Of a DNA stretch of 39,161 nucleotides, positions 1 to 39,161 are shown piece after piece. The DNA is taken from contig JAFZZR010000028.1 in NCBI GenBank assembly GCA_017615635.1, forward strand, positions 1 through 39,161, in the 5' to 3' direction. The translations under genes were made by a program, and so were the position numbers. Positions within the stretch are counted from its first letter, which is position 1. Every line of letters starts with the position of its first letter. Source of the stretch: Lentisphaeria bacterium (GTDB taxonomy: Bacteria; Verrucomicrobiota; Lentisphaeria; Victivallales; UBA1829). The notes under the pieces are model-generated. The model had not been told where the DNA came from. It searched no databases and saw nothing but the letters and a program-made list of their open reading frames with translations.

Positions 1-612
1 GGCGGTTTCGGCGGCGGTCCCGGCGGTCGCGGCGGATTCCGGTCCGGCAACCGTTTCGGCGGCGGCGAGGGCCCGGGCATGATGATGAGGGATACCCGCG
101 GAGACGCAGAGGCGGAACTGGCAGCGAAGTATCCGGAAGAATTTGCAAAGCTGGTGCAGGCTCGTGCGGAAGCGGAAAAGGGGATGCAGGAGCTGGCGTC
201 GAAAGCCGGCGTGACGCTGCCCATGGCCGATTTCACGCGTCGGGCGAAAATGGCGGAATTCAATAAGAAATACGAGGCGGAACTCAAGGAAATCGGCGAA
301 CTGCGCAAGACCGATCCCCGCACCGCCATGAAAAAATATTTCGAGCTGCTGGAGAAGGAAGGGCTCAGCTTCGGCCGGCCCGGTGCCGGCGGCGGAAGAA
401 TGGGCTCCGGCTTCGGCGGCCGTGAACCCGGATCCGAAGACCCGGCGGCTCCCGTCCGGATGAGCCCGCGGGAAAAGATGGAACAGATGGTGAAAACCGA
501 ACTGCCGGAAGAATACAAAGCGTACGAGGAGCTCCGGAAGAGCGATCCCCGTGCGGCCGATCAGAAACTGCGTGAACTGGCGCGGAAGGTCCGGGAACAA
601 AAAGGAAAGTAA
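1..612 (+). CDS. Gly-rich, charged helical protein of unknown function (5' partial)
   Basis: The reading frame is open from base 1, so the true start lies upstream; the first ATG inside the window (79) sits in the middle of a Gly-rich tract and is probably internal. The visible part begins with a Gly/Phe/Arg tract, followed by charged helical stretches separated by a second Gly-rich linker (bases about 380-440). Two related helical segments can be seen, one containing ELRKTDPRTA and one ELRKSDPRAA, each followed by a Lys/Leu/Glu-rich helix, so the protein is repetitive. It stops 6 bases before the GspL-like gene and is therefore probably co-transcribed with the type II secretion operon. I do not recognise the family. 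Periplasmic or surface location is possible, but the N-terminus is not available to test this. Confidence 0.7.
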   Translation, partial: GGFGGGPGGRGGFRSGNRFGGGEGPGMMMRDTRGDAEAELAAKYPEEFAKLVQARAEAEKGMQELASKAGVTLPMADFTRRAKMAEFNKKYEAELKEIGELRKTDPRTAMKKYFELLEKEGLSFGRPGAGGGRMGSGFGGREPGSEDPAAPVRMSPREKMEQMVKTELPEEYKAYEELRKSDPRAADQKLRELARKVREQKGK

Positions 613-618
613 GAGACG

Positions 619-1830
619 ATGCGTCTTTTCGGACGATGGGAATACACGCTGGTTTCCTTTTCCCGGACCCGGGCGGCGGTCTGCCGGTTCCGCAGGGCCT
701 CCCGGGGAAAATACAGACTCGCCGCCTGTTCGTCTGTCCCCGTCGGTGAAAACGATCCGGGCGAAGCGATCCGGACGGCGATCCGGGAGACCGGCGGGGC
801 TCAGGGATGCCTTATTCTGTGCGGCGATGTGCCGGGCGGCGGTTTCTTCCGCTGTCCGGCGCTTTCGGTACCCGGGATATCGGCCCGGCGCAGCGCGCTG
901 GAGTTCGAGCTGCCCCGCCGTCTGACGGAAGTTCCCGCCGATCCGATCATCCAGTTCATTCCCGCCGACGGGGAAAAGAATACCCTCTGGAACGTGTATG
1001 CGTTTCCGGGATCCGGATTTCTCTCTCTTGCGGCACTTCTCAGCGCCTGCCGGAAAAAAGCCGATGACCTGATCCATCCGCTTCTGGCCGTCCGCGCCGA
1101 TGATCCGGATGTCATGCTTTCCGTACTGGAACAGGATTTCGTTTTTTCACGCGGACAGTGGCGTGCGGCCGGAGAGGAAGACCGCGTTCCTTCTCCGGTC
1201 TGGGAGGAGGAATTCCGTAAGTGTTTCATCCTTCCGGAGAAGACACCGATCCAGGAATATATGGAGTGTCTGCTCGTCATGCGTCTTCTGATGTCGAACG
1301 CATTCCGGGACGGGGAGAGAGGCGTCCGCGTGCTGCCCGCGCCGCTGCGTCCGAAACGGCTCCGGCTGCATCTGGCGGCGACCGTGCTTCTGCTCCTGCT
1401 CCTGGGCGGAATCCACCTGAAAACCGTGGCGCAGTCGGCGGCCGCCCGTTCGAAGGAATACTCTACGCTGGTCAGTGAACGGGACAACTACCGCCGGAAG
1501 AGCTCCCGGCTGCGGACATCGCTGAAAAAGGAGGAAAAGGAGAGCCGCGAACTTCAGCGGATCCTGCAGCTGGAGGAAGGCGACCGTGAAACGCTGACCC
1601 GTCTGGAAGACCTTACGACATCGCTTCCTCCGGACATGCTGGTGACCAGTCTCCGGTTCAACGGAACCACCGCGGACCTGATGCTTCAAAGCGAATCGGC
1701 CACTGCGAATCTGCCGGCCGCCCTGAAATCCATCCGCTACTGGAAGATCGCCCAGCTGCAGCAGCGTACCATGGGCGAGACCCTGACGATGACGGTTCTG
1801 AGACTGGTACCTGCGGAGGAGTCGAAATGA
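619..1830 (+). CDS. gspL: GspL-like (PilM/PilN-type) inner-membrane assembly protein of the type II secretion system
   Basis: 403 residues. A cytoplasmic N-terminal part of about 245 residues is followed by one strongly hydrophobic segment (about 251-265, rich in Leu), a charged coiled coil (about 275-325) and a compact C-terminal periplasmic domain. That is the layout of GspL, or of a PilM-PilN fusion, which recruits the GspE ATPase and contacts GspM. The actin-like N-terminal motifs are not obvious by eye, so the assignment rests on architecture and position. It is the first recognisable T2SS gene; the next gene overlaps its stop by ATGA. The start at 619 has a purine-rich AGGAAAG region upstream. 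Alternative: a divergent PilN-like protein with an unrelated N-terminus. Confidence 0.72.
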   Translation: MRLFGRWEYTLVSFSRTRAAVCRFRRASRGKYRLAACSSVPVGENDPGEAIRTAIRETGGAQGCLILCGDVPGGGFFRCPALSVPGISARRSALEFELPRRLTEVPADPIIQFIPADGEKNTLWNVYAFPGSGFLSLAALLSACRKKADDLIHPLLAVRADDPDVMLSVLEQDFVFSRGQWRAAGEEDRVPSPVWEEEFRKCFILPEKTPIQEYMECLLVMRLLMSNAFRDGERGVRVLPAPLRPKRLRLHLAATVLLLLLLGGIHLKTVAQSAAARSKEYSTLVSERDNYRRKSSRLRTSLKKEEKESRELQRILQLEEGDRETLTRLEDLTTSLPPDMLVTSLRFNGTTADLMLQSESATANLPAALKSIRYWKIAQLQQRTMGETLTMTVLRLVPAEESK

Positions 1831-2528
1831 AAGGGGAAAACGCCGTTCATTTTCTTCTGAATACGCCCAAAGGACGTTTGATCCTGGCTCTGAGCATCAT
1901 GCTGATCAGCTGGATTTGGCTTTTTTCCCAGTACAGCAGTGAAGTCCGCGGGATCCTGCCGGGCGATTCGGACATCGCCCGGCTCAAGGAAGAAGTCGAG
2001 AAAGAGAAGACCGAGTTCGCCATACTCGACCGGAAAGCCCGGTCGTTTGCCTCGATCCGGACCGCCTACGAGAAACGGCTGGCCGGATTCTGGGATGAGG
2101 AACTGGAAGGCGACGTGTCTCTCGGGTTCCGCGAGCTGGTGGAGAATGCGGCGAATACCCAGGGGATCAAGCTGACAAGTCTCGGATCGGCCAGGACCAC
2201 CCGGATCAACGGAAATCTCAGTTTCGCCGAACTGGAAGTCTCCTTCTCCGGTTCCCTGGAGGAAATCGCCAAATTCCTGGCCGCGATCCGCACTCTGCCC
2301 CACGCTCCGGCCTGGAAACGTGCGGAATTCCGGCAGGAGATGCCCCGTATCGACCGGATGGCCGCCTCGCCCGCCACGGCAGGAAACGGATCCGCCGCCC
2401 AGCCGGCCAAAAGGACCAATGTAGCTGCAGCTGAGGTGGATACGGAACTGAAACTCCGTTTTTCCGGAACGCTTCGGATCATCTGCCGGACCGCCCCGGA
2501 AAACAAACAGGAGGAGATGATGCTGTGA
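1827..2528 (+). CDS. gspM: GspM/PilO-like inner-membrane protein of the type II secretion system
   Basis: 233 residues with one N-terminal transmembrane segment (about 15-34), a short coiled coil (about 50-80), and a C-terminal region predicted as a ferredoxin-like fold of the PilO/GspM type (segments around LSFAELEVSFSGSLEEIAKF). A linker of about 40 residues rich in Ala, Pro and Asn precedes the last strand. In known systems GspM dimerises with GspL and supports the pseudopilus assembly platform. The ATG overlaps the stop of the L-like gene by four bases and has a GGAGGAG Shine-Dalgarno, so the two are translationally coupled. The family call rests on topology and position; sequence identity with proteobacterial GspM is not obvious. 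Confidence 0.7.
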   Translation: MKGENAVHFLLNTPKGRLILALSIMLISWIWLFSQYSSEVRGILPGDSDIARLKEEVEKEKTEFAILDRKARSFASIRTAYEKRLAGFWDEELEGDVSLGFRELVENAANTQGIKLTSLGSARTTRINGNLSFAELEVSFSGSLEEIAKFLAAIRTLPHAPAWKRAEFRQEMPRIDRMAASPATAGNGSAAQPAKRTNVAAAEVDTELKLRFSGTLRIICRTAPENKQEEMML

Positions 2529-3550
2529 AGGCCTTTCTGATTTTTCTGAATATCTGTCTGGCGGGCGGGATCTTCTGGAGTCTGCTGAAGCAGGCGGAAA
2601 CGCCGCAGGTGAATGAGGACGAATACTTTTTCCGCGCATCGGAAAAGGAAAAGAAGAAAACGCCCGCGAAAACCGAAACCGTGTCCCGGAAAAAGGAACC
2701 CGTCCCCGAAACCCGGAGCGCCGAGGTGTCCGTCCGCAGAGTCGTGGAAGGCAACATCTTCGATCCGGCACGCTGTCCCGGCGCACGGATCCCCGGCCGG
2801 AGAAATTCGAACACCGGACTGGACATGACACTGGTGGGCACCTTCGTCATCGGTGAACAGTCCGGCGCCATCATTCTGCAGAAACGCAGACAGAACACGA
2901 ACTTCCCCTTCCCCTGGATGCAGCAGGGCGGACCGCCCATCGCCATGCCCGCCTTTCAGAACAACGGACAGCAGGGCGGCGGATTCATGAACGGCGGAGC
3001 GCAGACGTCGGGCGCCGGAAACACCGCACAGAATCAGAATAACGGACAGCAGGGCGGCGGATTCGCCCGCGCCCGTTTCGGGTCCGGCGAAATGTTTGCC
3101 CGGTGGCGTCAGATGCAAAACCGTCAGCAGAACGGCGGAAACAATGAAGAAGCGGCGGTGGTCTATCAGCAGTACGTCCGCGTGGGCGAAACGCTGGCCA
3201 ACGGATACAAGCTCACGGCCGTCACACGAACCGGAGCCACGCTGATGAAGAACTCCGAAAAGCTGGAACTGGAACTTGTGGAAGCCTCCCGGAACGCAGG
3301 CGCCGAACGCAGCCGCAATACGAACACCAATCCCTTCGGGACCCAGGGTCGGGGCATGATGTTCCCCTGGATGATGCAGGGCATGATGATGAACGGCATG
3401 GGCGGCATGGGCGGAACACGCGGCGGTTTTCCCTTCAACAACAACGGGTTCATGCAGCAGAACGGCGGCGGGAATCAGCAGCAGAACGGCGGCGGGACCG
3501 GGCGGAACGGATCGCGCGGTTCATGGCAGGGCCGTTCGCGCAGCCAGTGA
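2525..3550 (+). CDS. gspC: GspC/PilP-like protein with Gly/Asn/Gln/Met-rich insertions
   Basis: 341 residues, starting at GTG (2525), which overlaps the stop of the preceding gene. There is one N-terminal membrane segment (3-20), then a Lys/Glu/Pro-rich linker. Next comes an HR-like segment (about 66-120) with EGNIFDP and MTLVGTFVIGEQSGAIIL, matching the start of the homology region of GspC/PilP. That domain is split: its second half (about 213-252, with VRVGETLANGYKLTAV) follows roughly 90 residues of Asn/Gln/Gly-rich sequence. The C-terminal 90 residues are Met/Gly/Asn/Gln-rich. GspC normally links the inner-membrane platform to the secretin; no PDZ domain is seen. The low-complexity insertions contain in-frame DNA repeats (listed separately). 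Function is inferred from position just before gspD. Confidence 0.7.
   Translation: MKAFLIFLNICLAGGIFWSLLKQAETPQVNEDEYFFRASEKEKKKTPAKTETVSRKKEPVPETRSAEVSVRRVVEGNIFDPARCPGARIPGRRNSNTGLDMTLVGTFVIGEQSGAIILQKRRQNTNFPFPWMQQGGPPIAMPAFQNNGQQGGGFMNGGAQTSGAGNTAQNQNNGQQGGGFARARFGSGEMFARWRQMQNRQQNGGNNEEAAVVYQQYVRVGETLANGYKLTAVTRTGATLMKNSEKLELELVEASRNAGAERSRNTNTNPFGTQGRGMMFPWMMQGMMMNGMGGMGGTRGGFPFNNNGFMQQNGGGNQQQNGGGTGRNGSRGSWQGRSRSQ
2963..3064 (+). repeat. 24-bp perfect direct repeats in the gspC-like gene
   Basis: The same 24 bases occur at 2963-2986 and 3041-3064, 78 bases (26 codons) apart and in frame. They encode NGQQGGGF twice. This is recent duplication inside the low-complexity insertion of the GspC-like protein. 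Confidence 0.9.
3455..3497 (+). repeat. Short tandem repeat (24-bp period) at the 3' end of the gspC-like gene
   Basis: Nineteen identical bases at 3455-3473 and 3479-3497 encode QQNGGG twice, in frame, near the C-terminus of the GspC-like protein. Confidence 0.85.
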
Positions 3551-3615
3551 TACAACAGGATCGGAAAGAGAAAGTCAGATAACATAAAGCGACAGCGGAA
3601 ATCGAAGGGAAGAAT

Positions 3616-5985
3616 ATGAAACGGAATGGAAAAAATCAATACTGCTGGGTGTCTCTTTTTCTGCTTTTGACACTCCTGCCCGGATGCGAAATGTTCCAGC
3701 GGGACAAGTCGGAGAATCCGGAGAAGAAGGAAGAGGACAGATTTGCGTTTCTGCACCGGGATGAAAAGGAAGCGGCGGCCGGAGCTATGGAACAGAAGCC
3801 GGAGAGCGATGAGGTCAAGGTGAAACAGACGGAGAAATCCGCGGTCTCCGATTCCGATCTGAAGAAGCTGGAATCGCATCCTTCCGTTCCGCGGGACGGA
3901 AAGGAGACCGCCGATCCTTCGAAGCGGACGCCGTTCTACGAGGACTTCCTTCTTCTGGACGACGGGGAGCAGACGGCGGTTTCGCTTGTCTTCAACAGTG
4001 CGCCGCTGATCGACGTGATCCCCGCGTTCGCGGATATTCTGGGCTTCAACTTCCTGGCCGATCCGGACCTGAAAAGCACGGTCACGCTCAACATCAACTC
4101 CAATATGACGAAGCGGGAACTCTGGGTCACCTTCGAAAGAATGCTCCGCATGGCGGGCGCATCCATCCGCTGCGAAGGATCGCTCCTCCGGATCGTGCCG
4201 GTCTCCAAGCTGGCGCAGCAGCCGGATCTTTCGCTGGACGAGAAGGCTCGGGAGATTTTCTGCTATCCGCTGAAGAACACCACGGCGAAGGACATGGCGG
4301 CGCAGATCAAGCCGTTTCTCGGGAAGGACGCGGCCATCGCGGAACTTGCGAAACCCAATGCGATCCTCATCTGCGACACGGCGGAAAATACGGAAAAGCT
4401 GAAACAGATCCTGGATCTTGCCGACCGGAGCGGGAAGAGCAGCTGGCCCCGTCTGGTCATGAAATGCGAAAATGTGCTGCCCAGCCGGATCGTCGCCGAA
4501 CTCAAGGAAGTGTTCCCCGTGCTCGGGTTCTATGTGGTACAGTCCACCGATGCCAGATCCAACACCGAACAGCCGGGTTCCGTCCAGCTGACCGCCGTGG
4601 ACCGGATCCAGCTCATCGTCGGATCCGCCGCCACGCACGAGGCCATAGAAGAGATCCGGAACTGGGTGACGATCCTGGACAGCGCCCTCTCCCTGGATCA
4701 GGAACGGGTTTTCGTCTACAAGGTGCTCCACGGCAACGCGGACCGGCTCCTTTCCGGATTGTCCATGATCTACAATACCACGGGCCAGTCCCTGACCATC
4801 GACAACAGTACGGGCAACGTGCGGACCACCACGGTGAACACGCAGAACACAAGCGGGAACAACACCCGGCGGACGAATTCGAGTTCCTCCATTCAGACGG
4901 GTACCAACGGGACTACCGCCAGCACACAGACCGATCAGGCATCCAGCATTTTCGAAACGCCGGTCCGGATCTTTGCGGATGGCGAACTCAACCGTCTGGT
5001 GATCCGGACAACACCCCGGACATACGCCTCCATCAAAGCCGTGCTGGATCGGCTGGATGTGGTTCCGGCCCAGGTCCTTCTCCAGGTGCTTGTGGTGGAG
5101 GTCACGCTGGATAAGAGCACGGAATTCGGACTGGAGCTTTCCATGCAGGGCACCATCGACGGCAACGTGATTGGCGGCGGCACCGATTATTCGAATCTGA
5201 ATCCGTTCACTGTCACGAAGGACAGTTCCGGCAACATCACATCCGTTCTGCCCAACGCGGAAAACGGAGGACGCGCGCTGATTTACAATCCGGACAATCC
5301 GACTCAGAAATACGGTTATGTCAAGGCGTTGGCGAAAAACGGAAACGTCAAGGTCATTTCCAGTCCCCAAGTCCTGGTCTCCAGTCACAAGGAGGCGGAG
5401 ATCTGGGTGGGCGAACGCGTCCCCTACATCGCCTCGGCCATGACGGATACCGCGTCGCAGAGCCGGACGTCCACCGTGTACAATACCACGGTGAGCTTCG
5501 AGGACGTGGGAATCCGTATGACGATCACGCCGGAAGTGACGAGTTCGGAATATATTGCGCTGGATGTGAATCAGGAGCTTTCCGGCGTGGACGAGACCGG
5601 AAAGACCTATTCCAGCAGCGTGAACTGCCCCATTTTCTGGAAACGGACCGTGGAAACCAATATGACGATCCGGAACGGGCATACCATGGTGATCGGCGGC
5701 CTGATCCAGGAAAAGCGGTCCGACGCCCTCTCCTCCGTCCCTTTCATCGCCAATATCCCGCTTCTGCGCCGTCTCTTCGGCAGCACCGACGCCAGCGCCC
5801 AGCGGTCGGAGATACTGATCCTCATCACCGGTACGGTCGTCACCGAGAAAAACCAGGTGGAGGACATGATCCGGAAGTATAACGACGCCCTGCGTTATCT
5901 CAACGCCTTCGACCGGACGCTGGGCGATCAGCCCGACGCAAACAGGCCTTTCACCGTGTTCGAAGAAGGAGATATATCCCGATGA
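3616..5985 (+). CDS. gspD: Type II secretion secretin GspD, with a lipoprotein signal
   Basis: 789 residues. The N-terminus has a hydrophobic core ending in LLPGC, a lipobox with Cys24, so this secretin is probably lipid-anchored. A Lys/Glu-rich linker is followed by N0 (about 118-195), N1 (about 205-275), N2 and N3 ring domains. N3 carries a Ser/Thr/Asn-rich loop (about 400-440). The C-terminal secretin domain (about 495-740) shows NGNVKVISSPQVLVSSHKEA, VGERVPY, a DVGIRMTITPEV core, and GHTMVIGGLIQE followed by VPFIANIPLLRRLFG, all standard secretin signatures. It forms the outer-membrane channel. A 65-base gap separates it from gspC, and it overlaps gspE by ATGA. No pilotin gene is nearby, which fits a self-targeting liposecretin. 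Confidence 0.95.
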   Translation: MKRNGKNQYCWVSLFLLLTLLPGCEMFQRDKSENPEKKEEDRFAFLHRDEKEAAAGAMEQKPESDEVKVKQTEKSAVSDSDLKKLESHPSVPRDGKETADPSKRTPFYEDFLLLDDGEQTAVSLVFNSAPLIDVIPAFADILGFNFLADPDLKSTVTLNINSNMTKRELWVTFERMLRMAGASIRCEGSLLRIVPVSKLAQQPDLSLDEKAREIFCYPLKNTTAKDMAAQIKPFLGKDAAIAELAKPNAILICDTAENTEKLKQILDLADRSGKSSWPRLVMKCENVLPSRIVAELKEVFPVLGFYVVQSTDARSNTEQPGSVQLTAVDRIQLIVGSAATHEAIEEIRNWVTILDSALSLDQERVFVYKVLHGNADRLLSGLSMIYNTTGQSLTIDNSTGNVRTTTVNTQNTSGNNTRRTNSSSSIQTGTNGTTASTQTDQASSIFETPVRIFADGELNRLVIRTTPRTYASIKAVLDRLDVVPAQVLLQVLVVEVTLDKSTEFGLELSMQGTIDGNVIGGGTDYSNLNPFTVTKDSSGNITSVLPNAENGGRALIYNPDNPTQKYGYVKALAKNGNVKVISSPQVLVSSHKEAEIWVGERVPYIASAMTDTASQSRTSTVYNTTVSFEDVGIRMTITPEVTSSEYIALDVNQELSGVDETGKTYSSSVNCPIFWKRTVETNMTIRNGHTMVIGGLIQEKRSDALSSVPFIANIPLLRRLFGSTDASAQRSEILILITGTVVTEKNQVEDMIRKYNDALRYLNAFDRTLGDQPDANRPFTVFEEGDISR

Positions 5986-7613
5986 CCGCAGGCAGCTGCC
6001 CGGCTCCTTTCGTTCCGGATGACATTTCCGCGGCCGTGCGGGCCGCCGCCGGAGCGGAAACGGAGTCAAATCCCGCCGCCGTGACAGGCGGAACACCCGC
6101 GGAACTCCGGGACGCGGATTACTCGCTCGTGCAGTCCGGCGCGCTGACGGAACAGCAGCTGACCGGGCTTTACTCGGAGAAGACGGGCATCCGGATCCCG
6201 GATGAAAGCGATCTGGAGGAACCGCTTCCCTTTCCGGAGGGCGGATTCGACTTCTTTCAGGCAAATTTCTGCGTTCCTTACGAGTGGGACGACGAATCCC
6301 TGGTCTTCCTCGTTTCCGATCCCTACAGCGTCGGGTCCCTGACCTATGCCGCCCGGAAACAGTGGAAGCGGAAGGCCGGATTCCTTCTGGCCCGGCGCAC
6401 CTGCGTGGAACGGTTTCTCTCCCGTCTGCGCGGCATGGGCGAAGAGGAATCCGGTGACGCCGCCGGACCGGATACGGACGACGAGAACACGCTCCGGAAC
6501 ATGGCGGGCGAGGCGAGGATCGTGCGTCTGGTGAACGATATTTTCACGCGGGCCATCGAAGCGGGCGCCAGCGATATCCATGTGGAGCCGGGCATGGAAC
6601 AGGTCTCGGTGCGGTGCCGGATCGACGGCGTCCTGCATGAGATCATGACCTGTCCGCTGAATCAGTTCCCCGCCATTTCGTCCCGCATCAAACTGCTGGG
6701 CGGCTTGAACATTGCGGAAAGCCGGGTGCCGCAGGACGGCCGGACGTCCATCCGTCTGGGACGCGATACGCTGGACATGCGAATCAGCACGATCCCGATC
6801 CTGACGGGAGAAAGTCTGGTGCTCCGGCTGCTGAATCAGGAGGCCCTGACATTCGATCTGACCACCCTGGGCATGACCGATTCCCTTCTGGAAAAATTCC
6901 GGACCCTGATCCGGCTCCCCCACGGCATGATCCTGGTGGTCGGACCCACCGGCAGCGGAAAAACCACCACGCTGTACAGCGTCATGCACCTTCTGAACGA
7001 CCGGACACGGAAGATCATCACCGTGGAAGACCCGGTGGAATACAAGATGCGGGGACTCTGCCAGATGCAGGTCAATTCCAAGATCGGCGTCACTTTTGCC
7101 TCCGGTCTCCGGAGCATCGTCCGTCAGGACCCGGACATCATTCTGGTCGGGGAGATCCGCGACCGGGAGACCGCCGACATTGCCGTCAATGCCGCCCTGA
7201 CGGGACACCTGGTCCTCAGCACGCTCCACACCAACGATGCGGCGGGCGCGGTGACCCGGCTTCTGGATATGGGGATCGAACCCTTCCTGGTCTCTTCCGC
7301 CCTGAGCGGCGTGCTTTCCCAGCGTCTTGTCCGGAAGATCTGTCCCGTATGCCGCGGCATTCCGGAGCAAACCGCCGCATGCCGTGCCTGCTCCCGGACC
7401 GGATTCAAAGGCCGGAGCGGGATCTTCGAACTGCTCCTCGTGAACGATGAGTTCCGGTCGGCCGTCAACCGGAGCGCGGACAGCTCCGAGCTTCAGGCCA
7501 TTGCCGTGCGGAACGGCATGACGACGCTGCGCCAGGACGCGGAGGAGAAGGTCCGTCTGGGCATCACCACGGCGGATGAAGCGCTGCGGAGCGTGGCGGC
7601 GGACAGCGAGTGA
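5982..7613 (+). CDS. gspE: Type II secretion ATPase GspE
   Basis: 543 residues. The N-terminal about 150 residues form an N1E/MshEN-like domain. The ATPase domain has Walker A GPTGSGKTT (about 321-329), an Asp box with TVEDPVEY, Walker B-type IILVGEIRDRETADIA, and a His box LSTLHTNDA. A tetracysteine zinc site follows, CPVC at about 454 and CRAC at about 467; it marks GspE/PilB rather than PilT. It powers pseudopilus assembly from the cytoplasmic face via the L-like protein. ATG 5982 overlaps the gspD stop and has a GGAG Shine-Dalgarno about 10 bases upstream. Confidence 0.96.
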   Translation: MTAGSCPAPFVPDDISAAVRAAAGAETESNPAAVTGGTPAELRDADYSLVQSGALTEQQLTGLYSEKTGIRIPDESDLEEPLPFPEGGFDFFQANFCVPYEWDDESLVFLVSDPYSVGSLTYAARKQWKRKAGFLLARRTCVERFLSRLRGMGEEESGDAAGPDTDDENTLRNMAGEARIVRLVNDIFTRAIEAGASDIHVEPGMEQVSVRCRIDGVLHEIMTCPLNQFPAISSRIKLLGGLNIAESRVPQDGRTSIRLGRDTLDMRISTIPILTGESLVLRLLNQEALTFDLTTLGMTDSLLEKFRTLIRLPHGMILVVGPTGSGKTTTLYSVMHLLNDRTRKIITVEDPVEYKMRGLCQMQVNSKIGVTFASGLRSIVRQDPDIILVGEIRDRETADIAVNAALTGHLVLSTLHTNDAAGAVTRLLDMGIEPFLVSSALSGVLSQRLVRKICPVCRGIPEQTAACRACSRTGFKGRSGIFELLLVNDEFRSAVNRSADSSELQAIAVRNGMTTLRQDAEEKVRLGITTADEALRSVAADSE

Positions 7614-7629
7614 GGAAGGACGGCGTTTC

Positions 7630-8847
7630 ATGGCTATCTACCGGTATCTGGCTTCCGAAAACGGCGATCCGCCCCGCGAAGTCCTCATGGAGGCGGAAAA
7701 TCCCGTCGAGGCGCTGGGCAAACTCCGCAGCCGCGGCCTGATCCCCGTACGTGCGCTGGGTACGGGGACCCGGGAGGGAGACCGCGCCTTCGCCTTGCGG
7801 CGTTCCGGGATCGACGTCTACGGATTCACCCGGCAGCTGGCTCCGCTTCTTTCGGCTTACATTCCTCTGGAAAAAGCGCTGTCGATCATTGCGGAAAGCG
7901 CAAAAAAGGAGGAACAGCGTAACTTCGTGCTTTCTCTCCGGCAGGGACTCCATGAAGGCAAGAAATTCTCGGAACTGGTGCGCTCGCACGGGTCTCTGTT
8001 CCCCGGCTACTATGCAAACCTTATCGAAAGCGGCGAGGAGACAGGCAGTCTTCCGGAATCGGTGCGCCATCTTTTCCAGTTTATGACGGAAAGCCGGGAT
8101 CTGCGCAGCTTCCTGATTTCCAGTTCCATTTACCCATGCGCCATTCTCTGCGTCACCCTGCTGGTCACGATCCTCATGTTCACCGTGTTCGTTCCCCGGT
8201 TCGCCAGAATCTTCGAAGACATGGGCCGGACTTTGCCCCCCTCCATGGAGTTTCTGCTGGCGGCGGGTGCGTTTTTCCGGTGGCTGCCCCTGCTGATCCT
8301 GGCGGCCTGGCTGGCGCACCGGCTGATCCGGCATCTGATGGGTCCGGACGCCTATCGTTTTCATGTGAGCCGTCTTCTTCTTTCCGTTCCGGTGCTGGGC
8401 AGGATCATTTCCGATCTGGAGATGTGCCGCTGGATCCGGACTCTCTCCATCATGCTTTCCAATCATGTGGAGATCATACGGTCGGTCCGGATCGCGGAAA
8501 AGATTTTGTACAATCCGGTGATCTGCCGTGCTTTTCAGGGGATCGCCGAACGGATCCGGGGCGGCGAAAAACTGTCGGCCGTCTTGCGCAGCAACACCTT
8601 TCTGCCGGCCGAGATGACCCCGATGCTCCGCGTGGGCGAGGAGTCCGGGGCCGTAGGCGAAATGCTGACCCGGATCGCGGATAATCTGGAGGCGGACACC
8701 CGGCAGAAGATCAAGCGTCTGCTGAGTCTGTTCGAACCGGCGGTGATCGTTTTACTGGCGGCGGCCGTCCTGACCGTCGTCGTTTCGATTTTTATGGCTA
8801 TGATGGATTTGAACTCAGTCAACGTACAAGGAGGTCCCGGACTATGA
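7630..8847 (+). CDS. gspF: Type II secretion platform protein GspF
   Basis: 405 residues from ATG 7630 (MAIYRYLASENG), chosen over an in-frame ATG at 7576 because the latter lies inside gspE and the usual GspF N-terminus (MxxYxYxAxxxxG) begins here; AGGA lies upstream. Two T2SSF domains (about 55-175 and 260-380) share the pattern of helices with ESGEETGSLPE and GEESGAVGEMLTRIA, the duplicated GspF signature. Three membrane segments are visible, near ILCVTLLVTILMFTVFV, WLPLLILAAWL and VIVLLAAAVLTVVVSIFM. It is the polytopic inner-membrane core that rotates or extrudes pseudopilins. It starts 16 bases after gspE and overlaps gspG by ATGA. Confidence 0.95.
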   Translation: MAIYRYLASENGDPPREVLMEAENPVEALGKLRSRGLIPVRALGTGTREGDRAFALRRSGIDVYGFTRQLAPLLSAYIPLEKALSIIAESAKKEEQRNFVLSLRQGLHEGKKFSELVRSHGSLFPGYYANLIESGEETGSLPESVRHLFQFMTESRDLRSFLISSSIYPCAILCVTLLVTILMFTVFVPRFARIFEDMGRTLPPSMEFLLAAGAFFRWLPLLILAAWLAHRLIRHLMGPDAYRFHVSRLLLSVPVLGRIISDLEMCRWIRTLSIMLSNHVEIIRSVRIAEKILYNPVICRAFQGIAERIRGGEKLSAVLRSNTFLPAEMTPMLRVGEESGAVGEMLTRIADNLEADTRQKIKRLLSLFEPAVIVLLAAAVLTVVVSIFMAMMDLNSVNVQGGPGL

Positions 8848-9275
8848 AAATCCAATCTGAAAAACGTGCAAAAAAAAGAATGCCGTTCACCCTTATCGAG
8901 GTTGTCGTCGTCATCGTCATCCTCGTCACCCTGGCCGGCATCGCCACGCCTGTCTACATGAACTATGTGAAGCAGGGACGGATCGGCACCGCGAAAATGC
9001 AGCTGAAGCTCCTGGGACAGGAACTGGACAACTACAAGATCCGCGTAGGGCAGTATCCTTCCGAGTTGCGCGGACTGGTGGAAAATCTGGACGGCCACGA
9101 AAAGTGGGACGGCCCCTACATGAAGAAGATCCCGCTGGACCCCTGGGGGAACGAATATGTTTATGTAGTTCCCGGCGAACATAATACGGACACCTACGAT
9201 CTTTCCTGTCTCGGCGCCGACGGACAGTCCGAAGGAGAAGGGGAGAATGCCGATATCAATAACTGGGACGACTGA
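8844..9275 (+). CDS. gspG: Major pseudopilin GspG
   Basis: 143 residues with a short basic leader, then FTLIEVVVVIVILVTLAGIATPVY, the type IV pilin N-terminal helix with Glu at +5. The C-terminal part has the GspG-specific DPWGNEYVYVVPG and LGADGQSEGEGENADINNWD calcium-loop region, so it is the major pseudopilin. The residue before the expected cleavage is Pro (KKRMP/FTLIE), not Gly, which is unusual for a prepilin peptidase substrate. The start has an AGGAGGT Shine-Dalgarno and overlaps gspF by ATGA. It overlaps gspH by 29 bases. Confidence 0.95.
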   Translation: MKIQSEKRAKKRMPFTLIEVVVVIVILVTLAGIATPVYMNYVKQGRIGTAKMQLKLLGQELDNYKIRVGQYPSELRGLVENLDGHEKWDGPYMKKIPLDPWGNEYVYVVPGEHNTDTYDLSCLGADGQSEGEGENADINNWDD

Positions 9276-9765
9276 AAAGCGGCTTTTCTTCACGCTCCCG
9301 GAAGTCATTGCCGTCATGGCGATCCTTCTCGTGCTGGCCGCCATGGCCGTTCCCATGCTCCGGTCGCCTTCCGCCTCCTCCCGCATGGAAGAGACCGCTC
9401 TCGAATTCCAGGCGTTTTGCGCCCGGGTCCGCTTCCAGGCCGTGGAGAAGGGCGAGGACCGCGCCGTCTGTTTTGATCCGGCCTCGAACGAATTCTTTCT
9501 TTCGGATCCCGCCGATCCCGAAGCCGAACGATCCTCCATACGCTGGAAACTGCCGGAAGGTTTCGAATATTCCCGGGAAACGGCACTGAACGCCGAGCCG
9601 GAAGGGGACAGCGTGGAGCTGTTCCGGTATTATCCCGACGGCGGCGCCTCCGGGACCCGCGTGCTGGTCATGCGGTGCGGCAACGTGCGCCGGGAGTTCC
9701 GGATCTCGCTGCTGACCGGTCTTCTCACCAGCCGAGAACTCGGCGAAGAGGAGGACGTTCCATGA
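9247..9765 (+). CDS. gspH: Minor pseudopilin GspH
   Basis: 172 residues. The leader MPISITGTTEKRLF is followed by FTLPEVIAVMAILLVLAAMAVPML, a pilin-type N-terminus with Glu +5 and Phe instead of Gly at -1. The beta-rich C-terminal domain, with a VLVMRCGNVRREFRIS strand and the ending LLTGLLTS, fits GspH/FimT (general secretion pathway GspH). It overlaps gspG by 29 bases and gspI by ATGA, so the pseudopilin genes are translationally coupled. GspH is a minor pseudopilin near the tip. Confidence 0.88.
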   Translation: MPISITGTTEKRLFFTLPEVIAVMAILLVLAAMAVPMLRSPSASSRMEETALEFQAFCARVRFQAVEKGEDRAVCFDPASNEFFLSDPADPEAERSSIRWKLPEGFEYSRETALNAEPEGDSVELFRYYPDGGASGTRVLVMRCGNVRREFRISLLTGLLTSRELGEEEDVP

Positions 9766-10187
9766 TGGTCCGCCGGAAAAAAGGTTTCACTCTGCTGGAA
9801 ACGGTAGTGGCCGTGGCCGTGCTGGTCATGTCCCTGGGAGTCCTGTTCCAGCTGGCGGCGTCGGCCCGGAAACGGATCGCGCAGGCGGCCGAGGACTGGA
9901 ATACGACCCATCGTCTTCTGGAGGCCGCGGAGTACGCGCTTCTCCACGGGAACGGAGTGGAGACCGTACCCGAACGTTTTTTCCCCTACGAAGACTGCCG
10001 GACAGTCATCACCTGGGAGGAAATGGACGACGTCCACGAACAATACACCATGAACGGGATCGCGGGACAGCCCGAACTTCAGGCCTGCACGATCCAGCTC
10101 TACCGTCTCTCCGACGGCAAGGAACTGGACCGCCTGACGATCGACAGGATCCTCTACGACAATGCGCTCACCGAAACGGAAAACTGA
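9762..10187 (+). CDS. gspI: Minor pseudopilin GspI
   Basis: 141 residues from ATG 9762 (MMVRRKKG), chosen because an upstream in-frame ATG at 9675 lies in gspH and would bury the leader. The leader MMVRRKKG/FTLLETVVAVAVLVMSLGVL is the one fully canonical class III signal among G-J, with Gly at -1 and Glu at +5. Length and position between H and J fit GspI, which nucleates the I-J-K tip complex. It overlaps gspH by ATGA and gspJ by 26 bases. Confidence 0.87.
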   Translation: MMVRRKKGFTLLETVVAVAVLVMSLGVLFQLAASARKRIAQAAEDWNTTHRLLEAAEYALLHGNGVETVPERFFPYEDCRTVITWEEMDDVHEQYTMNGIAGQPELQACTIQLYRLSDGKELDRLTIDRILYDNALTETEN

Positions 10188-10860
10188 AAAGCGGTTCTTC
10201 ACGCTGGTCGAACTGGCCGCGGCCCTGACGGTCGCAGGCTTCGTCGTCCTCATTACCGGTACGGCCGCCATGTCCTTCTGGAAAACCTGGGAAGCGGCGT
10301 CCGGCCTGACCGCCCGGCTGGAAGAGTACAGAAAGATCGATACCGTCATGGATACGCTGGTCCGCAACGCGGTCCCCTTCAACTGGACCGACAGGGACGG
10401 GACCAACGATACCTCCTCGGATCTTCTCTTCGACGGACAGGAGGACGAACTGTTCTTCACAAGTCTCCGCCGTGCCTATGCCGGATCCGAAGGCTCTCTT
10501 CTCTTCGTCCGGATCCGCCTGGAAGAGGACGGCGATCTCGTGGCCGACTGCTCCCTCTTTCCCCGGTTCCCCTGGCTGGTGAATGACGAGGACGACATGC
10601 CCTGGACCCGCGAAGTCCTGGCTCGGAAAGTCCGGTCCGTCTCCTTCCTCTATGCGGACCGCAGCGAGAACGGAGAACTGGAATGGGAAGAGGCGGAGTG
10701 GGACAGAGAAGAAAAAAGCTTTCTGCCTCTGGCGATCCGCATGACTGTGGTCTGGGAGGACGGCACCGAAGAATCCTGGCTCCGCCGGACGGCCGGCAGC
10801 GGCGCCAGCAGCGTGTTCGGCGACAGGATGAGCGCCGCACAGGGGAGCACAACACGATGA
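10162..10860 (+). CDS. gspJ: Minor pseudopilin GspJ
   Basis: 232 residues. Leader MRSPKRKTEKRF is followed by FTLVELAAALTVAGFVVLITGTAAM, a pilin-like helix with Glu +5 and Phe at -1. The rest is acidic, with LLFVRIRLEEDGDLVADCSLFPRFPW and a late EEWLRR-like strand region as in GspJ-type pseudopilins. GspJ binds GspI and GspK at the tip. The gene overlaps gspI by 26 bases and gspK by ATGA. Assignment rests on order and length; pseudopilins diverge strongly outside the leader. Confidence 0.85.
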   Translation: MRSPKRKTEKRFFTLVELAAALTVAGFVVLITGTAAMSFWKTWEAASGLTARLEEYRKIDTVMDTLVRNAVPFNWTDRDGTNDTSSDLLFDGQEDELFFTSLRRAYAGSEGSLLFVRIRLEEDGDLVADCSLFPRFPWLVNDEDDMPWTREVLARKVRSVSFLYADRSENGELEWEEAEWDREEKSFLPLAIRMTVVWEDGTEESWLRRTAGSGASSVFGDRMSAAQGSTTR

Positions 10861-11942
10861 CCCGGATCGCTTTATACCGCAGACAGGCAAGACTCCGCCT
10901 TCGGAGGGAAGAAGGAACCGTCCTGATTCCCGTGCTGGCGGTCATCGTCTCCTGTTCTCTGATCGTTTCCGCCCTGATGGCCCTCTCCCAGCTGGGTACT
11001 TCGGGCATGGCGGCGCACACGCGTCTCCAGAAATCCGCCTATCTCTGCGAAGGCGCTCTCAACCGGGTCCAATGGCTTGTCGCCGCCGACCGGGCCACGT
11101 CTCCCGGCACGTCCCTGCTCTATTTCGATTACGCGGATTACGAATACGAGCGGTTTCCGGCCGACGGCGCGGAGCATGTCATGGACTACCACGGAATCCC
11201 GGTGAAATTCGTCATCACGGACGCCGCCGCCGGACTCGATTTCTCCCGTCTCTACTGCAGGACCACGGTGCGGCGTCTGGCCGCCGATCCCTCGGCCGAT
11301 TCCGAGTATCTGGATCAGGTGGAACAGTTTTCCGAACTCCTTTCCGACTACGTGGATTCCGACGATACCATTGCGGAGGACGGAATGGAAAGCGCCGACT
11401 ATGAAGATTCCGGGCGGAGACCGCTTCCGCGAAACGGCGAACTCCAGTATCGGGAAGAACTCTTCTGGATACCCGGCTTTACCGATCTTTTCCCGCCCGA
11501 CCGCGGCGGACGGCTTTCCTCTGTCCGCGTCATTCCGCCCAATTCCATGATCTCCACCGGCTCTTCGGGACAGGGACAGGGCGGCGGCTCCTCCTCGTCC
11601 AACTCGCTCTTTACGCAGAATCCGAATCTCTTCGGCGCCGGGGATTTCTATCTCCGGTACGTCTGCAAACTGGAAGAGGACGAGCTGGCGCAGGTCCGGG
11701 AAGCCATTCTTCTGTATCAGACGGAACGGGTCCCCCTGCAGGACTCCATCGAGGGAACTCTCTTCACAAAGCTCCTGAACAATTTGAACTGGTCGCAGGG
11801 ACAGACCGTCACCGTGGTCGTCGATCCGGCCGCCGCCGGGAGCGGTCCCTCCAAACGGCTGGCCGCAACCTGGACTGTCTCCGACAGCGCGGCAGGCCCG
11901 ACGGACGGCGTCGTCCGGTATCTGGAGTGGATGTTCTTCTGA
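10857..11942 (+). CDS. gspK: Minor pseudopilin GspK
   Basis: 361 residues from ATG 10857 (MTRIALYRRQ), chosen over an in-frame ATG at 10683 that lies within gspJ. The leader RREEG/TVLIPVLAVIVSCSLIVSALM has Gly at -1 and no Glu at +5, as is usual for GspK. The large globular domain includes FSRLYCRTTVRR, a segment with SELLSDYVDSDDT, and EELFWIPGFTDLF, which resembles the GspK helical insertion that caps the pseudopilus. A Gly/Ser-rich stretch lies at about residues 235-250. It is the last gene of the operon; only 6 bases separate its stop from that of the convergent DUF362 gene, and I see no terminator there. Confidence 0.88.
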   Translation: MTRIALYRRQARLRLRREEGTVLIPVLAVIVSCSLIVSALMALSQLGTSGMAAHTRLQKSAYLCEGALNRVQWLVAADRATSPGTSLLYFDYADYEYERFPADGAEHVMDYHGIPVKFVITDAAAGLDFSRLYCRTTVRRLAADPSADSEYLDQVEQFSELLSDYVDSDDTIAEDGMESADYEDSGRRPLPRNGELQYREELFWIPGFTDLFPPDRGGRLSSVRVIPPNSMISTGSSGQGQGGGSSSSNSLFTQNPNLFGAGDFYLRYVCKLEEDELAQVREAILLYQTERVPLQDSIEGTLFTKLLNNLNWSQGQTVTVVVDPAAAGSGPSKRLAATWTVSDSAAGPTDGVVRYLEWMFF

Positions 11943-11948
11943 CGAAGA

Positions 11949-13007
11949 TCAGAGGCGGATCAATTCGTACGAGCGGCTGCCCGCCCCCGCTTTTTCCGCA
12001 TGCTCCAGCATTTCGGTCCCTTTGAATTTCCGGCCCCGTTCCGCACAGGCATCCCAGCAGGCCTGGTCCACGGCCACCGGATCCAGCGAGGCGAAGATCC
12101 CGATGTCCGGGATCAGCGGGAACATGGGCCGGGGTTCGCAGTCGCATCCGCGGGTGATCACCAGTGCAAAATTCAGATATATGTTCCGGTGGCTGGTATG
12201 GGAGGCCGCTGCATATTCCGCCAGCTTCTCCCGAAACCGCCGCTTCTGGAAGAAGACACCGCTCAGTCCGCGCAGGGAAAGGATGGAGACCGCGTGATGA
12301 GGACAGGCGGAAAAACAGGCGCCGCATCCCAGACATTTTTCATGATCGATCCGCGACACCTCGCCTTTCGCCCGGCCCAGCGTGATCGCCCCGGCCTGAC
12401 AGCGTTTCTGACAGACCCCGCACCGTTTGCAGAGCCAGTTGCGGATCTTCGGCTTGATCCCCATATGCATGGCCAGTTTGCCCCCCTTCGAGGCAAATCC
12501 CATGGAAAGCTGCTTGAGCGCGCCTCCGAATCCGGCCAGCGCATGCCCTTTGAAATGGGAACAGACTATGATCTGGGGAAAATCATCGAACGCCCGGCCC
12601 AGACTGCACGTCCGGAAGTGCTTCCCGGAAATCGGATGAAGCGTCTGCTCCTCTCCGGATTCTCCATCCGCAATGATTACGGGAAGCCGGGTGAAACCGT
12701 GGGACTTCGCCAGTTTCCGGTGCTCCTCGGCGCGGAACCGTTTCCCTCCGTACAGCACACAGGTTTCGATATAGCAGCAGGAAGACCCCTGTTCCTCCAG
12801 CAGATCCACGATCCCGTCGTAATCCGCCGCCGGAAGGAACGTGCGGTTCCCCATTTCTCCGAAATGCACCTTCAGCGCCAGCTTTTTTTCCAGCGTCACA
12901 TGTTCCCGCTCCAGCAAAGCGGCAAAGAGTCCCCGGGCCGCCGCGCTGACTTCTTCCGGACTCGGCTTGTCCTTGACCGGAACGAAATATACCGGCACTT
13001 TTGTCAT
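11949..13007 (-). CDS. DUF362 domain protein with two [4Fe-4S] ferredoxin motifs
   Basis: 352 residues from ATG 13007 (MTKVPVYFVP), preferred over an upstream in-frame ATG at 13061 because AAGGTGAGAG sits just before it. The DUF362 part contains ALKVHFGEMGNRTF, a SHFKGHALAGFGGALKQLSMG segment and IGIFASLDPVAVDQACWD near the end, typical of this family. Two ferredoxin clusters are inserted: Cys193/196/199/203 and Cys225/228/231/235, each C-x2-C-x2-C-x3-C. DUF362/ferredoxin proteins are thought to act in electron transfer, but no substrate is established. It lies 57 bases downstream of the PHP gene, yet has its own promoter-like element at 13041-13068. Confidence 0.9.
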   Translation of the reverse strand: MTKVPVYFVPVKDKPSPEEVSAAARGLFAALLEREHVTLEKKLALKVHFGEMGNRTFLPAADYDGIVDLLEEQGSSCCYIETCVLYGGKRFRAEEHRKLAKSHGFTRLPVIIADGESGEEQTLHPISGKHFRTCSLGRAFDDFPQIIVCSHFKGHALAGFGGALKQLSMGFASKGGKLAMHMGIKPKIRNWLCKRCGVCQKRCQAGAITLGRAKGEVSRIDHEKCLGCGACFSACPHHAVSILSLRGLSGVFFQKRRFREKLAEYAAASHTSHRNIYLNFALVITRGCDCEPRPMFPLIPDIGIFASLDPVAVDQACWDACAERGRKFKGTEMLEHAEKAGAGSRSYELIRL

Positions 13008-13040
13008 ATCTCTCACCTTGCTTTTGAATGCGTTTCCGGA

Positions 13041-13068
13041 AAAGTAGCACGTCCCGCGCAAAAATCAA
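13041..13068 (-). promoter_or_regulatory. Putative promoter for the DUF362 gene
   Basis: On the - strand TTGATT, 16 bases, TACTTT, about 34 bases upstream of ATG 13007. The -35 overlaps the PHP stop codon. Two mismatches per box from the sigma-70 consensus. Confidence 0.5.
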
Positions 13069-13916
13069 CTCCGCCCCAGCTTTTTCAGCATTTTTTCCAG
13101 ATCGCCGTACGGGATCTCCAGTTTCCTCCCCAGCTCGATACCAGGCTGATTCACTCCGTGATAATCGCTCCCCCCGGATTCCAGAAGTCCGAATTCCGCC
13201 GCCACCGCCTTCGCCGCCGCCCGGTCGCTTTCCCTGTACAGCGAATAGCGCGTTTCCAGTCCCGAAAGTCCCGCGGGCACCAACTCCCGCAGCACGCGCC
13301 GCATGGCCGACCGGGTGGATGCGGAAAGGATCGGATGCGCCCAGACGGCAAGACCGCCGGACGCCAGAATGACCCGGATCGCTTCCTCCGGCGTCACGCT
13401 CGCCCGGGGAACATAGCACGGGGCGTTCCGCCCGAGACAGCGGGAGAAGACGTCCCGCATTTCGGAGAAATATCCTTTGGCCAGAAGGACCCGCGCCATA
13501 TGGGGACGACCCACGCTTTCGCCGCCCGCTTCCGCATGGACTTCCTCCTCCGTGATCTCGTATCCGTTTTCCCGGAGTTTCCGGATCATTTCCGTATTCC
13601 GGCGGAGCCGTTCCTCCCGGCGGGCCTGCAGAAACTTCACCAGCTCCCCGGATGTGAAGTCGATGAAGAGTCCGACGATGTGGATCTCCTTTCCGCGAAG
13701 CCTCGTGGAGAGTTCCACGCCCGGAATGCCGAAAAAGCCCTTTTCCTCCGATGCCCGCAGAAACTCTTCCAGTCCGGAGACCGTGTCATGATCCGTCAGC
13801 GCGCCCGCCGCGAGACAGGAAGCGCACATCTTTTCCGCCAGTTCGGATGGCGTATCCGATCCGTCCGATGCCGTGCTGTGCGTATGCAGATCGATCCATT
13901 TTTCTTCGTCCGGCAT
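13065..13916 (-). CDS. PHP-domain phosphoesterase (TrpH/RNase AM type)
   Basis: 283 residues from ATG 13916 (MPDEEKWIDLHTHS), chosen because GGAAGGGAG precedes it and the longer frame adds non-conserved residues over the promoter. PHP metal-binding motifs are present: DLHTHSTASDG near the N-terminus, LTDHDTVSGLEEF, GVELST, GRPHMARVL, VWAHPILS and a C-terminal GGSDYHG. This pattern and length match the TrpH/YciV family, metal-dependent 5'-3' exonucleases/phosphatases acting on short RNA or nucleoside 3',5'-bisphosphates. Substrate in this organism is inferred only. It has its own strong promoter upstream and may be followed by the DUF362 gene. Confidence 0.9.
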   Translation of the reverse strand: MPDEEKWIDLHTHSTASDGSDTPSELAEKMCASCLAAGALTDHDTVSGLEEFLRASEEKGFFGIPGVELSTRLRGKEIHIVGLFIDFTSGELVKFLQARREERLRRNTEMIRKLRENGYEITEEEVHAEAGGESVGRPHMARVLLAKGYFSEMRDVFSRCLGRNAPCYVPRASVTPEEAIRVILASGGLAVWAHPILSASTRSAMRRVLRELVPAGLSGLETRYSLYRESDRAAAKAVAAEFGLLESGGSDYHGVNQPGIELGRKLEIPYGDLEKMLKKLGRS

Positions 13917-13948
13917 TTTCCGTACTCCCTTCCTGGTGCTTTCACAGA

Positions 13949-13976
13949 AAGATACGCCGGTTTTCCAAAATTGCAA
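13949..13976 (-). promoter_or_regulatory. Promoter for the PHP gene
   Basis: On the - strand TTGCAA, 16 bases, TATCTT, ending about 33 bases before ATG 13916. The region 13917-14046 otherwise holds only the short gap to the preceding glycoside hydrolase; I see no convincing terminator in it. Confidence 0.65.
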
Positions 13977-14046
13977 GCCGGAACTTTTTTTGTTCACACC
14001 GAATATCAGTCTTTCAAGAGGCCGACACTTTTGCAGCCGCATCGTT

Positions 14047-17000
14047 TCAGTCTTCAGCCTGCTTTTTTATGCCGATGAGAATGAAGCTGTTTTCCGGTAT
14101 TGCGAAGTCCTTCAGATCGGCAAAGGACAACGGACGGTCATTCCATAGCTCCTTTATTTCGACTTTGCTGTTGTCCAGTCCGAGCTTCGCCCAGTCAACA
14201 GACAGCGCCGCCTTCTGATCCTCCCTTCCGAGATTGCCGACGATGATCAGATGAGAATAATCCGGGTGTTTCAACCTGTACCAGGAGGCAAAGACGTGCG
14301 GGGAAGCGGATCGGACGGCATCGTTGAACCAGTAGCCGAAGAATACGGCGTCATCGAGATTCAATTCCAAGCGGATTTTCCAGAATTTTGCTACCGCCCG
14401 GTTGTTGATCCAGTCGGAATCCACCGTGAAATCATGAAGCCAGGCGCTGGCAAACGAGCGGACCGCCATCGCTTCTCCGTTCAGTTCTTTTGCACGCGGC
14501 TTCAATTTGTCCATGAAGAGGACACGGGAAATCTGGTTGCATCGGATGACCGCCGCGCCCCGCACCACAGGGCTGTATGCGTACTGCAGTTCGGCGAGCG
14601 GGATCTCGCTGTAGAAGTGGTCCGGATCGTTACCGTAGAGCCAGACGAATTCTTCTCCGGGATACCACAGATCGGCAAAATTGTGGGCGATCGGGTTGAA
14701 ATAGTTGTGGGCGTGAATGAAGGTTTTCTTCCCGTGCCTGTGACTGATTTTACAGATCCGCATGAGATAATGCCTCAGGCTCATTGCGGTGGAATCGCAG
14801 TATTTCTGCCCGAACGCATCCGTCCCGCCATGCCCGTGGTGTTCATTGTCGCAAGTTCCGACATTGGAAATATCGTAATAGATTCCGCCCAGTTCGGGAA
14901 AATCGGCATAGAGTTTTTCGAGTCTGTATGCCATCAGGTCGGCAATGCCTTCCCCGCAGCAGTGAACGAGGTCGATTGTATCGTTCCCGTGCTTGATTCC
15001 AGTCTGCATGTATCCCGGATTGGTGCGCCATTCGGCCAGAAAATAATCCCATTCGTCATCCAGTTGACTGATGCCTTTCGGCTGGTGGTATGGAAACAGT
15101 TTGATGCCTTTCCGACCGTACGGAATGATCCACTTCTCCCGGAATTGATCCGGGAACCGCATGCGGTGTCCGGCATAGCCGTAAACGGCATCTTCCCGGT
15201 TGCATCCGGCCGTGCTTGAAATTTGGATATTCTGGTACGGATTCCCCATATAACTCCCTTCACGGACGGTCCGGAATCCTTTCGGCGGACGCTTTCCCGG
15301 CGTAGCCATGAAGGCCAGAGAGTACTTTGCACACTGATTCAGCGTAACCGGCGCGGCAATGATGTTGAGCGTTACCTCAACATTTTCCTTTCCGCGGCGA
15401 AGAACCGTGGTTTTCTCTGTGCCCTCCACAAAATTGGCGCCGGAAAGCGGCTGCCACATCATGCCGGTAACATGTCCGGTAAGCCAGGAGGCATCGGCGA
15501 GATTGAGCTTCTTTTCGATCTTGCCGTCCTTGTCCCAGGGCGTAGCGATGAAACCGCTGTGCAGACGGGAGAGAAAGCATTTTGCGGAATGATCCGGCAC
15601 GCTCCATTGAAGATGCATATCGCGAATGTCCTTCGATGCCGATTCCGGGGTCATGGTGAAATCCAGTTTCCACAATCCATCGAACCACAATTCTCCGCGC
15701 CAGTCGAATATCAGGCCGGAACATTCCCCCTTGCCGGAAAGCACCACGTAATCATCGTACTTTTCCTCTATGCGCAGGGCCCGCCAGGAGACAGACACGC
15801 CATCAATGGTCAGCACCGGCTGGGAGTACAGAACACTCTCTCCGCGGGAAAACATCTTTGCGGGGAAGGGGGAGTTGTTGAATTCATACAGGCGGTCCAG
15901 GATTTCGAAGACTCCGTTTCCGCAGTCGTTTACGCGGATCCATGGATCCGGCACGGTGTGATCGAGCGCGACATGCTTCCGATACGGAGTCATATCCGGC
16001 ACCCGGAACGGGAGAGCTGTCTGCAGAGCCTGAGGCCCCTCGACGGAAACGGCGATTTCGTATTGTCCGGGGGCAAGTCCGGACGGCAGAGGAAACTGGA
16101 TTTTGGAGAGAGTCTCCGGCTTGAAATCCGCGGAGGAAAATGTGCTGCCCTCCTTTGTCAGAGCGATGTGCCCGGAATACGTTTTGAGGTTGTTCAGTAT
16201 ATCCGGCCCGGCGTTGCCCAGATCGATTTTCAACTCGATGAAGCCCTCCGAGGGATAGGGTTTTGCGGAAACGCTCAAGGGAGATTCAACAGCGAACTCC
16301 AGATTATAGGAGAAGACGTTTTCCGCACTGATTTCCAGCAGGTACTTTCCCGCGGGAAGCTGTTTCGGAAATTTTCCGTCCGTTTCCGGTACCGGTTCTC
16401 CGTTGACGGTCAGGGTTACGGGCAGAGTTGTACGGATTTTCGCATCCAGACTGCCCTTGTAGATATCACCGAGAGATTCGAGGGAGACGCAGGAGGAATC
16501 ACCGGAAAAAATGACGGAACTGATGCCTTCCTCGTCTCCCGGATCGCCGTTCCAACCCATGAAGTAATGAGGAATACTGGCGAAGTTGAGCGCCCGGAAG
16601 TTGGCCCGGCGCTTCGTCCCGGCCACAGGGTTGTCCAGCGAAGAAAGGGGAATGGAGATTTCCGCGCTCCAGCCCTTGTCCAGAATTTTTGCGGCGCCTT
16701 TCGCTCCGCTGTTCCATTTGCGGTCTCCGTTTTTCGCATCGAGGATCGCCCCGTTGGCGTTGATGCAGAACCAGAGCTTCTGTTCCTTCGCATCCCGCAT
16801 GAAAAATTCGAAAACATCGTCGTCGAAAATATCCTGATCGTCGGCAGTCATCACCCGTTTCGTCACGGGCAGATCGGTAGTGAACCCGATAAGCAGATTT
16901 TCCCCGTCGGTCTTGATCCGCATGGCCGTCTGATTGCGCATTTTGTGGTTTTCGATCCGGTACGCTTTCATCAGCGGCATGCGGGCCGCATCGGCATACT

Positions 17001-17847
17001 CTGCGTCGCCGACCGTACCGTCCAGCGTGATGCAGGACGCTCTGGGAACAGTCAGTACCGGCGGCGGGAGTTTCCGCTTGACGGAGGGTCTTCTGGCCTC
17101 GTAGAGGGCGAGAATTTCCGCAGACTTCAGACAGCGTCCGTAAATGACAAGTTCATCCATGGCAGTCCGGTCTTCCGCAGAGGTATGGAACCGATGAAAC
17201 AGATTTCCGATTCCGATGGCGCCGCCGTGTTCCGCCCCGGGCAGAGGCTTTGGCTTGTTGAATTCTTTACGCGGGATAGCCGGATGGACATTTCCCGGAG
17301 CATACTTCTCCGGAAGTCTGCCGTCAATGTACACCGCCATGGAATCGGAATCCCAAACCGCCGTGACCATGTGCCATTTTTTGTTCAGCCAGTCCGCCGC
17401 ATCGACCTTGGCGTTGACGGATTCGGAACCGCCGGGATACTGGAGATAAACGCAGACGAACGGATTGGATTCGTACTTGTAGACAACCAGACGGAAATTT
17501 TTCTGCGCCGCTTCAAAAAACACCTGTGTACGATTGTCCGTAAAGCGCCAGTTCTCCGCGCTGACCCAGAAATTGACCGTCCCGTGTTCGGGTGTGAAGT
17601 TCTTTTCCATTTCGTAGGCGCAAAACTCGCTGCCGTTGAGACAGAGTGCATTGCCCTGTCCGTCGATTCCCGGATGCATGCGCAACTGAAGATCGGAGTG
17701 AAAATTCTTCGATCCGGGATTGCCTCCGGCGAAGTCCGCCGTTACGTGATAGGTATCGAATTTCACACGAAAAAGCAGCGCCGGCTCGTCCGCTGCCGAT
17801 ACGATGACGAGACAGAGCATCCCCAGAATGGAAAAAACAATCCTCAT
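14047..17847 (-). CDS. Large secreted LamG/CBM9-like glycoside hydrolase
   Basis: 1266 residues from ATG 17847 (MRIVFSILGMLCLVIVSAADEP), which has AGGAGAG eight bases upstream and gives a clean signal peptide ending around SAA/DEP. Domains by eye: a concanavalin-like LamG jelly roll (about 20-255, with GTVNFWVSAENW, WHMVTAVWDSDSMAVYIDGRL and a final IYGRCLKSAEILALYE); a CBM9-like domain (about 265-440, with ITLDGTVGDAEYADA, WSAEISIPLSSL and ALNFASI); Ig-like segments; and a C-terminal catalytic TIM-barrel region with GIKLFPYHQPKG, GGIYYDISNVGTCDNEHH and HRHGKKTFIHAHN. The layout resembles the DUF6067/GH123-like large enzymes of PVC bacteria, but I cannot fix the GH family. It is the last gene of the LacI-pseudopilin operon and a likely T2SS cargo or outer-surface enzyme acting on complex glycans. 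Confidence 0.75.
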   Translation of the reverse strand: MRIVFSILGMLCLVIVSAADEPALLFRVKFDTYHVTADFAGGNPGSKNFHSDLQLRMHPGIDGQGNALCLNGSEFCAYEMEKNFTPEHGTVNFWVSAENWRFTDNRTQVFFEAAQKNFRLVVYKYESNPFVCVYLQYPGGSESVNAKVDAADWLNKKWHMVTAVWDSDSMAVYIDGRLPEKYAPGNVHPAIPRKEFNKPKPLPGAEHGGAIGIGNLFHRFHTSAEDRTAMDELVIYGRCLKSAEILALYEARRPSVKRKLPPPVLTVPRASCITLDGTVGDAEYADAARMPLMKAYRIENHKMRNQTAMRIKTDGENLLIGFTTDLPVTKRVMTADDQDIFDDDVFEFFMRDAKEQKLWFCINANGAILDAKNGDRKWNSGAKGAAKILDKGWSAEISIPLSSLDNPVAGTKRRANFRALNFASIPHYFMGWNGDPGDEEGISSVIFSGDSSCVSLESLGDIYKGSLDAKIRTTLPVTLTVNGEPVPETDGKFPKQLPAGKYLLEISAENVFSYNLEFAVESPLSVSAKPYPSEGFIELKIDLGNAGPDILNNLKTYSGHIALTKEGSTFSSADFKPETLSKIQFPLPSGLAPGQYEIAVSVEGPQALQTALPFRVPDMTPYRKHVALDHTVPDPWIRVNDCGNGVFEILDRLYEFNNSPFPAKMFSRGESVLYSQPVLTIDGVSVSWRALRIEEKYDDYVVLSGKGECSGLIFDWRGELWFDGLWKLDFTMTPESASKDIRDMHLQWSVPDHSAKCFLSRLHSGFIATPWDKDGKIEKKLNLADASWLTGHVTGMMWQPLSGANFVEGTEKTTVLRRGKENVEVTLNIIAAPVTLNQCAKYSLAFMATPGKRPPKGFRTVREGSYMGNPYQNIQISSTAGCNREDAVYGYAGHRMRFPDQFREKWIIPYGRKGIKLFPYHQPKGISQLDDEWDYFLAEWRTNPGYMQTGIKHGNDTIDLVHCCGEGIADLMAYRLEKLYADFPELGGIYYDISNVGTCDNEHHGHGGTDAFGQKYCDSTAMSLRHYLMRICKISHRHGKKTFIHAHNYFNPIAHNFADLWYPGEEFVWLYGNDPDHFYSEIPLAELQYAYSPVVRGAAVIRCNQISRVLFMDKLKPRAKELNGEAMAVRSFASAWLHDFTVDSDWINNRAVAKFWKIRLELNLDDAVFFGYWFNDAVRSASPHVFASWYRLKHPDYSHLIIVGNLGREDQKAALSVDWAKLGLDNSKVEIKELWNDRPLSFADLKDFAIPENSFILIGIKKQAED

Positions 17848-17868
17848 GACCGTTTCTCTCCTGTTTTT

Positions 17869-17889
17869 CAGCACGGATTTTCTGTGCCG
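17869..17889 (-). other. Intercistronic hairpin between pseudopilin and hydrolase genes
   Basis: On the - strand a six-base-pair stem (including one G-T pair) closes around an A-rich loop, starting 3 bases after the pseudopilin stop and ending just upstream of the hydrolase Shine-Dalgarno. No U-tract follows, so it looks like an RNA-stabilising or expression-tuning element rather than a full terminator. Confidence 0.45.
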
Positions 17890-17892
17890 CTC

Positions 17893-18612
17893 TTATTGAT
17901 TGTAGAGGTATACGCCGGGCGATTTGTGCCCGCGGAAGAACAGCGTTCCGGTCCTGTCTTCGATGTACTTATCCCGTGTATCCCGCAGTTTCTGTAAATC
18001 GCTGCCCGCCACGTGCCCGTCAAAAAATCCGGCATTGAGCGTCCGTTTGGAATGACGAAAGATATTCAGATACTCTTCACCGGCTTCGCTCACGTAACTG
18101 CGGTCCTTGTTGCGGGAATCCATGATCGTTGCGGTGGCGGCGGGATATTTCACTTTGGATACCTTGGGCAGTTTTTTGATGTCAGTTGCTGTCGGGGTGA
18201 TGAACAAATTCAGCCCGTAAGTGATGTAAAAGCCGAATGGATTCGGATGAAAATACGGTCCCCAGGTTTCGCCCGGATAAGATTCCGAGGAAGGACAGAA
18301 AAACGGCGTGGCGGTGGTCGGCTTGTCATGATCGCCGAGACCGACCCCGATCTGATTTCTCATTTTACTTACCCAGATGGAATCGGTGTTGGAACAGGCG
18401 TAAGGCATCATGAATCCATCATAGGTATCCGAATAGGCGAGATACCCGTAGGACAACTGTTTCAGATTGGAAAGACAGGTGCTCTGCCGCGCGAATTCCT
18501 TCGCTGAAGAAAGAGCCGGCAGAAGCATACCGGCAAGGATCGCGATGATGGCGATGACCACCAGCAGTTCGATGAGGGTAAATCTTTTTCCGGTTCTTCG
18601 TGTCAGGTTCAT
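17893..18612 (-). CDS. H-X9-DG-type pseudopilin-like protein 1
   Basis: 239 residues. Leader [10 protein letters not shown] precedes [20 protein letters not shown], a type IV pilin N-terminus with Glu +5 but Arg, not Gly, at -1. The mature part has [23 protein letters not shown], and a C-terminal [18 protein letters not shown]. The latter is the prepilin-associated H-X9-DG motif with one extra residue. Such proteins are PulG-like and very numerous in Lentisphaerota and Planctomycetota; the role of individual copies is unknown. Its ATG overlaps the LacI stop by four bases, and the glycoside hydrolase follows 45 bases downstream, so regulator, pseudopilin and enzyme form one operon. I infer a role in export or surface display of that enzyme. 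Confidence 0.88.
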
Positions 18613-19619
18613 TTCACTTTCTCCTTTCCTTGTCTGGGTTTCGTTATTGCATATCTCCCGGGGACATACAGCCAGTCGTCTTCCTTTACGTTGAACACTT
18701 TCCGGTATATTTCCGGCCGGATCCCTCTTTCGATCCAGTTGAGCATGGACTCTTCGACATAAGCGGGAATCTCGTTCTGTTCGGGAAAACTGGAAAAGAG
18801 TACGGCATCCTCATTTTTCGGCATAAATTCTTTGTAGCGCTCCGATTCGCACATCAGCAGGTTCGGCGGAAGCATTCCGATGGACTTCATTTCTGTTCGC
18901 CCGGGAATATCGGTGACAAAAAGGGCTGTGTCCTTTTCGTCCGCCACCTTTTCCGGTTCCAGAAATACGGCATGCCACAGGTAGTCGCCCGGGAAGGGAT
19001 AGCGCGCGAACTTCAGTTTGCCGTTGTGCAGGACGGCGTGGTATGCTCCGCTCAAATTCCTTTCCCGGACGATTTCCAGAATCCATCGGGAGAGAAACTC
19101 GTTTCTGGGATAGACGCAGTAGACGTTATCCTCTTTCGGCGCCCCCAGCACCATGCAGGGCAACTGCCCGGAAGCGAGAAAAGCACAGATTTTCCGGTGT
19201 GACTCCGGAATGATGTTGGTCACTACGCCGCCCAGAAGACCGCCTGCGTAAAGTTTCTTTACCCGGGAAAGCTGTTCCTCCTCCGAAAAGTAGGGAATAA
19301 ACAGAACCTCCAGACCATGCTTATTGAAGGCGAATGTCATATCGTAGAGACAGCTGTTCACATAGTCGTCCGTATTTCCGGCGGAATGCGATTCGTTCAC
19401 GTGGAGCAGCAGACCGATGATCGGCACTTCCTTCATCTTGATGGACCGGGCGAAAAAGTTTGCCTGGTAGTTCAGTTCCTTTGCGGTCTTCCGGATCAGT
19501 TCTCTCTTGCCCTGCGAGCAGACGATTCGCCCCGTCCGTCCATTGAGGACAGCGGAAACGAGAGTGGGCGTTACGCCGCATCGGACGGCGATATCTTTCA
19601 GTGTGATTTTCTGGCTCAT
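18609..19619 (-). CDS. LacI-family transcriptional regulator
   Basis: 336 residues from ATG 19619 ([16 protein letters not shown]). The longer open frame upstream is rejected because it would run through the promoter. The LacI helix-turn-helix is clear: [24 protein letters not shown], followed by a hinge region ending [16 protein letters not shown] periplasmic-binding-protein-like sensor domain starts at [12 protein letters not shown]. It contains [11 protein letters not shown] and a divergent C-terminal part with a Cys-rich SERYKEF region, so the ligand cannot be guessed beyond a probable sugar. It heads the operon with the pseudopilin and the LamG hydrolase, and an 18-bp palindrome covers its own start site, so autoregulation is very likely. 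Confidence 0.92.
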
Positions 19620-19638
19620 AAGAAAGAAATCCTGGGTA

Positions 19639-19656
19639 TAATTCAACGTTGAATTA
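19639..19656. promoter_or_regulatory. LacI-type operator, 18-bp perfect palindrome
   Basis: TAATTCAACGTTGAATTA is perfectly self-complementary with a central CG, as in LacI/PurR-family operators. It begins at the last base of the lacI -10 box and covers the expected transcription start, so binding would block initiation. I did not find a second copy of the core TTCAACGTTGAA in the window. Confidence 0.85.
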
Positions 19657-19684
19657 ACATAGCACTTCCGTTTCACCTTGTCAA
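19656..19684 (-). promoter_or_regulatory. Promoter of the lacI-pseudopilin-hydrolase operon
   Basis: On the - strand TTGACA, 17 bases, TATGTT: a consensus -35 with optimal spacing. The operator lies directly downstream and the lacI ATG is about 37 bases from the -10. Confidence 0.8.
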
Positions 19685-19777
19685 GTCCGTCCATAAACTT
19701 TTTCGTCCCCTTTTCCGTTTCGACGCGCACCATCAAAATTGCAAGGGGGTTTTTTCCATGTTTTTTTCCTTCCGCTC

Positions 19778-19806
19778 TTGAACGGGCGGTTTCGGGAATG
19801 TATATT
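19778..19806 (+). promoter_or_regulatory. Promoter for the helical-repeat/waaP pair
   Basis: TTGAAC, 17 bases, TATATT on the + strand, about 33 bases upstream of ATG 19840. The 220-base divergent region 19620-19839 holds this promoter, the lacI promoter and its operator; the remaining bases are T/C-rich with no further feature I can support. Confidence 0.7.
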
Positions 19807-19839
19807 CTCCCGCATTCTTTCCCTAGATGAGGTGACCTT

Positions 19840-21213
19840 ATGACTGAACTACGCCAGCTTGCTGTTCGGATGACCGCGGTGCTCCTTTGCATGCGGCTCG
19901 TCGGCTTTGCCCTCTTCGCGGCGGAACCCGGCGGCCCGGCGGATGTCATACGCTCGTTTTCCGATCTGGTCGACCGGGCGGCCGAAAGCGCCGAGTATCT
20001 GGAAGCGGAACATACGGCCCGGATCCGCATCGAGGCGGAAAAGATATTTCCGCTTCTGCCGTCCGTCTCTTCGAAGGAAGCGGCGCGGATGGATCGGGAA
20101 GGAGAGAAAGCGTTTCTTGCGGAAGAACTTCGAAAAGAGTTCCCCGTTTCCGATACGGAGATTCGCCATGCCATGGAAAAGGAGGCGGAGACCCTCTTCC
20201 CCCTGTATGAAAAGGGGGAGAAAGTGAATGTCTCCTACCGGTTCGGAAAATATCATGCGTCCGGCGTGTACTACGGCCAAAAAGGGGAATATCTGCAGAT
20301 CGGCAGAGCCAGCGTGCCGATCCGGGATCTGCCGGAAGAAGAACTCCGCAAGTTCGATCCCGCCAGAAACAAGGAGGTCCGGTCTGCGTATATTCTGGAA
20401 AAATGCAGGGACTATACGGAAAAAAAGCAATCCGCCGCCCGTACCTTGAAGGTGCGCTGGGATTCCGGACGGGACGACCGCCGTTTCAAACTCGGATTTT
20501 TCCGGTTCTCTCAGAAATGGTACACCGGCGGGCAGCTTCTGGAGGAACTTATCGACAGAAAAAACCGCGAACTCCTTCAGTCTGTCAGGGAAAAAGCGGA
20601 ACATCTGGCGCAGTCCGGCGATTTTTCCGGTGCGGATCAGATCCTTCAGGATTTTCTCACCCGTCATCCGGCTTTGTCGTCCGAACTGGAACCGGTCCGG
20701 GAAAAACTGCGCCTTTCCGCCGGAGAGGACCGCTGCCGCGCGGCGCTGAAGGAAGCGGAGGCCATGTCCGATCCCGCACAGGCGCAGGCCTTTTTGGAAA
20801 AGTTCCTGGCCGGGAATCCGGACTCTCCCGAGTCCGCGAAGATCCGTTCCGCCATTGCGGCGCTGGAGATCCGGGCCGGCGAGCAGAAGAAGTGCCGGGA
20901 GACCATCGAATCCGCCCGGAAACTGGAGCCCGAAGATGCCTGCGCCCTGCTGGAGCATTTCATGTCGGAATATGCCGGCTACTCCGGAATGGATGAAGTG
21001 AACACTTTCTATCAGGCCAGAAAAAAAGAGGGCGAGCGGAAACGCTGCGCCCGGATCCTGGACTTGGCCGAGCGCGCCGGATCCGAGGAGGAAGCCGTCC
21101 GGATCCTGGAACAGTTTCTGGAGGATCAGCCGGAGTGCGACGGGATCGAGGCGGTCCGGGAAGCCCTCCGGAAACGGCAGGCCCGTCTCGAAGAAAACGG
21201 AAACGGGATCTGA
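19840..21213 (+). CDS. Secreted helical-repeat protein of unknown function
   Basis: 457 residues, with GAGGTGA just before the ATG. The N-terminus has a hydrophobic segment (about 8-27) ending ALFAA/EPGG, a probable signal peptide. A charged helical region (30-125) is followed by a small beta-rich module (about 128-172: VNVSYRFGKYHASGVYYGQ, then YLQIGRASVPIRDLPEEEL) that could be SH3-like. The second half has four degenerate repeats of about 48 residues (about 243-293, 298-345, 350-397, 401-448). Each has a Cys/Arg-containing first helix and a second helix of the type AxxxLExFLxxxP, resembling TPR/Sel1-like hairpins. I do not recognise a named family. It lies 23 bases upstream of the heptose kinase gene, suggesting a cell-envelope role. 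Confidence 0.8.
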   Translation: MTELRQLAVRMTAVLLCMRLVGFALFAAEPGGPADVIRSFSDLVDRAAESAEYLEAEHTARIRIEAEKIFPLLPSVSSKEAARMDREGEKAFLAEELRKEFPVSDTEIRHAMEKEAETLFPLYEKGEKVNVSYRFGKYHASGVYYGQKGEYLQIGRASVPIRDLPEEELRKFDPARNKEVRSAYILEKCRDYTEKKQSAARTLKVRWDSGRDDRRFKLGFFRFSQKWYTGGQLLEELIDRKNRELLQSVREKAEHLAQSGDFSGADQILQDFLTRHPALSSELEPVREKLRLSAGEDRCRAALKEAEAMSDPAQAQAFLEKFLAGNPDSPESAKIRSAIAALEIRAGEQKKCRETIESARKLEPEDACALLEHFMSEYAGYSGMDEVNTFYQARKKEGERKRCARILDLAERAGSEEEAVRILEQFLEDQPECDGIEAVREALRKRQARLEENGNGI

Positions 21214-21236
21214 ACGGAGAGAAGGAGACGGTTTTC

Positions 21237-22046
21237 ATGGCGGAAATACGGGAACAGGATATTCGGGAACCTTTCGCGGCCCTGTGGCGCGGTCAGGATC
21301 CCTTTGCGTGCGCCGCCTCTCTTTCCGGAAAAGTGTACCGGTCGGTGAAAAACCGGCGGACCCTGCGTTTTGAGGAAGATGGGAAAGGCTATTTCATCAA
21401 GTATCACGGTCCCACGACCGTCCGGGAGCTTCTGAAAAATCTCTTTCAGCTGAGAATGCCCGTATTCGGCGCCGAAAACGAATACCGTGCCATCCGCAAA
21501 CTGGAGTCCCTCGGCGTGCCCACCATGACGATCCGGGCATATGCGGCCCGGGGAAAAAAGCCCTGCGCCATGGAATCCTTTCTGATCACCGAAGAGATCA
21601 CGAAACACACTTCTCTGGAGGATTTCTGCCGTCCCTGGCCGGAAGAACCGCCATCCTCGCGTCTTAAACACCGCCTGATCGAAAAACTGGCGGAGACCTG
21701 TGCCCGGATGCACTTCGCGGGACTGAATCACCGGGACTGCTATCTCTGTCATTTCCTGCTGGATGAGAAAGCGTTCGAAAAGGGTGAGATCGTTCTGCGC
21801 GTACTGGATCTTCACCGGGCGGAGATCCGCTCCGCCATCCCCGAACGGATGAGAGTCAAGGATCTGGCCGGCATTTTCTTTTCATCCATGGACCTGGGAC
21901 TTGATAAAAGGTCCGCTCTGCGGTTCATGGCCGTGTACCGCCGCGGCGGTCCGCTTCCCGCCGGCACGTGGGTCCGGATATGGAAGGCGGCGGTCCGGCT
22001 CTACCGCAAGGAACATGGAAAGGAACCGCCTGTCGCGGCTTCCTGA
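21237..22046 (+). CDS. waaP: WaaP/RfaP-type LPS core heptose kinase
   Basis: 269 residues from ATG 21237 (MAEIREQDIREPFAALW), chosen because GAAGGAGA precedes it and the length matches E. coli WaaP (about 265). Kinase features: a glycine-poor P-loop region with VKNRRTLRFEEDGKGYFIKYH, where the Lys after YFI is the likely ATP-binding Lys; LKNLFQLRMPVFGAENEYRAI with the conserved Glu; a catalytic loop GLNHRDCYLCHFLL; and a metal-binding segment LRVLDLHRAEIR. Members phosphorylate the first heptose of the LPS inner core at the cytoplasmic face. Its presence supports a Gram-negative organism with heptose-containing LPS. It converges on the panE-like gene with a 13-base gap. Confidence 0.9.
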   Translation: MAEIREQDIREPFAALWRGQDPFACAASLSGKVYRSVKNRRTLRFEEDGKGYFIKYHGPTTVRELLKNLFQLRMPVFGAENEYRAIRKLESLGVPTMTIRAYAARGKKPCAMESFLITEEITKHTSLEDFCRPWPEEPPSSRLKHRLIEKLAETCARMHFAGLNHRDCYLCHFLLDEKAFEKGEIVLRVLDLHRAEIRSAIPERMRVKDLAGIFFSSMDLGLDKRSALRFMAVYRRGGPLPAGTWVRIWKAAVRLYRKEHGKEPPVAAS

Positions 22047-22059
22047 CGGAGAGAGGTTG

Positions 22060-22992
22060 TCAGTCCGGAGGAACGTAGGAGTTTTCCACGCCCCGGACCA
22101 GCTGGACCAGGAACGTGTTGCAGGGGACGGGGATCCGGTATTTCCGCGCCAGTTTCACCACGGTCCCGTTGATAAAGTCGATTTCCGTGCTTCTTTTGTG
22201 GGTCCGGTCCTGATACATGGAAGAGCATCCGGACCGCGTTACCAGACAAATCTTGCGGATCAGCTCCAGGATCTCCTCGCGGTCGAATTCCACACCGTCG
22301 GCCGCCGCCACGGCCAGTCCCTCGGAGACCACGGATTCCACGCAGTTCCAGCTGGGCCGGTCCGCCTGAAGAAAGCCGTTCCGGACCTCCATGAGCATGG
22401 TGAGCGGGTTGATGCACATATTCACCAGCAGCTTGCGCCAGATCAGACGACGGACGTCCGGGGACGATGAGATATCCAGACCCGTTCTCGTGAACAGGCT
22501 CTTCACCAGATCGACCCGCGACGCATCCTTTGTGAACGAACCGATGATCGTTTTTCCGTCCGCCGCATGAAGAAATTTCCCGTATCCCAGCGTCGTGCTG
22601 TTGTGATTCGACGTCCCGATCACGATCCGGTCCAGCGGCAGAAACTTCCCGATCTCCAGATAGTTTCCCATGCCGTTCTGCAGCGAGAGCACCGTGGTGT
22701 CCGGCCCGATCAGAAATGCATTCGTCTTCATGGCCTCGTAGGTCTGGTGCGCCTTCACGAATATCATGAGAACGTCCGTCTGGCCCACGGACTCCACTCC
22801 GCTCAATGCCGCGTGCGCGGGAATTTTCGTTTCCCGTCCGCTGTTTTCCCGCATGACAAGGCCGTCCCGGTTGATCGTTTCGACCTTTTCCGGATTGTGA
22901 TCCAGCAGCAGAAGATCCAGTTTCTTGTTTTTCGCCAGATAGGAGGCGTAAAGGCATCCCATGGCGCCGGCGCCCAGTATTGTCACCTTCAT
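22060..22992 (-). CDS. panE: Ketopantoate reductase (PanE/ApbA family)
   Basis: 310 residues. The N-terminal Rossmann motif GAGAMGCLYASYLA binds NADP(H). VMIFVKAHQTYEA and LSLQNGMGNYLEIGKFL match the family segment with the conserved VKAxQT and the QNG of ketopantoate reductases. The C-terminal domain begins around RRLIWRKLLVNMCINPLTML, with the catalytic-type Lys in WRKL, and DRTHKRSTEIDFINGTVVKLA contains the expected SSM/E-ID-NG pattern. The reaction would be reduction of 2-dehydropantoate to pantoate in CoA synthesis; other 2-oxoacid reductases of the family are possible. It is transcribed alone from a consensus promoter. Confidence 0.9.
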   Translation of the reverse strand: MKVTILGAGAMGCLYASYLAKNKKLDLLLLDHNPEKVETINRDGLVMRENSGRETKIPAHAALSGVESVGQTDVLMIFVKAHQTYEAMKTNAFLIGPDTTVLSLQNGMGNYLEIGKFLPLDRIVIGTSNHNSTTLGYGKFLHAADGKTIIGSFTKDASRVDLVKSLFTRTGLDISSSPDVRRLIWRKLLVNMCINPLTMLMEVRNGFLQADRPSWNCVESVVSEGLAVAAADGVEFDREEILELIRKICLVTRSGCSSMYQDRTHKRSTEIDFINGTVVKLARKYRIPVPCNTFLVQLVRGVENSYVPPD

Positions 22993-23042
22993 GGTTCGGA
23001 TCGTCCTTTCCCGTTTTCCTGAAGCGAAAGAGGCAGTCTCAA

Positions 23043-23071
23043 AATATAGTCCGCTTCTTCCGTTTTGTCAA
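23043..23071 (-). promoter_or_regulatory. Promoter for the panE-like gene
   Basis: On the - strand TTGACA, 17 bases (AAACGGAAGAAGCGGAC), TATATT; -10 about 50 bases before ATG 22992. The strongest-looking promoter in the window. Confidence 0.85.
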
Positions 23072-23086
23072 ATCGTCACGCCCGGC

Positions 23087-23845
23087 TTATGCCAGACGCC
23101 GCAGCGCCTCCGGCAGCTTTTCGAATTCCCGTTTCAGGGCCGACCGCCGGATCTTCCAGTCCGGGAGGAAGGCGGTCACCTCCCGCCAGAAGGCGGCAGA
23201 GTGATTCATTTCCCGGCGGTGGCACAGCTCGTGGATCATGACGTATTCCACGATCTCGGGCGGAAAGAGCAGCAGCTTCGCATTCAGAGAGATATTTCCG
23301 TCCGCCGAACAGCTGCCCCAGCGCGAGGACTGCATACGCACCGTACAGCGGCGGAACGCTATGCCCGTCCGCTCCGAAAGATCCGTCAGCGCATCCGGAA
23401 ACAAGGACAGCGCCGTCCGCTTCAGCAGTTCGGAAAAGGCCGACAGCACCGACCCGCCGTCCAGCACGCATCCCGAGAAGAGAAGCGTATGGCTTTCACG
23501 GTCCAGACGGGCCGCCGTCCAGCACTTGTCCAGCCACCGGTATTCCGTGCGGAACGTTTCCCCCGGGAAGGCCAGCGTGACCGCATCCGGAAACCGGAGA
23601 TCCGCTTTCTTCGCGGCGGCAGACCGGCGGCGGACTCCGGGCAGGGTCCGCCGGATCCACGGGATCATCTCCAGAAGAAAAGCGTTGACGGCCTTTCCGG
23701 ATACGCCGAAGGGCACGGTCATCTGCAGCGACCCGTCCGGACGGATCCGGATCGAAAGTCTTCTTGCCCGGTCCGAGAAAAAGACGGCGCAGCTTTCGAC
23801 GCCTGTCCCCGGCGGGACAGTGAGAACCATATCGGGCTTTCGCAT
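23087..23845 (-). CDS. YgjP-type (DUF45/M48-like) metallopeptidase
   Basis: 252 residues if started at ATG 23845 (MRKPDMVLTV). A further ATG at 23830 is possible and neither has a strong Shine-Dalgarno; the much longer open frame to 24226 is antisense to the TRIC gene and is rejected. Family features: SIRIRPDGSLQMTVPFG near the N-terminus; MQSSRWGSCSADGNISLNAKL; and YVMIHELCHRREMNHSAAFW with the zinc-binding HELCH and downstream NHS. This is the YgjP/DUF45 fold, related to SprT and WLM peptidases and often found with DNA-repair or restriction genes. Its substrate is not known. Here it is divergent from the TRIC gene with 235 bases between. Confidence 0.88.
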   Translation of the reverse strand: MRKPDMVLTVPPGTGVESCAVFFSDRARRLSIRIRPDGSLQMTVPFGVSGKAVNAFLLEMIPWIRRTLPGVRRRSAAAKKADLRFPDAVTLAFPGETFRTEYRWLDKCWTAARLDRESHTLLFSGCVLDGGSVLSAFSELLKRTALSLFPDALTDLSERTGIAFRRCTVRMQSSRWGSCSADGNISLNAKLLLFPPEIVEYVMIHELCHRREMNHSAAFWREVTAFLPDWKIRRSALKREFEKLPEALRRLA

Positions 23846-23908
23846 GAAAAAACGGATTTCCGTAAGACTGTTTTCTGTTCGATCCCGGACAAGACGGGAT
23901 CCCCGTGT

Positions 23909-23936
23909 ACTGTAACGCACAAAACAAAAAAAACAA
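23909..23936 (-). promoter_or_regulatory. Possible promoter for the YgjP-type gene
   Basis: On the - strand TTGTTT, 16 T/G-rich bases, TACAGT, about 64 bases before ATG 23845. Weaker match; between it and the ATG lies a short ACGGAAATCCGT palindrome followed by a T run. Confidence 0.4.
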
Positions 23937-24008
23937 CCGGAACAGGGCGCTCTTTTTGTTTTTTCGCGCAGCGGATTGCAATGCGGATCTTTTTTTGCTT
24001 TCCGCATC

Positions 24009-24036
24009 TGGAAAAAATCACTTTGCGTGCTACTGT
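24009..24036 (+). promoter_or_regulatory. Possible promoter for the TRIC gene
   Basis: TGGAAA, 16 bases, TACTGT on the + strand, about 45 bases before ATG 24081. An inverted repeat, TGCGGA at 23982 and TCCGCA at 24001, overlaps the upstream edge and could be an operator. Confidence 0.4.
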
Positions 24037-24080
24037 ATGGCGGAGGAAGATCCGCAAAAACCGCGGAGCCGTTTTGCCGT

Positions 24081-24719
24081 ATGGAATCGAATGCCGTCAT
24101 TCTTCTGCTGGACCTGTTCGGAACGGCCGTCTTTGCCGCCACGGGCGCGGTCAAGGGATTCCGCCGCCGTCTGGACGTTTTCGGTGTCACGGTGCTGGCC
24201 TGCTGCGTCGGCGTGGGCGGGGGCATGATCCGGGATGCGATCCTGGGAGCGACCCCGGTGGCCGCGCTTCAGAACGGGACCTATCTGGCCGTCTGCGTTG
24301 CGATCGGGCTCATCATTTTCCGGACGGCCAAATACTGGATGCATCTCCGGAACCTGATCCAGTTCGGGGACGCCGTCGGACTGGGCGTCTTCACCGCCAT
24401 CGGCGCCGCCAAGGCCATTCAGTACAATGTCGGCTATGTGGGAGTCGTCCTCTGCGGCGTCTTCACCGCCATCGGAGGAGGCATGATCCGCGATATTCTC
24501 ACCGGCGAGATCCCGACCGTTCTGAAAAGCGATTTCTACGCCACGGCGGCCTTGATGGGCGGAAGTCTGTACTTTGCGCTTTACCAGCTTGAAATGAACT
24601 GGTTCCTGAATTTTCTCATCACGTTCGCCTTTGTCACGCTGGTGCGGATCCTGGCCATGCACTACCATCTGAAACTTCCCCGTGCCCACAACGGCGGCGG
24701 AAAAAAACGGAAAAAGTGA
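24081..24719 (+). CDS. TRIC-family membrane channel (YicG/UPF0126 type)
   Basis: 212 residues from ATG 24081 (MESNAVILLLDLFGTAVFAATGA); the longer frame from 23976 runs through the promoter region. The protein is almost wholly hydrophobic and contains the duplicated family signature: CVGVGGGMIRDAILGATPVAAL in the first half and FTAIGGGMIRDILTGEIPTVL in the second, each with a Gly-Gly-Gly-Met-Ile-Arg-Asp core. This fits seven membrane helices of bacterial TRIC homologues (trimeric intracellular cation channel-like). The C-terminal tail is basic (GGGKKRKK). Function in bacteria is presumed cation or small-solute permeation. Confidence 0.92.
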   Translation: MESNAVILLLDLFGTAVFAATGAVKGFRRRLDVFGVTVLACCVGVGGGMIRDAILGATPVAALQNGTYLAVCVAIGLIIFRTAKYWMHLRNLIQFGDAVGLGVFTAIGAAKAIQYNVGYVGVVLCGVFTAIGGGMIRDILTGEIPTVLKSDFYATAALMGGSLYFALYQLEMNWFLNFLITFAFVTLVRILAMHYHLKLPRAHNGGGKKRKK

Positions 24720-24720
24720 C

Positions 24721-24778
24721 GGACGGGGAAACCGTTTTTTCGCCGATGCCGCAGACCGCAGCATCGGAAAAGCCGTCC
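24721..24778 (+). other. Composite inverted repeat between the TRIC gene and nrdR
   Basis: Nested complementary arms: GGACGG (24721-24726) with CCGTCC (24773-24778), a TTTT/AAAA pair, and an inner CCGATGC (24743-24749) with GCATCGG (24761-24767). The fold begins one base after the TRIC stop and ends before the nrdR -35. It could terminate TRIC transcription, although no U-tract follows the whole structure. Confidence 0.5.
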
Positions 24779-24794
24779 CGGAAGACGGACTTCC

Positions 24795-24822
24795 TTGCAT
24801 TACCGCGATTCCGGTGTATATT
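24795..24822 (+). promoter_or_regulatory. Promoter for nrdR
   Basis: TTGCAT, 16 bases, TATATT on the + strand, about 104 bases before ATG 24927, leaving an A/T-rich leader. I did not find a clear NrdR box (ACACAATATATTGT type) in this leader. Confidence 0.65.
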
Positions 24823-24926
24823 ATCGCTTACTCTTTCTGAGGCAATTTCAAAAGTCTTATCGGAAGCTTTGAAATTCTCTTTCTGTAAAAATCGCTTATC
24901 CGCAACAAAGAACGAGGCTGTTTCTC

Positions 24927-25385
24927 ATGCGTTGTCCCAGATGTGCCTGTCAGAACGACAAAGTCATTGATTCCCGTGCCACAAAGGAAGGGGCCGGCGT
25001 CCGCCGTCGGCGGGAGTGTCTCCAGTGCGGACACCGTTTTACCACCCATGAAGAGATCATTCAGGCGGAACTGAAGGTGGTGAAGCGGGACAACACCAGG
25101 GAGGAGTTCGATCCGGAGAAGATCCGGCGCGGAGTGGAGAAGGCCTGCTGGAAGCGTGATATCGCGCAGGAGGAGATCGATTCCGTGGTGCAGAAGGTCT
25201 GCCGGGAGCTGGAGGCGGACTACGAACGGGAGGTCCCTTCCAAGGACATCGGAGAACACCTTATGGAAGCCCTCCGCGCCCTTGACAAAGTAGCCTACAT
25301 CCGGTTCGCCTCCGTTTACCGGGACTTTCAGGGGGTGGACGAATTCATTTCGGAAGTCCGGAGCATTGGAAAGAAGGACGCCTGA
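24927..25385 (+). CDS. nrdR: Transcriptional repressor NrdR
   Basis: 152 residues, the standard NrdR length. The zinc ribbon uses Cys3, Cys6, Cys31 and Cys34 (MRCPRC and CLQCGHRFTTHE) with the DSR motif between. The ATP-cone follows: VVKRDNTREEFDPEKIRRGVEKAC to KVAYIRFASVYRDFQ, closing with FISEV. NrdR senses ATP/dATP and represses ribonucleotide reductase operons; no nrd gene is present in the window. The next gene, a ClC channel, begins 20 bases downstream, so the two are probably co-transcribed. Confidence 0.97.
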   Translation: MRCPRCACQNDKVIDSRATKEGAGVRRRRECLQCGHRFTTHEEIIQAELKVVKRDNTREEFDPEKIRRGVEKACWKRDIAQEEIDSVVQKVCRELEADYEREVPSKDIGEHLMEALRALDKVAYIRFASVYRDFQGVDEFISEVRSIGKKDA

Positions 25386-25405
25386 ATAAGCCGGGCGAAA
25401 CGGTC

Positions 25406-27202
25406 ATGACAAAGCCCCTTCTGCAGAATCTGTTATCCTCTCAGCAATTCCGGGTGGTCCGGTCGTTTCTCCGGTCCGCCGCGGGCGAGAAGAACTATTT
25501 TCTGCTTCTGAGCATCGTGGCCGGACTGGTTTCCGGTCTGGCGGCCGTCATGCTGAAGGCCACGGCGCACTGGATCTCGAGTACGACCGGATCCTGGGGG
25601 CTGAATCCGTACCTGGTTCCGCTTCTTCCCGGTGCGGGGATCCTCTTCTGCATTCTTTTTGTACGTCTGTTTGTGAAGGGCCCGTACGAGAAGAGTCTGG
25701 CCGGAGTGATCGAATCCGCAGCCAACGGGACGGCCAGCATTCCCGTTCAGAAAACCTATTCCCACATTCTGACCAGCGGCGTTTCGGTGGGTCTGGGCGT
25801 TTCCGCCGGACTGGAGGCGCCCATTGCCCTGACCGGATCCGCCATCGGGGCAAATCTGGGGCGGCTGTTCCGGCTGGGACGCGAAGGACGCACGCTGCTT
25901 CTGGCCTGCGGCGGTGCGGCGGGCGTATCGGCGGTATTCAACAGTCCGGTGGCGGGCGCGCTTTTTGCCTGCGAGATCCTTCTGCCGGAATTCTCGGTCC
26001 CGGCGCTGATCCCCATGCTGATTGCTTCGGCGGCCGCGGCGGTCGTCTCCGAAGTCATTTATCCCGGATCCACCTTCACGATCACGGTGTCCGACTGGGC
26101 GGTCCAGGACCTCCCCTACTACATTCTGCTGGGTCTGGCGGCCGGACTGGTTTCCGCATACGTCATCCGTTCCTCCATTGTGGTGGGCAAACGGTTTTCT
26201 CTGATCCGGAACGTGTGGGTCCGGGGGCTGATCGGCTGTGCTGTTGCGTACTGCGTGTTTCTGGTCCTTCCCATGATGCGGGGCGAGGGATACTGTTTTG
26301 TGAATCTGCTGGTGCAGGGGCATGAATCGGAGATCCTGGAGGGTTCTCCGGCGGCCTTTCTGTTCCGGAATCCGTGGAGCCTTCTGTTTCTGGCCGGATT
26401 CCTGGTGTTTGCGAAGGCGGCGGTCTCTTCCGCCTGTCTGGCCACGGGCGGCGACGGCGGAATTTTTGCGCCCTCGATGTTCACGGGCGCGTTTCTCGGC
26501 TTTTTCATGGCGAGGCTGATCCGGATGCTCGGACTGTACGGCTGCGGACACGTGAACGAAACCAATTTCATCGCCATCGGGATGGGCGGCGTTCTGGCCG
26601 GAGTCATGCACGCACCCATGACGGGGATCTTCCTTATCGCCGAGATCACCGGCGGATACAAGTTGTTCATTCCTCTGATGATCGTTGCTTCCCTCTCCTG
26701 CTTCCTCTGCCGGCTTCTCACCCGCTACAATGTATATAAGTCGATCATTGCGGAGCGGGGCGGGACGCCCGATCAGAGCCGGGCCGCGGCCGAACTGGGA
26801 CAGGAAAACGTGCTGCAGCTGGTCGAGCATAATTTTGAGACGGTCCACCCCGATGACACGCTCCGCAAGCTGCTGACGGCCGTGATGAGATCCAAACGCA
26901 ACATCTTCCCCGTTGTTTCGGACGAGGGGCTCCTGGTGGGAATCGTCACGCTGGACAACATCCGCCCGTTCCTTCTGGACGAGCAGCTGTACGACGTGGC
27001 GCTCGTCTTCGACATCATGTCGGATGCCGGACCGGCGCTGGATGTGACGGATTCCGTGGAAAAGGCGACGACGATTTTCGAACGGAGCCGGGCCTGGAAT
27101 CTGCCGGTGCTCCGCGAGGGAAAATACGTGGGATTCGTTTCCCGGGCGGGCGTATTCGACCGCTACCGGGGCGCTCTGCGGAACAAACGGGAGCTTTTCT
27201 GA
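25406..27202 (+). CDS. ClC-type chloride channel/transporter with C-terminal CBS pair
   Basis: 598 residues. The membrane part (1-450) shows ClC signatures: GLEAP at 135-139, corresponding to the GREGP loop with the gating Glu137; ACGGAAGVSAVFNSPVAGALFACE; ATGGDGGIFAPSMFTGAFLG, matching the GxFxPxL anion loop; and MGGVLAGVMHAPMTGIFLIAEITG. The first selectivity loop (GSGIP in E. coli) is altered here (SLAGVIE), so the central Ser is not obvious. Two CBS domains follow (about 475-530 and 540-595, with NIFPVVSDEGLLVGIVTLDN and NLPVLREGKYVGFVSRAGV). It probably moves chloride or fluoride; transporter versus channel mode cannot be read. It lies between nrdR and an unknown gene. Confidence 0.94.
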   Translation: MTKPLLQNLLSSQQFRVVRSFLRSAAGEKNYFLLLSIVAGLVSGLAAVMLKATAHWISSTTGSWGLNPYLVPLLPGAGILFCILFVRLFVKGPYEKSLAGVIESAANGTASIPVQKTYSHILTSGVSVGLGVSAGLEAPIALTGSAIGANLGRLFRLGREGRTLLLACGGAAGVSAVFNSPVAGALFACEILLPEFSVPALIPMLIASAAAAVVSEVIYPGSTFTITVSDWAVQDLPYYILLGLAAGLVSAYVIRSSIVVGKRFSLIRNVWVRGLIGCAVAYCVFLVLPMMRGEGYCFVNLLVQGHESEILEGSPAAFLFRNPWSLLFLAGFLVFAKAAVSSACLATGGDGGIFAPSMFTGAFLGFFMARLIRMLGLYGCGHVNETNFIAIGMGGVLAGVMHAPMTGIFLIAEITGGYKLFIPLMIVASLSCFLCRLLTRYNVYKSIIAERGGTPDQSRAAAELGQENVLQLVEHNFETVHPDDTLRKLLTAVMRSKRNIFPVVSDEGLLVGIVTLDNIRPFLLDEQLYDVALVFDIMSDAGPALDVTDSVEKATTIFERSRAWNLPVLREGKYVGFVSRAGVFDRYRGALRNKRELF

Positions 27203-27204
27203 CC

Positions 27205-28179
27205 ATGATCGAACTTTCGGAAAACACGATCCTGATCCTGGATCCGGAGGGACGCACCGCCCCCTTCGATCCGGAGCTCCTCCGCGTCCGTCTGGCCGAT
27301 GCGCTGAGCGTCTCCGGCCTGCCGGATCCCTCTCTGGCCTCCGATATCGCGTTGGCCGTGGACTTCGCCCTGCGCGAACGGCTCCGCTCCCTGCCCGGCA
27401 TTCTCCGTTCCGCCGATGTGGAAATCCTGGCCGGAAGGATCCTTTCCGATCTCGGGCTCGAAGGCGCGGTCCGGGCGTTCCGGCGCACCGCACCGGCGGG
27501 CACCGTCTCCTTTGTGGTGGAGATCCAGCGCATCCGTGATTTTCTGGAAAGCCAGTTTCCCGGTTCGGGCGTGGATCTCGACCGGGCGGCGAAAAAAGTG
27601 TTCCATACGCTCCAGTCCATCGGGGCGGAAGCGGCGAAACCTGCGCTGGTCACGGAGCTTGCCCGGCACTTTCTGCTTTCCTCGCAGGAAAAGGGCGGGA
27701 AAGCTCTTCCCGATCCTGTTTTTGCACGAATCCCTTCGCCCTGCACGCTGTCTCCGGATGAGATCCTGCGTCATCTTCAGGATCCGGATGCCCGGAAAGC
27801 GGTCCGCGAACGCATTGTTTCCATCCGTGCGATCGATCTGCGGATCTTCCCCGTTCTGCGCTTCGATCTCCGGCTCACCGGACTGGCCGACGGCCTGCCC
27901 GAAGGCCCCCTGACAGAGCTTTCCCTGGCTCCGGCGCTGTACCGCACGGCGGATATCATGGACGCTCTGGCCCTGGCGGCCGATGCGGCCTGTTCCGCGG
28001 TCGGCCATGAAACGGATACGCCGCTGAAAACGGCGCTGCATCTGGGGGATGCCAGCGTGTTCACACACGATTTCATGGGATGTGTTTCCGAAAAGGAGAT
28101 ACAGGCCTGCGCCGCCTCCCTGGCCGGCATTCTCCGGTCCGCCCTGGCCCGGGTCCCGATCCGCGTCACCTGTCAATGA
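27205..28179 (+). CDS. Unrecognised protein with an ATP-cone-like N-terminus
   Basis: 324 residues, ATG 2 bases after the ClC stop, so co-transcribed and probably translationally coupled. Residues 1-95 resemble an ATP-cone: LILDPEGRTAPFDPELLRVRL, an acidic turn, a helix ending DFALRERL, then VEILAGRILSDLGLEGAVRAF and RR. This follows the same order as the FDPEKIRRGV to YIRFASVYR segment of the NrdR gene upstream. The remaining 230 residues are helical, with PAGTVSFVVEIQRIRDFLES and a C-terminal Ala/Leu-rich region; no catalytic motif is recognisable and no signal peptide is seen. It could be a nucleotide-sensing protein, but only the N-terminal similarity supports this. Confidence 0.75.
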   Translation: MIELSENTILILDPEGRTAPFDPELLRVRLADALSVSGLPDPSLASDIALAVDFALRERLRSLPGILRSADVEILAGRILSDLGLEGAVRAFRRTAPAGTVSFVVEIQRIRDFLESQFPGSGVDLDRAAKKVFHTLQSIGAEAAKPALVTELARHFLLSSQEKGGKALPDPVFARIPSPCTLSPDEILRHLQDPDARKAVRERIVSIRAIDLRIFPVLRFDLRLTGLADGLPEGPLTELSLAPALYRTADIMDALALAADAACSAVGHETDTPLKTALHLGDASVFTHDFMGCVSEKEIQACAASLAGILRSALARVPIRVTCQ

Positions 28180-28191
28180 CGGCCGATTCCC

Positions 28192-28210
28192 CCGTCCTCT
28201 GAACGGACGG
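28192..28210 (+). terminator. Possible terminator of the nrdR-clc operon
   Basis: CCGTCC, 7-base loop, GGACGG, followed by TGTTCTT. The stem is GC-rich but the T-tract is poor and merges with the -35 of the sigma gene. Confidence 0.5.
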
Positions 28211-28215
28211 TGTTC

Positions 28216-28243
28216 TTGACAAACGGAAAAAGCGGAGTATTGT
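28216..28243 (+). promoter_or_regulatory. Promoter for the ECF sigma gene
   Basis: TTGACA, 16 bases (AACGGAAAAAGCGGAG), TATTGT, about 28 bases before ATG 28272. It looks like a housekeeping sigma-70 promoter, not an autoregulated ECF-type promoter. Confidence 0.75.
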
Positions 28244-28271
28244 ACCCCTTTGTGGTGCAGCGGGGTGCGAA

Positions 28272-28898
28272 ATGTCTGATACGGAAAAAAACGGCGAACT
28301 GCCGCAGGACAATTTGTATACCAGGGTCTCGCTGATCGGGAAGGCGAAGAACCAGAACGACAACAAGGCCTGGACGGATTTCATCTCCTACTACCGGGAG
28401 TACATCTACCGGGTGGTGCGGCGGATGGGTCTCGCCCATCACGATGCCGAAGAAGTGGTCCAGCTTACCCTGCTGAAGCTTTGGAATGCCATGCCCGGTT
28501 TCGAGTACGTTCCCTCCAAAGGCCGCTTCCGCTGCTGGATCTGCCGCATCGCCGGAAACACGGCCAGAAATTATATCCGGGGACGGGGACCGGTTCCCAT
28601 TTCCCTTTCCTCCATGGACTGGGAAATGGAAGATCTGCGGGACTATTCTGTGCAGCCGGAGGTGGAAGAACTGGCCCGGGAAGAGTGGGAAGAATATCTT
28701 CCGAAACTGGCCTTGAAAAGACTTTCATCCGCCTTCGACCGGAAAACGCTCCAGGTGTTCCGCCTTTTTTCCGCGGGCGTTCCCGCACCGGAGATCGCCC
28801 GGCGGCTGGGCCTGGCGGAAAGCAGCGTTTACGTGTACAAGCAGCGGGTCAAGGAGAAACTCGTGCAGGAGATCGCCCGTCTGGAACGGGAGATCTGA
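28272..28898 (+). CDS. ECF-type RNA polymerase sigma factor
   Basis: 208 residues. Region 2 (about 25-95) includes WTDFISYYREYIYRVVRRMG, DAEEVVQLTLLKLWNAMPGFEY and GRFRCWICRIAGNTARNYIR. Region 4 (about 150-200) contains LFSAGVPAPEIARRLGLAES and SVYVYKQRVKEKL, a helix-turn-helix for the -35 element. Short linker and absence of regions 1 and 3 mark it as an ECF sigma. No anti-sigma gene lies next to it; the downstream gene is convergent. The sequence EVVQLTLLKLW with a large linker resembles ECF groups common in Planctomycetota and Lentisphaerota, but I cannot assign a group. Confidence 0.92.
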   Translation: MSDTEKNGELPQDNLYTRVSLIGKAKNQNDNKAWTDFISYYREYIYRVVRRMGLAHHDAEEVVQLTLLKLWNAMPGFEYVPSKGRFRCWICRIAGNTARNYIRGRGPVPISLSSMDWEMEDLRDYSVQPEVEELAREEWEEYLPKLALKRLSSAFDRKTLQVFRLFSAGVPAPEIARRLGLAESSVYVYKQRVKEKLVQEIARLEREI

Positions 28899-28938
28899 AC
28901 GGGAAATCGGGCATCCGGCATACTATCCGGCAAGGGTA

Positions 28939-29796
28939 TCAGAAAAGCCCCTTGATGGATTCCGCGGCCTTCTGTCCCTGTCTGGAAATGTGACCCGCGG
29001 CCTTGTTCAGCGCATCCGCACCGGCGGAAACCACCGATTGCGCAGCGCCGAGAGCGGCATCGGAAACCTTGATCCCGGCCTGCTTGGAGGCGTCGACCAG
29101 GATCGTGCTCATGACGCAGAGTGCAAAGGAAACCGGCGATACGCCCTCGGGGGAATCCTTTCCGACGGGGCCCATGGGATCGATGGTCAGCGGGATGCCG
29201 GCTTTGGACGTCGCGCCCTTGGCTACAATGTAAAGCCCCACGTTGTCCATGACGAACCGGTCGACTTCCAGCCCCTTGGGTTCGGCCTTCTCTCCGGTCT
29301 CCTTTTCCTTTTTCTCGTCCTCCGCCTTGAGCCGGTTGATGTTGTCGATGATGTCCTGGATATTGCTGTTGAGCAGGAGATCCGCCTCATAATTGATGGC
29401 GATATCCTTGAGCGTCAGGTCCCGGATGATAATCTTCTGTCCCCGGACCACGGACATGGGATCGATCTCCGCGTCCACATGTCCCAGATGGATGGCGCAT
29501 TCGGACGTATAGCCTTTGCCTTCCGGGTTGAAAATCGTGAACGAACGGATCTCCAGGCGTCCGCGCATGAGATAAACGTCGATGCTGTCCACACCGATCT
29601 GGACGCCGAGGATTCTGGAAACCACGTTTTCCACAACCAGTTTGGAGGCCGGGCCCGGGAAAATCAGAAAAAGGACCAGAGCAAGAAGGACCAGCGTCAG
29701 GACGGCGCCCAGGATCCGGAGAAGCGGTTTAAGGAAAAAACGTTTGAAAGGAGAAGCCTTTCCGGTCTCGGGTTTCTGATTGCCCTTCTTGCTCAT
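28939..29796 (-). CDS. AsmA-like membrane-anchored protein
   Basis: 285 residues from ATG 29796 (MSKKGNQKPETGK), preferred over 29838 because AAAGGA lies before it. A basic cytoplasmic tail is followed by a transmembrane segment (about 26-48, LRILGAVLTLVLLALVLFLI). The periplasmic part begins VVENVVSRILGVQIGVDSID and continues with RLEIRSFTIFNPEGK, ECAIHLGHVDAEIDP and IRDLTLKDIAINYE. This is the pattern of the AsmA N-terminal domain, whose members are tied to lipid transfer or outer-membrane homeostasis. It is far shorter than full AsmA (about 600 residues), so only one module is present. The C-terminus is helical and Ala-rich. It is separated from bL28 by a terminator. Confidence 0.72.
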   Translation of the reverse strand: MSKKGNQKPETGKASPFKRFFLKPLLRILGAVLTLVLLALVLFLIFPGPASKLVVENVVSRILGVQIGVDSIDVYLMRGRLEIRSFTIFNPEGKGYTSECAIHLGHVDAEIDPMSVVRGQKIIIRDLTLKDIAINYEADLLLNSNIQDIIDNINRLKAEDEKKEKETGEKAEPKGLEVDRFVMDNVGLYIVAKGATSKAGIPLTIDPMGPVGKDSPEGVSPVSFALCVMSTILVDASKQAGIKVSDAALGAAQSVVSAGADALNKAAGHISRQGQKAAESIKGLF

Positions 29797-29836
29797 GAAG
29801 ATATCCTTTCTTCCGGGGAGGATTCCTCCCGCGGAC

Positions 29837-29871
29837 AAAAAACCGGTTCACGTTCTGGAAAACGGAACCGG
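29837..29871 (-). terminator. Rho-independent terminator of the bL28 gene
   Basis: On the - strand CCGGTTC, a 15-base loop, GAACCGG, then six T. It lies 31 bases after the rpmB stop and upstream of the AsmA-like start, so bL28 is monocistronic. Confidence 0.85.
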
Positions 29872-29901
29872 CGCATTTCAATCGGATCGCAGCGCGGATC
29901 G

Positions 29902-30132
29902 TCAGCAGCTCTTCGTGACTTTCCCGGCGCGGATGCAGGCGGTGCAGACTTTCTTGCGGACGACGACCCCGTTTTCCTGAACGCGGACGCTCTGGATGTT
30001 GGGCTCGAACGTGCGCGGGGAAACTTTCACGACGTGCATACCGATTCCGCCTTTTTTCTTGGCCAGACCTCTGCGGATGATAGTGCTTCCATGGGCCTTC
30101 TTTTTGCCGCAAATTTCACAGACATTGCTCAT
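29902..30132 (-). CDS. rpmB: Ribosomal protein bL28 (zinc-binding form)
   Basis: 76 residues. MSNVCEICGKKKAHG at the start and VRVQENGVVVRKKVCTACIRAG near the end are diagnostic of bL28. Two CxxC pairs (Cys5/Cys8 and Cys63/Cys66) make the zinc-ribbon (C+) version; a further Cys is the last residue. The middle RTFEPNIQSVRV matches the family rRNA-binding strand. A GGAGGT Shine-Dalgarno lies 8 bases before ATG 30132. The gene has its own promoter and a clear terminator; the usual partner rpmG is not adjacent. Confidence 0.96.
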   Translation of the reverse strand: MSNVCEICGKKKAHGSTIIRRGLAKKKGGIGMHVVKVSPRTFEPNIQSVRVQENGVVVRKKVCTACIRAGKVTKSC

Positions 30133-30198
30133 TTTTCGTTACCTCCGGAATGCCGTTTCCGGCTCTGGTTTGCTGTTATGTTGAGTAAATCGGTCTTT

Positions 30199-30226
30199 AA
30201 TATAGCCGTCTTTTTTCGTTTTGCAA
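30199..30226 (-). promoter_or_regulatory. Promoter for rpmB
   Basis: On the - strand TTGCAA, 16 bases (AACGAAAAAAGACGGC), TATATT, giving a leader of about 60 bases. The -35 overlaps a small GCAAG/CTTGC hairpin (30224-30239). The rest of 30133-30405 is T-rich with no other gene I can support. Confidence 0.75.
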
Positions 30227-30342
30227 GCAATGTCTTGCTTTTTCTCCGTTAAAAAACAAGGAAAGAACGATTTTCATGCACGGTTCCCCGCCTTTTTTCA
30301 TCTGCTCCCTCCGGTCTTTCTCCGAAAAAAAATCCCGCTTTC

Positions 30343-30370
30343 TTGTAAAACGGAAGACGGGAAGTATATT
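30343..30370 (+). promoter_or_regulatory. Promoter for the GltS-type gene
   Basis: TTGTAA, 16 bases (AACGGAAGACGGGAAG), TATATT on the + strand, about 35 bases before ATG 30406, which has an AAGGAG Shine-Dalgarno. Confidence 0.75.
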
Positions 30371-30405
30371 TACCTTTCCAACCCTCAGCAAGGAGTTTCT
30401 GTCCT

Positions 30406-31767
30406 ATGGATGCCGTTTTAGTGTTCTGCCTTCTCTCTCTCTTTCTGGCGGCGGGAAAGATCCTCCGCGCCGGGATCCCGCTTCTTCAAAGACTGTATCT
30501 GCCCAGTTCCGTCATCGGCGGACTGGCCGGCCTCCTGATCCTGCAGCTTTTCCCGAACCTGATCCCCTCGGACATCCGGCAGCACATGAGCCGCCTTCCG
30601 GGCTTTCTCATCAACATCATATTCGCCTCGCTGTTTCTCGGGGTAACGACTCCGAAGATCCGGACCGTGCTGTCCCTGGCGTTTCCGCAGCTGTGCTTCG
30701 GTCAGATCCTGGCCTGGGGACAGTATGTGCTCGGTCTGGGACTGGCGGGATTCGTCCTGAATCCGCTTTTCGGGATCGAACCGGCCTTCGGGAATCTGCT
30801 GGAGATCGGGTTCGAAGGAGGACACGGGACGGTGGGGGGCATGACGCAGGTCTTCGAGGCATATCACTGGAGCGAAGGGATCGCTCTGGGCTACACGGTG
30901 GCCACGGCGGGCATGATCCTCGCCATCATTCTGGGCATGATCCTGGTCAACTGGGCTCACCGGCGCGGCCATGTCCGGCAGGTCGTTCCCTTCGAACAGC
31001 AGGACCGGCTGCACCGCATGGGGATCTACCACCGGCAGGAGGAAAAGCCCAGTGCGGGCCGCCAGACGGTACTCTGCGACTCCATCGATTCCCTGGCCTG
31101 GCACATTGCCCTAGTCGGCCTCGCGGTGGCCATCGGATATCTGCTCCTGACCCTGTTCCGGCAGGCGGAGATCCTCCTTCTCCCCCAGGCGGACCGGAGA
31201 CTTTTTTCCGGGTTCCCGCTCTTTCCCCTCTGCATGATCGGCGGACTGCTGATCCAGAAGGGGATGCATCGGATCCGGCTGGATTATCTGATCGATCAGG
31301 GACAGATGCGACGTCTGGCCGGAGCCGCCCTCGATTTCCTTGTGGTTTCCGCCATCGCCACGATCCGGATCGAAGTCGTCATGCGTCACTGGGCCGCGCT
31401 GCTGATCCTCATTCTGTGCGGTGCTGTCCAGGCTGTCCTTCTGGTTCTCTTTCTGGCGCCCCGGCTTTTCCGGACCTGCTGGTTCGAACGCGCCATTGCC
31501 GACTTCGGTCAGGCGCTCGGCGTCACGGCCACAGGACTGCTCCTTTTGCGGACGGTGGACCCGGAAAACCGGACGGAAGCGGCGTCCGCGTTCGGCTACA
31601 AACAGCTTCTGCATGAACCTTTTATGGGTGGCGGACTTTGCACCGCTCTGGCCCTGACTCTCGTCTTCACCATCGGATGGCGCAGCGTGTTCTTCGCGTC
31701 CTGCGTCTTCCTGCTGATCTGGATCGCCGCCGCGGTCATCGTCATCCGGAGCGGACGGAAAAGCTGA
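30406..31767 (+). CDS. gltS: GltS-family sodium/glutamate-type symporter
   Basis: 453 residues with about ten to twelve hydrophobic segments. Family signatures: LPSSVIGGLAGLLILQL near the N-terminus (the LPxxVxGG entry), and FEGGHGTVGGMTQVFE, the conserved GGHGT loop of GltS. FGQALGVTATGLLLLRTVDP and GGGLCTALAL form the matching second-half signature. Inverted repeat topology is thus complete. A hydrophilic loop of about 50 residues in the middle (VNWAHRRGHVRQVV to LCDSIDS) is longer than usual, which makes the protein larger than E. coli GltS (401). Likely sodium-coupled uptake of glutamate or a related organic anion; the substrate is not fixed by sequence. It converges on the M20 gene. Confidence 0.88.
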   Translation: MDAVLVFCLLSLFLAAGKILRAGIPLLQRLYLPSSVIGGLAGLLILQLFPNLIPSDIRQHMSRLPGFLINIIFASLFLGVTTPKIRTVLSLAFPQLCFGQILAWGQYVLGLGLAGFVLNPLFGIEPAFGNLLEIGFEGGHGTVGGMTQVFEAYHWSEGIALGYTVATAGMILAIILGMILVNWAHRRGHVRQVVPFEQQDRLHRMGIYHRQEEKPSAGRQTVLCDSIDSLAWHIALVGLAVAIGYLLLTLFRQAEILLLPQADRRLFSGFPLFPLCMIGGLLIQKGMHRIRLDYLIDQGQMRRLAGAALDFLVVSAIATIRIEVVMRHWAALLILILCGAVQAVLLVLFLAPRLFRTCWFERAIADFGQALGVTATGLLLLRTVDPENRTEAASAFGYKQLLHEPFMGGGLCTALALTLVFTIGWRSVFFASCVFLLIWIAAAVIVIRSGRKS

Positions 31768-31804
31768 AGAACTTCAACGTCCGTCCGGCTGACGGAGCGG
31801 GTGA

Positions 31805-32965
31805 TTACGAACGTCCGGAGAGACCGTCCAGCGTGAAGCGGACCAGATACTCGATCCCGACGGCCAGAAGCTCGTCCGGAAAATTGTATTTGCTGTTGTG
31901 AAGGGCGGGCGAATCCTCGCCGGTGCCGATCTTCACATACACGCCCGGATAACGCTGAAGGAAATACGCAAAATCCTCGGCGCCCATGGCGGCTTCCGGC
32001 AGCTCGAACAGCCGGTTCCCGTCCATGGACCGGATCACGCTCCGCGCGAAATCGGTCGGACCCGGAGGATTGATGTTGGGCGGATAAGCCGCCCGGTATT
32101 CGATTTCGAAGGTGCAGCGGTGCATCCCGCAGACATGCTCCGTGATCTCCCGGAGTCCGGTCTCCAGCTTTTCGGCCGAATCCGGATCCAGCGCCCGGGC
32201 TGTTCCTTCCAGAACGACGTCGTCCGGAATCACGTTGGAAAGTTTTCCGCCGTTGATCACGCAGATGCTCAGCACCGCCGCCCGCTGGGGAGAGATCCGC
32301 CTCGAGACCACCGTCTGGGCCTCCACCACCAGCGCACACGCCGCTATCACGGGATCGATGGACTGATGGGGACGGCTGCTGTGGCCGCCGCGCCCGTGGA
32401 TCACGATCCGGAAATGCGCACAGGAGGCATCCATGGCCCCCGTCCGCAGGGCGAGACAGCCCATGGGCAGACCGGGACACCCGTGAAGCGCGGTGACGAG
32501 ATCCGGACGGGGATTCTCCAGCGCGCCCGCCTCCAGCAGATCCCTGGCCATGGCCTTGTTCTCTTCGCCGGGCTGCCAGACGAACCGGACGCTCCCCGCA
32601 AACGTATCCCGCAGACGATTCAGGACTTCCGCCGCGCCCATGACCATGGCGGTATGTCCGTCATGACCGCAGGCGTGCATATATCCGGGCCGTGTCGAGC
32701 AATACGGGACGCCGGTCTTCTCATCCAGCATAAGCGCATCGATGTCGCCGCGGAGCGTAACGTTTTTTCCGGCGGATTTCCCCTGCATGACCGCCACCAC
32801 ATCCGTCTCCAGATACGGTTTCTCCGCCGGGATCCCCAGCGAGGCCAGACGCTCCCGGATCAGCTTCGACGTCTCATGCTCCTGTCCCGCCATTTCCGGA
32901 ATGCGGTGCAGCGCGTGACGGAACTCCACGATACCGGGCAGTATTTCCCGGATGATCTCTTTCAT
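31805..32965 (-). CDS. M20-family amidohydrolase (M20D, HipO/AbgB-like)
   Basis: 386 residues from ATG 32965 (MKEIIREILPG), chosen because AGGAGA precedes it and the family N-terminus with FRHALHRIPE begins here; the longer frame to 33058 adds unrelated sequence. Metal-site motifs: LRGDIDALMLDE, HACGHDGHTAM, RFVWQPGEENKA (usually QPAEE, here QPGEE) and LHGCPGLPMG. The dimerisation domain follows (HGRGGHSSRPHQSIDP, VINGGKLSNVIPD), with AMGAEDFAYFLQRYPG and LHNSKYNFPDE closing the catalytic domain. Family members remove acyl groups from amino acids or hydrolyse N-acyl peptides. A short GCCCGG/CCGGGC inverted repeat lies in its leader at 32990-33006. The promoter is not clear. Confidence 0.93.
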   Translation of the reverse strand: MKEIIREILPGIVEFRHALHRIPEMAGQEHETSKLIRERLASLGIPAEKPYLETDVVAVMQGKSAGKNVTLRGDIDALMLDEKTGVPYCSTRPGYMHACGHDGHTAMVMGAAEVLNRLRDTFAGSVRFVWQPGEENKAMARDLLEAGALENPRPDLVTALHGCPGLPMGCLALRTGAMDASCAHFRIVIHGRGGHSSRPHQSIDPVIAACALVVEAQTVVSRRISPQRAAVLSICVINGGKLSNVIPDDVVLEGTARALDPDSAEKLETGLREITEHVCGMHRCTFEIEYRAAYPPNINPPGPTDFARSVIRSMDGNRLFELPEAAMGAEDFAYFLQRYPGVYVKIGTGEDSPALHNSKYNFPDELLAVGIEYLVRFTLDGLSGRS

Positions 32966-33073
32966 CTTCGCTTGTCTCCTATGTTCTCCGCCCGGAAAAA
33001 CCGGGCCGGAGTTCCGTACTCTAATCCTGCCCCCGGAAAAAAGCAAGCAAAGAAACAAAAAAGATTTTCCCGG

Positions 33074-36000
33074 TCACTTCCGGATCAGGAGGGACGGCGT
33101 TTCCAGGAGGCCGCAGGGGACCAGCTGGCGTTCGGAAGACTTGTACATCTTGAACTGCGCGGGTCCGGTCCAGGCCATCCATTTCTGTCCGGTGAAGAAG
33201 GGGCCGAACGCATTTCTCCGGCTGCCGCAGACACGGATGGCGATGCGGTTCGTTCCTTTCACCAGTTCGGAAGTCAGATCCAGCTCGAAGGGCGGCCACG
33301 GGATCGGACGCTCTTCTCCGCCGTTGACGGAGACCGTCAGAGCCGCGCCGCGCCAGGCGCCGAACCGGAGGAACCAGTGTCCGCCCGACCCGGGATCAGC
33401 CTCGAAGGAGCGTTCATAGGTCACGTCGCCGGAATACTCCTGAAGCCCCTGTTTCACCCAGTCGCCGGTCTTCAGACGGCCGGGCAGTTCGCCGATCTTT
33501 TCCTCGTACACGCCAAAACGACCCAGCAGGAAGATCGATTCCAGACCCGGCAGCTTCTCATGATAACGGCCGGAAAGGGTCAGCAGATTCTTTCCCTGCC
33601 GGAAAAGGCTCCTGGGGATCCGGAGCGTCTTCAGGACGGGATCGACCCACCAGCCCGGGCGTGCGGGATCTCGTGAAACGGGCTCGCCGTTGAAGAGGAT
33701 CGAGCTGTAAAGTTCCGGGCGTTCCAGCGCCAGAAGGCAGTCTTCCGCCGGGATGCGGACGCAGTCGATCCCATACGTCAGTTCGATGTCAAGCTGTTTC
33801 TCCGGCACGGTCTTGTCCCGGAGCCAGGGCTGGACCATCTGGCCGCCCCGGGGTGCGGCGCCCAGCATCTTCCGCAGGTGATCGTCCGCCTGGATGAAGA
33901 AGGCGTTTTCCAGCTCGGTCCGGCCGTCGGCCTTCAGCGTACAGTGATCCAGCACCAGCGAGTTGAAATCGTTGAGCGAATAGGTCCACTCGTCGCCTCC
34001 GGGAAGCGCGCCCTGGGGCTTCTCCGCATGGAACTCCGTCCGGGCGGAAATCTTCTCCGGGCGCTCCGTCGTGAAGAGGAAGAGCCGGGATTGAAGCGGG
34101 GCAAAGGAGGTGCGGAACACATAGGATCCCTCTTCGCGCCGGAACGGGACCTCATACACGGATCCGTTCGAGGGATCCAGTTCGTACACGGCTCCGGCAT
34201 CCGGAAGGGCCACCCGGACCACGGCCTCGGGGAACGCCAGATTCCGTTCCCGGACCATGGGACTTTCCCAGGGACCCGAGAACGTCATGGAGGTATTGCA
34301 GAGGAAGAGGTTGTACGCACCATCCTTTTCGGCGAGACGGGAAAGGACGGGCGCGATCTGGGCGCCGGAACGATCCGTCACGGAAAGACGGCGTCCGACG
34401 GCAAGAAGTTTCTCCTCCACCCACGGTTTTTCCGCAAAGACGAAATAACGGCGGTAGACGTCGGCCGCTTCTTCCGAGGGAAGAGCGTCCACAAAGGCGG
34501 GCGGCTCGCCGAGATAGACCACCAGGCCTCCGGATTCGGCCCACTTTTTCAGGAGTTCGAGCGTGGTGGACCGGATGGTCAGGATCCGCGGGATCAGAAC
34601 AACCTTGTATTCCGCCTTTCCGACACGGAAAACACCGTCCTCCGCCTTCGCCAGACGGGACATCATCTCTTCGTCGCCGAAATCGAAATCCACGTTGACG
34701 GAAAGCAGATGGTCCGTCAGCGAGTTCCAGTCGCGGTCCAGCTCCGCTTCCGCAACGGAGGACTTCGTCAATCCGGCGCTCAGGCAGATGCTCCAGCAGG
34801 ATTCCACGGGATGGATCATCAGGACGTCCCGGATCTCCTTTCCGCCGGTGAGGACGGATCCCAGACGGGCGAAGTAATCCTCCACCACATGATACTTGTC
34901 GTGCCAGGAGGACTGGAAGGAGATGCTGGCCGGATAATCCCGCTTGGCTTCGCCTTCCATGGAGTACCACGCAAGATGCTGACAGCGGAAGTTGATCCCC
35001 AGCGCGTACTGCCAGTCGCCCAGCGCCTTGTGGCCCATGAACGGGAAATCCCATCCGGTGCAGCCGTAGGTCTCGGAAAGCCGCACGTCACGGCCGGTCT
35101 GCCGGGCGACGGAAGTACACTGTTTGGCCGTATTGAATATCTGCCAGTATTCCGTCAGCAGATCGATGCCCGGCATCTGCATATGCTCGTAGGAGCGCAT
35201 GGCGGCCCCGACCGCAAGCGTCTGATTGCGAAGCGTATCCTCCATGAGGACGTGCCCCGTCATGGCGATCCCGTGCTTCCCGCACCAGTCGCCGATCTGG
35301 CCGGCGAAGGACCGGACGAACAGATCGGTCAGCATATCCCGGTAGTGCCAGCGCACCCGGGATACCGTTTTTCCGCAATCGAAGTACAGTTCCGGCAGAT
35401 GATCCAGAATGTCGTATCCGTATTTCTTCCGGAACTCTTCCGGCAGGGCATCAGTCCACGGCGTGCTCCAGTCAGCATGAGAAACGTATGTAGGCTCGTC
35501 CGTGAAGATCCCGGGCACCGTTTTCCCGAACGCCTTCCCGCAGCGGGCGGAATACGTATCGTGCGTCGTTTCCAGGAAACGTTTCACCGCCGCCGGATTC
35601 AGCGTGTCCAGATACGTGGCCCCGTTGTACCACGAAGACGGCTCGTTGAGGAGAACACGGAAACGGAACAGCTGTCCGTCGGACTCGGTCCCCTCCCCGG
35701 GTCCGGAAATCCGGGTGTAGCGGACGAATTCCCCGGCGCTCCACAGGATCCGGAACCAGACATCGCCTTTTCCGGGAGCCGGATCGCCCTCGATCCGCTG
35801 ACAGTAAAGGGCTCTCTGACGGTACTGCGGATCCCGCGTCACCAGACTTCCGGCGGCGCCGGAGGGCCAGCGGTCTTCATCGTAGAGCCAGGCCTTCATG
35901 CCGCGCTTTTCCGCCTCGTCGATACAGGCATCGATGCACTCGAACCATTTTTCACCCAGATACGGAGTCGCCATGCCCACCCGGGAGTGCATGAAAAATC

Positions 36001-36136
36001 CGCCCATGCCCATGTCCTGCATAATGCCGATCTGACGGCGCAGCTCCTCCGGCTCCAGTGCGGCGTTCCAGGCCCAGAACGGGGCGCCGCGGAAAATCGG
36101 GGAAGGTGACTCAAACTCTTTCTGCCAGCTTTTCAT
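33074..36136 (-). CDS. GH106-like glycoside hydrolase, probably cytoplasmic
   Basis: 1020 residues. The N-terminus matches the GH106 (alpha-L-rhamnosidase)-like group: APFWAWNAALEPEELRRQI, MGMGGFFMHSRVGMAT, WLYDEDRWPSGAAGS. A TIM-barrel follows with GIFTDEPTYVS, GIAMTGHVLMEDTL, a candidate catalytic region LSETYGCTGWDFPFMGH, and GINFRCQHLAWYSMEGEAKR. The C-terminal third is built of beta-sandwich modules (GSVYEVPFRREEGSYVF, WFLRFGAWRGAALTVSVNGG, INRIAIRVCGSRRNAFGP-like). There is no signal peptide or lipobox, so it probably acts inside the cell on imported oligosaccharides. AAGGAG lies 14 bases before the ATG, a rather wide gap. It follows a pseudopilin gene and a lipoprotein glycosidase gene on the same strand. 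GH106 membership and rhamnosidase activity are inferred. Confidence 0.8.
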   Translation of the reverse strand: MKSWQKEFESPSPIFRGAPFWAWNAALEPEELRRQIGIMQDMGMGGFFMHSRVGMATPYLGEKWFECIDACIDEAEKRGMKAWLYDEDRWPSGAAGSLVTRDPQYRQRALYCQRIEGDPAPGKGDVWFRILWSAGEFVRYTRISGPGEGTESDGQLFRFRVLLNEPSSWYNGATYLDTLNPAAVKRFLETTHDTYSARCGKAFGKTVPGIFTDEPTYVSHADWSTPWTDALPEEFRKKYGYDILDHLPELYFDCGKTVSRVRWHYRDMLTDLFVRSFAGQIGDWCGKHGIAMTGHVLMEDTLRNQTLAVGAAMRSYEHMQMPGIDLLTEYWQIFNTAKQCTSVARQTGRDVRLSETYGCTGWDFPFMGHKALGDWQYALGINFRCQHLAWYSMEGEAKRDYPASISFQSSWHDKYHVVEDYFARLGSVLTGGKEIRDVLMIHPVESCWSICLSAGLTKSSVAEAELDRDWNSLTDHLLSVNVDFDFGDEEMMSRLAKAEDGVFRVGKAEYKVVLIPRILTIRSTTLELLKKWAESGGLVVYLGEPPAFVDALPSEEAADVYRRYFVFAEKPWVEEKLLAVGRRLSVTDRSGAQIAPVLSRLAEKDGAYNLFLCNTSMTFSGPWESPMVRERNLAFPEAVVRVALPDAGAVYELDPSNGSVYEVPFRREEGSYVFRTSFAPLQSRLFLFTTERPEKISARTEFHAEKPQGALPGGDEWTYSLNDFNSLVLDHCTLKADGRTELENAFFIQADDHLRKMLGAAPRGGQMVQPWLRDKTVPEKQLDIELTYGIDCVRIPAEDCLLALERPELYSSILFNGEPVSRDPARPGWWVDPVLKTLRIPRSLFRQGKNLLTLSGRYHEKLPGLESIFLLGRFGVYEEKIGELPGRLKTGDWVKQGLQEYSGDVTYERSFEADPGSGGHWFLRFGAWRGAALTVSVNGGEERPIPWPPFELDLTSELVKGTNRIAIRVCGSRRNAFGPFFTGQKWMAWTGPAQFKMYKSSERQLVPCGLLETPSLLIRK

Positions 36137-36211
36137 GATGAAAATCGAAACTCCTTGTATTCAGAATGTTTTCTGCCTGTCCCATCCAGACATACGTGAG
36201 GACGGCGCTGT

Positions 36212-36240
36212 AATATACCATCTGCCGTACTTCTTTTCCA
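36212..36240 (-). promoter_or_regulatory. Possible internal promoter for the GH106-like gene
   Basis: On the - strand TGGAAA, 17 bases, TATATT, about 76 bases before ATG 36136 in the 147-base gap after the pseudopilin gene. Would allow separate expression of the enzyme. Confidence 0.4.
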
Positions 36241-36256
36241 GCCATATCTCCATCCC

Positions 36257-36275
36257 GGACAGACAGAGACCGTCC
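36257..36275 (-). other. Hairpin after the second pseudopilin gene
   Basis: On the - strand GGACGG, TCTCTGT loop, CTGTCC: six pairs including one G-T, 8 bases after the pseudopilin stop and without a U-tract. Its position mirrors that of the hairpin at 17869-17889. Confidence 0.4.
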
Positions 36276-36283
36276 ATCCGTTT

Positions 36284-37018
36284 TCAGTTGGAACTGCTGA
36301 CGGACTGGGAAAACGGTGCGCCGTTCTTGTAGTAGATATTCACCGTCTTGTTTTCCACGCCGGAATTGTACATGCCCGCGGCATTTTCAAAATATCGGTT
36401 CGCATCGATGGACTGCACGCTGCCGTCCAGACATGCCACGTTGCCCTTGCCGTTGTGGATCAGGTGAAAACGGTAGTCGGCAACAAGTTCCAGATAAATG
36501 CTGCCGTAAGGACGAATGAGGTTGTCGGCTCCATCGAGGAACACCATGTAACTGGAGGGCTTTTTCGCTTTGCTGACGTTGACTCCGCGAGTATAAACGG
36601 TATTTGCGGGGTTATGCTTAATCCATATGGATCCGGTGCAGTTGCTGGTCAGCAGACTTCCGTAGACAAAGTCATCGACATTATCGTCTGCGTAATTGGA
36701 CCTTCTTTTTGCATCCAGTGCGCTGGGACAAACCATCAGATTGGGATCCTTGGGGGGAAGATACCCGAATTCCGGGAATTTGTGCGTCCACCTCTGGGTT
36801 TTACCGCTGGCGTTGGAAATCAGCGCCAGCTGCCCGTTGAAGGCGTCGGCATACATGAATCCGGCAATACTGATCTGCCTCAGATTGTTCATGCAGTTGG
36901 TCTGCTTCGCCGTCTCCTTCACCTTGCTCAGCGAGGGCAGAAGCATACCCGCGAGAATCGCGATGATGGCTATGACGACCAGCAATTCGATCAGCGTAAA
37001 CGACGATCTCTTTCTCAT
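36284..37018 (-). CDS. H-X9-DG-type pseudopilin-like protein 2
   Basis: 244 residues. Leader MRKRSS precedes [20 protein letters not shown], with Glu +5 and Ser in place of Gly at -1. The body has [22 protein letters not shown], and the C-terminal [18 protein letters not shown] contains an exact H-X9-DG motif. It is paralogous to the protein at 17893-18612 in leader and motif, while the central regions differ. Several Cys (NCMNN, MVCPSA, SNCTGS, VACLDG) suggest disulphides and an extracytoplasmic location. It lies 39 bases downstream of the lipoprotein glycosidase and upstream of the GH106-like gene, so again a pseudopilin sits inside a carbohydrate-degradation unit. Start supported by AAAGGAAAA. 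Precise role unknown. Confidence 0.88.
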
Positions 37019-37057
37019 GATTTTTTTCCTTTCCGAAGATGTGTTTTTATCGTGAGT

Positions 37058-39019
37058 TCATTCGAACAGGACGTCGGAAGCGATGTCTTTTCCGGTAAAA
37101 AGATATTTGCCCTCGCCCAGATTCTGCACCTTGCCGAAGCGGGATTTCAAATCGGTCTTGCCGGGAACGAAGATTTCCGCCTTTCCTTCCCCGGGACCGC
37201 AGGAGGTGATCACGACCGCGACCTTGCCGTTATAAGAAAACGCACGGGCGTCGATGGCGGTCTTCGCCAGATTCTTCACACCGACTTCCGGGGCCTTTTC
37301 CAGACTCAACGCCCAGGGTTCCAGCTCACGGAGCAGTTTTGCGGTGGGAACGACCGCCTTATCCCAGAAGTTCTGGGCATCCGCCGCATCATATTTGCTC
37401 ATGCGTTCGAAAATGGTGGTGTAGCTGTAGAAGCAGAACCACTTGACGCCGTAGATCAGCGGCAGCAGCACCATGCTGCGCAGCTGTTCTTCGGTGGGGG
37501 TCACAAAGGATTCGTAGGGGCGTTTGTCGGAAGTCCGGTGCCCGCCCCAGTTGAAGGCCTGCGGCACGAACATGATGGGCTTTCCGGTGCGGAGGGCCGT
37601 CATGAGATACTCCCTGACCATGTCCATGGAATCGGACTTTTTGGAGAGGATCGGATAGGGGTCGATCCCCAGCACATCCACGAATTGAGAATACGCGAGA
37701 TAATCGCTGGGCTTATCCGTCAGAGCCGCCACGGGGAGGCCCGGATAATTCTTCAGATACGCCTCTCTTTTGTCGAGCAGCGTTTTGGCGTGACTGACGC
37801 GCAGTTCATCGGCAGTATAGGAGGAGATCAGTACCGGATGTTTGTACAGTTCCGGGTGGTCGGCGGGGAATCCCATCAGCTTCAGATCGTATTTCCGGAT
37901 CGTATCCAGAGAACGGCGGATATCGGCCTTCCACTCTTCGGTGCCGTAGTTTTTGGGATTGCCGGAAGGACTGAGCTTTGCGGCATCGTTCAGTTCCGGC
38001 TGAATATTGAGCGCCGTCGGAGTGTAGGTGAGGATGAAATTGAAACCGCCGTCGGCGATCCGTTTCAGATCCTTTTCGGTGCGTACCCAGGAGTAGTAGA
38101 CGCCCACCGGCATGAACGGCTTTCCATCCACGATCAGACGTCCGTGTTCATCGAGATAAGACTGGCGGGACGCTTTGCCGGTACGCCGGAAATGGTACTG
38201 GCTTTTCACCAGGACGGTTTTGTTTGTTACATCCACAATGCTGGCCGTACAGTCGTATTCGCCTTCCGGAAGATTGCCGAAACGGACCCGGACATTGTTG
38301 TCCTTGTCCGGGACGGCCGCCTTTTTCATGCCGTTGAGCTCGAATATCACCCGATAGTCACCCGGTTTTTCATTCCAGACAAATGCCTTGAAGTCCAGCG
38401 TCCCTTCGGAATCCAGCAGCAGTTCCCTGGGGGCGATCGGATAGAGGACGCCCTGATTGGATCCGGCATCCTCGACCCGGATATCGTCGAAGCAGATGGT
38501 CCCGGTTTCCCCGTAGAACAGCCGCAGGATCAGATAGACCTCGTCCGTTGCGGTGAATTCGTTTTTCGATTCCTTCCATGTATCGGAGACGGGCGGACGG
38601 TTGCTGGGGTTGTTCATGCTCACATACTCGCCGTTCTTGCGGAATTCGATGGCCGGAGCCAAAATATAACGGCGGTCGGTATCCAGATCTTCGGTCCGGT
38701 ACATGGCGGAAACTTTATATGTCCTGCCCGGAATCACGTTCAGCCGGATGCGGGCGACGCCGGAATCGTAATCTTCCGCATCGGTCCGGGTGATGACCAG
38801 ACCGGGGTTGCCGTTCATTCCGGCGTTGTGAACGATGCGGCAGCCTTTGCCCAGTTCCCATCCCTTTGCCGGCTGTTCGAAGCCTTCGACGAAACAGCTG
38901 CCCGATGATGCGGCGGTGTCGTCTTTGTAATCGCTTGTATCGGGAACCGTGACGCACGCCGCTGCCGCCAGGAGCATCACGGCCGTCAGGGACGCAAAGA
39001 AGCAGGAACTTTTTTTCAT
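37058..39019 (-). CDS. Lipoprotein glycoside hydrolase-like protein with CBM-type domain
   Basis: 653 residues from ATG 39019 (MKKSSCFFASLTAVMLLAAAAC), with GAAAGGAGA upstream; the longer frame from 39067 would place extra charged residues before the signal. The signal ends in LAAAAC, a relaxed lipobox with Cys22, so it is probably an outer-membrane lipoprotein. A CBM-like beta-sandwich (about 40-180: CFVEGFEQPAKGWELGKGCR to GTICFDDIRVEDAG) is followed by an Ig-like domain and a TIM-barrel-like region starting DEHGRLIVDGKPFMPVGVYY, a pattern seen in GH2/GH5/GH42-type enzymes, then GFNFILTYTP, DVLGIDPYPIL, IMFVPQAFNWGG and VKWFCFYSYT. Catalytic Glu residues cannot be fixed by eye, so activity is uncertain. 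It starts an apparent operon with a pseudopilin and a GH106-like gene. Confidence 0.75.
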   Translation of the reverse strand: MKKSSCFFASLTAVMLLAAAACVTVPDTSDYKDDTAASSGSCFVEGFEQPAKGWELGKGCRIVHNAGMNGNPGLVITRTDAEDYDSGVARIRLNVIPGRTYKVSAMYRTEDLDTDRRYILAPAIEFRKNGEYVSMNNPSNRPPVSDTWKESKNEFTATDEVYLILRLFYGETGTICFDDIRVEDAGSNQGVLYPIAPRELLLDSEGTLDFKAFVWNEKPGDYRVIFELNGMKKAAVPDKDNNVRVRFGNLPEGEYDCTASIVDVTNKTVLVKSQYHFRRTGKASRQSYLDEHGRLIVDGKPFMPVGVYYSWVRTEKDLKRIADGGFNFILTYTPTALNIQPELNDAAKLSPSGNPKNYGTEEWKADIRRSLDTIRKYDLKLMGFPADHPELYKHPVLISSYTADELRVSHAKTLLDKREAYLKNYPGLPVAALTDKPSDYLAYSQFVDVLGIDPYPILSKKSDSMDMVREYLMTALRTGKPIMFVPQAFNWGGHRTSDKRPYESFVTPTEEQLRSMVLLPLIYGVKWFCFYSYTTIFERMSKYDAADAQNFWDKAVVPTAKLLRELEPWALSLEKAPEVGVKNLAKTAIDARAFSYNGKVAVVITSCGPGEGKAEIFVPGKTDLKSRFGKVQNLGEGKYLFTGKDIASDVLFE

Positions 39020-39063
39020 AACGATGATCTCCTTTCGATAAGTGCGGATTCTCTCTTGTTCAT

Positions 39064-39161
39064 TCAAAACGTTATCCTGGCAAGCAGGGTATTCCCGCGG
39101 TATCCGTCGTATCCCCGTTCCTCTCCCACAGTGACGACCGCTTCGTTTTCCGAAATCGGAA
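39064..39161 (-). CDS. C-terminal end of an unknown protein, possibly an outer-membrane barrel (3' partial)
   Basis: On the - strand an open frame enters from the window edge and stops with TGA at 39064-39066. The 32 visible codons end in GEERGYDGYRGNTLLARITF. Alternating residues and a terminal Phe fit the last strand of an outer-membrane beta-barrel (the BAM recognition signal), but a C-terminal beta-strand of a secreted enzyme is also possible. It ends 44 bases before the lipoprotein glycosidase start with no visible terminator, so it may belong to the same operon. Confidence 0.5.
   Translation of the reverse strand, partial: PISENEAVVTVGEERGYDGYRGNTLLARITF

Follow-up and report, generated by a model that had tools for sequence, protein, structure and literature searches.

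The window, a stretch of 39,161 nucleotides from a Lentisphaeria bacterium (contig JAFZZR010000028.1, assembly GCA_017615635.1), carries a type II secretion system (T2SS) operon in the order GspD-E-F-G-H-I-J-K and two further genes for pilin-like proteins (Table 1). GspD, E, F, G and K were identified by family matches, GspG above its equivalog cut-off, and GspH, I and J by weak matches together with their position. The TIGR02532 cut-off (16.3 bits) was passed by GspH and by both H-X9-DG proteins, whose alignments begin only at model position 4 because the positions on the leader side mismatch.

Table 1 T2SS and pilin-like genes of the window, with predicted leaders and the residue preceding the predicted cleavage site
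Product	Position	Strand	Leader	Residue at -1	Evidence and remarks
GspD secretin	3616..5985	+			TIGR02517, E 5e-101, 339 bits, slightly below the 351-bit cut-off; context
GspE ATPase	5982..7613	+			PF00437, E 2e-131; context
GspF inner-membrane protein	7630..8847	+			PF00482, E 9e-50; TIGR02120, E 3e-89, below cut-off; start codon chosen manually inside ORF 7576-8847; context
GspG major pseudopilin	8844..9275	+	8844-8885	Pro	TIGR01710, 119 bits (cut-off 88.85); PF08334; Phe+1 codon at 8886
GspH-like minor pseudopilin	9247..9765	+	9247-9288	Phe	TIGR01708 below cut-off; TIGR02532 above cut-off; operon position; FTLPE starts at 9289
GspI-like minor pseudopilin	9762..10187	+	9762-9785	Gly	PF07963, E 7e-6 (above cut-off; generic N-methylation motif); operon position; sole canonical F-T-L leader in the T2SS set
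GspJ-like minor pseudopilin	10162..10860	+	10162-10197	Phe	TIGR01711 below cut-off; operon position; FTLVE starts at 10198
GspK-like pseudopilin	10857..11942	+		Gly	PF21687 above cut-off; NF037980 below cut-off; Gly precedes Thr (RREEG/TVLIPV), neither Phe+1 nor Glu+5
H-X9-DG/DUF1559-type pilin-like protein	17893..18612	-	18612-18583	Arg	PF07963 and PF07596 above cut-off
H-X9-DG/DUF1559-type pilin-like protein	36284..37018	-	37018-37001	Ser	PF07963 and PF07596 above cut-off

The junctions between leader and mature protein, marked here by a slash, read MKIQSEKRAKKRMP/FTLIE in GspG, MPISITGTTEKRLF/FTLPE in GspH, MMVRRKKG/FTLLE in GspI, MRSPKRKTEKRF/FTLVE in GspJ and ...RREEG/TVLIP in GspK. The residues that the initial annotation had placed before the cut site were confirmed in all seven leaders, as was the absence of Gly at -1 from five of them; its statement that FTL(I/P/V)E and Glu+5 are retained holds for GspG, H, I and J and both H-X9-DG proteins and fails for GspK. 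When the combination of Gly/Ala at -1, Phe+1 and Glu+5 was sought, GspG, H, I and J all had the latter two and only GspI had the first, which weakens the motif claim for the pseudopilins of the window and leaves their homology unaffected.

The residue at -1 in the source genome and in the class

Across the source genome, Gly occupied -1 in 17 of 213 FTLIEL-type leaders (8%, close to the chance level; p=0.60 in a binomial test with the background assumed to be 7.2%), and a reversed control pattern had 0 matches. TIGR02532 was scored for 150 of 227 candidates from this genome, all of which exceeded the cut-off. Leaders were then read for 113 of the 213, drawn from stretches chosen by match density and from the 30 best TIGR02532 matches, a sample in which Gly leaders are over-represented. 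On the shortest reading of the leader, Gly and Ala were wholly absent from 64 of the 113, and 49 carried Gly or Ala further upstream; cleavage at a hidden canonical Gly/Ala site, one form of the earlier suggestion that the peptidase cuts elsewhere, is therefore excluded for those 64. Arg-specific cleavage was rejected, as Arg is the commonest residue at -1 (33/113) but 15 others were found. Many of the H-X9-DG proteins have a Gly near +18. The Flp prepilin of the source genome keeps Gly (EERG/AVMMEY).

The published rule is that cleavage follows Gly or Ala, with [GAS]-X4-[DE] among the prediction motifs (PMC3244431). The initial annotation used Gly alone as its yardstick, which should be widened to Gly/Ala: sister classes have Ala at -1 in 10 of 65 T2SS leaders and published motifs admit G, A or S (PMC3244431). 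Among 119 genomes of the same class, apparently Lentisphaeria to judge by named PilD relatives, 351 of 7,074 FTLIEL leaders (5.0%) had Gly at -1; the corresponding figure for other genomes was 62.7%, from a count that takes in chance matches and Ala leaders. The outside genomes in which few leaders had Gly (G148, G164, G206, G219, G222, G224 and G239) were mostly Ala users, with some chance matches in non-pilin ORFs. In T2SS leaders, Gly or Ala stood at -1 in 24 of 150 from the class and in 65 of 65 from outside (Fisher, 3e-35), and Gly alone in 10/150 and 55/65 (Fisher, p=2e-30), a contrast that represents one phylogenetic event, with which every class-specific trait would correlate. The pattern was seen at orthologous operon positions in 47 independent class genomes, and 23 of 43 class genomes from which at least two T2SS leaders were recovered had no Gly/Ala leader among these, GspG included. 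The loss of Gly/Ala at -1 is class-wide and apparently a single event.

In the class, position -1 varies as much as the remaining leader, with an entropy of 3.71 bits versus 0.62 outside; at +1 the entropy was 0.06 versus 0.77, and conservation falls sharply right at the -1/+1 boundary. Phe+1 was present in 149 of 150 class T2SS leaders and 55 of 65 from outside (p=3e-5), or 136/137 and 47/52 in a looser scan from which five GspF fragments were excluded by eye (p=0.006), and both Phe+1 and Glu+5 are essentially invariant in the class. Assembly or methylation, and not recognition, may account for the stronger conservation of Phe+1. Between the congeners G000 and G001, the residue at -1 differs in GspG, H, I and J alike (P/C, F/H, G/K and F/Y), and the FTLxE boxes keep all residues except +4.

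The prepilin peptidase

A prepilin peptidase gene, which the initial annotation had expected elsewhere in the genome, was found: the source genome encodes one ordinary PilD-type enzyme with both catalytic aspartates (D124 and GWGD196) and the zinc-site cysteines C43/C46/C68/C71. It has both domains of an A24A enzyme, the A24 catalytic domain (PF01478, E 3e-13) and A24_N (PF06750, E 5e-32), the latter with the Cys tetrad (methyltransferase, zinc). Two short A24 enzymes of ~188 aa each are also present. One A24_N-type PilD was found in 58 of 59 sampled genomes, and many class genomes show only a single A24 enzyme. Class PilDs retain D124 in 50/50, D196 in 49/50 and all four cysteines in 50/50, although Gly/Ala is missing from 126 of the 150 class T2SS leaders that are their candidate substrates. 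PilD is intact in at least four class genomes (G008, G012, G015 and G028) in which neither a Gly/Ala T2SS leader nor an Flp match was found. One branch of the PilD tree separates class from outside sequences (SH-aLRT 95).

The initial annotation had also proposed comparing substrate-facing residues with PilD; this was done at the sequence level, and no clean determinant emerged. Among 50 class and 29 outside sequences, no PilD residue explained the change at -1, the class-specific columns failing as necessary causes. Gly137 is present in 26/29 outside and 0/50 class sequences; it was rejected since the source genome has Pro here, as does P. aeruginosa PilD, and Gly137 probably marks the lineages of the outside set. 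Trp209 (GxGD+13) is lost in 46 of 50 class PilDs, yet it is kept in the source genome, G001, G028 and G034, which have non-Gly leaders. Helix length should place this Trp at a distance from the active Asp, and its loss is a correlate only. The predicted PilD model had a mean pLDDT of 90.9. In a fold search, no PDB entry matched at E <= 0.001, and a phmmer search matched only the repeat tail.

Proposed relaxed specificity and alternative readings

The leader and enzyme sequences suggest that PilD in the class takes no account of which residue occupies -1 and relies on Phe+1 and the membrane boundary, with cleavage predicted at the canonical bond, a reading that we consider probable. The substrates would be the T2SS pseudopilins and the large family of pilin-like H-X9-DG proteins, and the enzyme would be a normal, vertically inherited PilD-type peptidase that has lost its small-residue selectivity at -1 and probably at -2 too. 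To locate the scissile bond, the enzyme would rely on Phe+1 together with the FTLxE segment and the boundary between basic leader and membrane, with nearly any residue tolerated at -1. Cleavage at the canonical bond, PilD as its agent and Phe+1 as the new recognition residue are the steps that we infer. The initial annotation held that the peptidase must have altered specificity or cleave elsewhere. While "must" is too strong, altered, that is relaxed, specificity is the better supported of the two because PilD stays intact even where neither Gly/Ala T2SS leaders nor Flp were detected and the loss is class-wide and apparently a single event.

Gonococcal pilin requires Gly at -1 for PilD cleavage, which G-1S blocks (PMC4877100), and PilD could persist for the ~8% of source-genome leaders that keep Gly. 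The non-Gly leaders might then remain uncleaved as signal-anchored membrane proteins, with only the Gly/Ala minority processed and assembled. We regard this as unlikely: PilD aspartates are conserved in the class, where 23 genomes yielded no Gly/Ala T2SS leader, even where no Flp was found, and an uncleaved anchor offers no obvious role for invariant Phe+1 and Glu+5. Cleavage at another bond, either upstream at a leader Gly/Ala or downstream in the LAG-M region, seems improbable, although 49 leaders have such an upstream residue and many H-X9-DG proteins a Gly around +18. The 64 leaders devoid of Gly/Ala argue against it, an upstream cut would put basic residues before Phe+1 and shift Glu from +5, and the abrupt drop in conservation sits exactly at -1/+1.

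It is just as improbable that a different, unrecognised peptidase, for example of the TadV type, processes these substrates while PilD has another role. The two short A24 enzymes of the source genome and the TadV found next to Flp prepilins with His/Arg at -1 in several class genomes provide candidates, but PilD is nearly ubiquitous in the sampled genomes, many class genomes have one A24 enzyme and no Flp match, and the source-genome Flp retains Gly. The source is a draft metagenome-assembled genome (204 contigs, 88.7% complete, 4.45% contaminated), in which misassigned start codons or chance hits of the pattern could arise; such an artefact is barely credible, as the 47 independent class genomes include the single-contig G025 and G047, the -1 call is independent of the start codon because -1 adjoins the conserved FTLxE box, and the class-wide FTLIEL and T2SS operon counts contradict it.

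The proposed relaxed PilD resembles bacterial PilD/GspO in having A24_N and Peptidase_A24 domains, four Cys and two Asp with GxGD, and its substrates share a basic leader, Phe+1, Glu+5 and a hydrophobic N terminus with class III (type IV) signal peptides. Unlike in PilD/GspO systems, -1 is unconstrained rather than Gly/Ala, and -2 is often Arg/Lys rather than small. Ala -1 prepilins of Gram-positive and other bacteria, including the outside-class genomes, are likewise a natural departure from Gly, but one confined to small residues, whereas -1 in the class holds Phe, Arg, Pro, Ser, His, Lys, Cys, Asn, Tyr, Asp and others. Archaeal PibD is a like case, with broad specificity and the same aspartate chemistry, the likeness being drawn from the description in a review. 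Unlike class PilD, it is not known to carry the bacterial A24_N domain. PibD is described as more flexible near the cleavage site than FlaK (PMC4307647).

Gly (or Ala) at -1 counts among the defining traits of class III signal peptides, and prediction motifs incorporate it. If a whole class does without this residue, motif predictors would miss most of its pilin-like proteins, and sister lineages one enzyme trait apart would provide a natural experiment on P1 selection by a presenilin-related intramembrane aspartate protease. A literature search, whose scope took in few subscription journals, found no published description of a class-wide -1 loss, and prior notice is possible.

Flp prepilins and TadV

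The Tad/Flp system uses TadV/CpaA, which belongs to the same A24 protease fold family as PilD and lacks the N-terminal methyltransferase domain. Gly/Ala was kept in 48 of 61 class Flp prepilins after removal of two evident false matches. At least twelve class genomes carry an Flp sub-family with His/Arg at -1, in several of them with a distinct TadV alongside; this sub-family looks like a second, separate loss in the same class. Flp therefore failed in part as a clean within-class control: the source-genome Flp keeps Gly, but this sub-family exists. A joint reading, in which the class prepilin peptidase ignores P1 and requires the invariant Phe at P1', with a TadV of the class having changed similarly but independently, is tentative, and we give it slightly less than an even chance. 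If it is true, PilD and TadV would be two natural specificity switches in one protease family for mapping how Gly at -1 is read. The TadV counterpart of Trp209 is Tyr, Phe or Trp in 15 of 19 sequences and Pro in 10/10 aligned TadVs of the His/Arg type.

Leaders of the window and the source genome

The initial annotation had described seven pilin-like leaders, most with a residue other than Gly before the expected cleavage site, and all seven were present as described when read directly from the window sequence. The FTLxE box that it pointed out is kept in GspG, GspH, GspI, GspJ and both H-X9-DG proteins; the GspK-like protein, with Thr at +1 and no Glu at +5, falls outside this set. Phe-Phe stands at the leader ends of GspH and GspJ, and Phe was the commonest -1 residue among T2SS leaders of the class (20/150).

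Pseudopilin and pilin-like leaders of the window (↓, expected cleavage site)
Feature	Position (strand)	-1 residue	Leader end	Basis of assignment
GspG		Pro, before Phe+1		family model above cut-off
GspH	9247-9289 (leader to start of FTLPE)	Phe, before Phe+1	LF↓FTLPE	weaker family match and gene order
GspI		Gly, before Phe+1		generic N-methylation motif and gene order
GspJ	10162-10198 (leader to start of FTLVE)	Phe, before Phe+1	RF↓FTLVE	weaker family match and gene order
GspK-like	10857-11942	Gly	RREEG↓TVLIPV	weaker match and gene order
H-X9-DG protein	17893-18612 (-)	Arg, before Phe+1
H-X9-DG protein	36284-37018 (-)	Ser, before Phe+1

An FTLIE(L) DNA pattern identified 213 sites in the 3.72 Mb source genome, while the reversed control pattern identified none. 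Gly preceded the box at 17 of the 213 sites (8%), a rate matching the ~7% taken as background (p=0.60). In a set of 113 leaders examined in sequence, which is enriched for Gly because the 30 best model matches were taken first, the -1 residue was Arg (33), Gly (17), Ser (15), Asp (7), Phe (6), Asn (6) or one of ten others, and Lys occupied -2 in 60. The genome carries at least 213 FTLIEL-type genes, among which some near-identical leaders recur (31 residues, not shown; e.g. loci L079, L085, L086, L088, L090, L095 and L096). Fifteen of 150 such genes lay no more than 400 bases from a contig start compared to 3.3 expected, an excess that suggests assembly breaks in repeated 5' ends.

The -1 position within and outside the class

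The cleanest comparison came from T2SS operons: GspG-anchored loci yielded 150 T2SS leaders from 47 class genomes and 65 from 17 outside genomes, using a search pattern that in both groups fixed a hydrophobic residue at +1 and Thr, Ser or Asn at +2. Gly or Ala occupied -1 in 24/150 class leaders compared to 65/65 outside (Fisher 3e-35) and Phe occupied +1 in 149/150 compared to 55/65 (p=3e-5); these p-values assume independent leaders although the sequences are related, and the contrast, effectively between a single class and its relatives, is best taken as a single event whose pattern is very clear. Entropy was 3.71 bits in the class and 0.62 outside at -1, and 0.06 and 0.77 bits, respectively, at +1. 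At -2 the class preferred Arg or Lys (66/150) and outside leaders Ala, Ser or Gly (42/65). A looser scan, with five GspF fragments removed by eye, gave Phe+1 in 136/137 class and 47/52 outside leaders (p=0.006). Between the source genome and its congener, -1 differed in all four leaders (GspG, GspH, GspI and GspJ), while the FTLxE boxes were identical except at +4.

The Gly-less pattern was borne out and extended to the class by counts over all FTLIEL sites: Gly was at -1 in 351 of 7,074 sites (5.0%) from 119 class genomes, with a per-genome median of 3.6% in the 89 having at least 20 sites, versus 272 of 434 (62.7%) from 102 sampled same-phylum genomes outside. In seven low-Gly outside genomes checked, the non-Gly remainder was mostly Ala leaders or chance matches. 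We infer that the class is Lentisphaeria from the named relatives of its PilD, which include Victivallis vadensis and Lentisphaeria MAGs.

The published rule, cleavage after Gly or Ala, is built into prediction motifs (PMC3244431). The G-1S change in gonococcal pilin blocks PilD cleavage (PMC4877100), and archaeal PibD is reported to be more flexible than FlaK (PMC4307647). A literature search on Lentisphaerae and prepilins, with most subscription journals outside its scope, found no report of Gly-less leaders.

PilD and its probable relaxed -1 specificity

Three A24 enzymes occur in the source genome: a PilD type carrying A24_N and two short proteins (~188 aa). A24_N was matched in 58/59 sampled genomes, nearly always once. 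All 50 class PilDs compared had the four Cys and the first Asp, and 49 had the second Asp. High-confidence structure prediction (mean pLDDT 90.9) shows the source PilD (L101:7160-8323) as helical and membrane-embedded; it ends in a long tail of low-complexity, KPNQPAQN-type repeats, and its closest relative, from the congener (L029), is far shorter. One branch divides class from outside PilDs (SH-aLRT 95, quick search), as expected under vertical inheritance with one change. This tree does not root the class as ancestral or derived; near-universal use elsewhere suggests that Gly/Ala is ancestral.

The class PilD probably has relaxed -1 specificity. The alternative, a canonical cut further upstream, is excluded for 64 of the 113 source-genome leaders, whose shortest reading contains no Gly or Ala. 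The sharp drop in variability precisely between -1 and +1 would fit cleavage at that bond. Forty-three class genomes yielded two or more T2SS leaders each, and in 23 of them no leader had Gly/Ala, some being incomplete drafts in which further Gly substrates may exist; four of the 23 (G008, G012, G015 and G028) had an intact PilD and no Flp match. Such sets beside an intact PilD would argue for use of non-Gly substrates.

The initial annotation had also proposed comparing the peptidase's substrate-facing residues; the PilD-type enzyme was found, and no residue accounted for the -1 change in a column comparison of the 50 class PilDs with outside enzymes. Trp at GxGD+13 was lost in 46/50, in a search where the many columns and groupings inspected make one or two interesting-looking columns expected. 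As a cause it was rejected: the source PilD retains Trp, and the position is expected ~20 Angstrom along the helix from the catalytic Asp. We treat the Trp loss as a correlate only.

Flp prepilins and TadV

Gly or Ala was kept at -1 in 48/61 class Flp prepilins (two evident false matches removed), including that of the source genome (EERG↓AVMMEY). A sub-family in at least a dozen class genomes, KK(H/R)↓AVMMEYVII, has His or Arg at -1, so Flp is weaker as a clean within-class control. Its Flps, usually paired, adjoin a distinct TadV (RAAGAGDVKMLFAAGLxAGP; Tad loci L313-L326), and the aromatic matching GxGD+13 is Pro in 10/10 aligned TadVs of this kind. The sub-family suggests a second loss of the Gly rule within the class; processing of these Flps by PilD is possible. 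Isolated Flps with Tyr (RRSY↓ATFVEY; L289, G018:C23) or Met (NRSM↓ATFIEY; L292/L328, G244:C20) at -1 lie beside Gly/Ala Flps.

Follow-up and report, generated by a model that had tools for sequence, protein, structure and literature searches.

The closest described systems are the autoregulated local regulons of LacI-family proteins, in which an even, 18-nt palindrome with a central CG stands before the regulator's own gene and carbohydrate-type enzymes lie adjacent (Ravcheev et al. 2014, PMC4052901). This survey gives a figure of 72% for autoregulation, and the motifs of 1173 of 1303 regulators have a central CG; the strings "Lentisphaer" and "Verrucomicrob" do not occur in its main text. The code by which such proteins recognize their operators was derived for TVSR regulators, where the Y,Q pair of LacI corresponds to AA-15 and AA-16 and AA-16 is the strongest determinant (Camas et al. 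2010, PMC2978694, section 9).

The locus described here lies in a 39,161-nt stretch of Lentisphaeria DNA (hereafter, the window), which is contig C151 of a draft genome (3.72 Mb, 204 contigs, 88.7% complete). It shares with the regulons of PMC4052901, as presented there, the even 18-nt central-CG palindrome before the regulator's own gene and the adjacent carbohydrate-type enzyme, whereas the second gene of its operon encodes a pseudopilin. The candidate switch is of an ordinary kind, in a poorly studied group. Its parts are as follows:

19679–19684, minus strand: −35 element TTGACA (promoter scan and sequence reading)
19656–19661, minus strand: −10 element TATGTT, at a 17-bp spacer from the −35 element; its final base is the palindrome's first base
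19639–19656, no strand: candidate operator TAATTCAACGTTGAATTA, a perfect 18-bp CG-centred palindrome whose core is conserved upstream of related LacI genes
18609–19619, minus strand: LacI-family regulator P0001, 336 aa, with a LacI helix-turn-helix (HTH) at residues 6–54 and a predicted PBP-like effector fold
17893–18612, minus strand: pseudopilin (N_methyl and DUF1559), with an ATGA overlap with the LacI stop
14047–17847, minus strand: large putatively secreted enzyme, 1266 aa, with Laminin_G_3 near the N-terminus and GH123_N near the C-terminus

The perfect 18-bp palindrome reported in the first-pass annotation was borne out: all 18 positions match at 19639–19656 around an ACGT centre, and it is the longest perfect palindrome of the whole window (the runner-up has 16 bp). 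The TTGACA-N17-TATGTT promoter that it was said to abut was also recovered, scoring 10/12 with a TG preceding the −10 element on the minus strand, although the palindrome and the −10 element actually overlap by 1 bp. The transcript start predicted from the −10 element would fall inside the palindrome, in agreement with the earlier proposal that it covers the expected start site. The palindrome overlaps the regulator's own predicted promoter, as in an autoregulated operon, and lies 19 bp from the LacI ATG at 19619. Its centre is 28 bp from the start codon, whereas most sites described in PMC4052901 lie at 30–140 bp.

Palindromes of at least 18 bp are expected 0.16 times per window in first-order Markov sequences of the same length, and the palindrome by itself is only mildly improbable. 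Around the site, 2 promoter-like matches were found against 1.7 expected (2.3 kb), which is chance level. On these figures the operator claim could not rest on sequence by itself; it is decided by the palindrome's position and conservation. Within 3 mismatches, the 19639–19656 sequence occurred 0 times in 100 shuffles.

The regulator has the N-terminal HTH of the LacI family (PF00356, 29.9 bits against a Pfam cut-off of 27) and, as judged by its fold, the PBP-like effector domain. Its start was placed at the ATG at 19619 rather than in the longer open frame reaching 20174 because the first residues of homologues align there. A structure model built from an 8-sequence alignment (mean pLDDT 79.8, pTM 0.67; hinge residues 54–64 below 50) is similar to LacI-family repressors from end to end (Foldseek E 2.5e-12), and CelR, SghR, CcpA, PurR and LacI lead the hits. 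Model residues 64–321 match CcpA and other LacI-family domains at Z 15–17 (CcpA and LacI chains at VIA Z 16), and the effector domain is predicted to adopt a periplasmic-binding-protein-like fold. In predicted fold and domain order the protein is like E. coli LacI, PurR and B. megaterium CcpA; unlike them, it has no Pfam effector match at E 0.001, and identity to them is 10–16% in alignments. In hinge alignments A57 is invariant and I60 alternates between I and M; these may be the conserved alanine of the hinge and the hydrophobic residue that goes with the central CG (LacI numbering), in the segment, 54–64, where the model is poor.

Sites within 2 mismatches were present in 14 of 137 genomes of the order, against 6 of 137 for a reversed control pattern. 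Six of the 14 adjoin a LacI HTH (the window's own site and 5 of the 13 other loci examined); the remaining 8 have no such neighbour, several have no CG centre, and some of them look like chance matches. Four of the five LacI neighbours (in G004, G066, G080 and G104) belong to the subfamily of the window protein, with 29–40% identity overall and the same recognition residues, and the fifth (G084) is of another type, that of a second LacI gene on contig C80 of the window's own genome. The G004 gene has a broken reading frame in the assembly, and its HTH piece is 63% identical to the window protein. A further site, in G111, has 3 mismatches and was reached through a protein search instead of the site scan.

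In all, TTCAACG[TA]TGAA is found with five relatives of the window LacI that come from other genera and share its recognition residues (T-[PS]-T...A): four have it before their own LacI gene and one on the promoter of a divergent glycosidase-type gene. The layout in G080 is a near base-for-base copy of that in the window, TTGACA-N17-TATACT being followed directly by TAATTCAACGATGAATTA. The G066 site matches at 16/18 positions and is located ~136 bp upstream of the LacI start. In G004 the site precedes, by 28 bp, a divergently oriented gene that has a GH123 N-terminal match, and the enzyme gene itself appears to be the target there. Conservation upstream of orthologues, on which the first-pass annotation had staked its reading, was therefore found: relatives with the same residues have the same core and mostly the same promoter layout, around an even palindrome with a central CG. 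G001, of the same genus, has neither a site within 2 mismatches nor a LacI of the subfamily; a phage collection gave no match to the promoter region; and among 387 genomes of the phylum the subfamily was detected at E 1e-40 in 13, all in the order.

To relate sites to proteins, we used a profile search of the 137 genomes, which gave 28 matches in 21 genomes. We looked for upstream sites at 27 of these, omitting the C-terminal fragment of the frame-broken G004 gene, and set 8 aside as more distant LacI proteins or as lacking an HTH (G125, G109, two of G102, three of G094, and G117). All 19 remaining genes have a CG-centred palindrome with 6–9 of 9 pairs, and its half-sites vary with residues 16–18 of the regulator (LacI numbering). 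T16 with T18 (P or S at position 17) goes with TTC-AAC or TTC-ATC in 6/6 cases (window, G004, G066, G080, G104 and G111), alanine at 18 with TTA half-sites (TTAA-type sites) in 8/8 sister regulators, S16/T18 with TTT in 2/2, and S18 with ATA in 3/3 close relatives. On a tree of 18 members (G004 is absent from it), the site classes are scattered and require 6 changes against a minimum of 3, which indicates that descent alone does not explain the site and that it tracks the recognition residues. The reading of the palindrome as a LacI operator is strengthened by the fact that, among sister regulators, a change of recognition residues comes with a change of site.

This pattern is like the code given in PMC2978694, in which the equivalent of LacI residue 18 (AA-16) tracks bases 4–5 from the centre. 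The window subfamily has x-V-[SW]-[AVST] where the regulators of that code have TVSR, the arginine being mostly replaced by alanine. Residue 16 also seems to matter in the window subfamily, judging from the T16/T18 sites with TTC and the S16/T18 sites with TTT. The best −10-like hexamer, as taken by our survey script, ends 7–22 bp before the operator centre in 18 of the 19 promoters; the exception is G004, whose site is on the divergent promoter.

CG-centred palindromes are frequent before LacI genes of this lineage in general. Among 82 distinct LacI genes pooled from the own and related genomes, 39 have one (at least 7 of 9 pairs) 5–75 bp upstream, compared to a mean of 1.36 and a maximum of 5 in 200 shuffles, and 43 have none at this threshold. 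Other centres are rarer in the same stretches (GC 0, AT 8, TA 2), and control stretches yielded 9 (80–150 bp upstream) and 1 each (two intragenic stretches). The excess over shuffles suggests that negative autoregulation by LacI proteins is common in the lineage. That would agree with the 72% given in the survey (PMC4052901).

The first-pass annotation had also suggested that further copies of the palindrome, if present across the genome, would define a regulon; the genome scan gave no such genome-wide regulon, and we rejected the idea. The 3.7-Mb draft contains no second exact copy of the 18-mer, and the sole other site within 3 mismatches is TGATTCAACGTTGAACCA on C80, directly upstream of the second LacI gene; it matches the window site at 15/18 positions, with an identical 12-bp core, TTCAACGTTGAA. 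Because ~1.3 sites at 3 mismatches are expected in the genome (uniform-base estimate), only the position of the C80 site before a LacI gene is informative. The regulon therefore looks local, and the 88.7% completeness of the draft leaves room for a further target.

We conclude that 19639–19656 is very probably the operator of the LacI protein encoded at 18609–19619, which would negatively autoregulate its own operon until relieved by a ligand. This agrees with the negative-autoregulation layout first proposed and is supported by the layout, the conservation before orthologues and the covariation of sites with residues. A LacI-type dimer would place one HTH on each half-site and its hinge helices at the central CG. 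Bound across the end of the −10 element and the start region, it would sterically exclude RNA polymerase from the promoter of the operon that encodes it. Repression would cover the whole operon, repressor gene included, and negative autoregulation would keep the repressor scarce. Repression would be relieved, and the operon induced, when a small ligand binds the effector domain; the LacI family and the adjacent enzyme suggest a sugar, probably one that the enzyme frees from its substrate.

The main user of the site might instead be the C80 LacI (recognition residues S-I-R...H), or both regulators might share it, either of which we regard as improbable. Upstream of the C80 LacI gene stands a site that shares the 12-bp core, and the same-type LacI of G084 comes with TGATTCAACGTTGAATCA and with a second site of that core before a pilin gene; the near identity of the C80 and window sites makes some cross-binding between the two LacI proteins possible. 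But both known C80-type sites begin with TGA and the window site with TAA, no C80-type LacI adjoins the window site, and in G080, G104, G111 and G066 the core is found upstream of the genes for window-type regulators themselves.

An inverted repeat as perfect as this one, upstream of a start codon, could also act in RNA, as a leader hairpin or an attenuator. We rejected the hairpin reading because transcription is expected to begin inside the repeat, which would leave only some half of the repeat in the RNA. The palindrome is, moreover, loopless, A+T-rich and without a T-run, no terminator-like site is listed there by the scan, and its conservation tracks the recognition residues of the protein; a role in RNA is highly unlikely. 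Least credible of all, to a degree that makes it negligible, is a chance palindrome beside a chance promoter match. The expected numbers of both would allow for this, but other families of the order have the same core ahead of their genes of this subfamily, and CG-centred palindromes exceed the shuffles upstream of LacI genes at large (39/82).

The operon that the LacI protein would repress likely consists of its own gene, the pseudopilin and the LamG/GH123_N-type enzyme, whose ATG at 17847 is 45 bp past the pilin stop; co-transcription is suggested by the ATGA overlap and by conserved gene order. A hairpin with a 7-bp stem (17871–17887) in the gap that separates the pilin and enzyme genes has no T-run after it on the minus strand. 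In G066, which belongs to another family of the order, a same-strand run encodes LacI, an alpha/beta hydrolase, a pilin (39% identical to that of the window), a protein that weakly matches ceramidase, and an enzyme 51% identical to that of the window over its whole length. The recurrence of this set indicates that regulator, site, pilin and enzyme have stayed together.

The repeated coupling of LacI and pseudopilin genes is the less ordinary lead. A pilin motif is found within 700 nt downstream of 17 of the 19 subfamily LacI genes; in the two exceptions the pilin is two genes down (G066) or none was seen (G004). It also follows 9 of 30 readable LacI genes in the own genome, where ~1% per gene is expected from at least 150 pilins in 3.7 Mb; one further pilin there is in frame with its LacI. 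This genome has 37 LacI HTH matches and no fewer than 150 hits for the pilin N-methylation motif (231 candidates). In G045 and G084, pilin promoters themselves contain palindromes of LacI type. From these observations, LacI repressors could act in the order as switches of pseudopilin-plus-glycosidase cassettes, comparable to polysaccharide utilisation loci (PULs), in which each sugar signal would induce its own DUF1559-type pseudopilin and enzymes, and new cassettes would arise through changes in residues 16/18 and in the operator; we put this forward tentatively, with doubt slightly outweighing belief.

By listed titles, no paper on Lentisphaeria LacI-pilin operons was found in the open-licence literature. 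The operator assignment is well supported, in an uncultured lineage on whose regulation the literature searched offers almost no data, and the matched set of repressors and sites allows LacI recognition rules to be tested outside the TVSR group. If pseudopilins are induced together with single glycan-degrading enzymes, a role in sugar uptake or secretion, and not only in general pilus assembly, would follow. The LacI-pilin coupling offers a handle on the function of the large Lentisphaeria pseudopilin family.

Several arrangements seen along the way involve the same gene types. In G045 (C1, ~1339298–1341703; L125 7299, 7618, 8787 and 9703), a 2.4-kb stretch has four TTCTACGTAGAA copies, of which two immediately precede pseudopilin genes and one stands beside a promoter-like TTGACT-N17-TAAACT sequence; a LacI gene follows further downstream, beyond GH123 and GH2 genes. 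In G084 (C399; L124 5326 and 2340), one of two sites with the 12-bp core precedes the LacI gene (S-I-R) and the other a pilin gene; DUF4434 and GH130 genes separate the two sites, which likely make up a two-promoter regulon of one LacI. On C66 of the own genome (~12821–14470; L014), LacI and pseudopilin share one 606-aa open frame with no stop between, which is either a fusion or the result of a lost stop or an assembly error.

The window itself holds a type II secretion-like run at 8844–11942 and 3616–8847, read by eye from the translations, with a secretin-like large protein, a GspE-like ATPase, a GspF-like membrane protein and several GspG/H-like pseudopilins. A second enzyme-pilin cluster (33074–39067), which includes a 669-aa protein with no Pfam match, has two assigned members:

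33074–36136: GH106-type rhamnosidase match (Pfam)
36284–37018: pseudopilin of the second cluster
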